DNA of 64,000 bases. It comes from Bolinopsis microptera. Lineage: Eukaryota; Ctenophora; Tentaculata; Lobata; Bolinopsidae. The position numbers were made by a program, and so were the translations under genes. The DNA lies in assembly GCF_026151205.1 (NCBI RefSeq), contig NC_087073.1:4733001-4797000 (forward strand). The letters run 5' to 3'. Shown one piece after another: positions 1 to 64,000 of this stretch. Position 1 is the stretch's first letter. Each line of letters begins with the position of its first letter. Under the pieces are notes generated by a model. The model made no database searches and was not told the origin of the DNA. It saw only the letters and a program-made list of their open reading frames with translations.

Positions 1-3000
1 GTGGTTATCACAGTTACTGTAAGGACGGAGGGTGCAATTTTAGAGGTAGTGAATAATTCCGTCATAAAATGTGCCTAATTCCGGCATAATGGCAAGGACA
101 TTTAGTCATGATAGCAGGCAAGATGGAGAAGTCGGTGGACTAGCAAATGTCATGTCTACAACACTTTGTCTTTTCTGAATCGTATTGATCGCATATATTA
201 CTACTCCAGGGAATTTTCGTTTATTTAAGGGGTGCTTGATATCTTTTGTTTCTTCAGAATTTTCTTACAGTGAATTTTCAGGAATAAATACAGAAAATCA
301 ACAAGATTATAATACTGAAGCATTTTTACAAACTAAGAAAGATTTGGCAAATTAATAAAACAATTATTTATTTTTACGGCCCACAATCTAACAATATCAA
401 TGGTAAATAAATCAGTGGAGGCTAGAAGAAGTTTCAAGTGCCAAAGGCCACTGCTCATAGTGGGATTTGTGAGCGACCTGAAAATGTTTAAAAGGGTTTG
501 CTACACAATTGCCAGCACATGGCCGGTGGTCTCACGGGCCTAAAATAGCCAGAAACTTGCTGACGTCATAAGTGAAGGAGGCCATATTGCAGCGTGCCGG
601 GGTTTGTTAAGCACCTGTGCTGCAAACCAACACGCATCATTTAACAAAGTGTATTTATGAGCGGTTTATAACATTAACCATACCATTCTTATTGTTTATA
701 ATAGACGTCATGCTATATTACGAATACTATCGGATTATATCGGATTATACAAGGTATTACGTATTATACGTGAGTGAAAGTATGCTATTGTTTGTGGATT
801 TATACTGTGAACGAGCTGTGTTCATCTCTACCGTCTTCACTGTTTTGTGAGTAAGCACGGGTAAATGTTATAGTGAGATTGTATTGTAAAGGTTCTAAGG
901 GATCGTTCACAGTTCACATATACTACGCGTTCCACATTGTTTTATATCCCGGCCACTCTACACAGTCATCATGTAGAAATTACACTGTAAGTTTTTCCAA
1001 ACCCCCTATAGGCTGTAATATGTAATGATTCTTTATGGGGTATAAACTATAAAGCAGTTCGACAGAATCAAGACACAATAAAGACTAAAGTAGGATTGTG
1101 ATACCATGCGTAATTGACACCGCGCGTGCCTTGTCGAATGGAGAGTTATACATGCATGATGGGATGACAATGAATAATAAATTCATGATAGAATAATAAT
1201 TGTCGCGACTCGGATTATTTCAAGTCATGTCGGACAATGTGGGACGTTTCCAGGGAAACTAAGCTCTGCCACAATGGATAAATTAATGCAGAGCTCCGGT
1301 TCAGAACACGACAAACACAGTCATCTTTAAGTGTTATTACTTTACAATGGAAATATGTAGCGACTATCGCAACCCGGGTATAATCACGAACCAACAGCGT
1401 ACAGACTAAATTACAATCTGCGTCGACTGGGATCAATTCCGTGCCTCACACCAACAAGTTGGCTACATCTAGTCACGCTAGATATTTAGTCAGGAGTCAC
1501 GCTTGGGAACGTACAGACTGTCTGAAGATGACTTATCACATACACAGGGGGTTCCCGGGTTCTTGTAAGCACTCAGTTTTCTCAATGATAACGATATAGG
1601 GTTCTAGTGAACCAATTAGCACTTAAATGCATCATTTATTACGCAGACTAAAATTAATTAATCAACCCCAAAACTTTAATAAACTTTCGATCGTTTATAC
1701 CAACATTCGGATTATGATTTGTGGGGGTATCAAAGTAGACCGTGACAAAGACGAATTAGTTACTCAACATCTGGAGTTTCGTTTTGCGGGTGATATAAAG
1801 ACCTCTTCGAAATCCGAGTTTTTGCACAAAATATATTCAATTGTTTGGATCATGGGAGCCCCCATATATTGTAAAATAAAACAAGTTTACGAGAGTTCAC
1901 GAGTCCACGACACTCGTTTAGGAACAATAACAATGGACAGAAAACTTGGCAACCATTCACACAATACTTCTGTTTGTATAAACAGGTGGTAACAATAGTG
2001 AATAGATAAGCACAATGTTAAATTATCACAGAGACCTGCTGTGTTTTGTTCACAAAGATTCTATGAAGTAGGGATGAAATATCAGTCATTATTCCACAAC
2101 CAAGGAAATAAAAGCTTTCCACGCCATATATATATAATGCCGAAAAAGCAGAAAACGAAATCTAATAAAAAGTGAGGTGTGGAAAGACGTCTTAATCGAC
2201 GGTTGATGTGAAATGGATTTTAAACGGCTTCACACACGACTCATTCGTCTACTCATAAAGCTGAGCCAGCTCGACATTCACATAATTTCTAAAATATCGT
2301 CTCAAACACATAGTATAGGAGACATGACAATGGTTACGTCTGGTAACTGGCGGAGTACGAGCAGTCAGAGTAGGTTTTACAAGATGTCTCATTGTCAGAC
2401 TAGGTGTCTATCATTATGGATTATATAACCGAGTGTCTAAAAATACAGAGTGTCTGCCTGGAAAATTAGAATAACAGACGCGTTGATAGATGTCCTCTTA
2501 AACTGGTGCTCAAGTGAACAAATTAAACGCTAGCTTTAAGTTAATATAAAGTTTGAGATGCTATAGTGCTGCTACTATACAAGCTTACAAGTACAAGCAA
2601 AATAAAAACTGCGTGTATTTTTACTCCAGGTAATGAGGGTGAAGTTTTTAAAATGCAATTGTCTTTAGCAGCAATCAACGTGTATCAAATTGAAATGAAC
2701 ATCTTCAATCATGGAGACAAAACTTTGAAATGTCAATTGTGGATTGTCGACCTTCCATAACTAATTCGTAACCCCAAAGTTCGGGCAAAATACTCGGAAA
2801 TTTTGAGTTCATACGAACTTAAACTGTATATTTTGGTCGAATCCGCATCCACGCCATCGAAATTTCTCAAATCTCAACTTGATGGTATTTTTACCGTTTT
2901 CACAATTTATGGATGGCGATTTTACGCATTTGACACGGTGCACCGTGGTAATGCCCATAATTTTGATACATCTGGTAAAACTAAGATTGAAACCGCCTTG

Positions 3001-3708
3001 ATTTCTGCTAACATTCATATATTATAATCGGTATAAACAAATAACCATGATATGAAAATGCAGTATAACAGTGCAGCACGTGCGTAAACTGCAATATTAT
3101 AGCAGGCACTTGCGTATAATGTAGTATAATAGGACGTGCGTAAAAGGCATGCCATTTCACTTGCAACATGCTTATATAATCAGCTCGTAACTATTAATCC
3201 AACGTTACCGTAAACGGTAAAATATTGTCCAGCCTCATTGAATAATCTTGTTTTCAAACTATGAATGTTTTGATATGATCATGAGAATCGAGTAGGTACG
3301 AAATAAACATACAACGTAAACGTAAACGTCGTAGTCTGGAAAATACAAATTCCAACAAACAATTTAATTTCTTCTGCAGTTTATTTACCTAAATACAAGC
3401 ATTTCAGCCTAGTTACAAACCACAGATTAATTACTGAGCATTACCACAAATTCGAGAAGATCTACGACTTTAATTTTTAAACCACTCGTTAAATTGGCAA
3501 ATGCTTCATTGAAATCAGTTCAACGGCTTAAATTAATGGCAGCCCAATTTAGACGGAAAGCGAGGAACTGGTTGGAACGGAAATATTGTCTAATTATAAA
3601 TTTATTGGTCATACTGTGATACTGTTCACTAATTTGCCCATAACATAATTTTTAATATATCACAATGATACAACAGAATATGAAGGCACTAAGAAGTACT
3701 GCTAGTAA
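1..3708. other. AT-rich stretch, no gene recognised
   Basis: Several short open frames occur (the longest is 121 codons at 1627-1992 on +), but none shows a recognisable domain, a good splice context or a compositional shift from its surroundings. I see no tRNA-like or strongly repeated structure. I regard the stretch as intergenic or intronic. Confidence 0.5.
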
Positions 3709-3974
3709 CACCTTTACCTGGGGACCCCAGTAAGTAACACGTTTACCTGGGGACCCCAGTAAGTAACACGTTTACCTGGGGACCCCAGTAAGTAACACGT
3801 TTACCTGGGGACCCCAGTAAGTAACACGTTTACCTGGGGACCCCAGTAAGTAACACGTTTACCTGGGGACCCCAGTAAGTAACACGTTTACCTGGGGACC
3901 CCTGTAAGTAACACGTTTACCTGGGGACCCCAGTAAGTAACACGTTTACCTGGGGACCCCAGTAAGTAACACGT
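3709..3974. repeat. 29-bp minisatellite with palindromic core
   Basis: About nine head-to-tail copies of a 29-bp unit built on taagtaacacgtttacc followed by the palindrome ctggggaccccag. The copies are almost identical; one has cctg in place of ccag near 3900. Each unit can form a six-pair hairpin (CTGGGG-A-CCCCAG). A related tctgaggacc-type motif (cctggggtcctcagg) recurs in interspersed repeats at 20.27, 20.6 and 34.5 kb, so the array may have grown from a transposon end. Confidence 0.9.
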
Positions 3975-6900
3975 CTGTCGTTACAGATGCTGTAAACCAA
4001 CCTTAAGTTAGGGTTTCCGTCTCTTATTAAGTTATTAGCATATCTTGGTATTTCTAATCACTTCTAGTGTCTGAAACTCATTTACAGATCCTCAACCGCC
4101 AAAGTTGTAATAGCATGGTTCACCATTTTTGAGTGCCGTGGGGGTGGGGGCTTTTTCCCGAACTGTAGGTCTTTTTGACGAAAAAATCGTCCGATGTGGC
4201 AGTACAGCAAAGTCTACCATATAAATAAAATGACGGTCAACTTAACGTTCGGTGGGTGCGAAAAAATATTAGGGGATACAAAAAGCTGTAGAGGGGGGTC
4301 AAAAAAAGACCTGACCTTAGATCTGCATGCTAAAAAACTTAAGGGGCATACACCGCTTTTTGACTTTAAAAATTTATAAAAACGCAGCCTTTTTAGATAC
4401 GATATCAAGATTTTACACACACCTTGAAATAGACGTGAATAGACGGCGAGCAAAATTTCAACCCGATACCGCAAGAAATGATTAACTTATAGCATCTCCA
4501 TGAAACAAATTGTGTTTTTCCGAAAATGCCACTCTAACCAGGATCAATGCTCGATTACAAAAATGGGTATTCTCAAAATAATTTTTTGGTGTGGAAACGG
4601 TGCGCTAGAGGCAAGAGGGTCACTGAACTGCCTATGAGGTCATTTGGGTTGGACAGGTTTGGTGTATGCCCCCTTAAGCATATGGTAGCCAAAGCTGCCA
4701 AACTTTGGCTACCATGGTATTACAGAAATAATTTGATTACTACTCCCAGTGCAGTGTTGGTCATTGTGTTTGCAACTGAAAGTTGCACATTTACGATTTA
4801 TTTTATTGCACTCATCCAATCAAGTTCCTCCACGTAAAATCACAACCGAGCAAACGTACTGTCACGTGCCATTAGCGCAAACTCCATGATTACAGATCAG
4901 CATGATGAGCCTCGTGACCAAGTATAAACCCTTGTTCTGCGACTCTCTTAACCATTACCACTCAAGTCTACCCTTGTTTAATTGGCAGAGTTACAGAGCA
5001 GGTTATGTCGTCTGTGGACTGTTCCCCCGGATCATAACCAGTAAGGACGAGCCAGGACCCTGAAATTGAGCACGAGAGTGGCGACGGCAAACTTCACTTA
5101 CAGTGACCAATGGGAGTCATTGACTCATCGGGTTACAAAGACGTGGACAGTGGACAGTGGACATAACTTTTACTGCTTTTAATCTCTGAAGACAAGCATC
5201 TAATTGGATCTAATGGCAAGGAAATAGTGTCAAATTTCTATGAAGTAGGGCGAAATAACTTATTGAAGCTATGAAATAGCCTAGATATTATATATACTCG
5301 AGGTAGATATAACTTAATCCTCTTACAATCTTAAAGAGTCATCTAGACAGGCTGGAGAAAGATTATGTAGTGCTGTACAGTTAGTCAGAATTCTTAACTA
5401 AATGCTTCATCGTTACTACCGACACTCATCAAATTCCTGAGAATAAGCTGGTGTCAATCTAAATCACCTGTTGATCACAACGAGGATCACCAATAACTAT
5501 TACTAACTATCACTATGATGATTCTCTTCCAAATACTCATCATAACTATAGTCTATAACCAGCGCACTTCAAATTCCTTAGAATTAAGCAGTGTCAATAT
5601 GAATCTGAAGGTCGACAATGGATCGCAGTTGCTGCAAATTGAGGTAAACTGTGTGCCGTCTAGCAACGGCGCTATTCTCACAAAAATATTTTCTACTCCC
5701 GACAACGAGGTTCACAAAATTCGATACTTAAAAATGCAAGTCTTAAAAGGAAGAGGTTGCGTTTAAAGGTTCAAAGAGGCTACATGAAGGACTACAGGAT
5801 CTGCAATGATTAAGTCATTTAAAAAGGAAAACATATAAAAGTGAGCTTAAACACGAGCTCTCCTACGTAAATGAGCCAATAAAATGCTAAAGATGTTGAA
5901 GAGTATAATATTCAAAATGGTGAAAAACAAAAGACAAGAGTCTATGAATATTGCACAGTTAACAGTCAATATACCTCCAGCTCTACCACTAATAACTAAT
6001 GACCAAAATACAAAGTTTAAAAGTACAGTGGTTTAAGTTCTCAGATTAGTTGGAATACTATATGTATTGTGATTATATATTATAGACTTATAGAATATTA
6101 GTAAAAGAAGCAGCACCAGATCATGGTATCGTGTTGCCTAAATGGCTCTGAATTGGGCAAATTACTAAAGTTACAGTGTTTTATCCGTCGTCTAACTGAG
6201 CAGAGATCAGTGCAAATAAACGAAACAGTGGTGTAACATTCAATTATTATATAGGAGTATACATACCCGTATAACCGATGGATATTTTGAAATCCCAACA
6301 CTTTGGAAGGAATTTATGATTATTCTGTTGTTCTTATGTTGGTTGAATGAATTTACTGAATTCGTCTCGGTCTATTGACCTCGTGTCTATTCAACGAGTC
6401 ATGAACAAAATAAATCAAGAACAAATAACTGCTATGCGACTTATTGTTAACAACCCTGCGGTTGAGAAATGCGAAAATATCTGTTAATCAGTACACTGTA
6501 GACGTAGTATTTACAGTTGAGTATGTAATGAAATGATAAGCATATATTTGAAAATATGACTTATATATTTAGTAAATGCAGGGAGGAGTGCATAAACTAC
6601 TGAAGCTTTTTATAAATTTTCGACAAAAACTGGTTTTAAAAAGATAAAACCTGAAAAATGAATTTTTAATCGGCAGGGTGTTTTCGCGTAACCGGTGGAC
6701 CTGCTAGGGCCCAATCAGGTCAGCGAAGGTCGGAAGTACGCTTAACTGTACACCTGTTATAAATCTCAGCAAAATAAAAGAAATCGGACTGTAAATGTTA
6801 GACTGGTGAGCTTATTTACGCATTGAACTTTCTTATTGGAATTTAACGGATCAGATTATATAAAAATACATAGGCATTTTTACGAGAAAAAGAATCCCAA

Positions 6901-9900
6901 CATTGCATTTTGACAAATATTGAGAAGTAATCCTGGTGAAAAGCTGGATAATTTTGACGATGTGTCACGCTTTATAAACATATCGAAGCACGATTAGACC
7001 ACTAGGTCAAGGATCTTGACCAAAAGATTAGCAGTGAAATATGACAGAAATTGAAGTTCTAGTCTTTGTTCATGATGTTTAATAAATAAAATAACGCAAG
7101 TGATCACAGAAAATCGATATTGAATCTATGAATAGGCTTCGGGATACCTATTTTGATGGCATGACGATAAATTTCTCGTGATTTGATAATTGATCCGGAA
7201 AACCGGAATCATCCAATTAATCCCGACATCCTGATTTCAACTTATCAGTCGGCAAAATGGCTTATCAGTCGGCAAAATGGCATATCAAGACAGTAATAAT
7301 AATATAACCGACATACAGAAAAACCGATGAAATTGTCGGAAATAAGATTCAGGCTACATTTTCTCATAATCAAAAGCTCGTATCTTTGAAAAAAAAACTT
7401 GTTTGACTCTAGGGGATTTTGAAATATCACTTAACTAATTCAAAGTTAGTACAGTTGTGAAAACGATCAGACTATTCTGATTCAGCTATATATGGCTCAA
7501 CCAAAACCAAAATGTACAATAACATGACATACACGGCACAGGTACACAACTAAGACAATGCAAAAACACACCGTTACCAGAAAGTCTTTTGTTCCCCATC
7601 CATTAGTCTATTGCGATAAGTTATTCTACATAACCTCCACGGCGGGGCAAATCAGGACCATTATAATGGACAGGAAACAAAGCAGTCAGTGTTCTATCAC
7701 TATTCTATAACATATAAAAGGTTATAAAGTTATAATATCATGAACTACAGGGCTATTTAATGTGTACCTTTCAGGCAGAAGTTAAGCGTCGGTTCCTGCA
7801 AACAAGCAGAATGTCTTAAACATTATTTAATTAGTGGAGAAATCATTGGTGAAGAAATTATTTTCAAACGACAAGGACTTGAAAATATGGGGAATAGATA
7901 ACCATTGGTAGCTTCAAGAAATTTGGATAAATCCTTCAGATCGTAAATAGGAAAAGATTGCACTCCTAACAATTTCTCTAAAAGCAATTTAAACTGTTCT
8001 CTGACGATATGGGATGATATTTAATCAATGAATATCGAAGCTTTGTATCGTTCATAAATTAAAAATGTCTAGCTTTCAATAAACTTGAATTAAAAGATAA
8101 TTGCTGCTGGTACACGAAAGGCTTAAACTAAATTTACTAGGGTAAATTTTATAGGTTAGTAGTCGTATCGAATTATTAAATCTGTTCAAATCAATGCTTT
8201 AGGGCGATGCTCATTTAAATTTACATGATTTGTTAACTTATTTGATTAAAACGCATTATTGACCCTGGTCATTAGGAAAGTTCGCACGAGATGGACCACG
8301 TTTTTCCCAATTTAACTTTAGAAGATTGTCACAGGAAGAAAATTTAAGATAAGCATAATATGATATTTCACATGTCTATAGTTCAATTAATTGAGTTTCG
8401 ATTAATAAAATTTTTGAAGCATTTAGTCGAGGGCACATTGATGCTAACGAGCCATTTTACATTTTGTTTTCTAATGACAGCTTCCAAGTATGCAATAAAA
8501 GTTTAAACGTGTTTAATCGATTCATCAGATCGAATTCTTTCATAATCCGACGAGAAGAGGGAAATTTTTTCGCTAATTGAGGGAAAAATGAGGCTAAGAA
8601 GTCATTTCTAATTTTTGAATTATATTTGCTTTGAATAATAACGTCTATCTAAGTATCAGCTCTGACCTAAAATACATGAGATGGATGCTCTATGTCGAAG
8701 GCCAGCCCAGCCGACCCCTTTTTTTCTTTTAATGGAGGGTAAAGTGAGGCTAACAGATCATTTCTAATTTTTGAATTATGTTTGAACAATAACGTCCTTT
8801 AAACTATCCTTTGACCTGGTGTACATTATATGGATACTTTAGGTCGATGGTAGACTCCACCTACCCTTTCTGTCTTTTGAATTTAATGGAGGATAAAATA
8901 AGGCTAACTATCAAGGTTTTGTTCATTACTTGTTCTACTGCTTCTTCGGACTAGCCCTTCAAATTGTTTGAAAGCCTTATTTCATCCTCTCAAAAGATAG
9001 GTTAGCCTCATTTTCATCCGAATATTTGAAGCTTAGATATCAATTAAGTATAATCCAAAGGAATTTCTTCTGCAACATGGATATCAACTAACTTGTGAGT
9101 TGTGACAGTACAATATCTAGGGACTGAAGATCAACAGTATCTGTAAGCCCCAATTTCGCCTCCCGGAAAGAGGGGAGCCTCAATCCAACATCACATAAGT
9201 TATGATAAAGTCTCAATAACCTGCAGCCTACAATGACAAGTTTATTAGTGGGTCTATAACCTGTTTTCAATTTTCATACATCAAAGTTAAAATACGGTCG
9301 AAACTCGAATTCTTTATTAGCCTCACTTTGGCCTCCTACAAGTAGACTCGTGATTTCTGAAATGTTGAGCTTGAAGAGGATAAATCAATCTCTATTGTTG
9401 ACACAGTAGATAGCCACAATACCGAACCTGCTCGAAAATATACACAAAAGTATACTTGTTATTTGTTAGTGGATTTTTGTTGTTTGTTTGAGAGACGATA
9501 ATTAAATAGTAACTTGAATCGGCTGGTTAAACTTTCAAAGATCGAATAGCGATATTAGCCTTAGACAGCATAATATTAATAGTCAGACAGGAACACCACC
9601 AAACGGTAAGAAATAACAGCGCTTTAGTCATTTGCACTTGCAGTCATGTCTAAACAATTGCCAGTAAAACTGGGTTATTTACGCAATTCACTGACTTTCA
9701 GATGGTTCCATTTTAATGAGAATGTAACTAAAGAGGTTAAATTTAGGGAAGAAAATAATTTAAATTTTACTAGTAAGCTTCCTCGACCTGAGAATCGGCT
9801 GTAATTGTAGCAATCTCCAATGGTCCCTGTTTACTGTTAAGCTGAGAAGATCTTTTAAACTTCAAAGCATTTCGCATGCGACTATAACAAACAATCGCCC

Positions 9901-12900
9901 AATTATTAAATTTAATGGATTGGTAGTTACTGTAAAACCCTCCACAAGCTTTGACTTCAATTAACTGTCTAACAATTTATTAACCTTTATTGATGAAGGT
10001 ATCAGACTGAGAACCGCACAATTATAAGGCATGATAGCTTTGTCTTCTCGACAAAAAAACCCACGTAGCTATAATTCGCCAACTAATCCTCTAAAGCGTT
10101 TTATCGTTAATACTTTGATACTGTTGACTGTTCACAATACTTATCAACATCAGCATAATGATTAAATTTAAGATAACTTAATGGTACAGAAATGGACAAT
10201 AAAAGTTTGACAGCATTTAAATCAACGCTAAATAATAAAAAGGCCAGGTTTAATAGTAGTACCCACGCAAGCTAAAACCATCAAAAAAGATTAGGTATGC
10301 TTCAGTAAGTACAAACTTAATTAAAGGCTTGAAATATTAACTTAATGAGTTTAAAGCTGTTAATAACCGGCGGCTATATCATTATATATAATCATAAATA
10401 ATTACAAACGCTGCACGACTCAAAGCCACAAATAGTAATCAGTAATGGAACGTTTAGAAAATTAAATCAATTTGCGAATAATTCTTGATGCGGTCTACTT
10501 GGTGCAAACAAAATAACGTTATCTTACTTTTCAATTGGATTAAAAAGACGGAAGAATTATACTCATAAGATTTAACTTCAAAGCGTATGGATTGAACGCT
10601 GGCATAACATAAGTTAACACAACTTCTGAGAAATAAGATAGCGTAAATCGATTAACTTAATTTCAACTATTGTGAGTTAGTAAGTCAAATCTACAAATAA
10701 GTAGCCAGTAATTCCTGCACTAAGCCTCCTGGCCTGCACTCTGGGAAGCTATGTAAAATCAAGTTCTCTGACTGTACCGAACACCCAATTTTTGGAGCAA
10801 TGCAAGAGAGAGTCCAGCTTTAGCATAAGAGAAGGTGTCAGTCAGTGGTAATCACAACCACTGGACATTGGACAATGGATCACAAAGAGCACTCAAAATG
10901 AGCTGCTAAATTGTTGTCCATTTCACTCTTACACACCCCTAGCATTGCATTTTAAACAAAACTTTTCGTAGGTTAGGGCAAGGTAACGGGTAAGTGTTGA
11001 GAGAGTTATAGCCAGGTTTGAAGGTTCAGTAACTTTAAAATTAGGGAGGGGGTGATGAAACATGAAATACGATGTATCGTCAGGAAGGTATTATCCCGAA
11101 GCTTCGCTGCTGCATTGCTGCAGTCGTAACTTTATCGTATATATCGTATATATCGTATATATCGTATATATCGTAACTATAGTCGTAACTTTCTATTCGA
11201 TATAATATTCCCTTTTTTGACTCCGCGGAACGAGAAATTGGATACAATTTACGGAACCCTTAACTGAGATAATGATTTAAAACTAGCGAGCTATACTAAT
11301 AGTAATACTGTCCCTGTGGCCTGTACCACCTGACCCCTGTTCAGGTCCCTAGACGATTTAGCCATCCAACAACTGCACTGGTGCAACTACATGAAGTGTA
11401 TAAAGAGCTTAAGAGGGATGAATTAAATCTGTAGCAGAAGTACAACAGATTACCAATGTAGATGTAAAAATGAAAGTTAACCATACTATTACTATAGGTC
11501 AAAAAGTTTAATATTTACAGTTGTTACGTAAAGTAGTTTAACAGCAAAGGTGCTAAAACTTAGAGTGTAGTAAATTAGTTAACTCACAGGGTCAGTGGCC
11601 CGAGTGTTAACTTGTAAATTTTACGACATACTTAATATAATATAATATATTATAATATAATGTAATATAATATCCAAAACCTTTGTTTGATAATCTCTTA
11701 GCACAGCTATTTATGATAATATCTTGTGGATAGACGGTTATAGATGTAGTTAATATCAAACAAAGTAGACACAGTGACCAGTGTCGTAATTAATGACAAA
11801 TGTGAAACGAGCGGAATGCAAGAATAAGTTTCATCACTTACAATGAGGGGAGCTATTTTACGTGAAACTAATCGAGTTTAAAATTAAGGTTTCATGTCAG
11901 TCAGTGTTACACACAATACGAAGATATCACGATAGGAAATTTACAGGAGTCAATAAAGAGACAGTGACCCACCCTCGCTTATTCGCAAGAACAAAAAGAT
12001 GGAGTTCTTTTAGTTTTACATTGATATCTTCCGTTGTCTGTGATCATGGTATACTCAAATCGCTAAAGTTCTCGCAAGGTTTCGACCGAGAGCTGACATT
12101 TAATCAACAACTACTCATGTCTTTAGGGCAAAAGGCAATTTTACCATTGAGCACGAGGCACAATATTTCATTCAAGTCGTTAGGTATTATATTTTAATTT
12201 TGTTAAACCATAAACTTAAACTTAAAGTTACTGAGTCTGAGCGCCATGCAAGTAAATTTAATAACAGTGGTATTAAATTACAAAAATGATTATTTAAATC
12301 ATAAAGGATGTTGTTTTTGGGTTGCTTGGAAAGTCGAATAGTACTATAAGCTATTAGTATTAGTAATATTATTTACAACTAATGCACGCAAGCAAAGATT
12401 ATGTTTGGGATAATAAATTACAAATCATTTTGACACAGCTTGTCGCAGAGGAGTGAGGACTGTGTTAACATATTATGTCTATTGGACTAATGTCCACTAC
12501 AAGTTGGCGAGAGTATATTATAGTCACTAATTAAGGTGAGACACAATTGTGTCTCAACTGACCAATGGCAATACATGAGTACATGCCGCGTAAGATTACT
12601 GAAATAAAAGGGTAACTAAGTACAAGTTACCATGAAGTGTGGGTTATTGACAATTCTCCTAATTCAGTCGTTTATGTTCCTGGCAATGTTATCATCGTGA
12701 GTATTCTAAGTTCGCTTAAAGTTAAAGTTAAAGTTTTTAAAAGTTAAATAACTGTGCAAATTTAGCTCACCACGTACCAGAACATTACACAAGAAACTAC
12801 CTAAGCTGCACAATCGAAACAGTCCATCCCACTCGAAATCTAAGCCACAATCAAAATAGCCCATAATTGAAATAACGATCACTAATTCCTGAGTACTTGG

Positions 12901-13900
12901 GAGACATTTTACTCGTCAGCACTGTCATGATAACTCAGCTATCAAGTTCCAATTCTCTCAGACACTGATCGCCATGAAAATGGTCTAATGTGACCAATAT
13001 GTCTGCAAATTATTCCAAATTATGTGAAAGTGGGCGGTAGTCGGGCTGATATTATTGTTAATGGTAGACACGTGTTGGTTATAGGGCGTCGCTTGAGAGA
13101 CCACTCCGCTTGAAGATGAATTATATAAGTGATGTGAAAACTTTTGAAACAATGACTTGACTAGTTTTTTATTTAAATCAATAATCATATTATGATATTG
13201 TAAACCGTAGAATATTCCAAAAAACACGACTAAGTGATCGAATTGTTAATGATAACTTTAAAACGAAATATTTTCAGACCACAACTTCTTGCAGTTTATT
13301 CATGAAGGGCACAATGACAGCCTTATATGAGGCTATTCTTTTCTTAATTGTCCGATATCTACCTCGTTTTGTATGCTATCATACTATTACTATCCAAAAG
13401 TCATCGGATACATGTGCTCAACATTTTCAATAACGTCCCCCATTTGAAAGAAAAATGGACATTCCTAATGAATAAGTTCCTGATGGAATGAAACCGGGAC
13501 GTTTTAAAATTTACCAATGAGATGATAGTTCGGGTTCAAGATCTGACAACTTGATGCATCAAAGCAAACTAATTGCGTAGAGGAACTAGTTGATAACTTG
13601 TGGTCGTGTTTTTTGCGACACCCTGTGACCCTGTATTAAGTATACTGTGGTGTCCTATTATATGTGGAAATATAGTACCAGCTGTACAATATGTCCACAA
13701 CCCAACTCCATTCCTGTCGAAGTGACGAGTGAAGATGTTGCTGCCGATTAGAGAAGTTAGCTCGGTCAACTGACCAGAAACCTAACAGTTCATTTTAGTG
13801 GGCGGCGCCACCCATGCCCTTTATTTCTCTCCGCCAGAGGTAAGTCCAATTACTCTGCACGTGCAGCGGTTAAATGAATGTTAATTTGCGTTCTTAATTT
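3975..13900. other. gene-poor AT-rich stretch
   Basis: No domain-bearing open frame is visible; the longest frames are about 60-111 codons and low in information. Small repeats include a 21-bp direct repeat (cttatcagtcggcaaaatgg twice, 7240-7280), a short atcgtatat run at 11,136-11,175, and the diverged repeats listed separately at 8.5-8.9 kb. Nothing else is supportable. Confidence 0.5.
8570..8905. repeat. diverged tandem repeat, about 160-bp unit
   Basis: The string gaggctaa..cattt followed by ctaatttttgaattat and aataacgtc occurs near 8590-8645 and again near 8745-8800. A third partial start (ataaaataaggctaac) lies near 8892. The copies carry many substitutions, so this is an old duplication of unknown origin. 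Confidence 0.5.
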
Positions 13901-14030
13901 GTCATACGTTGTATGACCCGCCGCGCACGAAGTGCGCGGCTCCCCCTGTATCGTCAGGACGATACACCATAGTGAAACGACCATAGTGAAACACCATAGT
14001 GAAACGACCGTGGGGGTCGCAACGTGATAC
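13901..14030 (-). repeat. multi-hairpin short interspersed element, copy 1
   Basis: This is the reverse complement of the element at 23,960-24,055. Read on the minus strand it contains gtatcacgttgcgaccc, several ttcactatgg repeats (expanded relative to copy 2), a hairpin gtatcgtc-ct-gacgatac, a 9-bp stem closed by a three-base loop (gccgcgcac-ttc-gtgcgcggc), and a near-palindrome gtcatacaacgtatgac. The opposite orientation and 10-kb separation mark a dispersed element rather than a tandem copy. Confidence 0.8.
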
Positions 14031-14164
14031 ATGAACTCTTAATAAGGCCGACTCATTAAACGAATAAACGTGTCTACTTGTAGAAACAAGTGTCACGGCC
14101 ACGGGAAACCTAAGCAACATTAACTGATAGTGATAGGTCAATCCATCAATATGCTAATACATAA

Positions 14165-14673
14165 TACCTTACAAGACATATTTATGGCGGCCTAATTTGC
14201 GACGACCGAAATTTTGGCGGTCCGAAAATATGGCGAAATTGAACAAAAACCGTCAAATTTCGGACGTCACAGAAAATAAGGGTATTTTTCATCATTTTTG
14301 TGACAGTAAGCAGTAAGGAAATTTCTGAAATTCGGTAAAATCATGTTCAAACTTAGTCTGTATTAAGACTGTAAGACTTTCATGTTAGCACATACATGTA
14401 TTTTAATGCAAATTTAAACTGTATTGCTTGACATTCAATTCGTCATTGGTGTGGTAATAATTTGTCCCAAGATGCCAGAATTTATTTATTTATTTTACTT
14501 GATATTACTTTTTAGAAACAAAATAAAGCAGTGAAGGCACAGTCATTGAAATAAGCTAAAAGATAATGCGACGGATTCTATTACGACGACCGAAATTTTG
14601 GCGGTCCGAAAATATGGCGAAATTTTCGGAAAACCGCCACATTTCGTACGTTATAAATATGTCTTGTAAGGTA
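14165..14673. mobile_element. MITE-like element with inverted ends, TA-flanked
   Basis: The left end taccttacaagacatattt (14,165 onward) is repeated inverted at the right end (aaatatgtcttgtaaggta, ending 14,673). Internally, a block around gaccgaaattttggcgg and ccgaaaatatggcgaaa occurs near both ends in the same orientation. There is no coding frame. TA lies at both outer borders, as expected for a TA target duplication. Length is about 509 bp. The superfamily is not resolved. Confidence 0.75.
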
Positions 14674-16235
14674 TGCTAATTTACGTCCTATGTCAAGGCA
14701 CAAGTATAAATGCTAATATTAGCTTAAAATTCAAATCTTGCCATTTTACGTGATAGTCCCGTTTATCACGAGCTAAGGAACGAAAGATTTATCAGAATAG
14801 ATAAAAATAGATAAGAGGCAATTTGGAGCAAGTGGTTTTAACCCGTTTTCTCATGTATAACTATAAGTATAATTATAAGGGCGAAAAGAACTTTACCTTA
14901 TTGGCCATAATTATTCGGTCGCCGAGGATCTTATAGAGTTATAGCATAAAAGCCGGCAAATGTTTGTCAAGTCCTTGTAATTCTAAGTAATTGTCATACA
15001 TATAAGGGTCGGCAAGTGCATAGTAGCCAGTATTCAATATTCATAATAAGCTAATACTAATAGAATAAGTTATTGTAAGAATTAAGGTACGGCAGAATAT
15101 ATGGGCGATAATAATATAAGATAGTAATTACTTCGAATAAAGTGTCAAACCGTATAGTAGGTATCTTTTGGCTTTGACCAAGAGGATGTGCCGCAGTCCT
15201 TATAGCAATGATTATCCAGCCCTATTCTTGTAATATTAATATAATTGTATATTAATCATTAATGTTATTATAAAACGTGTGGCTATTAATAATAATTTAA
15301 GATCAATAAATCAATAAAATCTTTTCAATGCGCGATAGAAAGGATTGTATTGATAGAATCTGCAATAACTTAAAGTACGTCACGTGAGAACAGTTGGAGT
15401 TGTGAGCTGGATCAAATAAGACATGCAGCAGGCGCAGGCCTTGCAGGGAAGAATATCAGACGGAACTTCAACTATATGTTCAACAAGATATAATTATAAC
15501 ATCGAGCACCGCATCTATGATCTACTCATCTAGAGAAATGTAAATAATTGATCAGAGTAACCGATAAATCTTATTCCAACTCCCTAGAACTTTACTGCAA
15601 CAATGCTTTTTTATAAGTGTTCATTATATTCAGCTTCTTGACTTTGAAATAGAATTCATACGTAGAATAGAAATCCATACGTATAGTCGTTCGATTTAAA
15701 ACCTGCATGATAAATGATAAATGTGCACATGGCATGTGCATTGTGCACATGGCATGTGCTGTGCATTGTGCAGGTCAACTAAAAAATGGGCACTAAGTGA
15801 CCAAAGTCAGCGTCCTATTAGAACTAAGGTTGTATATAATACTATTAATACTACTACTACAGTAATACCTCGCTTTAACTGAGTATAACGCGGACCTCGC
15901 TATAACGCGTTTTTTGGGCAAATTGTTTCCTTTCTCATTAACCATATAATATGTTAAATAAAGATGGTGCATAAACTGAAAGTTTACTGCGAAGCATGAA
16001 TTTCTACACAAAGAAGCTCTTCCAGTATAAAAGAGCATCAATTGTGAACACGATATATGCACCAAACACTGACTTATGACTATACTGACTCATGACTGCA
16101 ATGAAAATGATTGAATTAATTTCATTGTTCTCCTCTTACTCCCAAGAACGTGATATGCAGATCAAGTAGGTTATAGTCAGTTAGTCGTCATCCCAAGTTC
16201 GATACTAAATGTCACTTACAGAATTAGTACTGGTA
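14674..16235. other. no gene recognised
   Basis: AT-rich sequence without a convincing frame. A short imperfect tandem repeat of tgtgcacatggcatgtgc lies at 15,722-15,773. Nothing else is supportable. Confidence 0.5.
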
Positions 16236-17178
16236 ATATATGGTACTATATGGTACTATATGGTACTATATGGTACTATATGGTACTATATGGTACTATA
16301 TGGTACTATATGGTACTATATGGTACTATATGGTACTATATGGTACTATATGGTACTATATGGTACTATATGGTACTATATGGTACTATATGGTACTATA
16401 TGGTACTATATGGTACTATATGGTACTATATGGTACTATATGGTACTATATGGTACTATATGGTACTATATGGTACTATATGGTACTATATGGTACTATA
16501 TGGTACTATATGGTACTATATGGTACTATATGGTACTATATGGTACTATATGGTACTATATGGTACTATATGGTACTATATGGTACTATATGGTACTATA
16601 TGGTACTATATGGTACTATATGGTACTATATGGTACTATATGGTACTATATGGTACTATATGGTACTATATGGTACTATATGGTACTATATGGTACTATA
16701 TGGTACTATATGGTACTATATGGTACTATATGGTACTATATGGTACTATATGGTACTATATGGTACTATATGGTACTATATGGTACTATATGGTACTATA
16801 TGGTACTATATGGTACTATATGGTACTATATGGTACTATATGGTACTATATGGTACTATATGGTACTATATGGTACTATATGGTACTATATGGTACTATA
16901 TGGTACTATATGGTACTATATGGTACTATATGGTACTATATGGTAGTGGTACTATATGGTACTATATGGTACTATATGGTACTATATGGTACTATATGGT
17001 ACTATATGGTAGTGGTACTATATGGTACTATATGGTAGTGGTACTATATGGTACTATATGGTACTATATGGTACTATATGGTACTATATGGTACTATATG
17101 GTACTATATGGTACTATATGGTACTATGTGGTACTATATGGTACTATGTGGTACTATATGGTACTATGTGGTACTATG
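16236..17178. repeat. 10-bp minisatellite (tggtactata)n
   Basis: About 94 copies of the decamer tggtactata, essentially perfect for the first 700 bp. After 16,940 there are variants in which a pentamer is inserted (ggtagtggtac), and toward 17,125-17,178 tactatg replaces tactata. The decamer has no stop in its frames, which creates long artificial reading frames (up to 324 codons of VLYGTIWYYM). Variants are confined to one edge, the pattern expected when an array is homogenised in its middle. Confidence 0.97.
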
Positions 17179-18819
17179 TTTACAGTGCACAATAATGGTA
17201 TTAGGAATATGTAAATGCTTTGACTACTCGCTTGATAGAAAACCTTTTATAAGTGCAATAAGAATAATTGAATTTGGCTTATTGTTCTTCTATGTTCTAG
17301 CCAAATTAACTCAAGGACTAGATCACAGATCAAAAGAATAAAAATGTTCAGTACAACGAATTTAGGAATTTGATCAAAGTAATATGTCTATCAATAATGG
17401 CTCAGACTGTCCACTCATTCTGAGTCAAGACTGGAAATAAAGGCATGAGTCCGTGATGCTTCTCTTTGCCCTTTTCTTTTTGAAACTATAGCATCTCTTA
17501 TTTGCCACTTGGGGACCCCCGGCTATAAATATAATGTTCATAAACAATAAACATGATAAAACACCGAATAAAGATGAGGCGGAATAACAGGCTGAGCGCC
17601 GCCCAGTATAATAGCATCTCATTTTGATAAATGACCCAATTGGGGTTCTATGGCTGCTTGAGTGGACTAATGAAAAATCATACTTAATAGCGGTTAAGTA
17701 CACAATCTTTAATTACCCTAATCACAACCTTTAATTACCCTTCGATATTTCATCTTAAGTCGTATGAACCCTCGCTATAAGTATAAGTATGCAAACTTTA
17801 TCCCAAGTCACAACCATAAAGTTATTACCCCATCTTTACTAGAATCCTTTTAGCATGACTAATCTAGGGTCCCAAAACAAACCCAAACCAGACATATTAG
17901 GAGTAAGAATTGTAAGGTAGGTTGAACAATGAACAACCATTTAATCGACCGATAAAGACGGAGATTGCCCGTAAGCTTTTATAAATTGGAAAGCAGTTAC
18001 CCTTCGAAACTTGATCCGAAATAGTGACATATACTTGTGCTATAACTCAAACTGTATGTAACATATCTATCATCCTTAAATCTTCCAGTAAATAATCAAT
18101 GCGCACTATAGTGGTGTCACGTGGTGTCACGTGTACTCGCACAGTAGTGTGGTTGTGAATGTGCTCTATTTATTGAGGTAAGTTGATCTTTTATAACTTT
18201 TAGATGCCATAAGGACACATTTAAAATAACTCTGGTTCCATTTAACTAGCTATCGCAAATGGAAAGTAACCAATAAATTTCCAATTTGCAGTGCGTATAT
18301 TTATAAATAACACGGTGATAATGTGTAATGGGAAAGATCGTGCACTTGAAGTTGAACTATAATTGTAGAAATGCAGTAGAATTACACTAATAGTTCGAAA
18401 TACAAGGGCCAGCAATTTTTGGCTGTGTTATACTTATACTTATAGTAATCTTGGACAAAGAGGAGCTGTACTAGAAGTAGTAAAGGAGAATACCAGTTAT
18501 TTTACGAGGAGCGATGGGGGGCCGACCATGAACATCAGTTTGGCTCCAACGCGACGGAGGTACGACAATCTGTAAATTCGTCAGCAAAGTTCAATAAAAC
18601 AGTTGAAGTGGCTGACTGCGGGACAGCCACGGCATTTTTTGCAGTTTCACATGCTGCAAAGAAAAGACACATAAAATGACTGATCAAGGGACCTTAAGTT
18701 CCAATGTTTAAAAATGTTTAAAAAATTGTAGATATGGCAGAGAGAGAGTTAGACAATAGACTTATATTAGAGGAGCTAGAGGATGACGCAAACAAACAGT
18801 CGTACTCGTACTTGTTAAA
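17179..18819. other. no gene recognised
   Basis: AT-rich sequence with no domain-bearing frame. A cctggggacc-like fragment (cttggggaccccc) appears near 17,509. Nothing else is supportable. Confidence 0.45.
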
Positions 18820-19048
18820 TCACTCTCCAGTCGATCTTCGAGATTTTTCTAAAAAGGCCCCTGACAGTTGAAATCTACCCAATTTGATGTATTTTCGAAC
18901 CCTGATTCCGAATCACCCAACATGACATAGTGTTAAAATGCTCCCCTAGCGAGATATCGGCGAAAAAATGTCTCGATCACGTGATATGACCATATTATAA
19001 GGAAGTTGGTCTAATTTCTCGTTATGGTTAGCAGTTAGGGTTTCAGCA

Positions 19049-20043
19049 TACCTTATCGGACCTTATTTGGACGGACATTACATGAACGGACATAATTTAA
19101 TTGTGAACGGACATTAATATGAACGCTCGAAGGCATTCAAAACCATCAAAAATCCGAATTTTTTTCAATTTTTGACTTTTTTTAATTTCAGCAAATTATT
19201 CCATTTTTTAATATGAACGCTCGAAGGCATTCAAAACCATCAAAAATCCGAATTTTTTTCAATTTTTGACTTTTTTTTAATTTCAGCAAATTAATCCATT
19301 TTTTATACAGTAAGTAAGAATAGCAGTCATTATAAAATATGTGTACATGATCAGTGTCTAATATCACATATCATCTTCATTAAATGGGTTTTCGTGCATG
19401 AAATAGTCCATGCTTAAAGTTAAACAAGCATCAGTGATTTCTAGCTTTGTGGAAACCTTTTTTATCAAACTACCCCGGTCCTGCATTTCAGTGTTAACTT
19501 TTACAAGCCATTCGGCGTGAAGTGGTTTTATCTTAGACAACTTTAGGTTAACCTTAACATCACGTGGAGCTTTCCTAGCACTGTTTCATTACCTCCCCTC
19601 AGTAATATGAACTATAAAAACGTCGGACAATGTCCTTGGCAACACGATTTACCGTAATATCTAGAGTCTGGAACAAGTTTGTCATGTTGGCGGGGACTAG
19701 CTCATGAACTATGTTGTTGAGTGCCATGATTTCGTTGACTTTTTCCGCCAAGTGACCCTTGAAAACATCATATACTAGTAGTAGTAGTAGTAGAGTTTTC
19801 TGTGCCTCCGGCAGACCAAGGAGAACCTTTCCGTCGTTAACTTAACTTACGGCACAATAAAGTTCTCATAGTTGTCATATTCTGGGTAAAAAGTTCGAAA
19901 TGGAAAAAATTTTGAAAAAATTTCAACGGACTTTAACTTGGACGGACATTAATTGAACGGACTTTATTTGAACGGACATTAAGATGAACGCTAGGGCCTC
20001 CAGCGTTCAAGTAATGTCCGTCCAAATAAGGTCCGATAAGGTA
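19049..20043. mobile_element. MITE nested in foldback element
   Basis: The ends are perfect inverted repeats of about 32 bp: taccttatcggaccttattt at the left and aaataaggtccgataaggta at the right, with TA at each border. Several sub-terminal copies of gaacggacatta follow the left end and precede the right end. A block of about 85 bp (from atatgaacgctcgaaggc) is duplicated in tandem at 19,121-19,290. No coding frame. The terminal tacctta is shared with the element at 14,165-14,673. Confidence 0.8.
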
Positions 20044-20200
20044 TATACTTGAGCTTCAGTTAGGGATTGGGTTAGGGTTAGGGTTGGGATCAGATTAGAG
20101 GGTTAGGGTTTCGAATAGTCATTCAGAGCCACCTAGAGGAAGTGTTAAAAAAGTCACGTGACAGTCGAGTGTAGAGTGATTAATTCCTAACAGTAACCAT

Positions 20201-20285
20201 AACTTACTGGGCCGCGCTCAGCCTGTCATTCCGCCAAATCTTATATTACGTTAATGAACATAATAGCCTGGGGTCCTCAGGTAAA
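20201..20285. repeat. interspersed repeat, gccgcgctcagcctgtc family, copy 1
   Basis: The string actgggccgcgctcagcc ... ttaatgaacataatagcctg ... gtcctcaggtaa is repeated at 20,537-20,622 with small indels. It recurs partly at 34,449-34,530 (right half) and 25,068-25,092 (left half). It looks like a short non-coding transposon fragment; the class is unknown. Confidence 0.7.
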
Positions 20286-20536
20286 CCATAACGAGCAATT
20301 AGACCAACTTCCTTAATCCTTTTATGGTAATATCACGTGATCGAGATTCGAGACAGTTTTTTCGCCAGGGGAACATTTAAACCTTATTCATATTGCTTAT
20401 GTAATAGGGGTGATTCGGAATCAGCGTCCGAAAATACATCGAACATGGGGCCCTGCATGTCGGGGCCCTTTTAGAACAATCTCGAAGATCGACTGTAGAG
20501 TGTAGAGTGATTTAGAACGCTCGGATGTGGGATGAT

Positions 20537-20622
20537 ACTTACTGGGCCGCGCTCAGCCTGTCATTCCGCCAAATCTTTATTTATGTTAATGAACATAATA
20601 GCCTGGGGTCCTCAGGTAAGGA
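20537..20622. repeat. interspersed repeat, gccgcgctcagcctgtc family, copy 2
   Basis: Second copy of the repeat described at 20,201-20,285, in the same orientation about 335 bp away. Both copies end with cctggggtcctcaggtaa. Confidence 0.7.
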
Positions 20623-21407
20623 TGATACCCGTAGATATTTGTTTCGTCAAACGCGGTCTTTAGGTTATTAATATAAACCTACTTAAGCTTTAGAACTGCC
20701 GTTTTCTGACAAAAGTGCTTAAGTAACATTTTGGAAATTTCGGGTTTTTTGGTCTAACTTTTGTTTTTGGGTCAAGAACTATCCCTGAGGACCATTGGGT
20801 ACATTCGCCGACCCCCCAAAACCCCCTTTTTGGAACCCCCTAAAATGCAAAAAATGGTCATTTTTCTGAGAAAAGTGCTTAAGTAACATTTTGGAAAACG
20901 GGTGCCGTTTATTTCAAAAATGGTGCCATTTCGGGAACTGAAAACGGTGGCATTGTTTTCTACGTCCAAAACTGGCCTAGTGACGGCAATTTGGTGATCG
21001 TGGGTCTTTTGGCCTGGGAAAAAACAATTTATGTCACTTAAGCACTTTTGTGAAAACGGGCTCGTTTTCTCACAAAAGTGCTTAAGTGCCATTATACGTT
21101 TAATTAAATGTTGATTCTGCCAACTGAAACAATATAATCGGTACTAACAAATCTAAATTTTCACGGCGGATCGATTGGTGATGGTCATAAACTTCAGAAA
21201 CGCTAGCTTCGCCATCAAAATTGCCGATTTGTCAATGCAGAACGTTTCAAAATATACGTCATAATTTGCTTTAACATTTTTTATTCTCTTATAAGTTGAG
21301 ACTGGCGGGATTATCGACAGGAAAGGGAACATTACCAAAGAGATAGAAGCGATTTGCTTCACTGCTCCTTCTCTGTTGATATGTAGAAAGTTCTTTTACT
21401 ACCACAC

Positions 21408-21918
21408 ATGCCGGAGTACAAGGAGGCGATTTTTACAAGACGCCTTGTCACATTTAACGAGACCTTCGCGAGGCTGGGGTCAGACGGAGCTCCTTTAGCG
21501 ATTCTTTGGAATGAGTCAATCGCAGGAAGGAAAGATGAGAATGTGTCCTCGACTTGGATAAGGGCAATAAAACATTTTGCCAGTAATTGGCAAGATTGGT
21601 GGTAGCAGGGAGATCATTTTTTGGGCAGACAATTGTTCTGCTCAAAACAAGTGTTGGACTTTATTTACTGCCCTATGTTCAATTATCAACAGCCCAGATG
21701 TTGACCTGGACAAGATAACGGTCAAGTATCTAGAGCCAGTGCACACCTTTATGAGTGCAGACTCATTCCACCATAAAGCGGAGTTGTCCATCAAACAATC
21801 AGGTCAACTTCATGATTATAAGGACTTTGTTCAGGCAGTTGAACAGGTGGGTACTGCGATAAGCATGATCTGCACAGACTTTGAATCGTGGCTAAGGTCC
21901 TACGGAAAAAGCAACTAA
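21408..21918 (+). pseudogene. frameshifted transposase-like fragment
   Basis: Two overlapping frames give one plausible protein: 21,408-21,605 (ending ..RAIKHFASNWQDWW) and 21,577-21,918 (containing REIIFWADNCSAQNKCW and TFMSADSFHHKAE). The FWADNCSAQNK motif resembles the DNC(S/A)GQNK segment common in transposase-derived animal genes. The needed switch of frame near 21,590 shows a frameshift, so it is not functional as read. It lies inside the 3.1-kb inverted-end element. No N-terminal domain is visible, so the copy is also truncated. Confidence 0.5.
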
Positions 21919-22231
21919 AAAACTAAAGATGTTAAAGTTGTAAGTTTCCAGCGTGGGTCTGTAGAAATGGAATGGAAAACAAATCATGACGAGGTTTCCT
22001 TTCATTTCACTCCATTTCTCAGACAAAAAGAATGCTGGTAGAATTCCGACTATTTTTTAATCCGCTGGGGAGAAGGGAGTGTTTTCGTGTTTTTAAACCA
22101 CTAAGTGTTCTCAGCAATCGGAGAGAAACCTAGAATCGAAGCTAGTAGAGTCGGAATGCTCAAACCTGGCAAGGCTGTGAGACCAGTTAAAGTGACTGCG
22201 GCAAGTGCAACAATTGTTAATCAGATTCTCG

Positions 22232-22879
22232 CTAAATCGAGAAACCTGCGAGCAATTGCTGGGTTTCAAGTAAGAGCTTTTTGATACGGCTCTTGATAAT
22301 TGAGATGGGGGAGGAAAGGTCGGAAAATTTAATAGAGCCAGGGACCATGACATTGTTTTCATTAGGAGTGCATTTGTCGAATATTTTATCAACCAAACTG
22401 TTCCATATAGTCGTACCTTTGAAGACAAAATTGTGTTTAGAAATTTCAAGTTTGTGTCGGGGGACCCGCATAGTTTGGCTACATGCTCTGGAACTTGTTT
22501 GGAATAAACTTGTCAGAGAGATAGGTTGATGCAGTTTCAAGATTTTAAACAGTTCAGTGGATATATGTTGGGTGTACAGGTTGTGGATTGACATGATTTT
22601 CTCGGTATTGAATATTGGCTTAGTGTTTTCCAAAGCAAAGCTCCTTTTTGCGATGTGTTCACTGTATGGTCTTGCACGTGCACATGTTTCATAATACTCT
22701 GCCCGGTCAAAGCTTGGTTTGCTTCCAAATAGAAGGCGTACACATCTTTTTTGGATGGAGAACAGTTTAGATAGTCTATAAGGTGTGACACCACCCCAGC
22801 TACTGATACAGTAGCTCATATGAGACTTGAATAAGGAGTCATACAGCTTATGGTACTCTGTTTCTGGAATAAACTTCAT
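22232..22879 (-). pseudogene. non-LTR retrotransposon RT C-terminal fragment
   Basis: A 215-residue minus-strand frame. Its start resembles the segment after the catalytic core of LINE reverse transcriptases (Jockey/CR1/L2 type): LYDSLFKSHMSYCISSWGG, then LSKLFSIQKRCVRLL, matching the usual L..LY.slv.shl.Yc...Wg......l..lQkr..R.i pattern. The C-terminal part (GTTIWNSL and IKFSDL, then a basic end) fits LINE ORF2 ends. The YxDD catalytic region is absent, so this is a 5'-truncated dead copy. Confidence 0.7.
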
Positions 22880-23214
22880 AATACGTTTAATTATAGCTAT
22901 ACTTGTAGTTCTGGTTTACTTTTTATGTTATCTAGTTGGGGTTCCCAGGATAGTTCAACAGTAGTCTACTTCAACAGTAGTCTACTTCAGCTCACATTAA
23001 AGGGAGTTTTCGTCGTGCGTGTAGCGCCCTTCAAGTTTAACTTGGACGGATAGGATTTATAAAACTTCTGATTATAATATTTATACTATATTGTATTTTG
23101 TATTTATGTATTTTAGTAAATGGTCATTAGAACCACCGGCACCGTCCGGACCCAAACAAACAAACCAATCAATTTGTCGTAAAATTTTAGGTCAGAATGA
23201 TCGCAGATAAAGTT

Positions 23215-23610
23215 CCCACTAATGTGGCTGTACTTAAGCACTTTTATCAGAAAACGAAATTTTCAAATTTTCTATTTCAGCGTGTCCCCTATTTACAACC
23301 AATGTTTCATCACAGCAGTTTTAGGCTAATTTTTCGTTTTACTTTCGATGAGTAATGGTTTGAACGGGTCATTTTCATCAGAACATGGAGCTTTTGCTGA
23401 TGTGGCTGTACTTAAGCACTTTTCTCAGAAAACGAAATTTTCAAATTTTCTATTTCAGCGTGTCCCCTATTTACAACCAATGTTTCATCACAGCAGTTTT
23501 AGGCTAATTTTTCGTTTTACTTTCGATGACCAATGGTTTGAACGGGTCATTTTCATCAGAACATGTAGTATTTGCCGATGTGACTGTACTTAAGCACTTT
23601 TCTAAGAAAT
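23215..23610. repeat. tandem duplication, about 180-bp unit
   Basis: The block running from gtggctgtacttaagcac through tcgttttactttcgatga occurs twice (about 23,223-23,352 and 23,402-23,530), with a third partial copy of its start at 23,580-23,605. The first two copies are nearly identical, implying a recent duplication at the right end of the 3.1-kb element. Confidence 0.8.
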
Positions 23611-23959
23611 TCAAACTATAATTTGTGATTTTGAGGCACTTTCCGAGAAGTTAGGATGATGAAACCTTGTCAGAAGTCTCAAAAGTCGACAAAGTACCTT
23701 AGAAACATAGTGGGTGCAGTTTAAATTGGACAGTAGCTAGCCCAGAGCAATTACAGAATTGAAATCTTTAAAGTCAATTTGCACAAAATGAACCTTGTAT
23801 TATTGTGTTACTTAAGCACTTTTGTCAGAAAACGGCAGAGAAGTAGAGGGGACAACCACTGCCAGTACGTCTCAGTTGGTCAACGCAATGGTCCAAAATT
23901 TCAAAAGACAAGTGATATCAGGCATGCATAAAATTTCATGCCACCAGCGAGTAATTTTT

Positions 23960-24055
23960 GTATCACGTTGCGACCCCCACGGTCGTTTCACTATCATCCT
24001 GACGATACAGGGGGAGCCGCGCACTTCGTGCGCGGCGGGTCATACAACGTATGAC
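23960..24055 (+). repeat. multi-hairpin short interspersed element, copy 2
   Basis: Second copy of the element at 13,901-14,030, in opposite orientation. It contains a perfect 9-bp stem with a TTC/GAA loop (24,016-24,036), preceded by a cctgacgatac half-hairpin and followed by gtcatacaacgtatgac. The flanks gtaattt (left, about 23,951) and gtaattt (right, about 24,059) may be a 7-bp target duplication. Confidence 0.75.
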
Positions 24056-27000
24056 AAAGTAATTTATAGTCGACTGGAATGATCTCTTGGCTTGGCCTTG
24101 GCCCAACCTAATATAAAGCCAAAGGTCGGGAAAATGACAATGGTACCCTGACCCATTCACACTTTACAATTTTCTGGGAGGTTCCGATTAATATCATGAA
24201 TATAAAATATTACTATTAGTGATAATGTATTTGTGATTAATTCTCAATCTCACGATTCAGTGAAAGCAGGATTAATGAACGATTAGTGTGACATTGAGTT
24301 CTCAACCATGGAAATTTAGAAGTCCCTACATGCTGTTCTTTCTGGCTCCATGTGCTATTTAGGGGTCTGGGGTATCCGAAAAATCATGTTTTGAGTACCC
24401 AAAGTGTTCTGGGTGCCAGGAATGAGGTTATTAAATCGGCGAAAATGACCGATTTTGGACTATTTATGAGCTTTTTTGCCCATTTTCATGAGATAAAGAA
24501 TCAGGAAAGCTGCTCTAGATGATTGAAATGGTTGATACCAATGAGGATACACCCAACACACATAAATATTCGTGATATATGTGATTTTAATGAGAAAAAT
24601 ATGATCTCAGGGCCCATTTTGCATTTTATAACAAAATTTGCCAAAACCACTCGCACTTGTCAAAGCTTCCTTATTTTAGACACATTTAATGATTATTATG
24701 GTATCTAACTTATAGCGGATCTGATAGGAGTATGTCTTAGCTTCATTTTAAGCCATCAATAAGCATGCTGGTGTGTATGAAAGTACTTTTATCCTCCTGT
24801 GGCCGTCCATTGATATAGTCTGGGCCATGCGCGCGCGCGCGCTTTTACAAACATGAATTTTCTCCCTCAGTATCTATCTAAAGCTTTTAAAGACATGATT
24901 TGAATGCTATCCTACTCAGCACATGAGTGCTACAGGATGGTGAAAGAATTTCTATAAAAAATCATTAAATGTGGAAGATATGAGGTGTGTGTGCGCGCGC
25001 GCGCGCTTTTACAAACTTGATATCCTCAGTCCTTTCACATACACTGAGATTTTGTTTCAAACTTAATTACTGGGCCGCGCTCAGCCTGTCCCCTGCAGTT
25101 TCTTTTCGTTTAAATCGTAAATTCGCGCGCAAAAATTTCACCGGCGCGCCTTCCATTAATGATGCATTAGACGCATACATTATAAGCATCGAGTGTGTTT
25201 AACGGACGGTCACTTGCGCCGCGCGAAATATGAATAGCATAGCGATCAATTATGTGTCAACACTGAACACTTAAAATTTAATATTATATTGTGTTGTAAG
25301 ATTTTTTTGTATAATGAGCCAATTTATGTTTTAAATTGATGAATAATAATAGTTTTTGTTATTTGTTATTGACAAATACGCGTTCAATTCAATGTTGTGT
25401 GTTGATAAATATGGTAGTAATATGGTTTTAAATATATGACACAAGTATCATTCTTACATTATACATTAGAATTATATAAATATATAATTCTGGTTTTGCA
25501 TCAAAAAGGAAGTAACAAATGTTTTTTCTGCAATCATATTTAGGTTACAAATCACTAAACTGTAAACTGAAAACACAAAGCCACGCGCCGATTTGTACGG
25601 CATTTTGTCATTATAACAACCTTTTAAATACCATAAATTATACCCAATTCATTTTTTTAATAATTAGTATTGAATAATATATAACTTTTGTGAAATAATG
25701 ATTCGATATTATATTAACTGCAAGTATCATTCGTTAAATTTTAGTCGAAGATTGGTTTTTTATTTTAAGATGTGCGCGTGTTTTGCTTGATTTTACAATC
25801 TGCAATCTTGGAATATCCTCCGCATAACTTCGGCTTGGAATTTACAAAAGTGTGCTGCCTGCTGTATAGTAGCAACGAATTTAAAACCTGTTTTGTCAAA
25901 CAAAAATTTGATTAAATTCATTTTAACTGCGTTTGTTGTTTTTCAATAATTATTTCTATTGACTTGACAAGTCAAAACGTTAGTTTAATATCGGTTTTAT
26001 GAAAATTTTCAAGTATTGCTACAGGGCCTTTGGAATGACTTTAGATGGTGCAAATTTAAACTATTGCCAGGAACTTCATGTGTTTGGTCAGTTTGGAATG
26101 TCAAATTTAAAGTCTTTGCAGCTTTCCTATTTTGATCGTTTTTGCTCATTAATGTTCAATGACTAAAATCCAGATAAAACGGATTTTAATTTATATTTCA
26201 TTTGTAAAACAGAGTAATAGTCTGTCGAAAGACTGTTACTCATTGCAATAAAGTTGTAATTCTACTAACGTGTACAAATGGCTCTGTTCTGTAATTTTAT
26301 TATCTTCAGACCTTGTATGTGTGCAGCTGGTTATGAAAAGTTGAGAACCGTTTGGTTTTGATTTAATTTACAGGATCAACTCTATTTTAGGATTCAAATT
26401 CATTCATGCCCTTGTTAACTACATTTAATAAAGATCAATGTGGCAAGAAAACTTAAGTGCTTTTAATTTACTGTAAAACCAATAAATCTTCAATTAGAAT
26501 GAACACCAGACCGGCACTTCACACGGTGAAAGACAACCTTGGCATTCATCAGCAGATAACATGCATCAGCAGATAACCTTTACTCTTCAGATTATTTGAT
26601 AATCATGAGGTATTTACTAATCACTTATAACTTATAATTATAATTCGTAAGTTCGTTTATACTTCGATCTATGAAAAGCTCTGTTACTACTTTCATAAAA
26701 ATTTGCTTTTAAACCTTACTTAAAGTTGGCACATGATATCATAAATATTGGTTAATTTGTAATTTAACATAAACATAATCTATAGCTATCTGTAATTCTG
26801 TATTTAATCCAATATAGTCTTTACAAACTTAAATTCTTGGAAAATGTTGGCATCAGGGAAATGTCAATAAATTAAACTTTTAAGAACAGAGCGCTTTAAC
26901 AGAGTCAATGAGAACTTATGATAGCTTCATTGATCCAGCTGATCTGCAATACTAATGGACATTTTTTCAGAATGAATACCGACAGGTTTTGCCTTGGAAC

Positions 27001-29276
27001 ACTCCTTCATGTGACTTACCTGTTGTTGTAGGTTAGTACTTAGTAATTTTTTGAAATTGCAACTATACAGTTCATTAGCAGTGTATGTTATGTCGAAAGT
27101 TAGTTATTTTTGGTAACTGGAAACAACACAGCAATAGCAGCAAATCCGGGGAAACTTAGTGGACATTGGCTAACTTGTCCAGACTTGCCTTAAATTTTGA
27201 CAGTGAACCTTGTGATCTCTGTCAGTGGTTAATCTTTAGTGGTAATGCCATGAATTTTACAATATATGCAGATAAATGGTTTATTTTTGGTGGTTAACAA
27301 TTGGTTAAGATAACACTAATGTGCTAAAAACAGCTGTTAATGTGCGAAAACGTGTATTAAACACATATGGAATCATATTTTACCATTTGAAATAGCCTAT
27401 TATACCCCATCATACTTAAGCTTGCACCTGCACAGTGGGCACAAGCCCCAAATAACATAGCTTTAGCCGATAAATTGGTAAAAAATCTGCAATTAAAAAA
27501 AAATGCCCAAGATGATTTTTTTGTATATTGTAGGGAATACTCTAGGCTTTTAGATGGAGTTATGGAATAGGGCGGCAAATGCCGGCAACACAACTATATT
27601 TGGGCTGGAAGGCCAAAAATTTGCCTAAAAATGGGGCAAAAACTCAGGTTCATGTCAAAAATCAGCTAAATTATAGATAGCCTATTAAGGTTTTTTCAAA
27701 TAAATTAAGATTTGAGAGTTGTTTGGAGATATGAAAGGAGTCAACTTATTATATTATCTCATTTGTGTAACAGACATAGAGTAAGAGCTATTTTTCGCTG
27801 CCAAAAAGCCAAAAAATTGGTTTGCGAAAAATCGCAAATTTCGCGGCCGCGTAGCGGTTAAACCATTAACATAAGGAATTTTTAATTTTGGTTTTTTTGC
27901 ATTTTGTAGGGAACCAGTTTTCCTATCAGATCATTTTAAATGCATCTTAAACTGACAAACTCAATTTTGAGCCTAATATAGCCTGGTATCAATTATTATG
28001 GCGTACGGAAGTGGCTGTTTTAGTGGTTTATTTGATTGCTATAGCTATACCATATTCATATCAGCTTCATAATTGATTATTACTGTAAGTTCTAAGGTGT
28101 CGATAATTGGTGGTTAATATTGATCAAAACCGACCATTTGTTAACAATTAGTCACATATTTTATTCAATTTATTGTAATTCATGTACCAAATATGTGGTT
28201 AAGATACCATATATGTGCTGAAAACAGCGGTTAAATTGGTTTGAAACGTGCAATTACCCACATATATGAAACCACGTATCTACATTTGATACGTATCTAG
28301 TATCCTCCCTTAACAATTATTCTGACGTACTGAGTTGAATTTCAGAGCTTAATCATCGCTTGAATGACTTAAATGTACATCTTTGTTGGGTATATTTTAA
28401 TGTCGAAGCGTGTAATAAATGTTAGAATTTATTTATTTATTTATTAAAATATGGCTATTTAGGTGGTTTATCTATCTGTATACTCACATGTCAAGATACG
28501 AGCTTCATTATTCATTTGTACTGATAATAATGAAGTGCTGTAAAATGGTGGTTAATAATGATCCAGAGAGATATTATTCTATCATTTATATGTAGAATGT
28601 AGATCATTGTTTGATAAGTCTGAATGGATGTACAAAATATTGTAAATTTGCAGCCGTCTCACATGTCACTATAAAGTGCTTGTCACTATATAGTCCTGTT
28701 CCTATATAGTGCAGCAATCCTCAAATTTATCTAACCATCTCATTATAGCTTGTTGTGCTCTCTATAGTACTGTTTGGCTATTATGGCAAGTGAACTCCAA
28801 TCCATGTAGCAGAATCTACGTCTACTTTCTAGTAGATGTTTCTAGTAGTTACTTTCTTCTACCTCCATGCCATCTTTACCCAGCTGCCACTGCACCAGCA
28901 CGTTATAATTGTAGTAACCTCTGAATGGTACCCTCTGCTTGTTGGTAATTGTACGAGATACTAGTCAAAAGCTATACTCGGGAAAATGTAAAATCAGCTA
29001 TTATCTAATCTTTCTGCTTCGCCTAGCTCATGCTGTAAACGTATTTGTGTACTATCTTACTATATATAATATGACATATGTCAATAGAATGTAGTAAGTA
29101 AGATTTAGGTCTTCATTGTCTTAAAGTTAAGGCACTGCCCAGTGCCCAGTGTTTAGTTGTTTTCCCAGGTTCGTCCTTGTTGGCAATCTTACATCTACAA
29201 GGTTTAACTTGTATTGTGGTTGTGCACTTTACTTTGTCTTTAGTATCTTTGAACAACAGTTCATCAAAATAATCAA
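24056..29276. other. gene-poor stretch with small repeats
   Basis: No convincing coding frame. (GC)n tracts followed by the same ttttacaaac context occur at 24,828-24,843 and 24,992-25,008, suggesting one duplicated segment. A diverged pair of segments sharing ggtggttaa, gtgctgaaaacagc and cacatat-type landmarks lies at about 27.28-27.37 and 28.10-28.30 kb. The remainder is AT-rich and unremarkable. Confidence 0.4.
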
Positions 29277-29301
29277 GGGGGGGGGGGGGGGGGGGGGGGG
29301 G
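29277..29301. repeat. poly-G tract (about 25 bases)
   Basis: An uninterrupted run of about 25 G, able to form G-quadruplexes. The exact length is uncertain because homopolymers are error-prone. Confidence 0.9.
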
Positions 29302-29956
29302 TCCAACTACATTTTTGTACGTGGCCACCAGATTTTTGCCAAATGTACATTGTACATGTACAAAAATGTACAAAATATGTTTTTTCCTGTTTGGAAGTTC
29401 CCTGGATAGATTACTTGCTGTGGCTAATTTACAATGACAGGTACATCACATGGGAATGTATTTGATTACTTTAACACCTTTTCTGCTGTTCTTGACTGGT
29501 GGTTTTCAAGTAAACCAGAATGCCAGAAGTTATCTTACCTAGTTAGTAGAGTATTAGATTTAAAAGATATGCGACACTTTTAAAGGTTGCGATATATAAT
29601 TATTTATGTAATATAATACTTATATGTACTTATGCAGGCATGTAATTGGTAGAATATTGTAATGTTTGATATAACTACATAACAGTACCTGTGTTTACAA
29701 TCATTGTTGATAAAATGATATATTGTATAAATGTACCTGTTAACATTCAGATGAACTATTATTTTGTACAGTGCAGTGTTTGACTGAATTGTCAAACACT
29801 GTTTTGGTTCATACACATGCCACACACACAGTACACAGTACACACACACCTATTGCTTATTTGTTAGTATTAACTGCACATGACTACAGCCTTTATATAT
29901 AATTGAGGGATGAAGTCCTTAGTTTATCCTGAACACATTTGCTTAATTGTTGCAGC

Positions 29957-31427
29957 TCTTAGTACCTTAGCCACTTAGTACCCTAGCTACTTAGTACCCT
30001 AGCTACTTAGTACCCTAGCTACTTAGTACCCTAGCCACTTGATACCCTAGCTACTTAGTACCCTAGCTACTTAGTACCCTAGCTACTTAGTACCCTAGCT
30101 ACTTAGTACCCTAGCTACTTAGTACCTTAGCCACTTGATACCCTAGCTACTTAGTACCCTAGCTACTTAGTACCCTAGCTACTTAGTACCCTAGCTACTT
30201 AGTACCCTAGCTACTTATTACCCTAGCCACTTGATACCCTAGCTACTTAGTACCCTAGCTACTTAGCACCCTAGCTACTTGATACCCTAGCTACTTATTA
30301 CTCTAGCTACTTAGTACCCTAGCTACTTAGTACCCTAGCTACTTAGTACCCTAGCTACTTAGTACCCTAGCTACTTAGTACCCTAGCTACTTAGTACCCT
30401 AGCTACTAGTTACCAAGTTAGTTAGTTACTTAGTTCCTTAGCTACTTAGTACCCTAGCTACTTAGCACCCTAGCTACTTGATACCCTAGCTTCTTATTAC
30501 TCTAGCTACTTAGTACCCTAGCTACTTAGTACCCTAGCTACTTAGTACCCTAGCTACTTAGTACCCTAGCTACTTAGTACCCTAGCTACTAGTTACCAAG
30601 TTAGTTAGTTACTTAGTTCCTTAGCTACTTAGTACCCTAGCTACTTAGCACCCTAGCTACTTAGTACCCTAGCTACTTAGTACCCTAGCTACTTAGTACC
30701 CTAGCTACTTAGTACCCTAGCTACTTATTACCCTAGCTACTTATTACCCTAGCTACTTAGTACCCTAGCTACTTAGTACCCTAGCTACTTATTACCCTAG
30801 CTACTTATTACCCTAGCTACTTAGTACCCTAGCTACTTATTACTCTAGCTACTTAGTACCCTAGCTACTTATTACCCTAGCTACTTAGCACCCTAGCTAC
30901 TTATTACCCTAGCTACTTATTACCCTAGCTACTTAGTACCCTAGCTACTTATTACCCTAGCTACTTAGTACCCTAGCTACTTAGCACCCTAGCTACTTAT
31001 TACCCTAGCTACTTAGTACCCTAGCTACTTATTACCCTAGCTACTTAGTACCCTAGCTACTTATTACCCTAGCTACTTAGCACCCTAGCTACTTAGCACC
31101 CTAGCTACTTATTACCCTAGCTACTTATTACCCTAGCTACTTAGTACCCTAGCTACTTATTACCCTAGCTACTTAGTACCCTAGCTACTTAGCACCCTAG
31201 CTACTTATTACCCTAGCTACTTAGTACCCTAGCTACTTAGTACCCTAGCTACTTATTACCCTAGCTACTTAGCACCCTAGCTACTTAGTACCCTAGCTAC
31301 TTAGCACCCTAGCTACTTAGTACCCTAGCTACTTAGTACCCTAGCCACTAGATACCCTAGCTACTTAGTACCCTAGCTACTTAGTACCCTAGCTACTTAG
31401 TACCCTAGCTACTTAGTACCCTAGCCA
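29957..31427. repeat. 16-bp minisatellite (acttagtaccctagct)n
   Basis: About 90 copies of a 16-bp unit. Three main variants, acttagtaccctagct, acttattaccctagct and acttagcaccctagct, are interleaved in runs, and a few units carry ccactt or gatacc. A 16-unit-scale interruption (ctagttaccaagttagttag) appears twice, near 30,404 and 30,589, marking a higher-order duplication of about 185 bp. The left third is rich in agtacc units, while attacc units concentrate in the right half. Confidence 0.97.
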
Positions 31428-32340
31428 TTACTTTAAAAAAGCCCGGTTATATTGCCATTGCTTGTAAGATACCATTTGCCATGATTTTATGTTGACCCTC
31501 GAATTAAAGCTCACAATTTAACCGCCCCTATTTCAGGATGTGTATATCAATTAACAGACAGAACTATTTTAAATTTTTATGTTAAATAATATATCTTCGT
31601 TTAAAACTGTTTAAAAACTGAGAGTGGACAATGGTAATATCTTTGAATTGTTTCATAACACCACTATATACTAGGTATACTTGTAGGGCCACGTATCCTG
31701 CAATGTATGTAAATTATATTTCTAGAAGGTTCTGTTGTTATAATATTTTTCATCTTTTTTTATATTTATACGTCAGTAGTAGAAAGGTGGTTTCCTTCTC
31801 CTGAGAACAGTAGTGCACCAAATACCAATTCTCCTCGAAACAGTAAAGCATTTAAAGTAATTCAGTGAACCGTTTTCTTATCCTGTTGATAACTTGGAGC
31901 AACAGATTCCTTATTCTGAAGACAATGTTTCACGCCTAGAACACTTACGGAATTCAAATGAGTGCCCTCGGTATTTTTGACTCTTGTTAACAGTAACATG
32001 CTCGTTCCCGTCTCCAGAATGATTATAAGGTAAAATGCCAGCACCCTCAAGAGAACAATGTCAATAACCTTCTTTGGATTTCAACAGTTCTACAGTTCCA
32101 TAGGTATACAAATGTAAATAAACCTCTTAAGCTCAGTCAGCCTGTTTAGTTTGAAATTTTGATTCTTGTCTCTATCATGGACAACTTGGGTGTTTTCTTA
32201 GTGCTTCTACTTGTGAAGAAACCAAAGGTTGAGTTCTTCTCTAACCAGTTTTACCCTTTTGAAGTAGTAGTAGTAAATCTTTCAAAGTACGAAATATCTC
32301 TTTAAAAGAGCATCCTAGGCACCTTATAGATATCAAACGC
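31428..32340. other. no gene recognised
   Basis: AT-rich sequence without a recognised frame or repeat. A 62-codon minus frame at 31,862-32,050 has no identifiable feature. Confidence 0.45.
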
Positions 32341-32364
32341 ATAAAAAAGAAAACAAAAACATCA

Positions 32365-32800
32365 ACCATCTTCTAACTTCTTCCACTCCTCCCTATCTAA
32401 AGCTAAAAATCTAAGGTCTTCGAAATCAGTCAAATTCTTAAGTCTAATATCAAGATTTCTACTAGTCAAGTCTTTTCTAATAACATCTAATAAGTTTAAA
32501 CATGGTCAGTGGTCTACCCCGTCTCCCTTCCATAAAAATATCAGAATTTATAGCAAATATTTTTGAAGTAGTGAGATTAACTATAGAACGACCTAAAATG
32601 AAGCGGTTTATAACGCGCAAAAATTGTGAACGTGCCTTTGTGGTATTTAGGAAGAAATTCGGATTTGGCGGGATAATCACGGACCTTGCATACGATGTAT
32701 TTCCCGCCCTAAAGAATATACTAGAAGTTCTGGGAGAGTTTTCTACATGTTTGTCAGTCACAATTGTCTTTCTGCCGAACGGAAAAAAAATTGTAAGCAA
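32365..32800 (-). pseudogene. LINE ORF2 3'-end remnant
   Basis: Read on the minus strand, an open frame with FLRVINRFILGRS and MEGRRGRPLTMFKLI is followed, after stops, by LKNLTDFEDLRFLALDREEW (about 32,371-32,460). The RGRP and A.DR..W endings are characteristic of the last residues of L1/Jockey/CR1-type ORF2 proteins. In-frame stops between the two parts and the absence of a catalytic core show a degraded, 5'-truncated insertion. Confidence 0.45.
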
Positions 32801-32819
32801 TTCTTCCGCTGGCGCCTAG

Positions 32820-34090
32820 CAACCACGCGCAATATAACCGAGCCGCGCGCAATAATTGATATCATATTGATGTAATTAATAATTTTAGCGTATCCAAGCT
32901 TCCAAAATCGACCATAACTTGACTTCAGATGATAAATTTACTAATTCATTAATATCATTCTAGATGTAATCGTTTAAACTTCAATTCAGTTTCAAATTTT
33001 AGTCCGAAAGAAGGTTAATTTTGTCTAAAATCGCCACTAAAGAGACAAATTCGGATTTATGTATAGAAAATAAACATATTGGCAGAACTTTCGAAGTCTT
33101 CAGCATTCTCTCTGGTATTGAACTGTTCAATTTCTCAGGTTTATACAACCCCCGGAAGTACAGACAACAAAGCAGACATAATCTGGAATATCGATAACCT
33201 CTAAAGCTCTAAGAGGACCCAAAATAAAAGCAACTCCTGGAGGCTGGGATTATGAAAGATTTTCACGAAACTCACGCCAGCTGCTTCACACATTGAAAAT
33301 GATGAGAGGCTGGTGGATTGAAGTGTAGTCAAACAGTATTTTTCAACAGTAAGTTTGGCAGTTTGAGATGCACTTATAGATTTTCTTTCCCTACTGCACT
33401 CGCCACTCAAGTCTCAGATTTGATTTTACTCAACCGTATTATTATTTAGTTCCTTTCATTAAAATCTGTTTCAGATGTGGACAGTCATGCCCACTGGACA
33501 ACTAAAAAGTGCTCCTTCGTTACCCTCCTATTCCAAACACTACATGTCAATAGTCCCAACAAAAAGTTATAAAACAAGCAGTCTTGACCTTCCTTTCCCA
33601 CCATGACAGGCAGAATTAATATAGCTATCAAGTATTAGTAACTGCTAAAGAGGGATTGTCGTTGAGAGAGGCACTTAAAGGCACACCAAGTTTTACAACA
33701 GATAGAAACAGAATCCTTGGCAAACTGGGCCCAGCCCAAAACGGACCAAATCAGACTGATAAAAACTGCTCATATCTGCAGCTATAGCAGCAATTTAAAA
33801 TCTATGCTATAGCTGATAGCGACGACTCCGAACTGAATACTAATCGATGCATATGCAATACTGCTCACGTCTGTTACTTGTATTTAAAAATAATCAGAGA
33901 CAGACATTGTTATTTCTATTAAATTGTAGTATAATGATGCTTTGCGTATAGCTGCTTTGCCATTTCTAATTATGAATTTCATCCTAGAGTAAAACTTTTA
34001 ATATAATTAACTAATCAATATTAACCTAACACTGTCACTAGAGAAGCTTTTTGATGAAAATAGTAAACAACTTGTTTCAGTTCAAACTAA
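32820..34090. other. no gene recognised
   Basis: No domain-bearing frame or clear repeat seen. Confidence 0.4.
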
Positions 34091-34096
34091 ATAAAG

Positions 34097-34167
34097 GTCA
34101 GACCGGGATTCGAACCCTCAGCTAGCACGGTCAATCGCCCTCTTAGCCAACTAGGCTATCGTGCCGG
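34097..34167 (-). repeat. tRNA-derived SINE head or tRNA pseudogene
   Basis: The minus strand carries an A-box-like tagcctagttgg (34,147-34,158) and a perfect B box ggttcgaatcc (34,106-34,116) at tRNA-like spacing, so RNA polymerase III promoter elements are present. The ends do not pair: the 5' side begins ggcacga, while the 3' side ends ggtctgacc. The T stem has two mismatches. That argues against a working tRNA and for a SINE head or decayed tRNA. Confidence 0.55.
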
Positions 34168-34448
34168 ATGCCGAAAATCAATATTAACTATCATATTGTC
34201 GTGCTCGCGCATTCCCTACGCAAAGTTATTCTACTACGATGTATATTTTTAGCCATTTTGGGGCTATTGCGCGGCGCGGAAGCTTTAAACCGTCATAACT
34301 CTGTCCAGGAACAGTCTCCAGAACTGATTAAACTTGTGATCTCCTAGTCAGAGGATGTACTTTACGAAGATATATGATTTGTCATACCTGCGTCCACACA
34401 GTGGAATCACAAATGGGTATAGTCGCGAACGCAAAGAAACCGCAGGGT

Positions 34449-34530
34449 CATTCCGCCAAATCTTTATTCGTTATTTTATTCGTCATTATTATATGTTAAT
34501 GAACATAATAGCCTGGGGTCCTCAGGTAAA
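34449..34530. repeat. interspersed repeat, gccgcgctcagcctgtc family, partial
   Basis: Right half of the repeat seen at 20,201 and 20,537 (ttccgccaaatctttatt through gtcctcaggtaa), with an insertion rich in tta/ttc in its middle. Confidence 0.65.
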
Positions 34531-35119
34531 AACTTAATTGACTCTGAACCGAAATTGCCAAAGGAAACAGATAGTGTAACTCAGAAAGACCACAAATGTA
34601 TAGTTTGTGAGATATTGAGGTTATACTCCAAATAATTTACAATGATGTCACACCAGAAAACCTCTATTTTTGGTATATTTAACCTCATATCTCGAACGCG
34701 CAGTACTGGATTGAGCTAAACTTGGTCAGGTTTTGTAGACCTGACTATCCTCGATCATATGCCATATGGAACAGGAATAAAACTGTTTAGATGTTCTATC
34801 TTAATTATATTAGGCACTTAGTTCTGAAAAGTGAGAATGTCATTAATACTGCTTTCGCTGGATTAAATTGAGTTTTGTTCATTTGTAACGTTATCTTGAG
34901 AATGAGAAAATGATGTGAGATATTTTGAATATATAATTATATGATTATATGAGCCTCAAATTAATATTGCTTATTTTAAACATTTAACTGGTGGCACTAT
35001 AATATCAAAAAGTAGACTAGTATTGACATTGTAAATGTAAATGTAGTAAAAATTCGATTAATATTGGTTTACGTGTTACTGTTAGTGAACGAGCGTGCTA
35101 AATGCCAAATCTCTCTAAC

Positions 35120-35315
35120 TCTAAGTCTACAGTCGATCTGACTGTAGAGCCCCTGACAGTTGACATGAAACTTACCTGATTCGATGTATTTTCGAACGCT
35201 GATTCCTAATCATCCCACATGACATTGGGTTAAATTTAATTAATGCTCCCCTAGCGAGATATCGGCAAAACTGTATCGATCACGTGATTTCACCGCATAG
35301 CCATAAGGAATCAGG
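35120..35315. repeat. single arm of the foldback family
   Basis: Matches the left arm of the 18,820-20,511 element: ctacagtcgatc, gatgtattttcgaacgctg, aatgctcccctagcgagat and cgatcacgtgat occur in the same order. No opposite arm follows nearby. Confidence 0.65.
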
Positions 35316-35722
35316 TCCTAAGTTCTGTACGTGACGTCGACTAGTGTAATTTTGGAATTTTTCAAAAGACCCACCCACCCCCTTCGCGGTACTATAACTG
35401 TAACTGGTTTTTTTTTTCGGATAATAATTTAATTACAAATTAAGAATACGACATACACCCCTTTTGCGGGCTTTTGAGCATTGAGGTACTAACTGTTGAG
35501 AAATCACGGTACTATTATCCGATATTGAATGTAAACAATTAAACTAACAGTTGAACTTGAGATATCTATGCTTAATTAAATACAGATTATACAATGCTAG
35601 CGGGCTGAAAAATGCTGGGCCTTTTTAGTAGCAGGCTGCTTGACCATTGTTAATGGTCTGGCCCGGCGCGCGCTACTTCGTAGCACTTGCCGTCGTGCAC
35701 TTGCCGTCGAGAAGAAAGCGGC

Positions 35723-36052
35723 CCCAGAAAACCTTACCGCCTGCTGGGCTTGCTAGAGGTGATAGATTTTCAACAGCACGTATGGCGTCGCGCGTCACGT
35801 CAAGTTTACCTTTCGCACGCTGCATTGAGCCTAGTAGTCATGACAACGACATTTCTTTGCAAAGTTTAAAAGCTGTGATCATTTTTTTAGCCCAAAATCA
35901 AACATTTCGGTTTAATTCAGAATCTACGTTGTCCCCAATTTGGCTCCTGGGGAGCCAACTGTAAATTCACGAGACGGAAATTTTGTTGAAAACCGGAAGG
36001 TTCTATCTATTTTACTTTTGGAGATATACCCCAGATGGTAGGGTTTGCTGGG
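35723..36052. repeat. 330-bp perfect direct repeat, copy 1
   Basis: Identical, as far as I can read, to 36,417-36,746 (offset 694 bp). It starts with cccagaaaaccttaccgcct and ends with gtagggtttgctggg. The repeat makes a 105-codon frame here that reappears as an 89-codon frame downstream; neither has a recognisable domain. Confidence 0.95.
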
Positions 36053-36316
36053 CCTATAACCTACGCGCGTTCAAAAGAATTTGCACTTTCATTTTAAAAC
36101 GTTCACTTTGACGAACCATAACTCTCCACCAATCAAGTCAAATCTCAATTTTAAAATATCAAAAGAAAGTAGAGAATTTCGCCAACAAGAAAGGGGACTC
36201 CTGGATGGGTAGGTAAAAACGCAATCTTCGCCCTCAAAATCGACTTTTAAAACTTCATACATATTCCGCCGAAATTATAAGTCTTATATCGCAAAACATC
36301 CCCTACCTCCCTGCAA

Positions 36317-36338
36317 CCCCCCCCCCCCCCCCCCCCCC
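36317..36338. repeat. poly-C tract (about 22 bases)
   Basis: An uninterrupted C run followed by another C-rich block (ttccattcctccccccc), between the two copies of the 330-bp direct repeat. Confidence 0.9.
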
Positions 36339-36416
36339 TTCCATTCCTCCCCCCCCTTACTTCTGCTTTCTTTTGCAGCTGAACTTATATGAACTCTCAT
36401 GCAGCTCTCTTGCCTA

Positions 36417-36746
36417 CCCAGAAAACCTTACCGCCTGCTGGGCTTGCTAGAGGTGATAGATTTTCAACAGCACGTATGGCGTCGCGCGTCACGTCAAGTT
36501 TACCTTTCGCACGCTGCATTGAGCCTAGTAGTCATGACAACGACATTTCTTTGCAAAGTTTAAAAGCTGTGATCATTTTTTTAGCCCAAAATCAAACATT
36601 TCGGTTTAATTCAGAATCTACGTTGTCCCCAATTTGGCTCCTGGGGAGCCAACTGTAAATTCACGAGACGGAAATTTTGTTGAAAACCGGAAGGTTCTAT
36701 CTATTTTACTTTTGGAGATATACCCCAGATGGTAGGGTTTGCTGGG
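36417..36746. repeat. 330-bp perfect direct repeat, copy 2
   Basis: Second copy of the 330-bp repeat. Immediately after it, gcgcgcgctacttcg recurs, which also occurs just before copy 1 (35,666-35,680), so the surrounding element is shared as well. Confidence 0.95.
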
Positions 36747-36895
36747 GCGCGCGCTACTTCGAAGAAATTTAGACGAGTAACATCCGTCAAGCAGGCTGCG
36801 CGTGCCGGCCGCTGTAGCAAAAAGAGCCCGCTGGTCCGGCTGGTGGATATAAAGCTGCACTGTTTCAGTGTATACGACTCGCATGGACACAACAG

Positions 36896-38015
36896 GTAGG
36901 GTGAGAATCCCTGCCACGTTTTTGGTCAGCTTCGCCGGGGCTCATGTCTTTCCTCGAGGGAGCATTAGTGTCTACAGAAAAACTGACAAATCCTAGCGAA
37001 GTCGAAGTCCAATCCGAACCACATCTTCCATCAGAGGTGGTGCTGGGTCAGCTGGTTACTGAACGGATTGGCCTGGAGAAAAGCATAGTCCTGTTATTCT
37101 AAAGTTAACCATAGAGGGGGTCAGGCGCTGTTCGCTCACGGCTGGTTCTTGGAGCCAACACCCTCGGCCCCACAGAAGTGGGAGCACTGTCGGTGGTGGC
37201 ACACCCAGATATTGATAACGGACAGTGTCTCTCCTTCTTTCTTCTTGGACTTGCATTGTTGCTGGTGAGTCAGCTGGCAACAGTGTACCATACTTTCATA
37301 TTCATGTTCTCTTCCCCACTTCTCCTACACCTCACTTTATTACTCACTCATTCACTCACATGCCGCCTTAGGGCCGCTACCAGTTAGAGGGGATCTAACA
37401 ATCAGACAAACTGCCAGCCTTAGGGCCGCTACCAGTTAGAGGGGATCTAACAATCAGACAAACTGCCAGCTATTGGAGATATAGCACTTAGATTATTACC
37501 AGCAAACGTAAAATTAGCAATAATTACGTGAACAAAGAAATTGCCAAATTGCGACAAAAAAGGGTCTACTCAAAATTCAAATATCGCATGTAAATTCGTG
37601 AATCAGCACTTTAGTATAGCGCGGAAATTGAGCCGCGCAAAGACAAAGATATAACACACAAACAACAAAGATATGGGTGAATTCCATCGGAGGCTCAGGC
37701 ATGCCTGGTAGGTTCCTGTCAGCCCACTAGAATGACAGGGGGCAGCCTGTTCTATCGAGTACCCGGGAGAACATCCAGGCATGGGTGGTGTTCTCCCGTG
37801 AACGAGCATTATGACAGTTTCCCTTACGGGAAACGTCGCTCACCAGGCTTTATCCTCTGGAGGGGCGGGATCACTAGCCCATGCCAAGTGACCCAAACCT
37901 ACTGACACCTACAACCAGAGGAACCCCAATAGACGTTAGTCACTAACTGACGGACGTAGCCTCCCAATAGGGAGGTAAAGTGGGTGCCCCAACATGAAAA
38001 AAAAAAAAAAAAAAA
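36896..38015 (+). mobile_element. poly-A retroelement with 13-bp target duplication
   Basis: The 13-mer atggacacaacag lies directly before the element (36,883-36,895) and directly after its poly-A tail (38,016-38,028). The tail is about 19 A from about 37,997. These are hallmarks of LINE-machinery (target-primed) insertion. The 1.12-kb body has no long frame and includes two tandem 51-52-bp units (about 37,368-37,470, containing gggccgctaccagttagagg). It could be a SINE-like or 5'-truncated LINE 3' region. The target duplication is still identical, so the insertion is fairly recent. Confidence 0.8.
37368..37470. repeat. tandem duplication of a 51-bp unit
   Basis: The segment with ccttagggccgctaccagtt ... 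gacaaactgccag is present twice, head to tail, inside the retroelement at 36,896-38,015. Confidence 0.9.
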
Positions 38016-38261
38016 ATGGACACAACAGCTTTCAAAAGGTCCGGTCATTATATTGGTGGTGATGGTATGTACTGAAACATTTTTGTACTACATGACACAT
38101 CATCACCAAGAACCATTAGTTGAAATACATTTTTAAATAAATTAAACACTGCACCTTCTCAAGTGCTAAGTGGAAAAGTCAACAAAGGCCACTTTTTAAA
38201 ATGATACAAAAGATCAATCACATTCTGTTTAATAAATAATAGTAATACCCGGCCTTATTTA

Positions 38262-38324
38262 CTTACTGTTTTTGGGTAAATTAGACCTAAGAGTCTTAGG
38301 TCTAATTTACCCAAAAACAGTAAG
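38262..38324. repeat. perfect 63-nt palindrome
   Basis: Both 31-nt arms are exactly complementary around a central g (38,293). The left arm begins cttactgtttttgggtaaat. Diverged single copies of the motif (actaactgtttttgggaaatg, actaactatttttctgggaa, actaactgtgttttgg) follow at about 38,345, 38,513 and 38,660, each near acccaccac-type sequence. Confidence 0.95.
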
Positions 38325-38577
38325 ACCCACCATTAAGTACCATTTACTAACTGTTTTTGGGAAATGGGCAAGTTACCTACTAGTACTATGGCCCTACTAT
38401 TAGTAATGCAGTCGAATTATATAAAAAGTTACAAAAAAACCAATTCCCATAATGGAAATTTGAGGTAGAATGGGTTTTTTGGGGTTGGACACCCCCCCTC
38501 TTAGTTCCATGTACTAACTATTTTTCTGGGAAATGAGCAGCAGACCCACCACTTATTGCTACACATTGTATACCTCT

Positions 38578-38598
38578 CGTGCACGCGAAGCGTGCACG
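38578..38598. repeat. 9-bp stem with GAA loop
   Basis: The stem cgtgcacgc closes on a gaa triloop and is followed by gcgtgcacg. The centre gcgaagc is the known exceptionally stable DNA mini-hairpin sequence. It lies in a GC-rich patch (ccggccggccgcgcgcgc) amid AT-rich DNA. Confidence 0.85.
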
Positions 38599-39489
38599 CC
38601 GGCCGGCCGCGCGCGCTCAAAAGGGGTTGCAGCGTGTGTCAAACCACTTAGTACAAAATTACTAACTGTGTTTTGGAATTGAAAATATGACCCACCACGG
38701 CACCACCCCAACGTCAACAGTCACGTACACTACTAGTATTATATTTATATACTAGTACTAAGCGCGCGATCCTCCCTCCCCCCGCTAGAGGACGCGTTAA
38801 AAAGGTCACATGACAGTCGAGTGTAGATTAATCATTATCATTTAGTGAAATTGCATGTGACAATTTAAAAAGCCAATATTTTTACCAATCCATTTGCTAC
38901 AAGTGCGCCGAGAGAAGAAAGAACTAATAATTAGTAAATTACAGTAGTCTCTCATGGTCTCTACAAGTACAACTACAACGTCGCTTTCTTTTTGGATGAA
39001 AGCTTTATCGTAAAATAACCGCGTTGCGTAACGGTAAACTTAATTGGAAGAACATAACGTGCTGTTATCGCCAAAATAAGAGGTATGAAGCAATCATAAA
39101 GATAACAGATAAGCTGATAATTAATTATGCCTAAGCGAGCTCCAATTCAGTATTAGACCTGTCCACTTTCTGATTTGTTTACCTACTCTGATTAATCACG
39201 TGATTGCCTTCCAGCCAATCATAATCATGATTACAAAGACACCTCCTATATTATCATACAAGATACCGATGTCACTGCCATCTACAGCCAATAAGCATCT
39301 AGCAGAGGAAACAATCACTTCAGTCTGTTGCACTTGCATATTATAATTGTAAAGTAGTCATACAACGAAAGCAGGCAATTTTTTAAGATTTGAATATTTA
39401 GTGTACGTATCTACACCTTGTTAAAGCACTTGTCACTTGAGTAGGAAACCATTGAGTACTGAGTATTGACTAATATCCATTTAAATAAC

Positions 39490-39665
39490 TCTACACTCGA
39501 ACTTCGAGGTTTTTCTATAATATAATGTATAAGGGTTAAAACCAACTTCTATACAGTATACGTTTATAATTATGAACGCTGATTCTGAATCACCCCACAT
39601 GACATGGGTGATGGGATTAAAATACTCCCCTGGCGATTTATCGAAAAAGCAGCCAAATTGTCACT
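39490..39665. repeat. diverged arm of the foldback family
   Basis: Weak match to the foldback arm: ctctacactcgaacttcgag, then gaacgctgattctgaatcac and a cccctggcga-type motif, with an insertion between. Confidence 0.5.
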
Positions 39666-41481
39666 TAATAAGTTAACACTAATAGATATGAGAGTATGAG
39701 GTTAGGAAACCGTTGAGTACTGACTAATATCCGGTTTACCAATGTCAAACATTACTGATGAATAAATAATATATATGAATAATTCTATACAATATCGCAT
39801 TGTTCTATTATATCCTTTAATTAAATGACATTGACAGTCCTACGCATTTGAAGATTATTCATATTCAGAGTGAACTATACTGTAAAGCATGAGCAGCATA
39901 CAAGGAGTGTGGCTGGAGGAATGCACATAATGAGTGCTAGTATATTGCACCAAACCGTAGGAATAATCTGAAGAGTGAGAAGGCCGGAGTTGCATTTTTT
40001 TAAATGCTCATAAATTTCAAAAACTGTTATAATAATTTAATCTATCATTCCATACCATATTTAGTAGTTTGTTAGCAATTTCATTGCCTTTTAAGAATAA
40101 CTTTGGTGTACACATTTGTGGATATCGACTGCTAGGCGATATTTGAAATGTTGTAGATAAATTATTAAACGAACCTTTATTTTTAAATGACTACCTAACC
40201 GACTATTGAATGCTTGAACAGGCTCGTGGAGCAATTTCTTTGGGTCGAGAAATATTTGAGTCACCAATGACCAAATAACCCCTACTAGGGAACGTCGCTG
40301 TCGCACAATGAATCACCACTAAGTATATAATCTGTAAAATCACGGCGAGACTGCCACACTCGTACAGTGGAAATTTGAGGAAATTAAAAATAGCGATCCA
40401 ACGGCGCCAATGGTATTAGTTATCAATTGTATTGACATTTGTCGCTATAAATCACTACTATCATATGAAGCATCATATTATTATTAAGCATTACCAGTAA
40501 TATGACTTACAGTATAATGATTACGACAAAGTGTTTGCTGAGTAGGAGCTGAAGGAGTTTGTTTTTCCAGAACCCGTTTCTGACAAGAAAAAGCGGATAA
40601 AGTACCCCGTCAGTCATGCTCGAGGCGATTAACCATGATCCAAAACCAAACTATAGCTATGTAAACCACAATCTGTAATGAAAGAAAAAAAGCTCATTAT
40701 TTGGACCTCTTGTTGTACATGGTGCTCCCAGGTAATCATATCGTGAACATGTGACCCACGGGCCACGACCAATGATAATAATCATAATGATAAACAGTAC
40801 CGCCAATTTTATTTATATTTTTGCAACTTTCATTACAACAATGTCCATGACTCTAAGTACAGATCGAACAACTAATAGATAAATATTTCTCTAACTTCTG
40901 AAATAATTCTGAATACGGTTCCATACAAATTCTGATATATCAAACACAATTGCAAACTTAGTAAAAACAGATTGCGACATTATAAATATTGATTACAACC
41001 TTTAAAAGTGAATCCCTCTTCGCAGACTATAGATCTATACTTAATCACTAATTATAAAATGTAACTATCAATTCAACCTATGAAATCTCCATACAAATAG
41101 ATTTGACACAGTCAACTAGCTCGCAAATTTAACAGCGATTTAGCGGATTGGGGCCGTTTTGGTGGCGCCGATCTTCCTTCACTCAACCATATTATCAGCT
41201 GCAGTATTACTATTATATTATTATACGACAGTTTAGCGGGACCAGCTGCAGAGATATATGATTAGAGCGGGATATTTCATATTTCACAGGCACTGAGTTA
41301 GTGAAGTGTCAACTGCAAATCATAATAACGGGTTTGCTTAACCCCCGCGGCGTTTTCTTCAAAAAACCAAACAGACAATTTGTCTGTAGCGTTGAATTAC
41401 ATGATTTGTAATCATTATATCCGAATATCTAGTCCAGAGTTCAGGTAAGCATGGAGAGCCTCGTGCCGACCAGGTGTTAGA
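39666..41481. other. no gene recognised
   Basis: AT-rich sequence. A 71-codon minus frame at 40,091-40,306 has no convincing domain. No repeats of note. Confidence 0.4.
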
Positions 41482-41813
41482 TGCCCCATTAGTAGTGTCT
41501 CACAAGTTTTTATCAACGAAAGTATTGACGAAGGAGCAATAGGTGTGATTGACCTTTAAGTAGAGGACATTAATTCGGGCAAACCCATCATTTTCCTAAC
41601 TATATCTGGAGCACACCTCTACCCGCCTCAATCTGGTCACAATGTCCGGTCTCCCAGGAAGATGCCCAGTAATGCAGTTAGAATTGAAGTCAGCTCGTAC
41701 CAATATTTGCTGGGTACCGTCCCTGCAATGAGAACAATTAATTTAAAAAAAGGTGCCCCATAAGTAGTGTCTCATAAGTTTTTATCATCGAAAGTATTGA
41801 CGAAGGAGAAATA
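41482..41813. repeat. direct repeat pair, about 60 bp
   Basis: gccccattagtagtgtctca ... gaaagtattgacgaaggag at 41,482-41,541 is repeated at 41,754-41,812 with a few substitutions. One copy lies in the intron between the two WWE-like exons and the other downstream of them on the minus strand. Confidence 0.85.
41623..41722 (-). CDS. exon of WWE-like domain protein (second half)
   Basis: The acceptor gttctcattgcag and donor gtagag bound a 100-nt exon whose phase continues the exon at 41,866-42,090 exactly. It encodes DGTQQILVRADFNS...RPDIVTRLRR, which fits the second half of a diverged WWE domain (beta strand, aromatic/acidic turn, terminal RR). It ends in phase 0. I could not find the following exon. 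Confidence 0.4.
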
Positions 41814-41865
41814 AGACAAGACTTTAGTTTGATCATCTGATGATCATCTGAAGTATTATACTCAC

Positions 41866-42090
41866 GTAAGTTTAGAGGTCCTAACGCCTCCATGAGACTG
41901 AGTCTTGCTAGCTGGTTCCAGGAAACAGGATATAAACTCAGGAAGAGAATGCCACAATCCCGTCCTCTTATCCTCCCACTCCCAACTAAACTCCTTGGCA
42001 GGGTCACGTACCAGACTGTTAGAGGACACGGTGTCATCACGTGATAAAGTGGTTGCCAGGGATACGGTGCGCTGGATGACGGGCATGAAT
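41866..42090 (-). CDS. exon of WWE-like domain protein (first half)
   Basis: A minus-strand exon inferred from a good acceptor (pyrimidine-rich, ending ccacag) and a consensus donor (gtgagt). In the frame used it encodes about 75 residues, including FSWEWEDKRTGLWHSLPE and SCFLEPASK. The spacing of W-x-W, the third W, then S and LE eight and eleven residues later is the same as in the clear WWE domain of the exon at 47,721-48,089. It ends in phase 2, matching the next exon at 41,623-41,722. It may belong to a separate gene or be a distal part of the PARG/WWE gene, which runs on the same strand across the P450. The terminal exon candidate at 45,885-46,215 does not splice to it directly in phase. 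Confidence 0.5.
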
Positions 42091-43684
42091 CTGTGGGATG
42101 AGGTATGGAGATGTGGGAAAATGGAGCGTGATTTTGTATTGTATATTTGTAACTAGTCCTCATTATGAGAGACAAGTCACTAGTGAGCTTATTAACACTG
42201 CATATATTTGTATATTAATGCTACAGAGTAGTACCAGAGTACGGGTACACATGGCACTATAATAGAGAAACATGGCTCTAAAGGACAGGGTAATTAGTCT
42301 CCTCTAACAATCGCACACTTCAGTGCTTCACAATCCTCACTGTGGAATTACAGGGATCGTTCTAAAGCTCCTACACACGGCTTTGTTTAGTTTAGTTCAG
42401 GGATTACACTTTTACCCTCTCCTTTAAAATGTAAGCGTTTCGCAAAATCATCCGGCAACTTGGGCACATGAATAGCCTTAGGGACATTATGTTAGCTTTT
42501 TGCGAAATATTCTCAGGGCAGGCAAGGCTATCGTCTTCGTGTATTTTTCCCATAATTTAAGCTATAGATGTTGAAATATCGCAATGGTGAAAACCATAGA
42601 CTGACTATGACCCTAACCATTGAGCTCTTACTATCATCCCACAAGCCCACTCCTTCAACCAAGATTCATTGTCGCGTCGGATTTTGTCCGCTCTGGCGAG
42701 GAAAGTGGCATTAAAAATGAGCCGTGCGGTGCTGTAGGAAGTCGATTCTAATGTGCATAACGCATGTAATGAAATTATCATAGGCCCTAAGTACCGGTAT
42801 GTGCTGTAAGAGAGTAAACTACATAGTGTTAGAGCTGTGGCCTGTGCAGTAGACTACTGCCTTGTTTCCTTGTATGGAATCATGATGTGGTCTCGTTGTG
42901 AATATAATGCGTCTTACTCTTAGTTCTTAGTTCTTCGGCCGTTACGCACTATGTTAGATTAATTTATGTTAGATTAATTTATGAATATCTGACACATTTT
43001 GTGTCGTTGTTACATCCAGAAAACGTGCTTCTCTGATCTAGATACGATTCTCTGAGAGATCGTGACAATTCGTTAGTATCAACTAACAAGTTAGATTTTA
43101 GGATCTAAATTCTTTGTTTAAAGGTTTAATATCGAGCAATTCTACTTTCCTTCAAGAGCAAGATGACACTAATTTAATACAGCAGTCTTAGTATCAGCTA
43201 TCATAATTGAATATCATGGCCACAAGCCAACAGTGTACAGACTCCCAATATGGAATAATTGGATAGTTTCTCTGCACCTGAGTAGATTTACTTGCTGAGC
43301 GGTGGCTGTAGTTTCGTTTAATATACGTGAAAGTTCTGTATCCAAACATCGAAGAAAGTCGAAACTAACTTTCATCATATCTTGAAACTGATCAATTTAT
43401 AGCCTGGACGTGACTTGGCCACTTACAGGTGCTCTCACACATTTCTGAGTATCAGGTTTCAGTTTCAACGTTTACAGTTCCTGGCAAGTTCTTGTGTACA
43501 ATGCCGTACTGTTTTCTTTTGTTTTGGCTCGATATACCTCTATGACAATTTGATAACAGATAACTGAGATAATGAGCATGAGATCTGTTTTGGGATTTGC
43601 GATCGTAGAAATATTATTCCTTATTATTCAAACTCGAATATTTGAATATATCGGCTCTAATTCCATTTCATTCACAGACAAAGG
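42091..43684. other. intergenic, upstream of the P450
   Basis: No coding frame recognised. The sequence gttagattaatttat is directly duplicated near 42,953-42,981. The promoter of the P450 gene is presumably here, but I cannot point to a specific TATA or initiator element. Confidence 0.4.
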
Positions 43685-45175
43685 ATGATCTTAGCAGCAA
43701 TACCGATAGCTCTAATCCTATTTGTGATAGTGTTTCACATTCTGACCTACTTTCACCGGCGAAAGTATTCCCACATTCCTTCCATACCAATCCCTGCTTC
43801 TCCAAAATGGATCATCGGACATGGCCCCTTCATTGTACAAAAAGCAAAATTGTTGGGCTTCGACTTGACAGCGATCGTGGAATCATTCAGAGCGGACCTA
43901 AGCGCAGACACTATCGTTATTTTCAGCCCTGGAATTAAGTCTCCTATGATATATTCTGTTAGAGAACCGTTCTACTCAAAGATTTTGAGCGATCACAAAA
44001 CGTTCCTAAAACCACCGCCGGCACTGGACTATGTTAACGGAGTGAGAATATTAGGACCGAAGGGTATTTTGTTGGAAAAGGGTAGCGAAGTGTGGTACCA
44101 CAAGCGCAGGACGATGGATCCTGCTTTCCACAAAAAGTTTCTTAGGATATTAATGGACAAAATGAATGAAAAAGCCAGCAAAGTAAGCAATTACCTAGAT
44201 AGTCTACCTGATAAGAAAAACATTGACATTCTGCCAATTTTGGAGAGAACAGCTTTGGAGGTAATCTGGAGCTGTGGTTTCAATGAGACAGACGACATCA
44301 TCACAACTGAAGACTCGCCAATAAACCAGGCTGTAGCGGACATATTCAGGGTGGGAGCAATGAAAATATTCAACTTCACCTTTTGGATACCAGGAACTTT
44401 TAAAGCGGAGAAAAAGCTGCTGTTCGAAAAAGCAGAGTATCTGCGGGGCCTGATGACTGAGCGTCTGCAGGACCGATTTGATTCCATAACAGCAGGGACT
44501 GACACGACAAATGACATCTTGTCCTACATCATCAGAGCTAACCAGTTCTCAGACAAGCTCACCATCCAGGACGTTGTGGACGATTTCTTTGTGTTCTTGA
44601 TAGCAGGCATGGAGACTACAGCCATCACTATGTCAACCTTACTTTGGTACATGCTCAAGGATAAAGAAATGGCCAGGAGGTTGGTGGATGAGGTGAATGT
44701 GGCATTTGGAGACAAGGAAGAACTGGAGTTTGACGATTTGAACGATCTTGTTTACCTAGAGCAGTGTATTAAAGAAGTGTTAAGGTTACATGCTCCTTCA
44801 AGAATCTCGTTCAGAATCAGTCCAGATAAGCCTGTCACAGTTGATGAAATTGTCTTACCTCCACAATCCAGGATCCTAGTTTCTATTGAGGCAATCCATC
44901 ATACGGAGAGTATCTGGCCGGAAGCAGATAAGTTTGATCCGAGCAGATTTGACCCCGGTAAGGATATCCGACCTTTCACTTACATGCCTTTCAACGCTGG
45001 ACCTAGAGTGTGTATAGGAAAACATTTCGCAATGATGGAAGCTAAGATTGTTCTAGCACGGTTACTCCGAGACCTAACTCTGTTTGATCCGTACCCAGAG
45101 GAGAAGAAACTAGAGATTCACACTCTTCTCCTGGCTCGACCAAAGAAGGGTGTTTTTGTGGGAATAGTGGAGTGA
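43685..45175 (+). CDS. cytochrome P450, CYP46-like, single exon
   Basis: A complete 496-residue microsomal P450, the normal length for the family, with no intron. Visible in order: an N-terminal membrane anchor (residues 2-22, hydrophobic, then RRKY), a Pro-rich hinge (IPSIPIPASPKWIIGHGP), the I-helix oxygen-binding motif AGMETT (about 307-312), the K-helix ExxR (KEVLR), the PSRF segment matching the PERF motif, and the heme loop FNAGPRVCIG whose Cys ligates iron. The HIP.P...GH start and the TYMPF.AG.R.CIG..FA..EAK end most resemble the CYP46 (cholesterol 24-hydroxylase) group of the CYP4 clan, so it probably oxidises a sterol or fatty-acid-like substrate at the ER. The substrate cannot be fixed from sequence. 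The chosen ATG gives a full anchor; a short upstream ATG frame is a shadow. It is opposite in strand to the neighbouring WWE genes. Confidence 0.95.
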   Translation: MILAAIPIALILFVIVFHILTYFHRRKYSHIPSIPIPASPKWIIGHGPFIVQKAKLLGFDLTAIVESFRADLSADTIVIFSPGIKSPMIYSVREPFYSKILSDHKTFLKPPPALDYVNGVRILGPKGILLEKGSEVWYHKRRTMDPAFHKKFLRILMDKMNEKASKVSNYLDSLPDKKNIDILPILERTALEVIWSCGFNETDDIITTEDSPINQAVADIFRVGAMKIFNFTFWIPGTFKAEKKLLFEKAEYLRGLMTERLQDRFDSITAGTDTTNDILSYIIRANQFSDKLTIQDVVDDFFVFLIAGMETTAITMSTLLWYMLKDKEMARRLVDEVNVAFGDKEELEFDDLNDLVYLEQCIKEVLRLHAPSRISFRISPDKPVTVDEIVLPPQSRILVSIEAIHHTESIWPEADKFDPSRFDPGKDIRPFTYMPFNAGPRVCIGKHFAMMEAKIVLARLLRDLTLFDPYPEEKKLEIHTLLLARPKKGVFVGIVE

Positions 45176-45884
45176 GTTAAACTGTTGGAAGCACGTGTAG
45201 CATGATATGTGATACAGGTTATAAAGCTCATATTGGACTGAGAGTTATCAGCAGTTGGTGTGAAATGTGAACAGCACTGGAAGATGAATGATGAACATGG
45301 TAATGAATTTGCGAAATTATTTCAAGACAATATTGAAAATATCAAACTGATTAACTTACGAGGAATTGATATTGTTCGCTTGAACTCCAGGGTGTCTCAA
45401 AAAGGTCTTAACCATTTTGTTCTGATTTGAATCGTACTTGACACTTTCTGCGGACGTACTTCGCTGTCGATCAGCTCGCTTCGGCACTGCCTGAAGTAAG
45501 AAAAGTGTACCAGATATGTTTTACCTTAAATTGTAAATGTCATATCAATCTAGACGAACGTTTAGTTGCATATTTACAAAAATGGTTTTTTAATTTGTCG
45601 GGAGCGACGAGGCCATTAAAAAACCCCCTCATATTTTTGCACTTATTTTCATGATACATTGTTGCAGCACAAAGCAAGTACTTCCAACATGCCTAGACTT
45701 GCCCCATCATTGTTATTTGTTAATACAGTTTCCAATTTCCATGCTGATGATGTAAAACTATTCCACATTCCACAAACTGGAGTCACTCCCATTTCAAACA
45801 ATCGAGATAGAAACGTACGTGTGCGCCACACAATATTATACTTTTAATGCTGGAGTGCTTGAAAAATGCGCGCGAAAAATGAAT
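45176..45884. other. intergenic or intronic
   Basis: Between the P450 stop and the last recognised exon of the minus-strand gene. Short frames of 60-62 codons on both strands at 45,649-45,847 have no clear homology. I see no AATAAA on the minus strand just downstream of the 45,885 stop, which leaves open further exons. Confidence 0.4.
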
Positions 45885-46215
45885 TTAGCTGACATGACAT
45901 GGTAAGTAATTCGGCCTAATCTGTGAGATTCCTAGACTATAAAGTATTACCATCTTAGGAGCAACTGACTTAACATCATCTCCAGTAAATTCAGTAGCAG
46001 TTGTAAACAGAGCGTTGGGTTCTGCTATCTCCGCGGGATTTTGTACCACGTGCTCTATCATAGTGGAATTGGACATCGGGGTTACTGGCTTTTTGGCTGG
46101 CATGGTTGGGGTTACTGGTTGTTGGAATAGATTGACTGGCTTTATGTCCTTGTCCTTGTTCTCGACTCGGCGTATTGCGTATTCTTCGTTGATATTTGGG
46201 TCTACCAGCACGAAA
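45885..46215 (-). CDS. exon 11: end of WWE3 and C-terminal tail
   Basis: Acceptor ccttgttcag. It enters in phase 2 from the exon at 47,380-47,527 and gives YFVLVDPNINEEYAIRRVEN, the closing strand and RR of the WWE fold. A tail with repeated PVTP motifs follows, and a TAA at 45,885-45,887. A possible alternative donor (AAGATG|gtaata, about 45,955) could splice to further exons instead. Confidence 0.65.
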
Positions 46216-49200
46216 CTGAACAAGGGAATTGTAATTATTTGCTAACGAAACTGGTTTACTAAATACTTTTCAAATTTTACAGAGTACAGCAATAAATTAA
46301 TATAAAATAGAATCGTTCAAAATATTGCCCCCATCTGTAAAATAAGATGGGCCCAAACACGGTAAACTATGTCCGCAATTACTTGGACCAATGGACCCAA
46401 TACATCAAATTTATCTAAATCCAAAACTTATTAAAAGACTAATGGTTGATTATTTAAATAAGTTACAATTGGCACAGTACTTTTTAAACTTTACATTAAT
46501 AGTAAACGATACCAATTTACAAGTAATTTGATATGATTCACGTACTTAGTTCAACACGCACTATAGTTCGACAACTTAAGTTCGCCAGAAATCACCCCTG
46601 TCGCAATTCGGTACGTGTCGAACTAGAGTCCAGGTAGCGTATTCTAGTTCGACAAATAGTTTCTGCCTGTGATCCAACGGCTATTGCCGGGTCCTCATCA
46701 TAGGATAACAGGGTTCAATGGCAGATAAAACAATTTTCTGACATCTAGCAACCAGCGGTTAGAAATTTCAAAACCTTTTAGTATAGTTTTAATTCTCCTG
46801 TTTGCCACTCGGTTCTGGTCTAGCTAACAGGAAAATATATTGATATCCGACTGTTTCCGATTCAGCAGCCAAATCTCTAGACCGGTACTCGGTTACTAGT
46901 CGTTTGTGATAATAATTAATATAAAGTGTGGTATATGGTAGATATTTATATAGCTTACTCTAGATCTATAAAACAGAGTACGAGGTATCTCTCCGCTCAG
47001 TCTACAATTCTGCTAACTAACAATTGAGTCTGAGGTCAATTAAATGTTCATAGATATGGATTATAGAGATTACCTTCACACATAGTTGAACAGCATGAAA
47101 CAAGTGGAAAACAAACAAACGAATAGATTTCAAGCTCGTAACTTCGTAAAGGATCGTTGCTTGAGATCGGAGATTTCAAAACTCTAGTTCGACAGTCGAA
47201 GTTCTCTCGTCGAACTTTAGTACGTGTCGAACTTGAGTCCAGGTGGCGCACTTTAGTTCGACAGAACCTTCGGGTTTGTTTAACTACAGTACATGTGAAA
47301 TTAAAGTGCGTGTCGAATTTGAGTACGTGTAGTGTGTACCATTTGATATGAATCATGTATGAAAACTGAATCTGCTTACTAGGGATCAAAGTAAATCCAG
47401 TAAGCCTGGTTGTTAAATACGACAGTCAGCCTAGGTTTGCTCTCCGAGAAGGCCATTTCCATCAGTTCGCTCGTGCTTGTGTCGAATGGTAACCAACTCT
47501 TATCTGCACCTTGATGCTCCCAGAGGCCTGAAAAATTTAACTTTCATACTCAGATCCTAAATTAAAGAATCCAGGATAGTTTGGAATCAACCAGATATCC
47601 TAATCAGGCAATTATCCTAATCAGGCAATTATCATAATTACCGGGTGTTTAATATCAATAAATTGATCACGCATTATCTAGGTATATAAATATTATACAA
47701 TGCGAGGAGAAGTAACGTACCTATGGGTTTAATGAAAGAAGGTCTAGTTTTTACACTAGGAGGTGTGGGGGTAGAAGTACGAGGGGGAGGCGACACACTC
47801 TTTACACTCCGCTGAACTTTCCTCTGTTTCCCTGTACTTGTGTTCGTCTGGATCCTGGACTTGGTGTTTACACTGTACTTTATACTGTTGATATGCAGGA
47901 TAACGCACGCTGTGCCGTGCTGTAAGTAAGCAGATTCTAACTTGTTGGATTGTTCTGGAAGGTAGTGGTTCCAGGTGTTGTCGTTAGTAAGCCACTGCCA
48001 GACAGGGCTAGGCTGGCTCAGTTGGAGGGTCTCGTCTCCTGCTGTTTGGAACATCTTGTTGGTCTCTTCTACAGCTGATACCCAGTTACCTGCAATGCAG
48101 TTTACTTAATGTTACAGTGACCAATTAGTAAGTTAACTGAAGATGGCACAAGACAGGATTGAAGCAAATTTGAAAATCACCTAAATGTATTTCTAATACT
48201 AATTATACCGGTAGTACATTTTCAGATATAATAATACATTTTTGTTCATCTGAGTTGATTCTTGATTCGGAGGAAAAACAGGTTTATTCAATATTAAATT
48301 GACTGGAATGTTCCAATAATACAATAGACGATCTGGACAAAAAGTAACTTACCAACAGGTCTCGAGGCAGATTTCTTAACTATTCTATCATAGACAAGTT
48401 TAAATCTTCCAATCTTCCTACTGGATCCAGAGGAAAGAGATTTGACGGTGTACCGGTTAAAGTCGACTGTGTAACCGGGGTGGGAGGAGTCTGCAGCTTT
48501 TAGACTCATCTTACTCTCTCCCCGCAGGTAAATAGCATCAATCACTGAATACAGCGATTGCTAAAAACAATACCAGAAATAAACATCAATACGATACGTT
48601 GATTATAAAAGGCACCAAAAAGCCAAAATAATGATACAATATTTTAGTAAATAAAATTGAAATAATATGTTCAGAAACCTTCGTTCTGTTTGGGATCGTA
48701 AGGACACCAGTTATCATTATCCCCCATCCAATGCCACAACACAATCTCCTGGGAGCTAGAGAGTGGTGGAAGTAAGGGCAGGGATATCTCACCCTCTGGG
48801 AATTGTTTGTGGTACACTGACAGGATGTCCTTGGAGATGTCGTGGAATATAACATCTCGCTCAATCGCTACTATAACACGTTTCAACAACCCTGGGAAAC
48901 GTTACGATAACACGTTACCTTCAGTTTCAGCTAATGTAACTTGATGTGTTTTCAAAAGAAAACTACTATCCTGACTTACAAATTAAAATACTTATCATGC
49001 TTTAAATCATTACCGGTCATTACTGACAATTCCCACACCGGCTTCACATTTACCATTGCCAAACCGGGATAAACAAATAATAATACAAGGCCAATGAGCA
49101 AGACTAAGCTACCTGATAAAACCTTTACAGCATTAACAAGTCTAGGAGCTAGGTACGTACCACACAAGTCTAGGAGCTAGGTACGTACCACACAAGTCTA

Positions 49201-52200
49201 GGAGCTAGGTACGTACCACACAAGTCTAGGAGCTAGGTACGTACCCTTTACAGCATTAACAAGTCTAGGAGCTAGGTACGTACCACTATATTTGGTATTA
49301 ACAAGTCTAGGAGCTAGGTACGTACCACTATATTTGGTAATAACACTCTGCACCACCTTTACAGCATTAACAAGTCTAGGAGCTAGGTACGTACCACTAT
49401 ATTAACAAGTCTAGGAGCTAGGTACGTACCACTATATTTGGTAACAACACTCTGCACCACTTGTGCGACATGTCGGTGAGGAACACGGCGTCCCTCAGTC
49501 AGATGGGGCGTGATAACCAGACAGTCAGCACCGTGTGTCGCCGCCGTGCACAGTAGGATACTCAGCTTCCTTTTTAGGAGGTGTACTTCTTCATTTGTCA
49601 GGTTTAGGTTCTCTTTCTGTCTCTTTAACTAAGGTCATAATATCATAACAGTTTATTTATTTATATTGAAAGAGCTGGAATTCAACTTTCAAGTCCCATG
49701 AACAAATATAAAATTGATAGTAATGAACAAGTACACGAAAGACAAGAGATTGAGGTACAAAAAACAATTAGCGCAAAAGCATGTCCTATTGTACTCTGGT
49801 AGCAGGGAGGTGTTGAGTCATATTATATATTCTAAATAAGTATTGATATTGTGCATACCTTAGGAAGAGGTGAAACAGAGAAGACGTCTACAAGTTGAGT
49901 TTGATCCAGGAAGAGGTAGTTTCTCTGTTGGGACTCTCTGAAGACGGTGACGTTGGTGTTGACTTGACACTCTGTAGGCCCTAACAACCCCATACTTCCC
50001 GTCCTTCTCTCTCCTTTCATCGGTCTGAAAAGGAACCCATGTTATTACATTTTATTATTTAATTAGATTAAAATATGCTTGATTCCGTCCAATCTAAACC
50101 TAATTCACAGCATATAAAGAAATACAACTAATAAAAGTAATATAATGTATATTGATGATGATAAAGTAATAACCCACCCGTCTACATGATCTACACATGT
50201 GTAGTAAGAAGACCTCCTGATGAACTCCTCTAAGGGCCCTATCCCGCCCGTCCGCCACTCTCCACCTGGCTGGTGCGGGTTTGCGGGTACGAACAGACCT
50301 GGCCTGTAACCACTCTTCTGCAAGTGGAGACAAACCTGCCGAGTTTTAGAAATGTTTAAATTAAACTTGATCTTGACTACTGTAGCAACTTTTACTGTTA
50401 AAACCTAATAATAAGAGAATAATATAACAATCTGATTCTGAATGAAATCTGGTGATTAGAACCTGTATGGGGTCGACGTTGATAACGTTGATATCAGTCT
50501 TGTTGAAGCGGAGAGGTGGAGGTTGGTGGAGAATACTCTTATCCTCAACAAACACCTCAGTAGTAGAGTCAGGGAGGTGGACTGTACTGTTAGCTGAGTT
50601 CACATAGCATCCTCTCTGTACACATTCTCTTGTACCCATCATGGTACCTACCAGGAGCCAGCTCAACTTCTTAACCTGACAGAGATACAAAGATAAGGGA
50701 AGGGAAGATAAATGTAAACAGAGCCTTGACAAATCCGAAACAGAGATGGAGCAACATAGTTTGGCTGTTGTACTGTTGTACATACCAGCAATATCAAACA
50801 AAAAATGTGGTTGTCCAGTAAGGTTTAGAGTCTAGAGAACCTTTTTTTCACAAAAATTAGTTGCCATTTTTCATTTTCACCAAGTGGAACCTTCACACGT
50901 GGAATTGCCCATACCAGTAGTCAACATACTTCTAGTCTGTACTATTATATAGTACCAGTAGTAGTCAACAGAAGATATAAATACTGACCTGCATTTTTCC
51001 CTAAGGCTATTACACCTCATGAATAGTGTGCCCTTCACAATAAATCTTGCTCTTTGATAGGTAAGATGATTGCAAGTTGGTGATTGAAGAGCTTTAAAGG
51101 CTTGTAGATAAAATTAGCAGCAAGTATTTACGCAAATAACAAAGCAACTTGCTCGAGATCTTTAAAAGCTAATTGTAATACTATCGCGATCCAATCTTAC
51201 CAAAAAATCAGGACATTGTTAAAACTTCTCGTCGACAATGAATACCATCAGCTCGGGGAATGAGCTTCTTTTATAGTAGTCAGAGGAGGGTAAAAGTTTC
51301 TTTTCTATGATACGGAGCACACTATATAAATAATACCAACTGGTCAGTGGTCACAGTGACAGAAAGGTCGAGCTAGGCATTGCATCTAGCTGTACTAACT
51401 TATCTGTTGACCAGTCGGTTGCTATGTGTATTTTGAGTTGCCGATTTTATTTTCAGGTTTTTCTCGATTTAAAAAACATTACTATATTCACATTCAGTTT
51501 ATCAAACCTTTAATAAATTATTCTAGTGTGTCATAATGTGTCATGGTGGGGGGCATACAACGGTCATTAATGTGCATTAATGGGCATAAATGGGCATTAA
51601 TGTGCATTAATGTATATGTATATTTCAGCAAAATTCTATAATACTGACATTAATGACCGTTGTATCCCCCCGTCATGGTACCGTTGTCATGGTACCGTTG
51701 GAGTGAAAGGATCACTTCAAGGTATCCAAAGTAAAGTTTATAAACTCGCAGATTGTATACAAATGATCACCTCTACAGTCTACGTCTTTCCAAAGAGTTG
51801 TTTAATGATGGCCAGATGGCGTGGATGATTGTATAGCAGGAGAGGATAAACAGGGCATTCACATTAAAATGAAGCTTTTGATATTGGGGTAATAACACGC
51901 CCAATTTCTATCATTTTAGTTTTACCAGAACAGTCCTCTGACATGATCGCAGGAGCTTCTATGTAGAGCAATACGTTTTCATGGCATGTTAATCCAGACA
52001 CGTGATACGTGTCTGGATTCCCTCATCATGAAGCCTAGAACCAGATTCATATGTGGGTGATCACAAAGATAAGGAGTACTCTGCAGTGGTTTCATAGCAG
52101 GAGAGGATAAACAGGGAATATGGCCAGGATGCTAAATTGGGGGCTTTATAACAGTATTTGTGAAAATGCCTTCCTATTTGAAGTAATGGCTTGAACAGCT

Positions 52201-55200
52201 GTTAAGTGGGGATAATTACACAGCAGGAGAGGATAAACAGGGTAGTTATAATAACGGCAAATGTGGGACCTACTGTATTCCTGGCGTCCACCCCCAGTAA
52301 CAGTGTCGCTCACTAAACTTCATCGTTACATTCCTAGGAGACATTGTTGGTATTACAGGCCAGATTCCACAATGTTGATTGTTGGTAGAGAGCAATCAAC
52401 ACGATGCCCAAAATAGGCTTCATAGCAGGAGATGACAAAAAGAATGTCTGGCCGGGATGCAAACTCGCCCTACGACAGCTTCTGTCGAAATGTCTTCTTG
52501 TGGGGATGAACATCACAATGTTGCGAAAGAGCGGGCAGTAAACTTGACTGCAGAAGCTTTTACGAAGAAAAAAAATTGGGCGATTGTAATTTCACAGATC
52601 ACATAAACAAGAACTACCTGAATGTGTACCTACATCATTGCTGAATGACGGTGCGGATAATTACATAGAAGAAGAGGATAAACAGGACCTATTATTATGG
52701 TCGACACTCGACAAGTCTGTGAAAATGTATTCCTTTGTGGGCTAGAGTCAAACTCGCAGATGATAGCGACAAGAGTGAACTATCCACGTTTACCCGTTAT
52801 AGCATTGCTTAATAGTGGTGGTGTGGGTGATTACACAGCACCAGAGGATAAACATTTTGTCAGATATACAACACCAGCTTTGCTGTCCTCATGGTATGTA
52901 AGGAATGGGTAAGGAATTAGTATCTAAATGAGCAGTAGTATTAGTGATCTGCTTGTATTTTAGTGTTATTTCATTCAAATACAGAAATGTGCAGTTTGTC
53001 GCATGTTATGAACTTACAATAAAAGAAAGTAATACACTAGCCATTTAAAGAGCCATCCGTGTGTAATATATAATATATAATATATATTAACTTTTATTTC
53101 CAGTCAGTAAAAGAGATTGACACACAGCAGAAGAGGATAAACATGACAGTGTAGACCACTATACTTCATCTTCACTTTCCAACGAAGGTATAGTTCACAG
53201 CCCCAACTTTCTTCTTGTTCAACTAAGTACTCCAGTCAACAGACAGGAACTGTTATGACGAACAGTGCATTTTCATAACAATATGTTAACACAGCTGTTT
53301 ACAGGTACCTGCACTCGCACATTCTGTGAAAATGACGATATCTACGTCTACTTTATGGTTTGCTCTACGATGGTGTGGATTATTGTATAGCAGGAGAGGA
53401 TAAACAAGACATTATATGGATAATGATTGTTAGAATCATTCTGATATGAAGAAAATTGCACAGTTGGTGGCATCTCGTGGTACTAGAGAATGTCCAAGAA
53501 CTGACAAAAGGTACTTGCACTCACAGCTCAACGATGGTGGGGATGGCTACATAGCAGGAGAGGATAAACAGAACATTATAGTGTGGTTAACATACAACAT
53601 TGGAGCCACATATACATTCTACGTGCCCTACGAAAGTGTCTGTGAAACGTGTTAAGTGGGGATAATTACACAGCAGGAGAGGATAAACAGGGTAGTTATG
53701 GATACCACCAAAAGTGGGACCTACTGTATTCCTGGCGTCTCCACTCTCTAGTAGTGCCAGGCTCCACCACACCATCCTCATATTCCTAGGAGATATTGTT
53801 GGGTGCTACAGCCCTAACTTTCATCTTGTTGCCAAGTACAATCAAGTTCTGGTCAACATACATTATTATAGGAACTTTTATGACGAACAGTACATATTCC
53901 TGGCAAGTTATACGATGTCATCACTTTATGATGCAGATGGCGGGGATTGTTGCACAGCAGGAGAGGATAAAAACTAAACAGGTCATTGAAATTTCTCAAA
54001 CAAATGCATGCGCGATTACAAAGATATGCCTACTTGAGAATTGAGATACAAGAAGAGAATCAAGGTCTACAGAAGTACTGATTTCCGAATAAGAACAGAC
54101 ATTTTACAGCTTTTGATAAGGTCTGCAACTTGGTTGATATCTTTGGGGAAAATTCTGATGAGCAAAATTCTACTTTTATTTTCGATTGATCACTAATCTT
54201 GATATCTATAATTTGTTTTAATTAGCAACTAGCTTAAAACTGAACATTTTATTCTTGTAACCCCCTCTATAATTTTAGTGTGCAAAATCTCAGAAGAATG
54301 TTGTAGAATGTAGGAAGTAACAAGGGTTGATGGGTCAAGTAATGTGGTGGGTTAATTAATATGGTGCAATATGTAATATATCATATTTAATTTCCTGGTA
54401 ATATTCCGGAATATTCCCAGTGTATGTTCTGGTAGACCTACAATATGTAGGCTAAGCTGTATAATATAATGTACAATATATAGTGTATACGGTTACACCA
54501 ATGTAAGGAGAAGTCAAATGAAGAACACGGATAGTTTCATCACTGTTGATCAATAATGTTAACTGAGAGTATGTTTAACAAAAACAATAAGAAAAAACCT
54601 ACATTAATTTATGGGGATTTGAAAACTAATCTAAACGTACAAGTAAGCCTCCAGTTACCTTTCTAGTAGCCTTATAAAACTCGAACCAAGTCCGCCACTG
54701 CTGACTGTCCACAGCACTCCAATCCGGGCTATTTCCTTCAATCAGGACGTTCTCCCAAGTCTTCTCAAAGTCCTCAAGTATAGGCGGCCGTCTGCTAGGC
54801 GAGGCTGCTACTTGTCTGTTAGTGTCTGTGAAACTGTAGAACTCTGTTTTCTCTAGTTCCGTGTCACTTCCATCCCATACACTGCTATCTTTTGAGGAGT
54901 ACTTACACCAACGCAACTCTGAAATTATATCAGGTTCAACCTTTACACCAACGCAACTCTGAAATTATATCAGGTTCAACGCAACTCTGAAATTATATCA
55001 GGTTCAACCTTTGAAATTTTGAATTTCGTTGATGTGAAATGCTACATTACTTACTAAAATCATTAATGTATTATACCAAGTTTAGAATCTATATTAGTCT
55101 ATTTATCCATGTAACTCACGAACCTGAGGAAGGTGCACTGCTGATAGAAGGAGGGTGAGCTGGAGGAGATCTCATCTCATCTCGTGACGACACGTGACTT

Positions 55201-55286
55201 GGTGTTCGGTAGTTGTTCATGTTGTTGTTGTTCATGTTGTTGTTGTTGATTGGGGATTGCTTACGGTTTTGATGGCTCGGAGAGTT
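45885..55286 (-). CDS. PARG-like / triple-WWE protein, 11 exons (gene model)
   Basis: Join, 5' to 3' on the minus strand: 55286-55124, 54918-54659, 50675-50463, 50317-50178, 50024-49859, 49628-49430, 48891-48679, 48544-48353, 48089-47721, 47527-47380, 46215-45885. Every junction is GT-AG and phase-matched, and the total is 2,394 nt (797 residues plus stop). Domain order: Asn/Ser-rich linker (1-54), unidentified segment (55-141), a domain resembling microbial-type poly(ADP-ribose) glycohydrolase (TIGR02452/DUF2263; about 142-425), WWE1 (about 430-505), WWE2 (about 530-600), WWE3 (about 640-705) and a Pro/Thr-rich tail. WWE domains of other proteins bind ADP-ribose units, so a role in ADP-ribose recognition or removal is likely. 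The model probably continues upstream into the copine-like C2 modules, whose exons join in phase 0. The 5' end lies outside the window. Confidence 0.7.
47380..47527 (-). CDS. exon 10: first part of WWE3
   Basis: Encodes LWEHQGADKSWLPFDTSTSE, then LMEMAF and VVFNNQAYWIYFDP: the W, W-xPF, S..LMEMA and Y.I.F landmarks of a WWE domain. The donor gtaagc lies just before an in-frame TAG, so reading through would truncate the domain. Phase 1 in, phase 2 out. Confidence 0.8.
47721..48089 (-). CDS. exon 9: WWE2, complete in one exon
   Basis: The clearest WWE domain in the window: PVWQWLTNDNTWNHYLPEQS, then KLESAYLQHG, VILHINSIKYSVN and RIQTNTSTGKQRKVQR, that is both tryptophans, LE.AY, Y.VN and Q.N..TG..R.V.R. 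A Ser/Pro/Thr-rich linker follows (SVSPPPRTSTPTPPS). Phase 1 at both ends, so the exon is symmetric and could be duplicated or skipped without a frameshift. Confidence 0.85.
48353..48544 (-). CDS. exon 8: second half of WWE1
   Basis: Starting at the internal acceptor attcag, it gives VIDAIYLRGESKMSLKAAD ... GYTVDFNRYTVKSLSSG, completing WWE1 with exact spacing (six residues between PYD and I-D-x-x-Y). The nearer upstream acceptor (ttttag) would put the previous exon out of frame, which decides the start. Confidence 0.75.
48679..48891 (-). CDS. exon 7: end of PARG-like domain and start of WWE1
   Basis: GLLKRVIVAIERD fits the last strand of microbial-type PARG domains (F..VvFAi.d). After about 40 residues comes IVLWHWMGDNDNWCPYDP, the opening of WWE1. 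The donor is the weak gtttct. Phase 1 in and out. Confidence 0.75.
49121..49436. repeat. minisatellite overlapping a splice donor
   Basis: Seven copies of acaagtctaggagctaggta+cgtacc, mostly spaced 29-45 bp or more apart, partly interleaved with ccactatatttggta and tttacagcattaa. On the minus strand each unit contains ggtacgtacc, the donor of exon 6. One unit (about 49,326-49,358) also repeats the last 25-30 coding bases of that exon (..ggtgcagagtgtt). The array therefore grew from the exon 6 border and multiplied its donor site. Confidence 0.85.
49430..49628 (-). CDS. exon 6: PARG-like domain, substrate-loop region
   Basis: Encodes KRKLSILLCTAATHGADCLV then ITPHLTEGRRVPHRHVAQVV. In the microbial-type PARG family this position reads LvLGA.GCG.F.N.P..VA..f; here the Gly/Cys loop is replaced by ITPHLTEG while the following P..VA is kept. 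Donor gtacgt, phase 1. Confidence 0.7.
49859..50024 (-). CDS. exon 5: PARG-like domain, VFR segment
   Basis: Encodes NVTVFRESQQRNYLFL then LVDVFSVSPLPK, matching the (Y)sP.V.VFRd......VdVis.apP segment of TIGR02452 proteins. Phase 2 in, phase 0 out, donor gtatgc. Confidence 0.7.
50178..50317 (-). CDS. exon 4: PARG-like domain, catalytic-loop region
   Basis: Encodes LFVPANPHQPGGEWRTGG then IGPLEEFIRRSSYYTCV. It aligns with the family signature NfAsa..PGGG...GA.aQEE.l.rrS.LY. Two glutamates are kept at the catalytic QEE position (here LEE, residues 241-243 of the model), but the third Gly of GGG is Glu and the Gln is Leu. Phase 0 in, phase 2 out (donor gtgggt). Confidence 0.75.
50463..50675 (-). 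CDS. exon 3: start of PARG-like domain
   Basis: Encodes TRECVQRGCYVNSANSTVHL ... FNKTDINVINVDPIQ. This fits the family's N-terminal helix and strand (aReTl.il..G.Y......v.l) and the V.N.dp...A segment before the catalytic loop. Phase 0 at both ends; the donor gttcta is weak. Confidence 0.65.
50676..54658. other. long intron with diverged repeat blocks
   Basis: A putative 4-kb intron between exons 2 and 3. It holds the eleven-copy agcaggagaggataaac array (51.8-54.0 kb). A few frames exist on + but are shadows of the repeat. Additional small exons cannot be excluded. Confidence 0.45.
51835..53975 (+). repeat. interspersed 20-bp motif array (agcaggagaggataaacagg)
   Basis: Eleven copies begin near 51835, 52096, 52222, 52434, 52666, 52836, 53125, 53388, 53553, 53672 and 53955, all in the same orientation. 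Most are preceded by ggtg.ggat-atta.a.. The spacing varies from about 119 to 289 bp. Two larger blocks with the same flanks (gttaagtggggataattaca ... cctactgtattcctggcgtc) lie 1,450 bp apart (52.20 and 53.65 kb), so the array includes a segment duplication. Confidence 0.85.
54659..54918 (-). CDS. exon 2: unidentified segment before PARG-like domain
   Basis: Encodes about 87 residues, including LRWCKYSSKDSSVWDGSD, then SPSRRPPILEDFEKTWENVL and SQQWRTWFEFYKATRK. It is Trp-rich and charged, and I do not recognise a family. The phases (1 in, 0 out; donor gtaact) fit both neighbours. Its acceptor region is repeated upstream (54,911-55,005). Confidence 0.6.
54911..55005. repeat. splice-acceptor duplication, about 32-40-bp unit
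   Basis: caacgcaactctgaaattat + atcaggttcaac appears three times (about 54,909, 54,950 and 54,979). Each copy includes the minus-strand acceptor (ataatttcag|agttgcg) of exon 2, giving two extra upstream acceptors. Confidence 0.85.
55124..55286 (-). CDS. exon 1 of model: Asn/Ser/Pro-rich linker
   Basis: Encodes NSPSHQNRKQSPINNNN, then two NNNMN repeats and SPPAHPPSISSAPSS, a disordered linker. Acceptor cttttcag, phase 0, which matches the phase-0 end of the C2-module third exon at 55,947. Donor gttcgt, phase 1. This exon is the bridge that would join the C2 modules to the PARG-like part. Confidence 0.6.
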
Positions 55287-55946
55287 CTGAAAAGGGATTT
55301 GTGAGGATACGAGTGCTATTTTTGTTATTTCACATTTTAATTTTATTCAAAACCTCCATTCCTTTCCTCAGTTCTCATCCAGATCTTATCATTGAATTTG
55401 AGAATTTGCTTTAGTTAAATGACAATTTTTCCTAATCAGTTGCAGTATTGGATTATTGGATTATCCAAAAAAACGTACATTTATAATGAATTATAACAAC
55501 AACAATTTAACCGAGCTTCGATCCCCATTATCAACAAATATACATTATAATATAACCTGGTGTTATCTTGATTATTGAGTTACAATTTAGCTAGGAAGGC
55601 AAACAAGAGCTCATAACTACCATTGCTTTATAATAATAGGCGAAATTCGAGAACATCCTCACTCTCTACCAAAAAATATTCTAAAGAAAGTATTAAGTTT
55701 TTCTGATTTCCTCGTTGATTTCTCACAATATCACTAGCCGTTTTGATAGGTAACCTTTTATTTTGCCAAATTTGTTAGATTTCACACTTTGGGTCCATTT
55801 TTACTACTATTTCCATTTTAAACAGATACTTTGTAAAGTAAGCCTCATTTATATCAAGCTGAGCTCTCTTGTAGTAATTTAGGAGCAGGATAAGAAAGTC
55901 GGATGAGCAAAGTGAGAGAAAGGATTGGCGAGGAGTCTTCAGTAAC

Positions 55947-56735
55947 CTCTTTATAGTGCTTCTTATGGGAAGTAGCAACTTTCGATCTCTTACGGTCTGT
56001 TTTACCAGCTTTTGGTGGAGGTGGGTAAAGTTTCCTCGTTTTAATCTGAAAGAGTATGAATTAAATTTAAAGCCCTGGATGGGTTCGAATAATGTTCAGT
56101 CGTTAACTGTTATAGCTAAGTACAGAGCAAGTGATCAACAGAAATACCAAGATAATGCTTACCAAAATCTTTCCATAGTCAGAGCCTTTATATCTGAGAG
56201 CTTTATAAAACTTGGACCCAGAATCTACCAACTCCCCAAGTGTGCATGCTATTTCACCCAAGAAATCTGCTTTGCTTATGTCATTTTCGTAGTCATCTAT
56301 GTCCCACACTTTGATGATTAAATTTTGTTCTTCAGAGGGGATGTAGTCGAGAAAGATCTTTTCTTTGAAAGTAGGGTTTAACTCATTGTCAATACATTCT
56401 GTGCGACCTAGCTGAAGGTTTTATGTGTTCAATGTCCATAGTGAGGAAGGGGCTTTATCATTATAGTGGATGTATTCTTTTCTAAATTTGCCAGGGATGC
56501 AGATTTCGTTAAAAAATAGCAGTTCTGATAAACTAACAATATAGTTACAAATATAGGTAAAAACTACTCTAGCACTACATATTATTTGAAATGTAATGAT
56601 TTTCAAACATACCTCGTTGTTGAATTCGTCGAATACCGTGACAAGAGGATCAGATTTAGAGAATAAATCAGCATCTCTCAGACCAGTGCAGGATATGGTT
56701 AGTTGGACAGTCTGTTTATTGCTGGGGACCTGGCC
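55947..56735 (-). CDS. copine-like C2A module A (three exons)
   Basis: Exons 56735-56613 (123 nt), 56411-56163 (249 nt) and 56045-55947 (99 nt), all phase 0, 157 residues. Exon one: KQTVQLTISCTGLRDADLFSKSDPLV. Exon two: LGRTECIDNELNPTF, VWDIDDYENDISKADFLGE and CTLGELVDSG. These are diagnostic of copine C2A domains; the Asp residues in SKSDP and DIDDYEND fit the Ca2+ loops. Exon three is a basic linker (KTRKLYPPPPKAGK). Unlike its sisters, the donor of exon three is gttact, not gtaaca; read-through would end at a TGA about 88 nt on. Copine C2B and vWA exons do not follow. Confidence 0.75.
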
Positions 56736-56929
56736 CTAAGTTACAGGTAAGTTTATTTCTAGGTTCTTACCTCTTTGCAAGTACGCAGTCCATGCAATTT
56801 AGTTTTCTTCATGCAGAGTTGAGACATATTTTTAAAACTCTTGAGGTGTAAGGATATGCAGCATTCTCTTTGTACTTTTGTAACACATCCTCAACAACCA
56901 ATTTCCTCAATAGTTCACTCCCTTGTTCC

Positions 56930-57300
56930 CTCACTATCTCATCCCATTAATATCTCAACCCTCACCACCACTCCGTCACCCCTCACTCTATCACCCCCAC
57001 TCCGACACCCCTCACTCCGTCATCCCTCACTCCGTCACCCCTCACTCCTACACTCCGTCACCCCTCATTCCGTCACCCCTCACTCTAACACCCCTCACTC
57101 CTACACTCCGTCACCCCTCACTCCTACACTCCGTCACCCCTCATTCCGTCACCCCTCACTCTAACACCCCTCACTCCTAAGTCCTACACTCTAACACCCC
57201 TCACTCCGTCACCCCTCACTCCTACACTCCGTCACCCCTCACTCAGTCACTCCACACTCCGTCACCCATCACTCCGTCACCCCCACTCTGTCACCCCCAC
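56930..57300. repeat. C-rich minisatellite (tcactccgtcacccc), array A
   Basis: Tandem 12-15-bp units of cactccgtcacccct with variants ctccgaca, ctctaaca and ctcctaca, in the intron upstream of module A. The pattern resumes at 57,947-58,110 after a transposon insertion. Long Pro/His/Ser frames here are artefacts. Confidence 0.9.
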
Positions 57301-57308
57301 TCTGTCAC

Positions 57309-57938
57309 TAAGAACCGACCGGAAATCCGGTCCGGTCCGGTCCGGTCCGGTCCGGTATCCGGCCGTTTTTGATCCGGTCCGGTTTTAATGCTGATTTTAG
57401 CCAGAACCAGATTTTAAACTCATTCCTATTTTTATCGAGTGAACTTATATTTTTTATAACTTTACTACTATTTTACTATCAAAATATCATCCCTCTTAGC
57501 GATCCCCGGCTGACTGTCGCCCTACAGCAGTTTAGACGAGACACTAAGTCTCAGCAGATTAATTTAGATACTCACGCAAAATGTTCACAAACGACAGACA
57601 GTCTGAAGCCACTGTGCAGAGGTTGGAGACTCCAAGTCTGAGCTCATTGTCGCAGTATGAGTATTGCTATATTTGTTGCACGTGCGCACACAGGCGCCAG
57701 CTCGTCAGGGGGTCTCGGCGTAAGTTCATTTTTGGCTTTTGCTGTTCCTAAGTTTAACGACATGGTATAATATTATATATCTAGATACTATATTCGAAAT
57801 TATCGTGCAGCAACTGTTTGAAATCCGGTAAAATCCGGCGAGCCTTTAAATAAGAGCCCGAATCCGGTATCCGGTCCGGCTTTTTTATTGAGATCCGGTC
57901 CGGTCCGGCAGCAAAAAAGCCGTTCCGGTCGGTTCCTA
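57309..57938. mobile_element. hAT-type non-autonomous element, copy A
   Basis: Ends taagaaccgaccgga and ttccggtcggttccta are inverted repeats, flanked by the 8-bp duplication tctgtcac on both sides (57,301-57,308 and 57,939-57,946). An 8-bp target duplication is typical of the hAT superfamily. Both sub-terminal regions contain runs of ccggt (tandem at 57,327-57,385). The interior has no transposase. It sits inside the C-rich minisatellite. Confidence 0.85.
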
Positions 57939-58201
57939 TCTGTCACCCCCACTCCGTCACCCCTTACCCCGTCACTCGACCCCCACTCCATCACCCCCCA
58001 CTCCATCACCCCTCAACTTGTCACCCCTTACTCCCCACTTCGTCACCCCTGTCCCCTTACTCTCTCACCTCCTCATTATCTTACCCCCTCCGGGCCCTCA
58101 CCCCTCAATATCCCACTGCCTCGAATCAGCTAAATGAGGGAAATATATTAATAAACTATTGGGGTCCAGTCTTTAGAAGATAACAACGATATAACTGTTA
58201 C

Positions 58202-59043
58202 CTTGATGGAGCTTTTCTTATCAGAAGGAGGAACTTTCTTTCTCGTCCGATCTTTCTTACTGGCTTGTGGTGGAGGTGGACTAAGTTTCCTAGTTTCTAT
58301 CTGAAAATTAAGGTAGCCAACTATAACCTTTAAAGGTGTACAAATAAGGTACAGTCCATGCCTAGTTTAGTCAAGTCAGTAAAGTCGCAACATGTGTCTG
58401 AGCACCTACATCATAACTGAAAATAGTGGTAAGTAATGAAGCAAATATAACTGATAAGACACTGATAATGCTTACAAAAATCTCTCCATAGTCAGAGCCT
58501 TTATATCTGAGAGCTTTATAAAACTTGGACCCAGAATCTACCAACTCCCCAAGTGTGCATGCTATTTCACCCAAGAAATCTGCTTTGCTTATGTCATTTT
58601 CGTAGTCATCTATGTCCCACACTTTGATGATTAAATTTTGTTCTTCAGAGGGGACGTAGTCGAGAAAGATCTTTTCTTTGAAAGTAGGGTTTAACTCATT
58701 GTCAATACATTCTGTGCGACCTAGCTGAAGGTTTTATGTGTTCAATGTCCATAGTGAGGGAGGGGCTTTATCATTATAGTGGATGTATTATTTTCTACAT
58801 TTGCCAGGGAGGAAGATTTCGTTTAAAAATAGCAGTTCTGATAAACTAACTTGATAGTTACAAATATGAGTAAAAACTAGCACTGCATATTATTTGAAAT
58901 GTAATGATTTTCAAACATACCTCGTTGTTGAATTCGTCGAATACCGTGACAAGAGGATCAGATTTAGAGAATAAATCAGCATCTCTCAGACCAGTGCAGG
59001 ATATGGTTAGTTGGACAGTCTGTTTATTGCTGGGGACCTGGCC
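58202..59043 (-). CDS. copine-like C2A module B (three exons)
   Basis: Exons 59043-58921, 58724-58476 and 58300-58202, with the same lengths (123/249/99) and phase 0 as module A. The C2 residues are nearly the same (ending GSDYGEIF). The linker is IETRKLSPPPPQASKKDRTR..., with a good donor (aag|gtaaca), so it can splice onward to module A. Confidence 0.8.
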
Positions 59044-59237
59044 CTAAGTTACAGGTAAGTTTATTTCTAGATTCTTACCTCCTTGCAAGTACGCAGTCCA
59101 TGCAATTTAATTTTCTTCATGCAGAGTTGAGACATAGTTTTTAAACTCTTGAGGTGTAAGGATATGCAGCATTCTCTTTGTACGTTTGTAACACATCCTC
59201 GACAACCAATTTCCTCAATAGTTCACTCCCTTGTTCC

Positions 59238-59494
59238 CTCACTATCTCATCCCATTAATATCTCAACCCTCACCACCACTCCGTCACCCCTCACTCTATC
59301 ACCCCCACTCCGACACCCCCCACTCCGACACCCCCACTCCGACACCCCTCACTCCGACACCCCTCATTCCGTCACCCCTCACTCCGTCATCCCTCACTCC
59401 GTCACTCCTCACTCTAACACTCCTCACTCTGACACTCCTCACTCCGTCACCACTCACTCAGTCACTCCTCACTCTGTCACCCCCACTCTGTCAC
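59238..59494. repeat. C-rich minisatellite, array B
   Basis: Same 12-15-bp family as array A, in the equivalent intron between modules; it resumes at 60,067-60,225. The unit order differs from array A, with more ctccgacaccc units. Confidence 0.9.
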
Positions 59495-60058
59495 TAAGAA
59501 CCGACCGGAAATCCGGTCCGGTCCGGTCCGGTCCGGTATCCGGCCGTTTTTGATCCGGTCCGGTTTTAATGCTGATTTTAGCCAGAACCGGATTTTAAAC
59601 TCATTCCTATTTTTATCGATCCCCGGCTGACTGTCGCCCTACAGCAGTTTAGACGAGACAGTAAGTTTCAGCAGATTAATTTAGATACTCGCGCAAAATG
59701 TTCACAAACGTCAGATAGTTTGAAGCCGCTGTGCAGAGGTTGGAGACTCCAAGTCTGAGCTCATTGTCGCAGTATGAGTATTGCTATATTTGTTGCACGT
59801 GCGCGGCGCATAGGCACCAGCTCGTCAGGGGGTCTCGGCGTAAGTTCATTTCTGGCTTTTGCTGTTCCTAAGTTTACCGACATGGTAAAGTATAATATAT
59901 ATATCTAGATACTATATTCGAAATTATCGTGCAGCAACTGTTTGAAATCCGGTAAAATCCGGCGAGCCTTTAAACCTTTAAATAAGAGCCTGAGTCCGGC
60001 TTTTTTATTGAGATCCGGTCCGGTCCGGCAGCAAAAAAGCCGTTCCGGTCGGTTCCTA
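59495..60058. mobile_element. hAT-type non-autonomous element, copy B
   Basis: Same ends, same 8-bp flank (tctgtcac) and same host context as copy A, but about 66 bp shorter (one loss near 59,616 after tttttatcga). The identical target site shows it was duplicated along with the module rather than inserted anew. Confidence 0.85.
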
Positions 60059-60310
60059 TCTGTCACCCCCACTCCGTCACCCCTTACCCCGTCACTCGAC
60101 CCCCACTCGATCACCCCCCACCCCATCACCCCTCAACTTGTCACCCCTTACTCCCCACTTCGTCACCCCTGTCCCCTTACTCTCTCACTTCCTCATTATC
60201 TTACCCCCTCCGGGCCCTCACCCCTCACTATCTCACTGCCTCGAATCAGCTAAATGAGGGAAAACTATTGGGGTCCAGTCTTTAGAAGATAACAACGAAA
60301 TAACTGTTAC

Positions 60311-61161
60311 CTTGATGGAGCTTTTCTTATCAGAAGGAGGAACTTTCTTTCTCGTCCGATCTTTCTTACTGGCTTGTGGTGGAGGTGGACTAAGGTTCCT
60401 AGTTTCTATCTGAAAATTAAGGTAGCAAACTATAACCTTTAAAGGTGTACAAATAAGGTACAGTCGATGCCTAGTTTTGTCAAGTCAATAAATTCGCAAT
60501 AAGTTTCTGAGCACCTACATCATAACTGAAAATAGTGGTAACTAACGAAGCATATAATATATAACTGATAAGACACTGATAATGCTTACAAAAATCTTTC
60601 CATAGTCAGAGCCTTTATATCTGAGAGCTTTATAAAACTTGGACCCAGAATCTACCAACTCCCCAAGTGTGCATGCTATTTCACCCAAGAAATCTGCTTT
60701 GCTTATGTCATTTTCGTAGTCATCTATGTCCCACACTTTGATGATTAAATTTTGTTCTTCAGAGGGGACGTAGTCGAGAAAGATCTTTTCTTTGAAAGTA
60801 GGGTTTAACTCATTGTCAATACATTCTGTGCGACCTAGCTGAAGGTTTCATGTGTTCAATGTCCATAGTGAGGGAAGGGCTTTATCATTATAGTGAATGT
60901 ATTCTTTTCTACATTTGCCAGGGAGGAAGATTTTGTTTAAAAATAGCAGTTCTGATAAACTAACAATATAGTTACAAATATAGGTAAAAACTAGCACTAC
61001 ATATTACGTATTTGAAATATAATTTTGTTCAAACATACCTCGTTGTTGAATTCGTCGAATACCGTGACAAGAGGATCAGATTTAGAGAATAAATCAGCAT
61101 CTCTCAGACCAGTACAGGATATGGTTAGTTGGACAGTCTGTTTATTGCTGGGGACCTGGCC
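60311..61161 (-). CDS. copine-like C2A module C (three exons)
   Basis: Exons 61161-61039, 60838-60590 and 60409-60311; lengths 123/249/99, phase 0. The C2 landmarks are intact (SKSDPL, WDIDDYEND, DFLGE, LGEL). The linker has one visible change (RNLSPPPP for RKLSPPPP). The donor is consensus. Confidence 0.8.
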
Positions 61162-61329
61162 CTAAGTTACAGGTAAGTTTATTTCTAGATTCTTACCTCC
61201 TTGCAAGTACGCAGTCCATGCAATTTAGTTTTCTTCATGCAGAGTTGAGACATAGTTTTTAAACTCTTGAGGTGTAACGATTTGCAGCATTTTCTTTGTA
61301 ATTTTGTAACACATCCTCAACAACCAACT

Positions 61330-62180
61330 TCCCCCCACTCCGCTACCCTCACTCGATCACCCCCACTCCGTCACCCCTCACTCCGACACCCCCCACTCCG
61401 TCACCCCTCACTCCGTCACCCCTCACTCCGACACCCCTCACTCCATCACCCCTCACTCCATCACCCCTCACTCCGTCACCCCTCACTCCGTCACCCCTTA
61501 CTCTCTCGCTCCTCACTCCGACACCCCTCACTCCATCACTCCTCACTCCGACAACCCTTACTCCATCACCCGTCACCCCCACTCCGTCACCCCTCACTCC
61601 GTCACCCCTCACTCCTCACTCCGACACCCCTCACTCCATCACCCCTCACTCCGTCACCCCTCACTCCGTCACCCCTTACTCTCTCACTCCTCACTCCGAC
61701 ACCCCTAACATCCCATCACTCCTCACTCCGACACCCCTCACTCCGACACCCCCACTCCGTCACCCCTCACTCCATCTCCCCTCACTCCATCACCCCTCAC
61801 TCCTCACTCCGACACCCCTCATTCCATCACCCCCACTTCGTCACCCCTCACTCCATCACCCCTCACTCCGTCACCCCTCACTCCGACACCCCCCACTCCG
61901 TCACCCCTCACTCCATCTCCCCTCACTCCATCACCCCTCACTCCGTCACTCCTCACTCCGACACCCCTCACTCCATCACCCCCACTTCGTCACCCCACAC
62001 TCCGTCACCCCCACTTCGACACCCCTCACTCCGTCACCCCCACTCTGACACTCCTCACTCCGTCACCCCTCACTCCGTCACTCCACACTCCGACACCCCT
62101 CAACTTGTCACCCCTTACTCCCCACTTCGTCACCCCTAGCCTTACTCTCTCATCTCCTCATTATCTTACCCCCTCCGGGC
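61330..62180. repeat. C-rich minisatellite, array C
   Basis: About 60 units of cactccgtcacccct with ctccgaca and ctccatca variants. No hAT element interrupts it, unlike arrays A and B. A 290-codon Ser/Leu/Arg/His/Pro frame spanning it is an artefact of the unit length. Confidence 0.9.
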
Positions 62181-62286
62181 CCTCACCCCTCAATATCCCA
62201 CTGCCTCGAATCAGCTAAATGAGGGAAATGTATTAATAAACTATTGCCGTCCAGTCTTTAGAAGATAACAACGAAATAACTGTAAC

Positions 62287-62703
62287 CTTGATGGAGCTTT
62301 TCTTATCAGATGGAGGAACTTTCTTTCTCGTCCGATCTTTCTTACTGGCTTGTGTTGGAGGTGGACTAAGTTTCCTAGTTTCTATCTGAAAATTAAAGGT
62401 AGCAAACTATAACCTTTAAAGGTTGTACAAATAAGGTACAGTCGATGCCTAGTTTTGTCAAGTCAATAAATTCGCACATGTGTCTGAGCACCTGCATCAT
62501 ATAAACTGAAAATAGTGGTAACTAACGAAGCAAACATAACTGATAAGACAGTGATAATGCTTACAAAAATCTTTCCATAGTCAGAGCCTTTATATCTGAG
62601 TGCTTTATAAAACTTGGACCCAGAATCTACCAACTCCCCAAGTGTGCATGCTATTTCACCAAGAAATCTGCTTTGCTTATGTCATTTTCGTAGTCATCTA
62701 TGT
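62287..62703 (-). pseudogene. copine-like C2A module D, broken
   Basis: The third exon (62385-62287) is intact and in phase. The second exon starts correctly at its 3' end (62,565) but has lost one C in the run near 62,659 (ttcaccaag for ttcacccaag), a frameshift, and it stops matching at 62,703. Only scattered fragments of the rest and of exon one can be traced to 63,130. It may be a real decay or a sequence-quality problem. Confidence 0.65.
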
Positions 62704-63139
62704 CTTCCCAACTTGAGATCCCTATTCTCAAGGCTAATCCAAACCTCATTTTCTTTGAAAGAGTTAACCCCCATGTCAACATCTTCGACCATCTAATCTA
62801 GTTTCACACTCCTCTCAGCGGGGCTTTTCTTATATTCATCCCCATTTCTTCTACCCTCAGAGACATTTCTAAATACTCTGTAACCACAATCCATTACATT
62901 AGACAACTCATCATCCGTTTAAAATATTACATCATCCTCGTTGAATCTCGAACCTGCAGGATCGATAAAAAATCACACTCTCACCCCAACCAGGTAGAGG
63001 CCATTGTATCTGGCCTCGGCCCTAACTTCGAATTTCTAGTTCTACCCCTCATCGCATCTCACATTTGTTTCTCTCAAGTTGGCAGCTTAAACTCTTATTC
63101 GATTGCACTTCCTTGTACTTTTGTCATCTCCTCATAATC
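62704..63139. other. degraded remainder of module D
   Basis: Short islands match the module in the right order (ttttctttgaaag, acctcgttgaat.., aaactctt, ttttgt.acatcctca) but with many gaps and substitutions between them. No frame is intact. Confidence 0.5.
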
Positions 63140-63920
63140 TTCCCCCCCTCCGCTACCTCACCGACCCTCCCACTCCGCCTCACACCGAATCGCACTGTTA
63201 CCTTGCCCCCACTCCGACACTCCTCACTCCGACACCCCTCACTCCGTCACCCCCTCCACTCCGTCACCCCCCTCACTCCGTCACCCCTCACTCCGTCACC
63301 CCTCACTCCGTCACCCCTCACTCCGTCACCCCTCACTCCGTCACTCCTCACTCCGACCCACCCCTCACTCCGTCACCCCTCACTCCGTCACCCCTTACTC
63401 TCTCACTCCTCACTCCGACACCCCTAACTCCCATCACTCCTCACTCCGACACCCCTCACTCCGACACCCCCACTCCGTCACCCCCTCACTCCATCTCCCC
63501 TCACTACATCACCCCTCACTCCTCACTCCGACACCCCCTCATTCCATCACCCCCACTTCGTCACCCCTCACTCCATCACCCCCTCACTCCGTCACCCCTC
63601 ACTCCGACACCCCCCCACTCCGTCCCCCCCTCACTCCATCTCCCCTCACTCCATCACCCCTCACTACCGTCACTCCTCACTCCGACACCCCTCACTCCAT
63701 CACCCCCACTTCGTCACCCCCACCTCTCCGTCACCCCCACTTCGACACCCCCCTCACTCCGTCACCCCCACTCTGACACTCCTCACTCCGTCACCCCTCA
63801 CTCCGTCACTCCACACTCGACACCCCTCAACTGTCACCCCCTTACTCCCCACTTTCGTCACCCCTAGCCCTTACTCTCTCATCTCCTCATTATCTTACCC
63901 CCTCCGGGCCCTCTCCCCTC
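63140..63920. repeat. C-rich minisatellite, array D
   Basis: Unit order follows array C almost exactly (for example the shared block cttactctctcactcc ... cccctaac ... ccatctcccctc), but with more than ten extra or missing single bases, mostly in C runs. The end (63,930-64,000) matches the 3' flank of the other modules, implying another third exon just beyond the window. Confidence 0.85.
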
Positions 63921-64000
63921 AATATATCACTGCCTCGAATCAGCCCTAAATGAGGGAAAGTATTAATAAACTATTGCCCGTCAGTCTTTAGAAGATAACA

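What the first reader, a model, noticed from the sequence alone, without database searches (positions are those of the whole stretch)
45885..62385. Candidate C2 - PARG-like - triple WWE gene, an unusual architecture
Seen: minus-strand exons for copine-type C2A modules, an Asn-rich linker, a microbial-type PARG-like domain and three WWE domains join with GT-AG borders and matching phases; the 11-exon 3' part sums to exactly 798 codons. Known: WWE domains bind ADP-ribose units, TIGR02452 proteins cleave poly(ADP-ribose), and copine C2 domains bind membranes in a Ca2+-dependent way. Inference: a Ca2+/membrane-targeted ADP-ribose reader or eraser. I know of no described protein with this order.
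Basis: partly seen in the sequence, partly recalled or inferred. Interest (0 to 1): 0.82.

Follow-up and report, generated by a model that had tools for sequence, protein, structure and literature searches.

The report
Comb-jelly PARG-like, triple-WWE gene
A comb-jelly gene joins a bacterial-style ADP-ribose enzyme fold to three domains of a kind that binds ADP-ribose, and may also carry a string of calcium-sensing membrane domains in front; whether that string belongs to the same protein needs RNA data.

Summary
On the minus strand, 11 GT-AG exons with matching phases (55,286-45,885) encode 803 residues: an Asn-rich linker, a microbial-type PARG-like domain (PF10021 36.1 bits, cut-off 23.5; profile-profile score 60.7 against at most 31.0 in 200 shuffles) and three WWE domains (112.7 bits). 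I count 804 codons, not 798. A protein search found no second copy there.

Upstream lies a copine-type C2A array of nine units, eight complete, reaching 12 kb beyond the window. Apart from the last linker, exons are 98-100% identical between the units compared and introns 92-95%, so the exons look constrained. One linker exon has stops; one unit is truncated.

Whether array and PARG-WWE form one protein is open. Phases, a conserved donor and coding scores favour it; but ctenophores trans-splice leaders, so the acceptors at 55,286 or 50,675 could be mRNA 5' ends, and a read-through stop plus AATAAA follows the last C2 linker.

"Eraser" is doubtful: a glutamate aligns with the catalytic one, but GGG is GGE, QEE is altered and the GCGVF loop is replaced. 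Best reading: an ADP-ribose reader, possibly Ca2+/membrane-targeted; a new combination of known parts.

The parts
62571..62666 (-). C2A unit 6, truncated: only the last 32 residues of exon b; no exon a found
   Evidence: tblastn of the C2 exons
62287..62385 (-). C2 unit 6, exon c (Lys-rich linker, open)
61039..61161 (-). C2A unit 7, exon a (first part of C2)
60590..60838 (-). C2A unit 7, exon b (second part of C2)
60311..60409 (-). C2 unit 7, exon c (Lys-rich linker)
58921..59043 (-). C2A unit 8, exon a
58476..58724 (-). C2A unit 8, exon b
58202..58300 (-). C2 unit 8, exon c (Lys-rich linker)
56613..56735 (-). C2A unit 9 (last), exon a
56163..56411 (-). C2A unit 9, exon b
55947..56045 (-). C2 unit 9, exon c (c9): diverged Lys-rich linker, 74 of 97 aligned bases like unit 2; ends AAAGAG|GTTAC, the same border as exon c of unit 1
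55124..55286 (-). E1: Asn-rich linker exon; enters at phase 0; no in-frame ATG before codon 18 of the exon
54659..54918 (-). E2: no Pfam family; highest coding score of the exons scored, above all 134 null frames
50463..50675 (-). E3: start of the PARG-like domain; in-frame ATGATG from 50,642 is a possible alternative start
50178..50335 (-). E4: PARG-like domain with the altered catalytic motif PGGEWRTGGIGPLEE
49859..50024 (-). E5: PARG-like domain
49430..49628 (-). E6: PARG-like domain; holds the replaced diphosphate-loop stretch
49136..49460 (-). Tandem repeats that copy the end of E6 and its splice donor several times
   Evidence: Tandem Repeats Finder; sequence
48679..48891 (-). E7: end of the PARG-like domain, first half of WWE 1
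48353..48544 (-). E8: second half of WWE 1
47721..48089 (-). E9: WWE 2, the most canonical of the three
47380..47527 (-). E10: first part of WWE 3
45885..46215 (-). E11: rest of WWE 3 (by eye), low-complexity tail without a Pfam match, stop codon

Best explanation
Its C-terminal half, a PARG-like macro fold followed by three WWE domains, is well supported as one exon chain (I put 0.9 on E3-E11, about 0.65 on E1-E2 belonging to it). Most likely, but not shown, the same transcript begins further right and puts one or more copine-type C2A domains, each followed by a Lys-rich linker, in front. The inferred way of working: Ca2+ brings the C2A string to acidic membranes; the middle WWE domain, and perhaps the PARG-like fold, hold poly-ADP-ribose or ADP-ribosylated targets there. 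The PARG-like fold is inferred to bind more than to cleave, because the glutamate aligned with the catalytic one is kept while the glycine loop and the diphosphate loop are not. Shown by computation: the domains, exon borders, phases and aspartates. Inferred: the C2 join, membrane targeting, PAR binding, lack of strong hydrolysis.
For: Eleven in-phase GT-AG exons, 803 open residues. WWE 112.7 bits, three stretches, and PF10021 above its cut-off. Profile-profile score 60.7 against at most 30.97 in 200 shuffles. C2 exons: in the 8 pairs of units compared (of 21 possible among the 7 units used; units 1 and 6 left out) exons a and b are 98.8-100% identical, and the introns 92.3-95.4% where unit 9's second intron is not involved, which speaks for constraint on the exons or exon-limited conversion. 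Five of five aspartates at the usual Ca2+-ligand positions in 8 of 8 complete units. All exons a, b, c start and end in phase 0, as does the entry of E1. Exon c9 ends at AAAGAG|GTTAC exactly like exon c of unit 1, although exon c9 is only 76% like units 2 and 8. Coding score per codon: c9 +0.149 but its read-through -0.066; E1 +0.169; E2 +0.386, above all 134 null frames; E2's read-through -0.140; E3 +0.174 but its upstream extension -0.352. Thirteen ATGs between c9 and E1 give no convincing phase-0 first exon.
Against: No RNA evidence. Ctenophores trans-splice leaders: found on at least 56% of Iso-Seq reads of Hormiphora californensis (PMC8527503, passages), so E1 or E3 can be a first exon. 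Read-through of c9 ends at a stop at 55,854 with AATAAA at 55,762; E3 has ATGATG at 50,642 just before the PARG match. Exon c of unit 5 has two stops, so a transcript holding every exon from unit 1 would stop there unless that phase-0 exon is skipped. Exon c9 is no better conserved (76%) than the intron before it (72-78%). Scores of E1 and E3 are exceeded by 6 of 134 null frames, that of c9 by at least 8. Introns of 660 and 3,983 bases at the two doubtful joins are not short. PARG: TIGR02452 cut-off not met.
Confidence: 0.43

Rival explanations
1. Two (or more) neighbouring genes on the same strand: a C2A-array gene that ends with c9 (or E2), and a separate PARG-like/triple-WWE gene whose mRNA starts at E1 or E3, through a trans-spliced leader or its own promoter. 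The PARG-WWE protein is then a soluble ADP-ribose reader or eraser with no tie to Ca2+ or membranes.
For: Leader trans-splicing is common in a ctenophore relative (PMC8527503). Stop at 55,854 and AATAAA at 55,762 after c9. ATGATG at 50,642 right before the PARG-like match begins, 3 residues on. A 3,983-base intron between E2 and E3. Exon c of unit 5 carries stops.
Against: c9 keeps a donor shared with unit 1 and its read-through does not score as coding; E2, the exon between the two parts, scores best of the exons tested. The residues before the E3 ATG line up with the N-terminal helix of bacterial PARGs rather than with untranslated sequence (by eye).
Confidence: 0.45
2. The PARG-like domain is an active (ADP-ribosyl)hydrolase: WWE domains bring it to PAR or ADP-ribosylated RNA and it cleaves the ribose-ribose bond.
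For: Full-length similarity to bacterial PARGs; a Glu falls on the second Glu of QEE in the ungapped alignment, and both Glu of a shifted LEE in the other register. Eukaryotic bacterial-type PARGs with altered motifs are known, function unknown (PMC4245714 section 14).
Against: Third Gly of GGG is Glu, QEE is altered, and the stretch with the G[A,V][F,Y] patch that bends the distal ribose (PMC7050489 passages) is replaced by TEGRRVP. Two loci with the canonical PARG family PF05028 exist in this genome to do the job.
Confidence: 0.2
3. A decaying gene or assembly fault: the array copies and the broken unit mean that the locus no longer makes a protein.
For: Unit 5 linker stops, unit 6 truncation; long minisatellites between units.
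Against: 803 open residues over 11 exons with intact splice sites; exons 98.8-100% (a, b) against introns 92-95% identical among most units; no Ns in the window or in L001-L003.
Confidence: 0.06

Closest known systems
Microbial-type PARG (PF10021 / TIGR02452; solved example 3sig)
   Same: Fold-length similarity, helix and strand order, a Glu at the catalytic place.
   Different: GGE for GGG, (P)LEE for QEE, GCGVF loop replaced; fused to WWE domains; in an animal. The 13 animals of Table 2 in PMC4245714 carry no bacterial-type PARG entry; no ctenophore is in that table.
WWE-domain ADP-ribosylation readers and ligases (Deltex, TRIP12, HUWE1, PARP11, ZAP)
   Same: WWE domains; best solved matches Deltex, TRIP12, HUWE1, DTX1.
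   Different: No RING, HECT, DTC, PARP or zinc-finger domain in the joined chain. The genome's Deltex is elsewhere, C9:4.78 Mb.
Copines / BONZAI
   Same: C2A type, E 4.3e-18 to BONZAI 1.
   Different: The 21 matches to the copine vWA family PF07002 lie elsewhere in the genome, none within this stretch of C2; instead a head-to-tail array of C2A alone with Lys-rich linkers.
PARP14-like and WWE-PARP proteins
   Same: Macro-type fold and WWE in one protein (PMC4245714 passages).
   Different: Macro fold is of the PARG-like class and there is no PARP domain in the joined chain.

Membership tests
Microbial-type PARG (PF10021 / TIGR02452) | Match to the Pfam model above its curated cut-off | tested here: met
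   36.1 and 35.7 bits, cut-off 23.5
Microbial-type PARG (PF10021 / TIGR02452) | Match to TIGR02452 above its curated cut-off | tested here: not met
   24 bits, cut-off 50
Microbial-type PARG (PF10021 / TIGR02452) | Similarity over the whole fold in a profile comparison | tested here: met
   Score 60.7, 236 columns; 200 shuffles at most 30.97
[quoted passage not shown]
   PGGEWRTGGIGPLEE; the aligners put PLE under QEE, one inserted residue would put LEE there; motif from PMC7050489 passages
Microbial-type PARG (PF10021 / TIGR02452) | Catalytic Glu (second Glu of QEE) | tested here: met
   Glu in either register
Microbial-type PARG (PF10021 / TIGR02452) | Diphosphate loop GCGVF with the G[A,V][F,Y] patch | tested here: not met
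   TEGRRVP at that place
Microbial-type PARG (PF10021 / TIGR02452) | Hydrolysis of poly(ADP-ribose) | not testable with these tools
   needs purified protein
WWE domain | Match to PF02825 above its cut-off | tested here: met
   112.7 bits, three stretches
WWE domain | PAR-binding residues such as the Gln and Arg near the C-terminal end (positions recalled from RNF146; R163 essential, PMC7404130 passages) | tested here: inconclusive
   By eye: kept in WWE 2 (Q..N..TG..R..R), Gln replaced in WWE 1 and 3; no structure comparison made
Copine | C2A domain with Ca2+-ligand aspartates | tested here: met
   8 of 8 complete units
Copine | C-terminal vWA (Copine, PF07002) domain | tested here: not met
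   21 genome matches, none near this locus
Single C2-PARG-WWE protein | One transcript joining c9-E1 and E2-E3 | not testable with these tools
   phases and coding scores fit, no RNA data

The most novel reading that the evidence does not exclude
One ctenophore protein strings up to eight Ca2+-binding C2A domains and Lys-rich linkers in front of a PARG-derived ADP-ribose-binding fold and three WWE domains: a Ca2+-gated, membrane-recruited reader of poly-ADP-ribose, with the number of C2 units free to change because every unit exon is phase 0. It would link Ca2+ signalling at membranes to ADP-ribosylation by domain fusion.
Probability: 0.4. Interest if true: 0.72.

Novelty: new variant of a known kind. 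Interest (0 to 1): 0.5.

Why it matters
ADP-ribosylation is mostly studied in nucleus and cytosol; a reader with built-in Ca2+/membrane sensors would be an unexpected wiring. Even without the C2 part, a bacterial-type PARG fold with three WWE domains in a ctenophore, the proposed sister group of other animals, adds to a survey that lists this type in no animal of its table (PMC4245714), and asks how many such folds became readers. The C2 array also shows a repeat-rich gene that can change its domain number by whole phase-0 exons.

Tried and rejected
Copine gene with its vWA part nearby: rejected, no PF07002 match in this stretch. A second PARG-WWE gene in the genome: the protein search gave 10 matches, all at this locus; the PF10021 family search found nothing in the genome, not even this locus, because exons are searched one by one, so absence is not proved. 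Relatives elsewhere: plasmids one record, E 0.1, 21.9% identity, a TIGR02452 protein; phages none; viral contigs none for the WWE 2 exon; bacterial genomes with that plasmid protein as query, 4 loci of 23 stretches, used as PARG comparison. One of these four (L014) was dropped from the profile because its reading was frameshifted; L012 is the same record as L011. COX1 search to name the organism: nothing. PDB search with the joined chain found WWE relatives but no PARG. Three of the five other WWE loci fetched (L006, L007, L008) were not scanned; L004 is Deltex and L005 gave only a WWE match above cut-off. No comparison with other ctenophores was possible: no eukaryote collection is held.

Full report
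What is there. The window is G000:C2:4,733,001-4,797,000 of a 264,652,675-base genome. E10 joins E11 through a GTAAGC donor two bases into what would otherwise be the stop codon TAG; E11 supplies the C-terminal strand of WWE 3 by eye and raises the WWE score from 110.9 to 112.7 bits.

Domains. Pfam finds WWE (three stretches) and PARG_cat_microb, 35.7-36.1 bits with a cut-off of 23.5. Unspliced frames reached only 15.1 bits for PARG, so the splice model earns the match. TIGR02452 aligns over positions 6-251 of 266 at 24 bits, below its cut-off of 50. hhalign against five PARG sequences (two PDB chains and L012, L013, L015; L014 dropped for a frameshift) gives score 60.7 and probability 95.3 over 236 columns; 200 shuffles gave a median of 14.1 and a maximum of 30.97.

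Catalytic parts. The alignment puts PGGEWRTGGIGPLEEFIRRSS on PGGGFLSGAHAQEEGLARSS. The third Gly of GGG is Glu. Without a gap PLE lies under QEE; with one inserted residue LEE would. Either way a Glu sits at the catalytic place. The loop VLGAWGCGVFGND reads VITPHLTEGRRVPHR: the GCGVF stretch is gone. Rack et al. describe GGGx6-8QEE and the G[A,V][F,Y] patch that bends the distal ribose (PMC7050489, passages). Perina et al. report that few eukaryotic bacterial-type PARGs keep the full motif and leave their function open (PMC4245714, section 14). I infer binding with weak or no hydrolysis. Two loci with the canonical PARG family PF05028 and 18 matches to the PARP family show that the genome has writers and ordinary erasers.

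The C2 array. tblastn and the flanking sequence show nine C2A units from 75,853 to 56,163 in window numbering, eight with both C2 exons. Each unit has exon a, exon b and a Lys-rich linker exon c, all phase 0 at both ends (unit 1's exon a instead begins at an ATG). Eight pairs were compared, of 21 possible among seven units (units 1 and 6 left out): exons a and b 98.8-100% identical, exon c 98-100%, introns 92.3-95.4%; the exceptions are the pairs with unit 9, whose exon c is 76% and whose second intron is 72-78% identical. So exons a and b are under constraint or exon-limited conversion. All five aspartates are present in 8 of 8 complete units (their role is recalled from C2 domains in general). 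The closest solved protein is BONZAI 1, E 4.3e-18. The copine vWA family has 21 matches in the genome, none here. Unit 5's exon c has two stops and unit 6 is truncated; because each unit exon is phase 0, skipping could keep the frame, but that is inference.

One gene or two. For one: E1 needs an exon ending in phase 0, and c9 offers it at a border, AAAGAG|GTTAC, identical to unit 1's. Coding scores, trained on 1,074 codons of the P450, the PARG-WWE exons from E4 on, and one C2 unit, are +0.149 for c9 and -0.066 for its read-through, +0.169 for E1, +0.386 for E2, -0.140 for its read-through, +0.174 for E3 and -0.352 for its upstream extension; of 134 null frames none reaches E2, 6 exceed E1 and E3, and at least 8 exceed c9. 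No convincing phase-0 first exon starts at any of the 13 ATGs between c9 and E1. Against: leader trans-splicing is on at least 56% of Iso-Seq reads in Hormiphora (PMC8527503, passages), so an acceptor without an upstream exon is normal in ctenophores; a stop at 55,854 and AATAAA at 55,762 follow c9; E3 has an ATGATG at 50,642 just before the PARG match; the last two large gaps are 660 and 3,983 bases; and c9 is no better conserved than its neighbouring intron. I put 0.9 on E3-E11 as one chain, about 0.65 on E1-E2 belonging to it, and a little under one half on the whole fusion.

Organism. Largest contig 26,206,493 bases and 264.65 Mb fit Bolinopsis microptera, 265 Mb, 13 chromosomes, largest 26.2 Mb (PMC11797021, Table 1 passage). 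The number of pieces differs (232 here, 346 scaffolds there). 17 wnt exon matches at five places and 18 innexin matches agree with an animal that has gap-junction genes and few Wnts. The name is an inference.

Novelty. Listings and passages only: no paper (21 papers, 15 listed; 5; 75, 15 listed) or 54 (34, 12 listed) showed this combination by title, start of abstract or the passages I read; two searches returned no paper. None of the 13 animals in Table 2 of PMC4245714 has a bacterial-type PARG entry, and that paper's text on extra domains in PARGs does not mention WWE. No eukaryote sequence collection was at hand, so the same order may exist unannotated in other ctenophores.

Noticed in passing
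G000:C2:4,522,800-4,527,723 (L009:2800-7723): Inverted partial duplicate (95-97% identical) of the 5' end of the C2 array (window numbering 77,386-70,307), 280 kb away, holding unit 1 and four further candidate exons but lacking about 2.2 kb that the array locus has; in two of the candidate exons the copies differ by 6 and 18 bases, both multiples of three.
   Followed up: partly
L001-L002, window numbering 71,519-70,351: After unit 1 come candidate exons x1-x4 for an acidic, low-complexity stretch without a Pfam match; x1 scores as coding (+0.32 bits per codon), x3 (-0.01) and x4 (+0.07) hardly.
   Followed up: partly
49,136-49,460: Tandem repeats copy the end of exon E6 with its GTACGT splice donor several times, giving competing donors inside a PARG-domain intron.
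   Followed up: no
56,969-63,840: 15-base minisatellites (CACTCCGTCACCCCT) of up to about 54 copies between the C2 units, and short TCCGG pentamer arrays.
   Followed up: no
43,661-45,175, plus strand: Uninterrupted cytochrome P450 frame, 504 aa, PF00067 239.8 bits, facing the 3' end of the PARG-WWE gene.
   Followed up: partly
L002:5,630-10,000, minus strand: Upstream gene with weak WD40 matches; by eye (recalled) the end of a cytoplasmic dynein intermediate chain.
   Followed up: no
L002:1-400, minus strand: Reverse-transcriptase-like reading, by eye, next to the stretch that the duplicate lacks; seen only, no family search made.
   Followed up: no
G000:C2:9,095,016-9,096,032: PARP and WWE matches side by side in one 620-aa open frame, a WWE-PARP candidate.
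   Followed up: no
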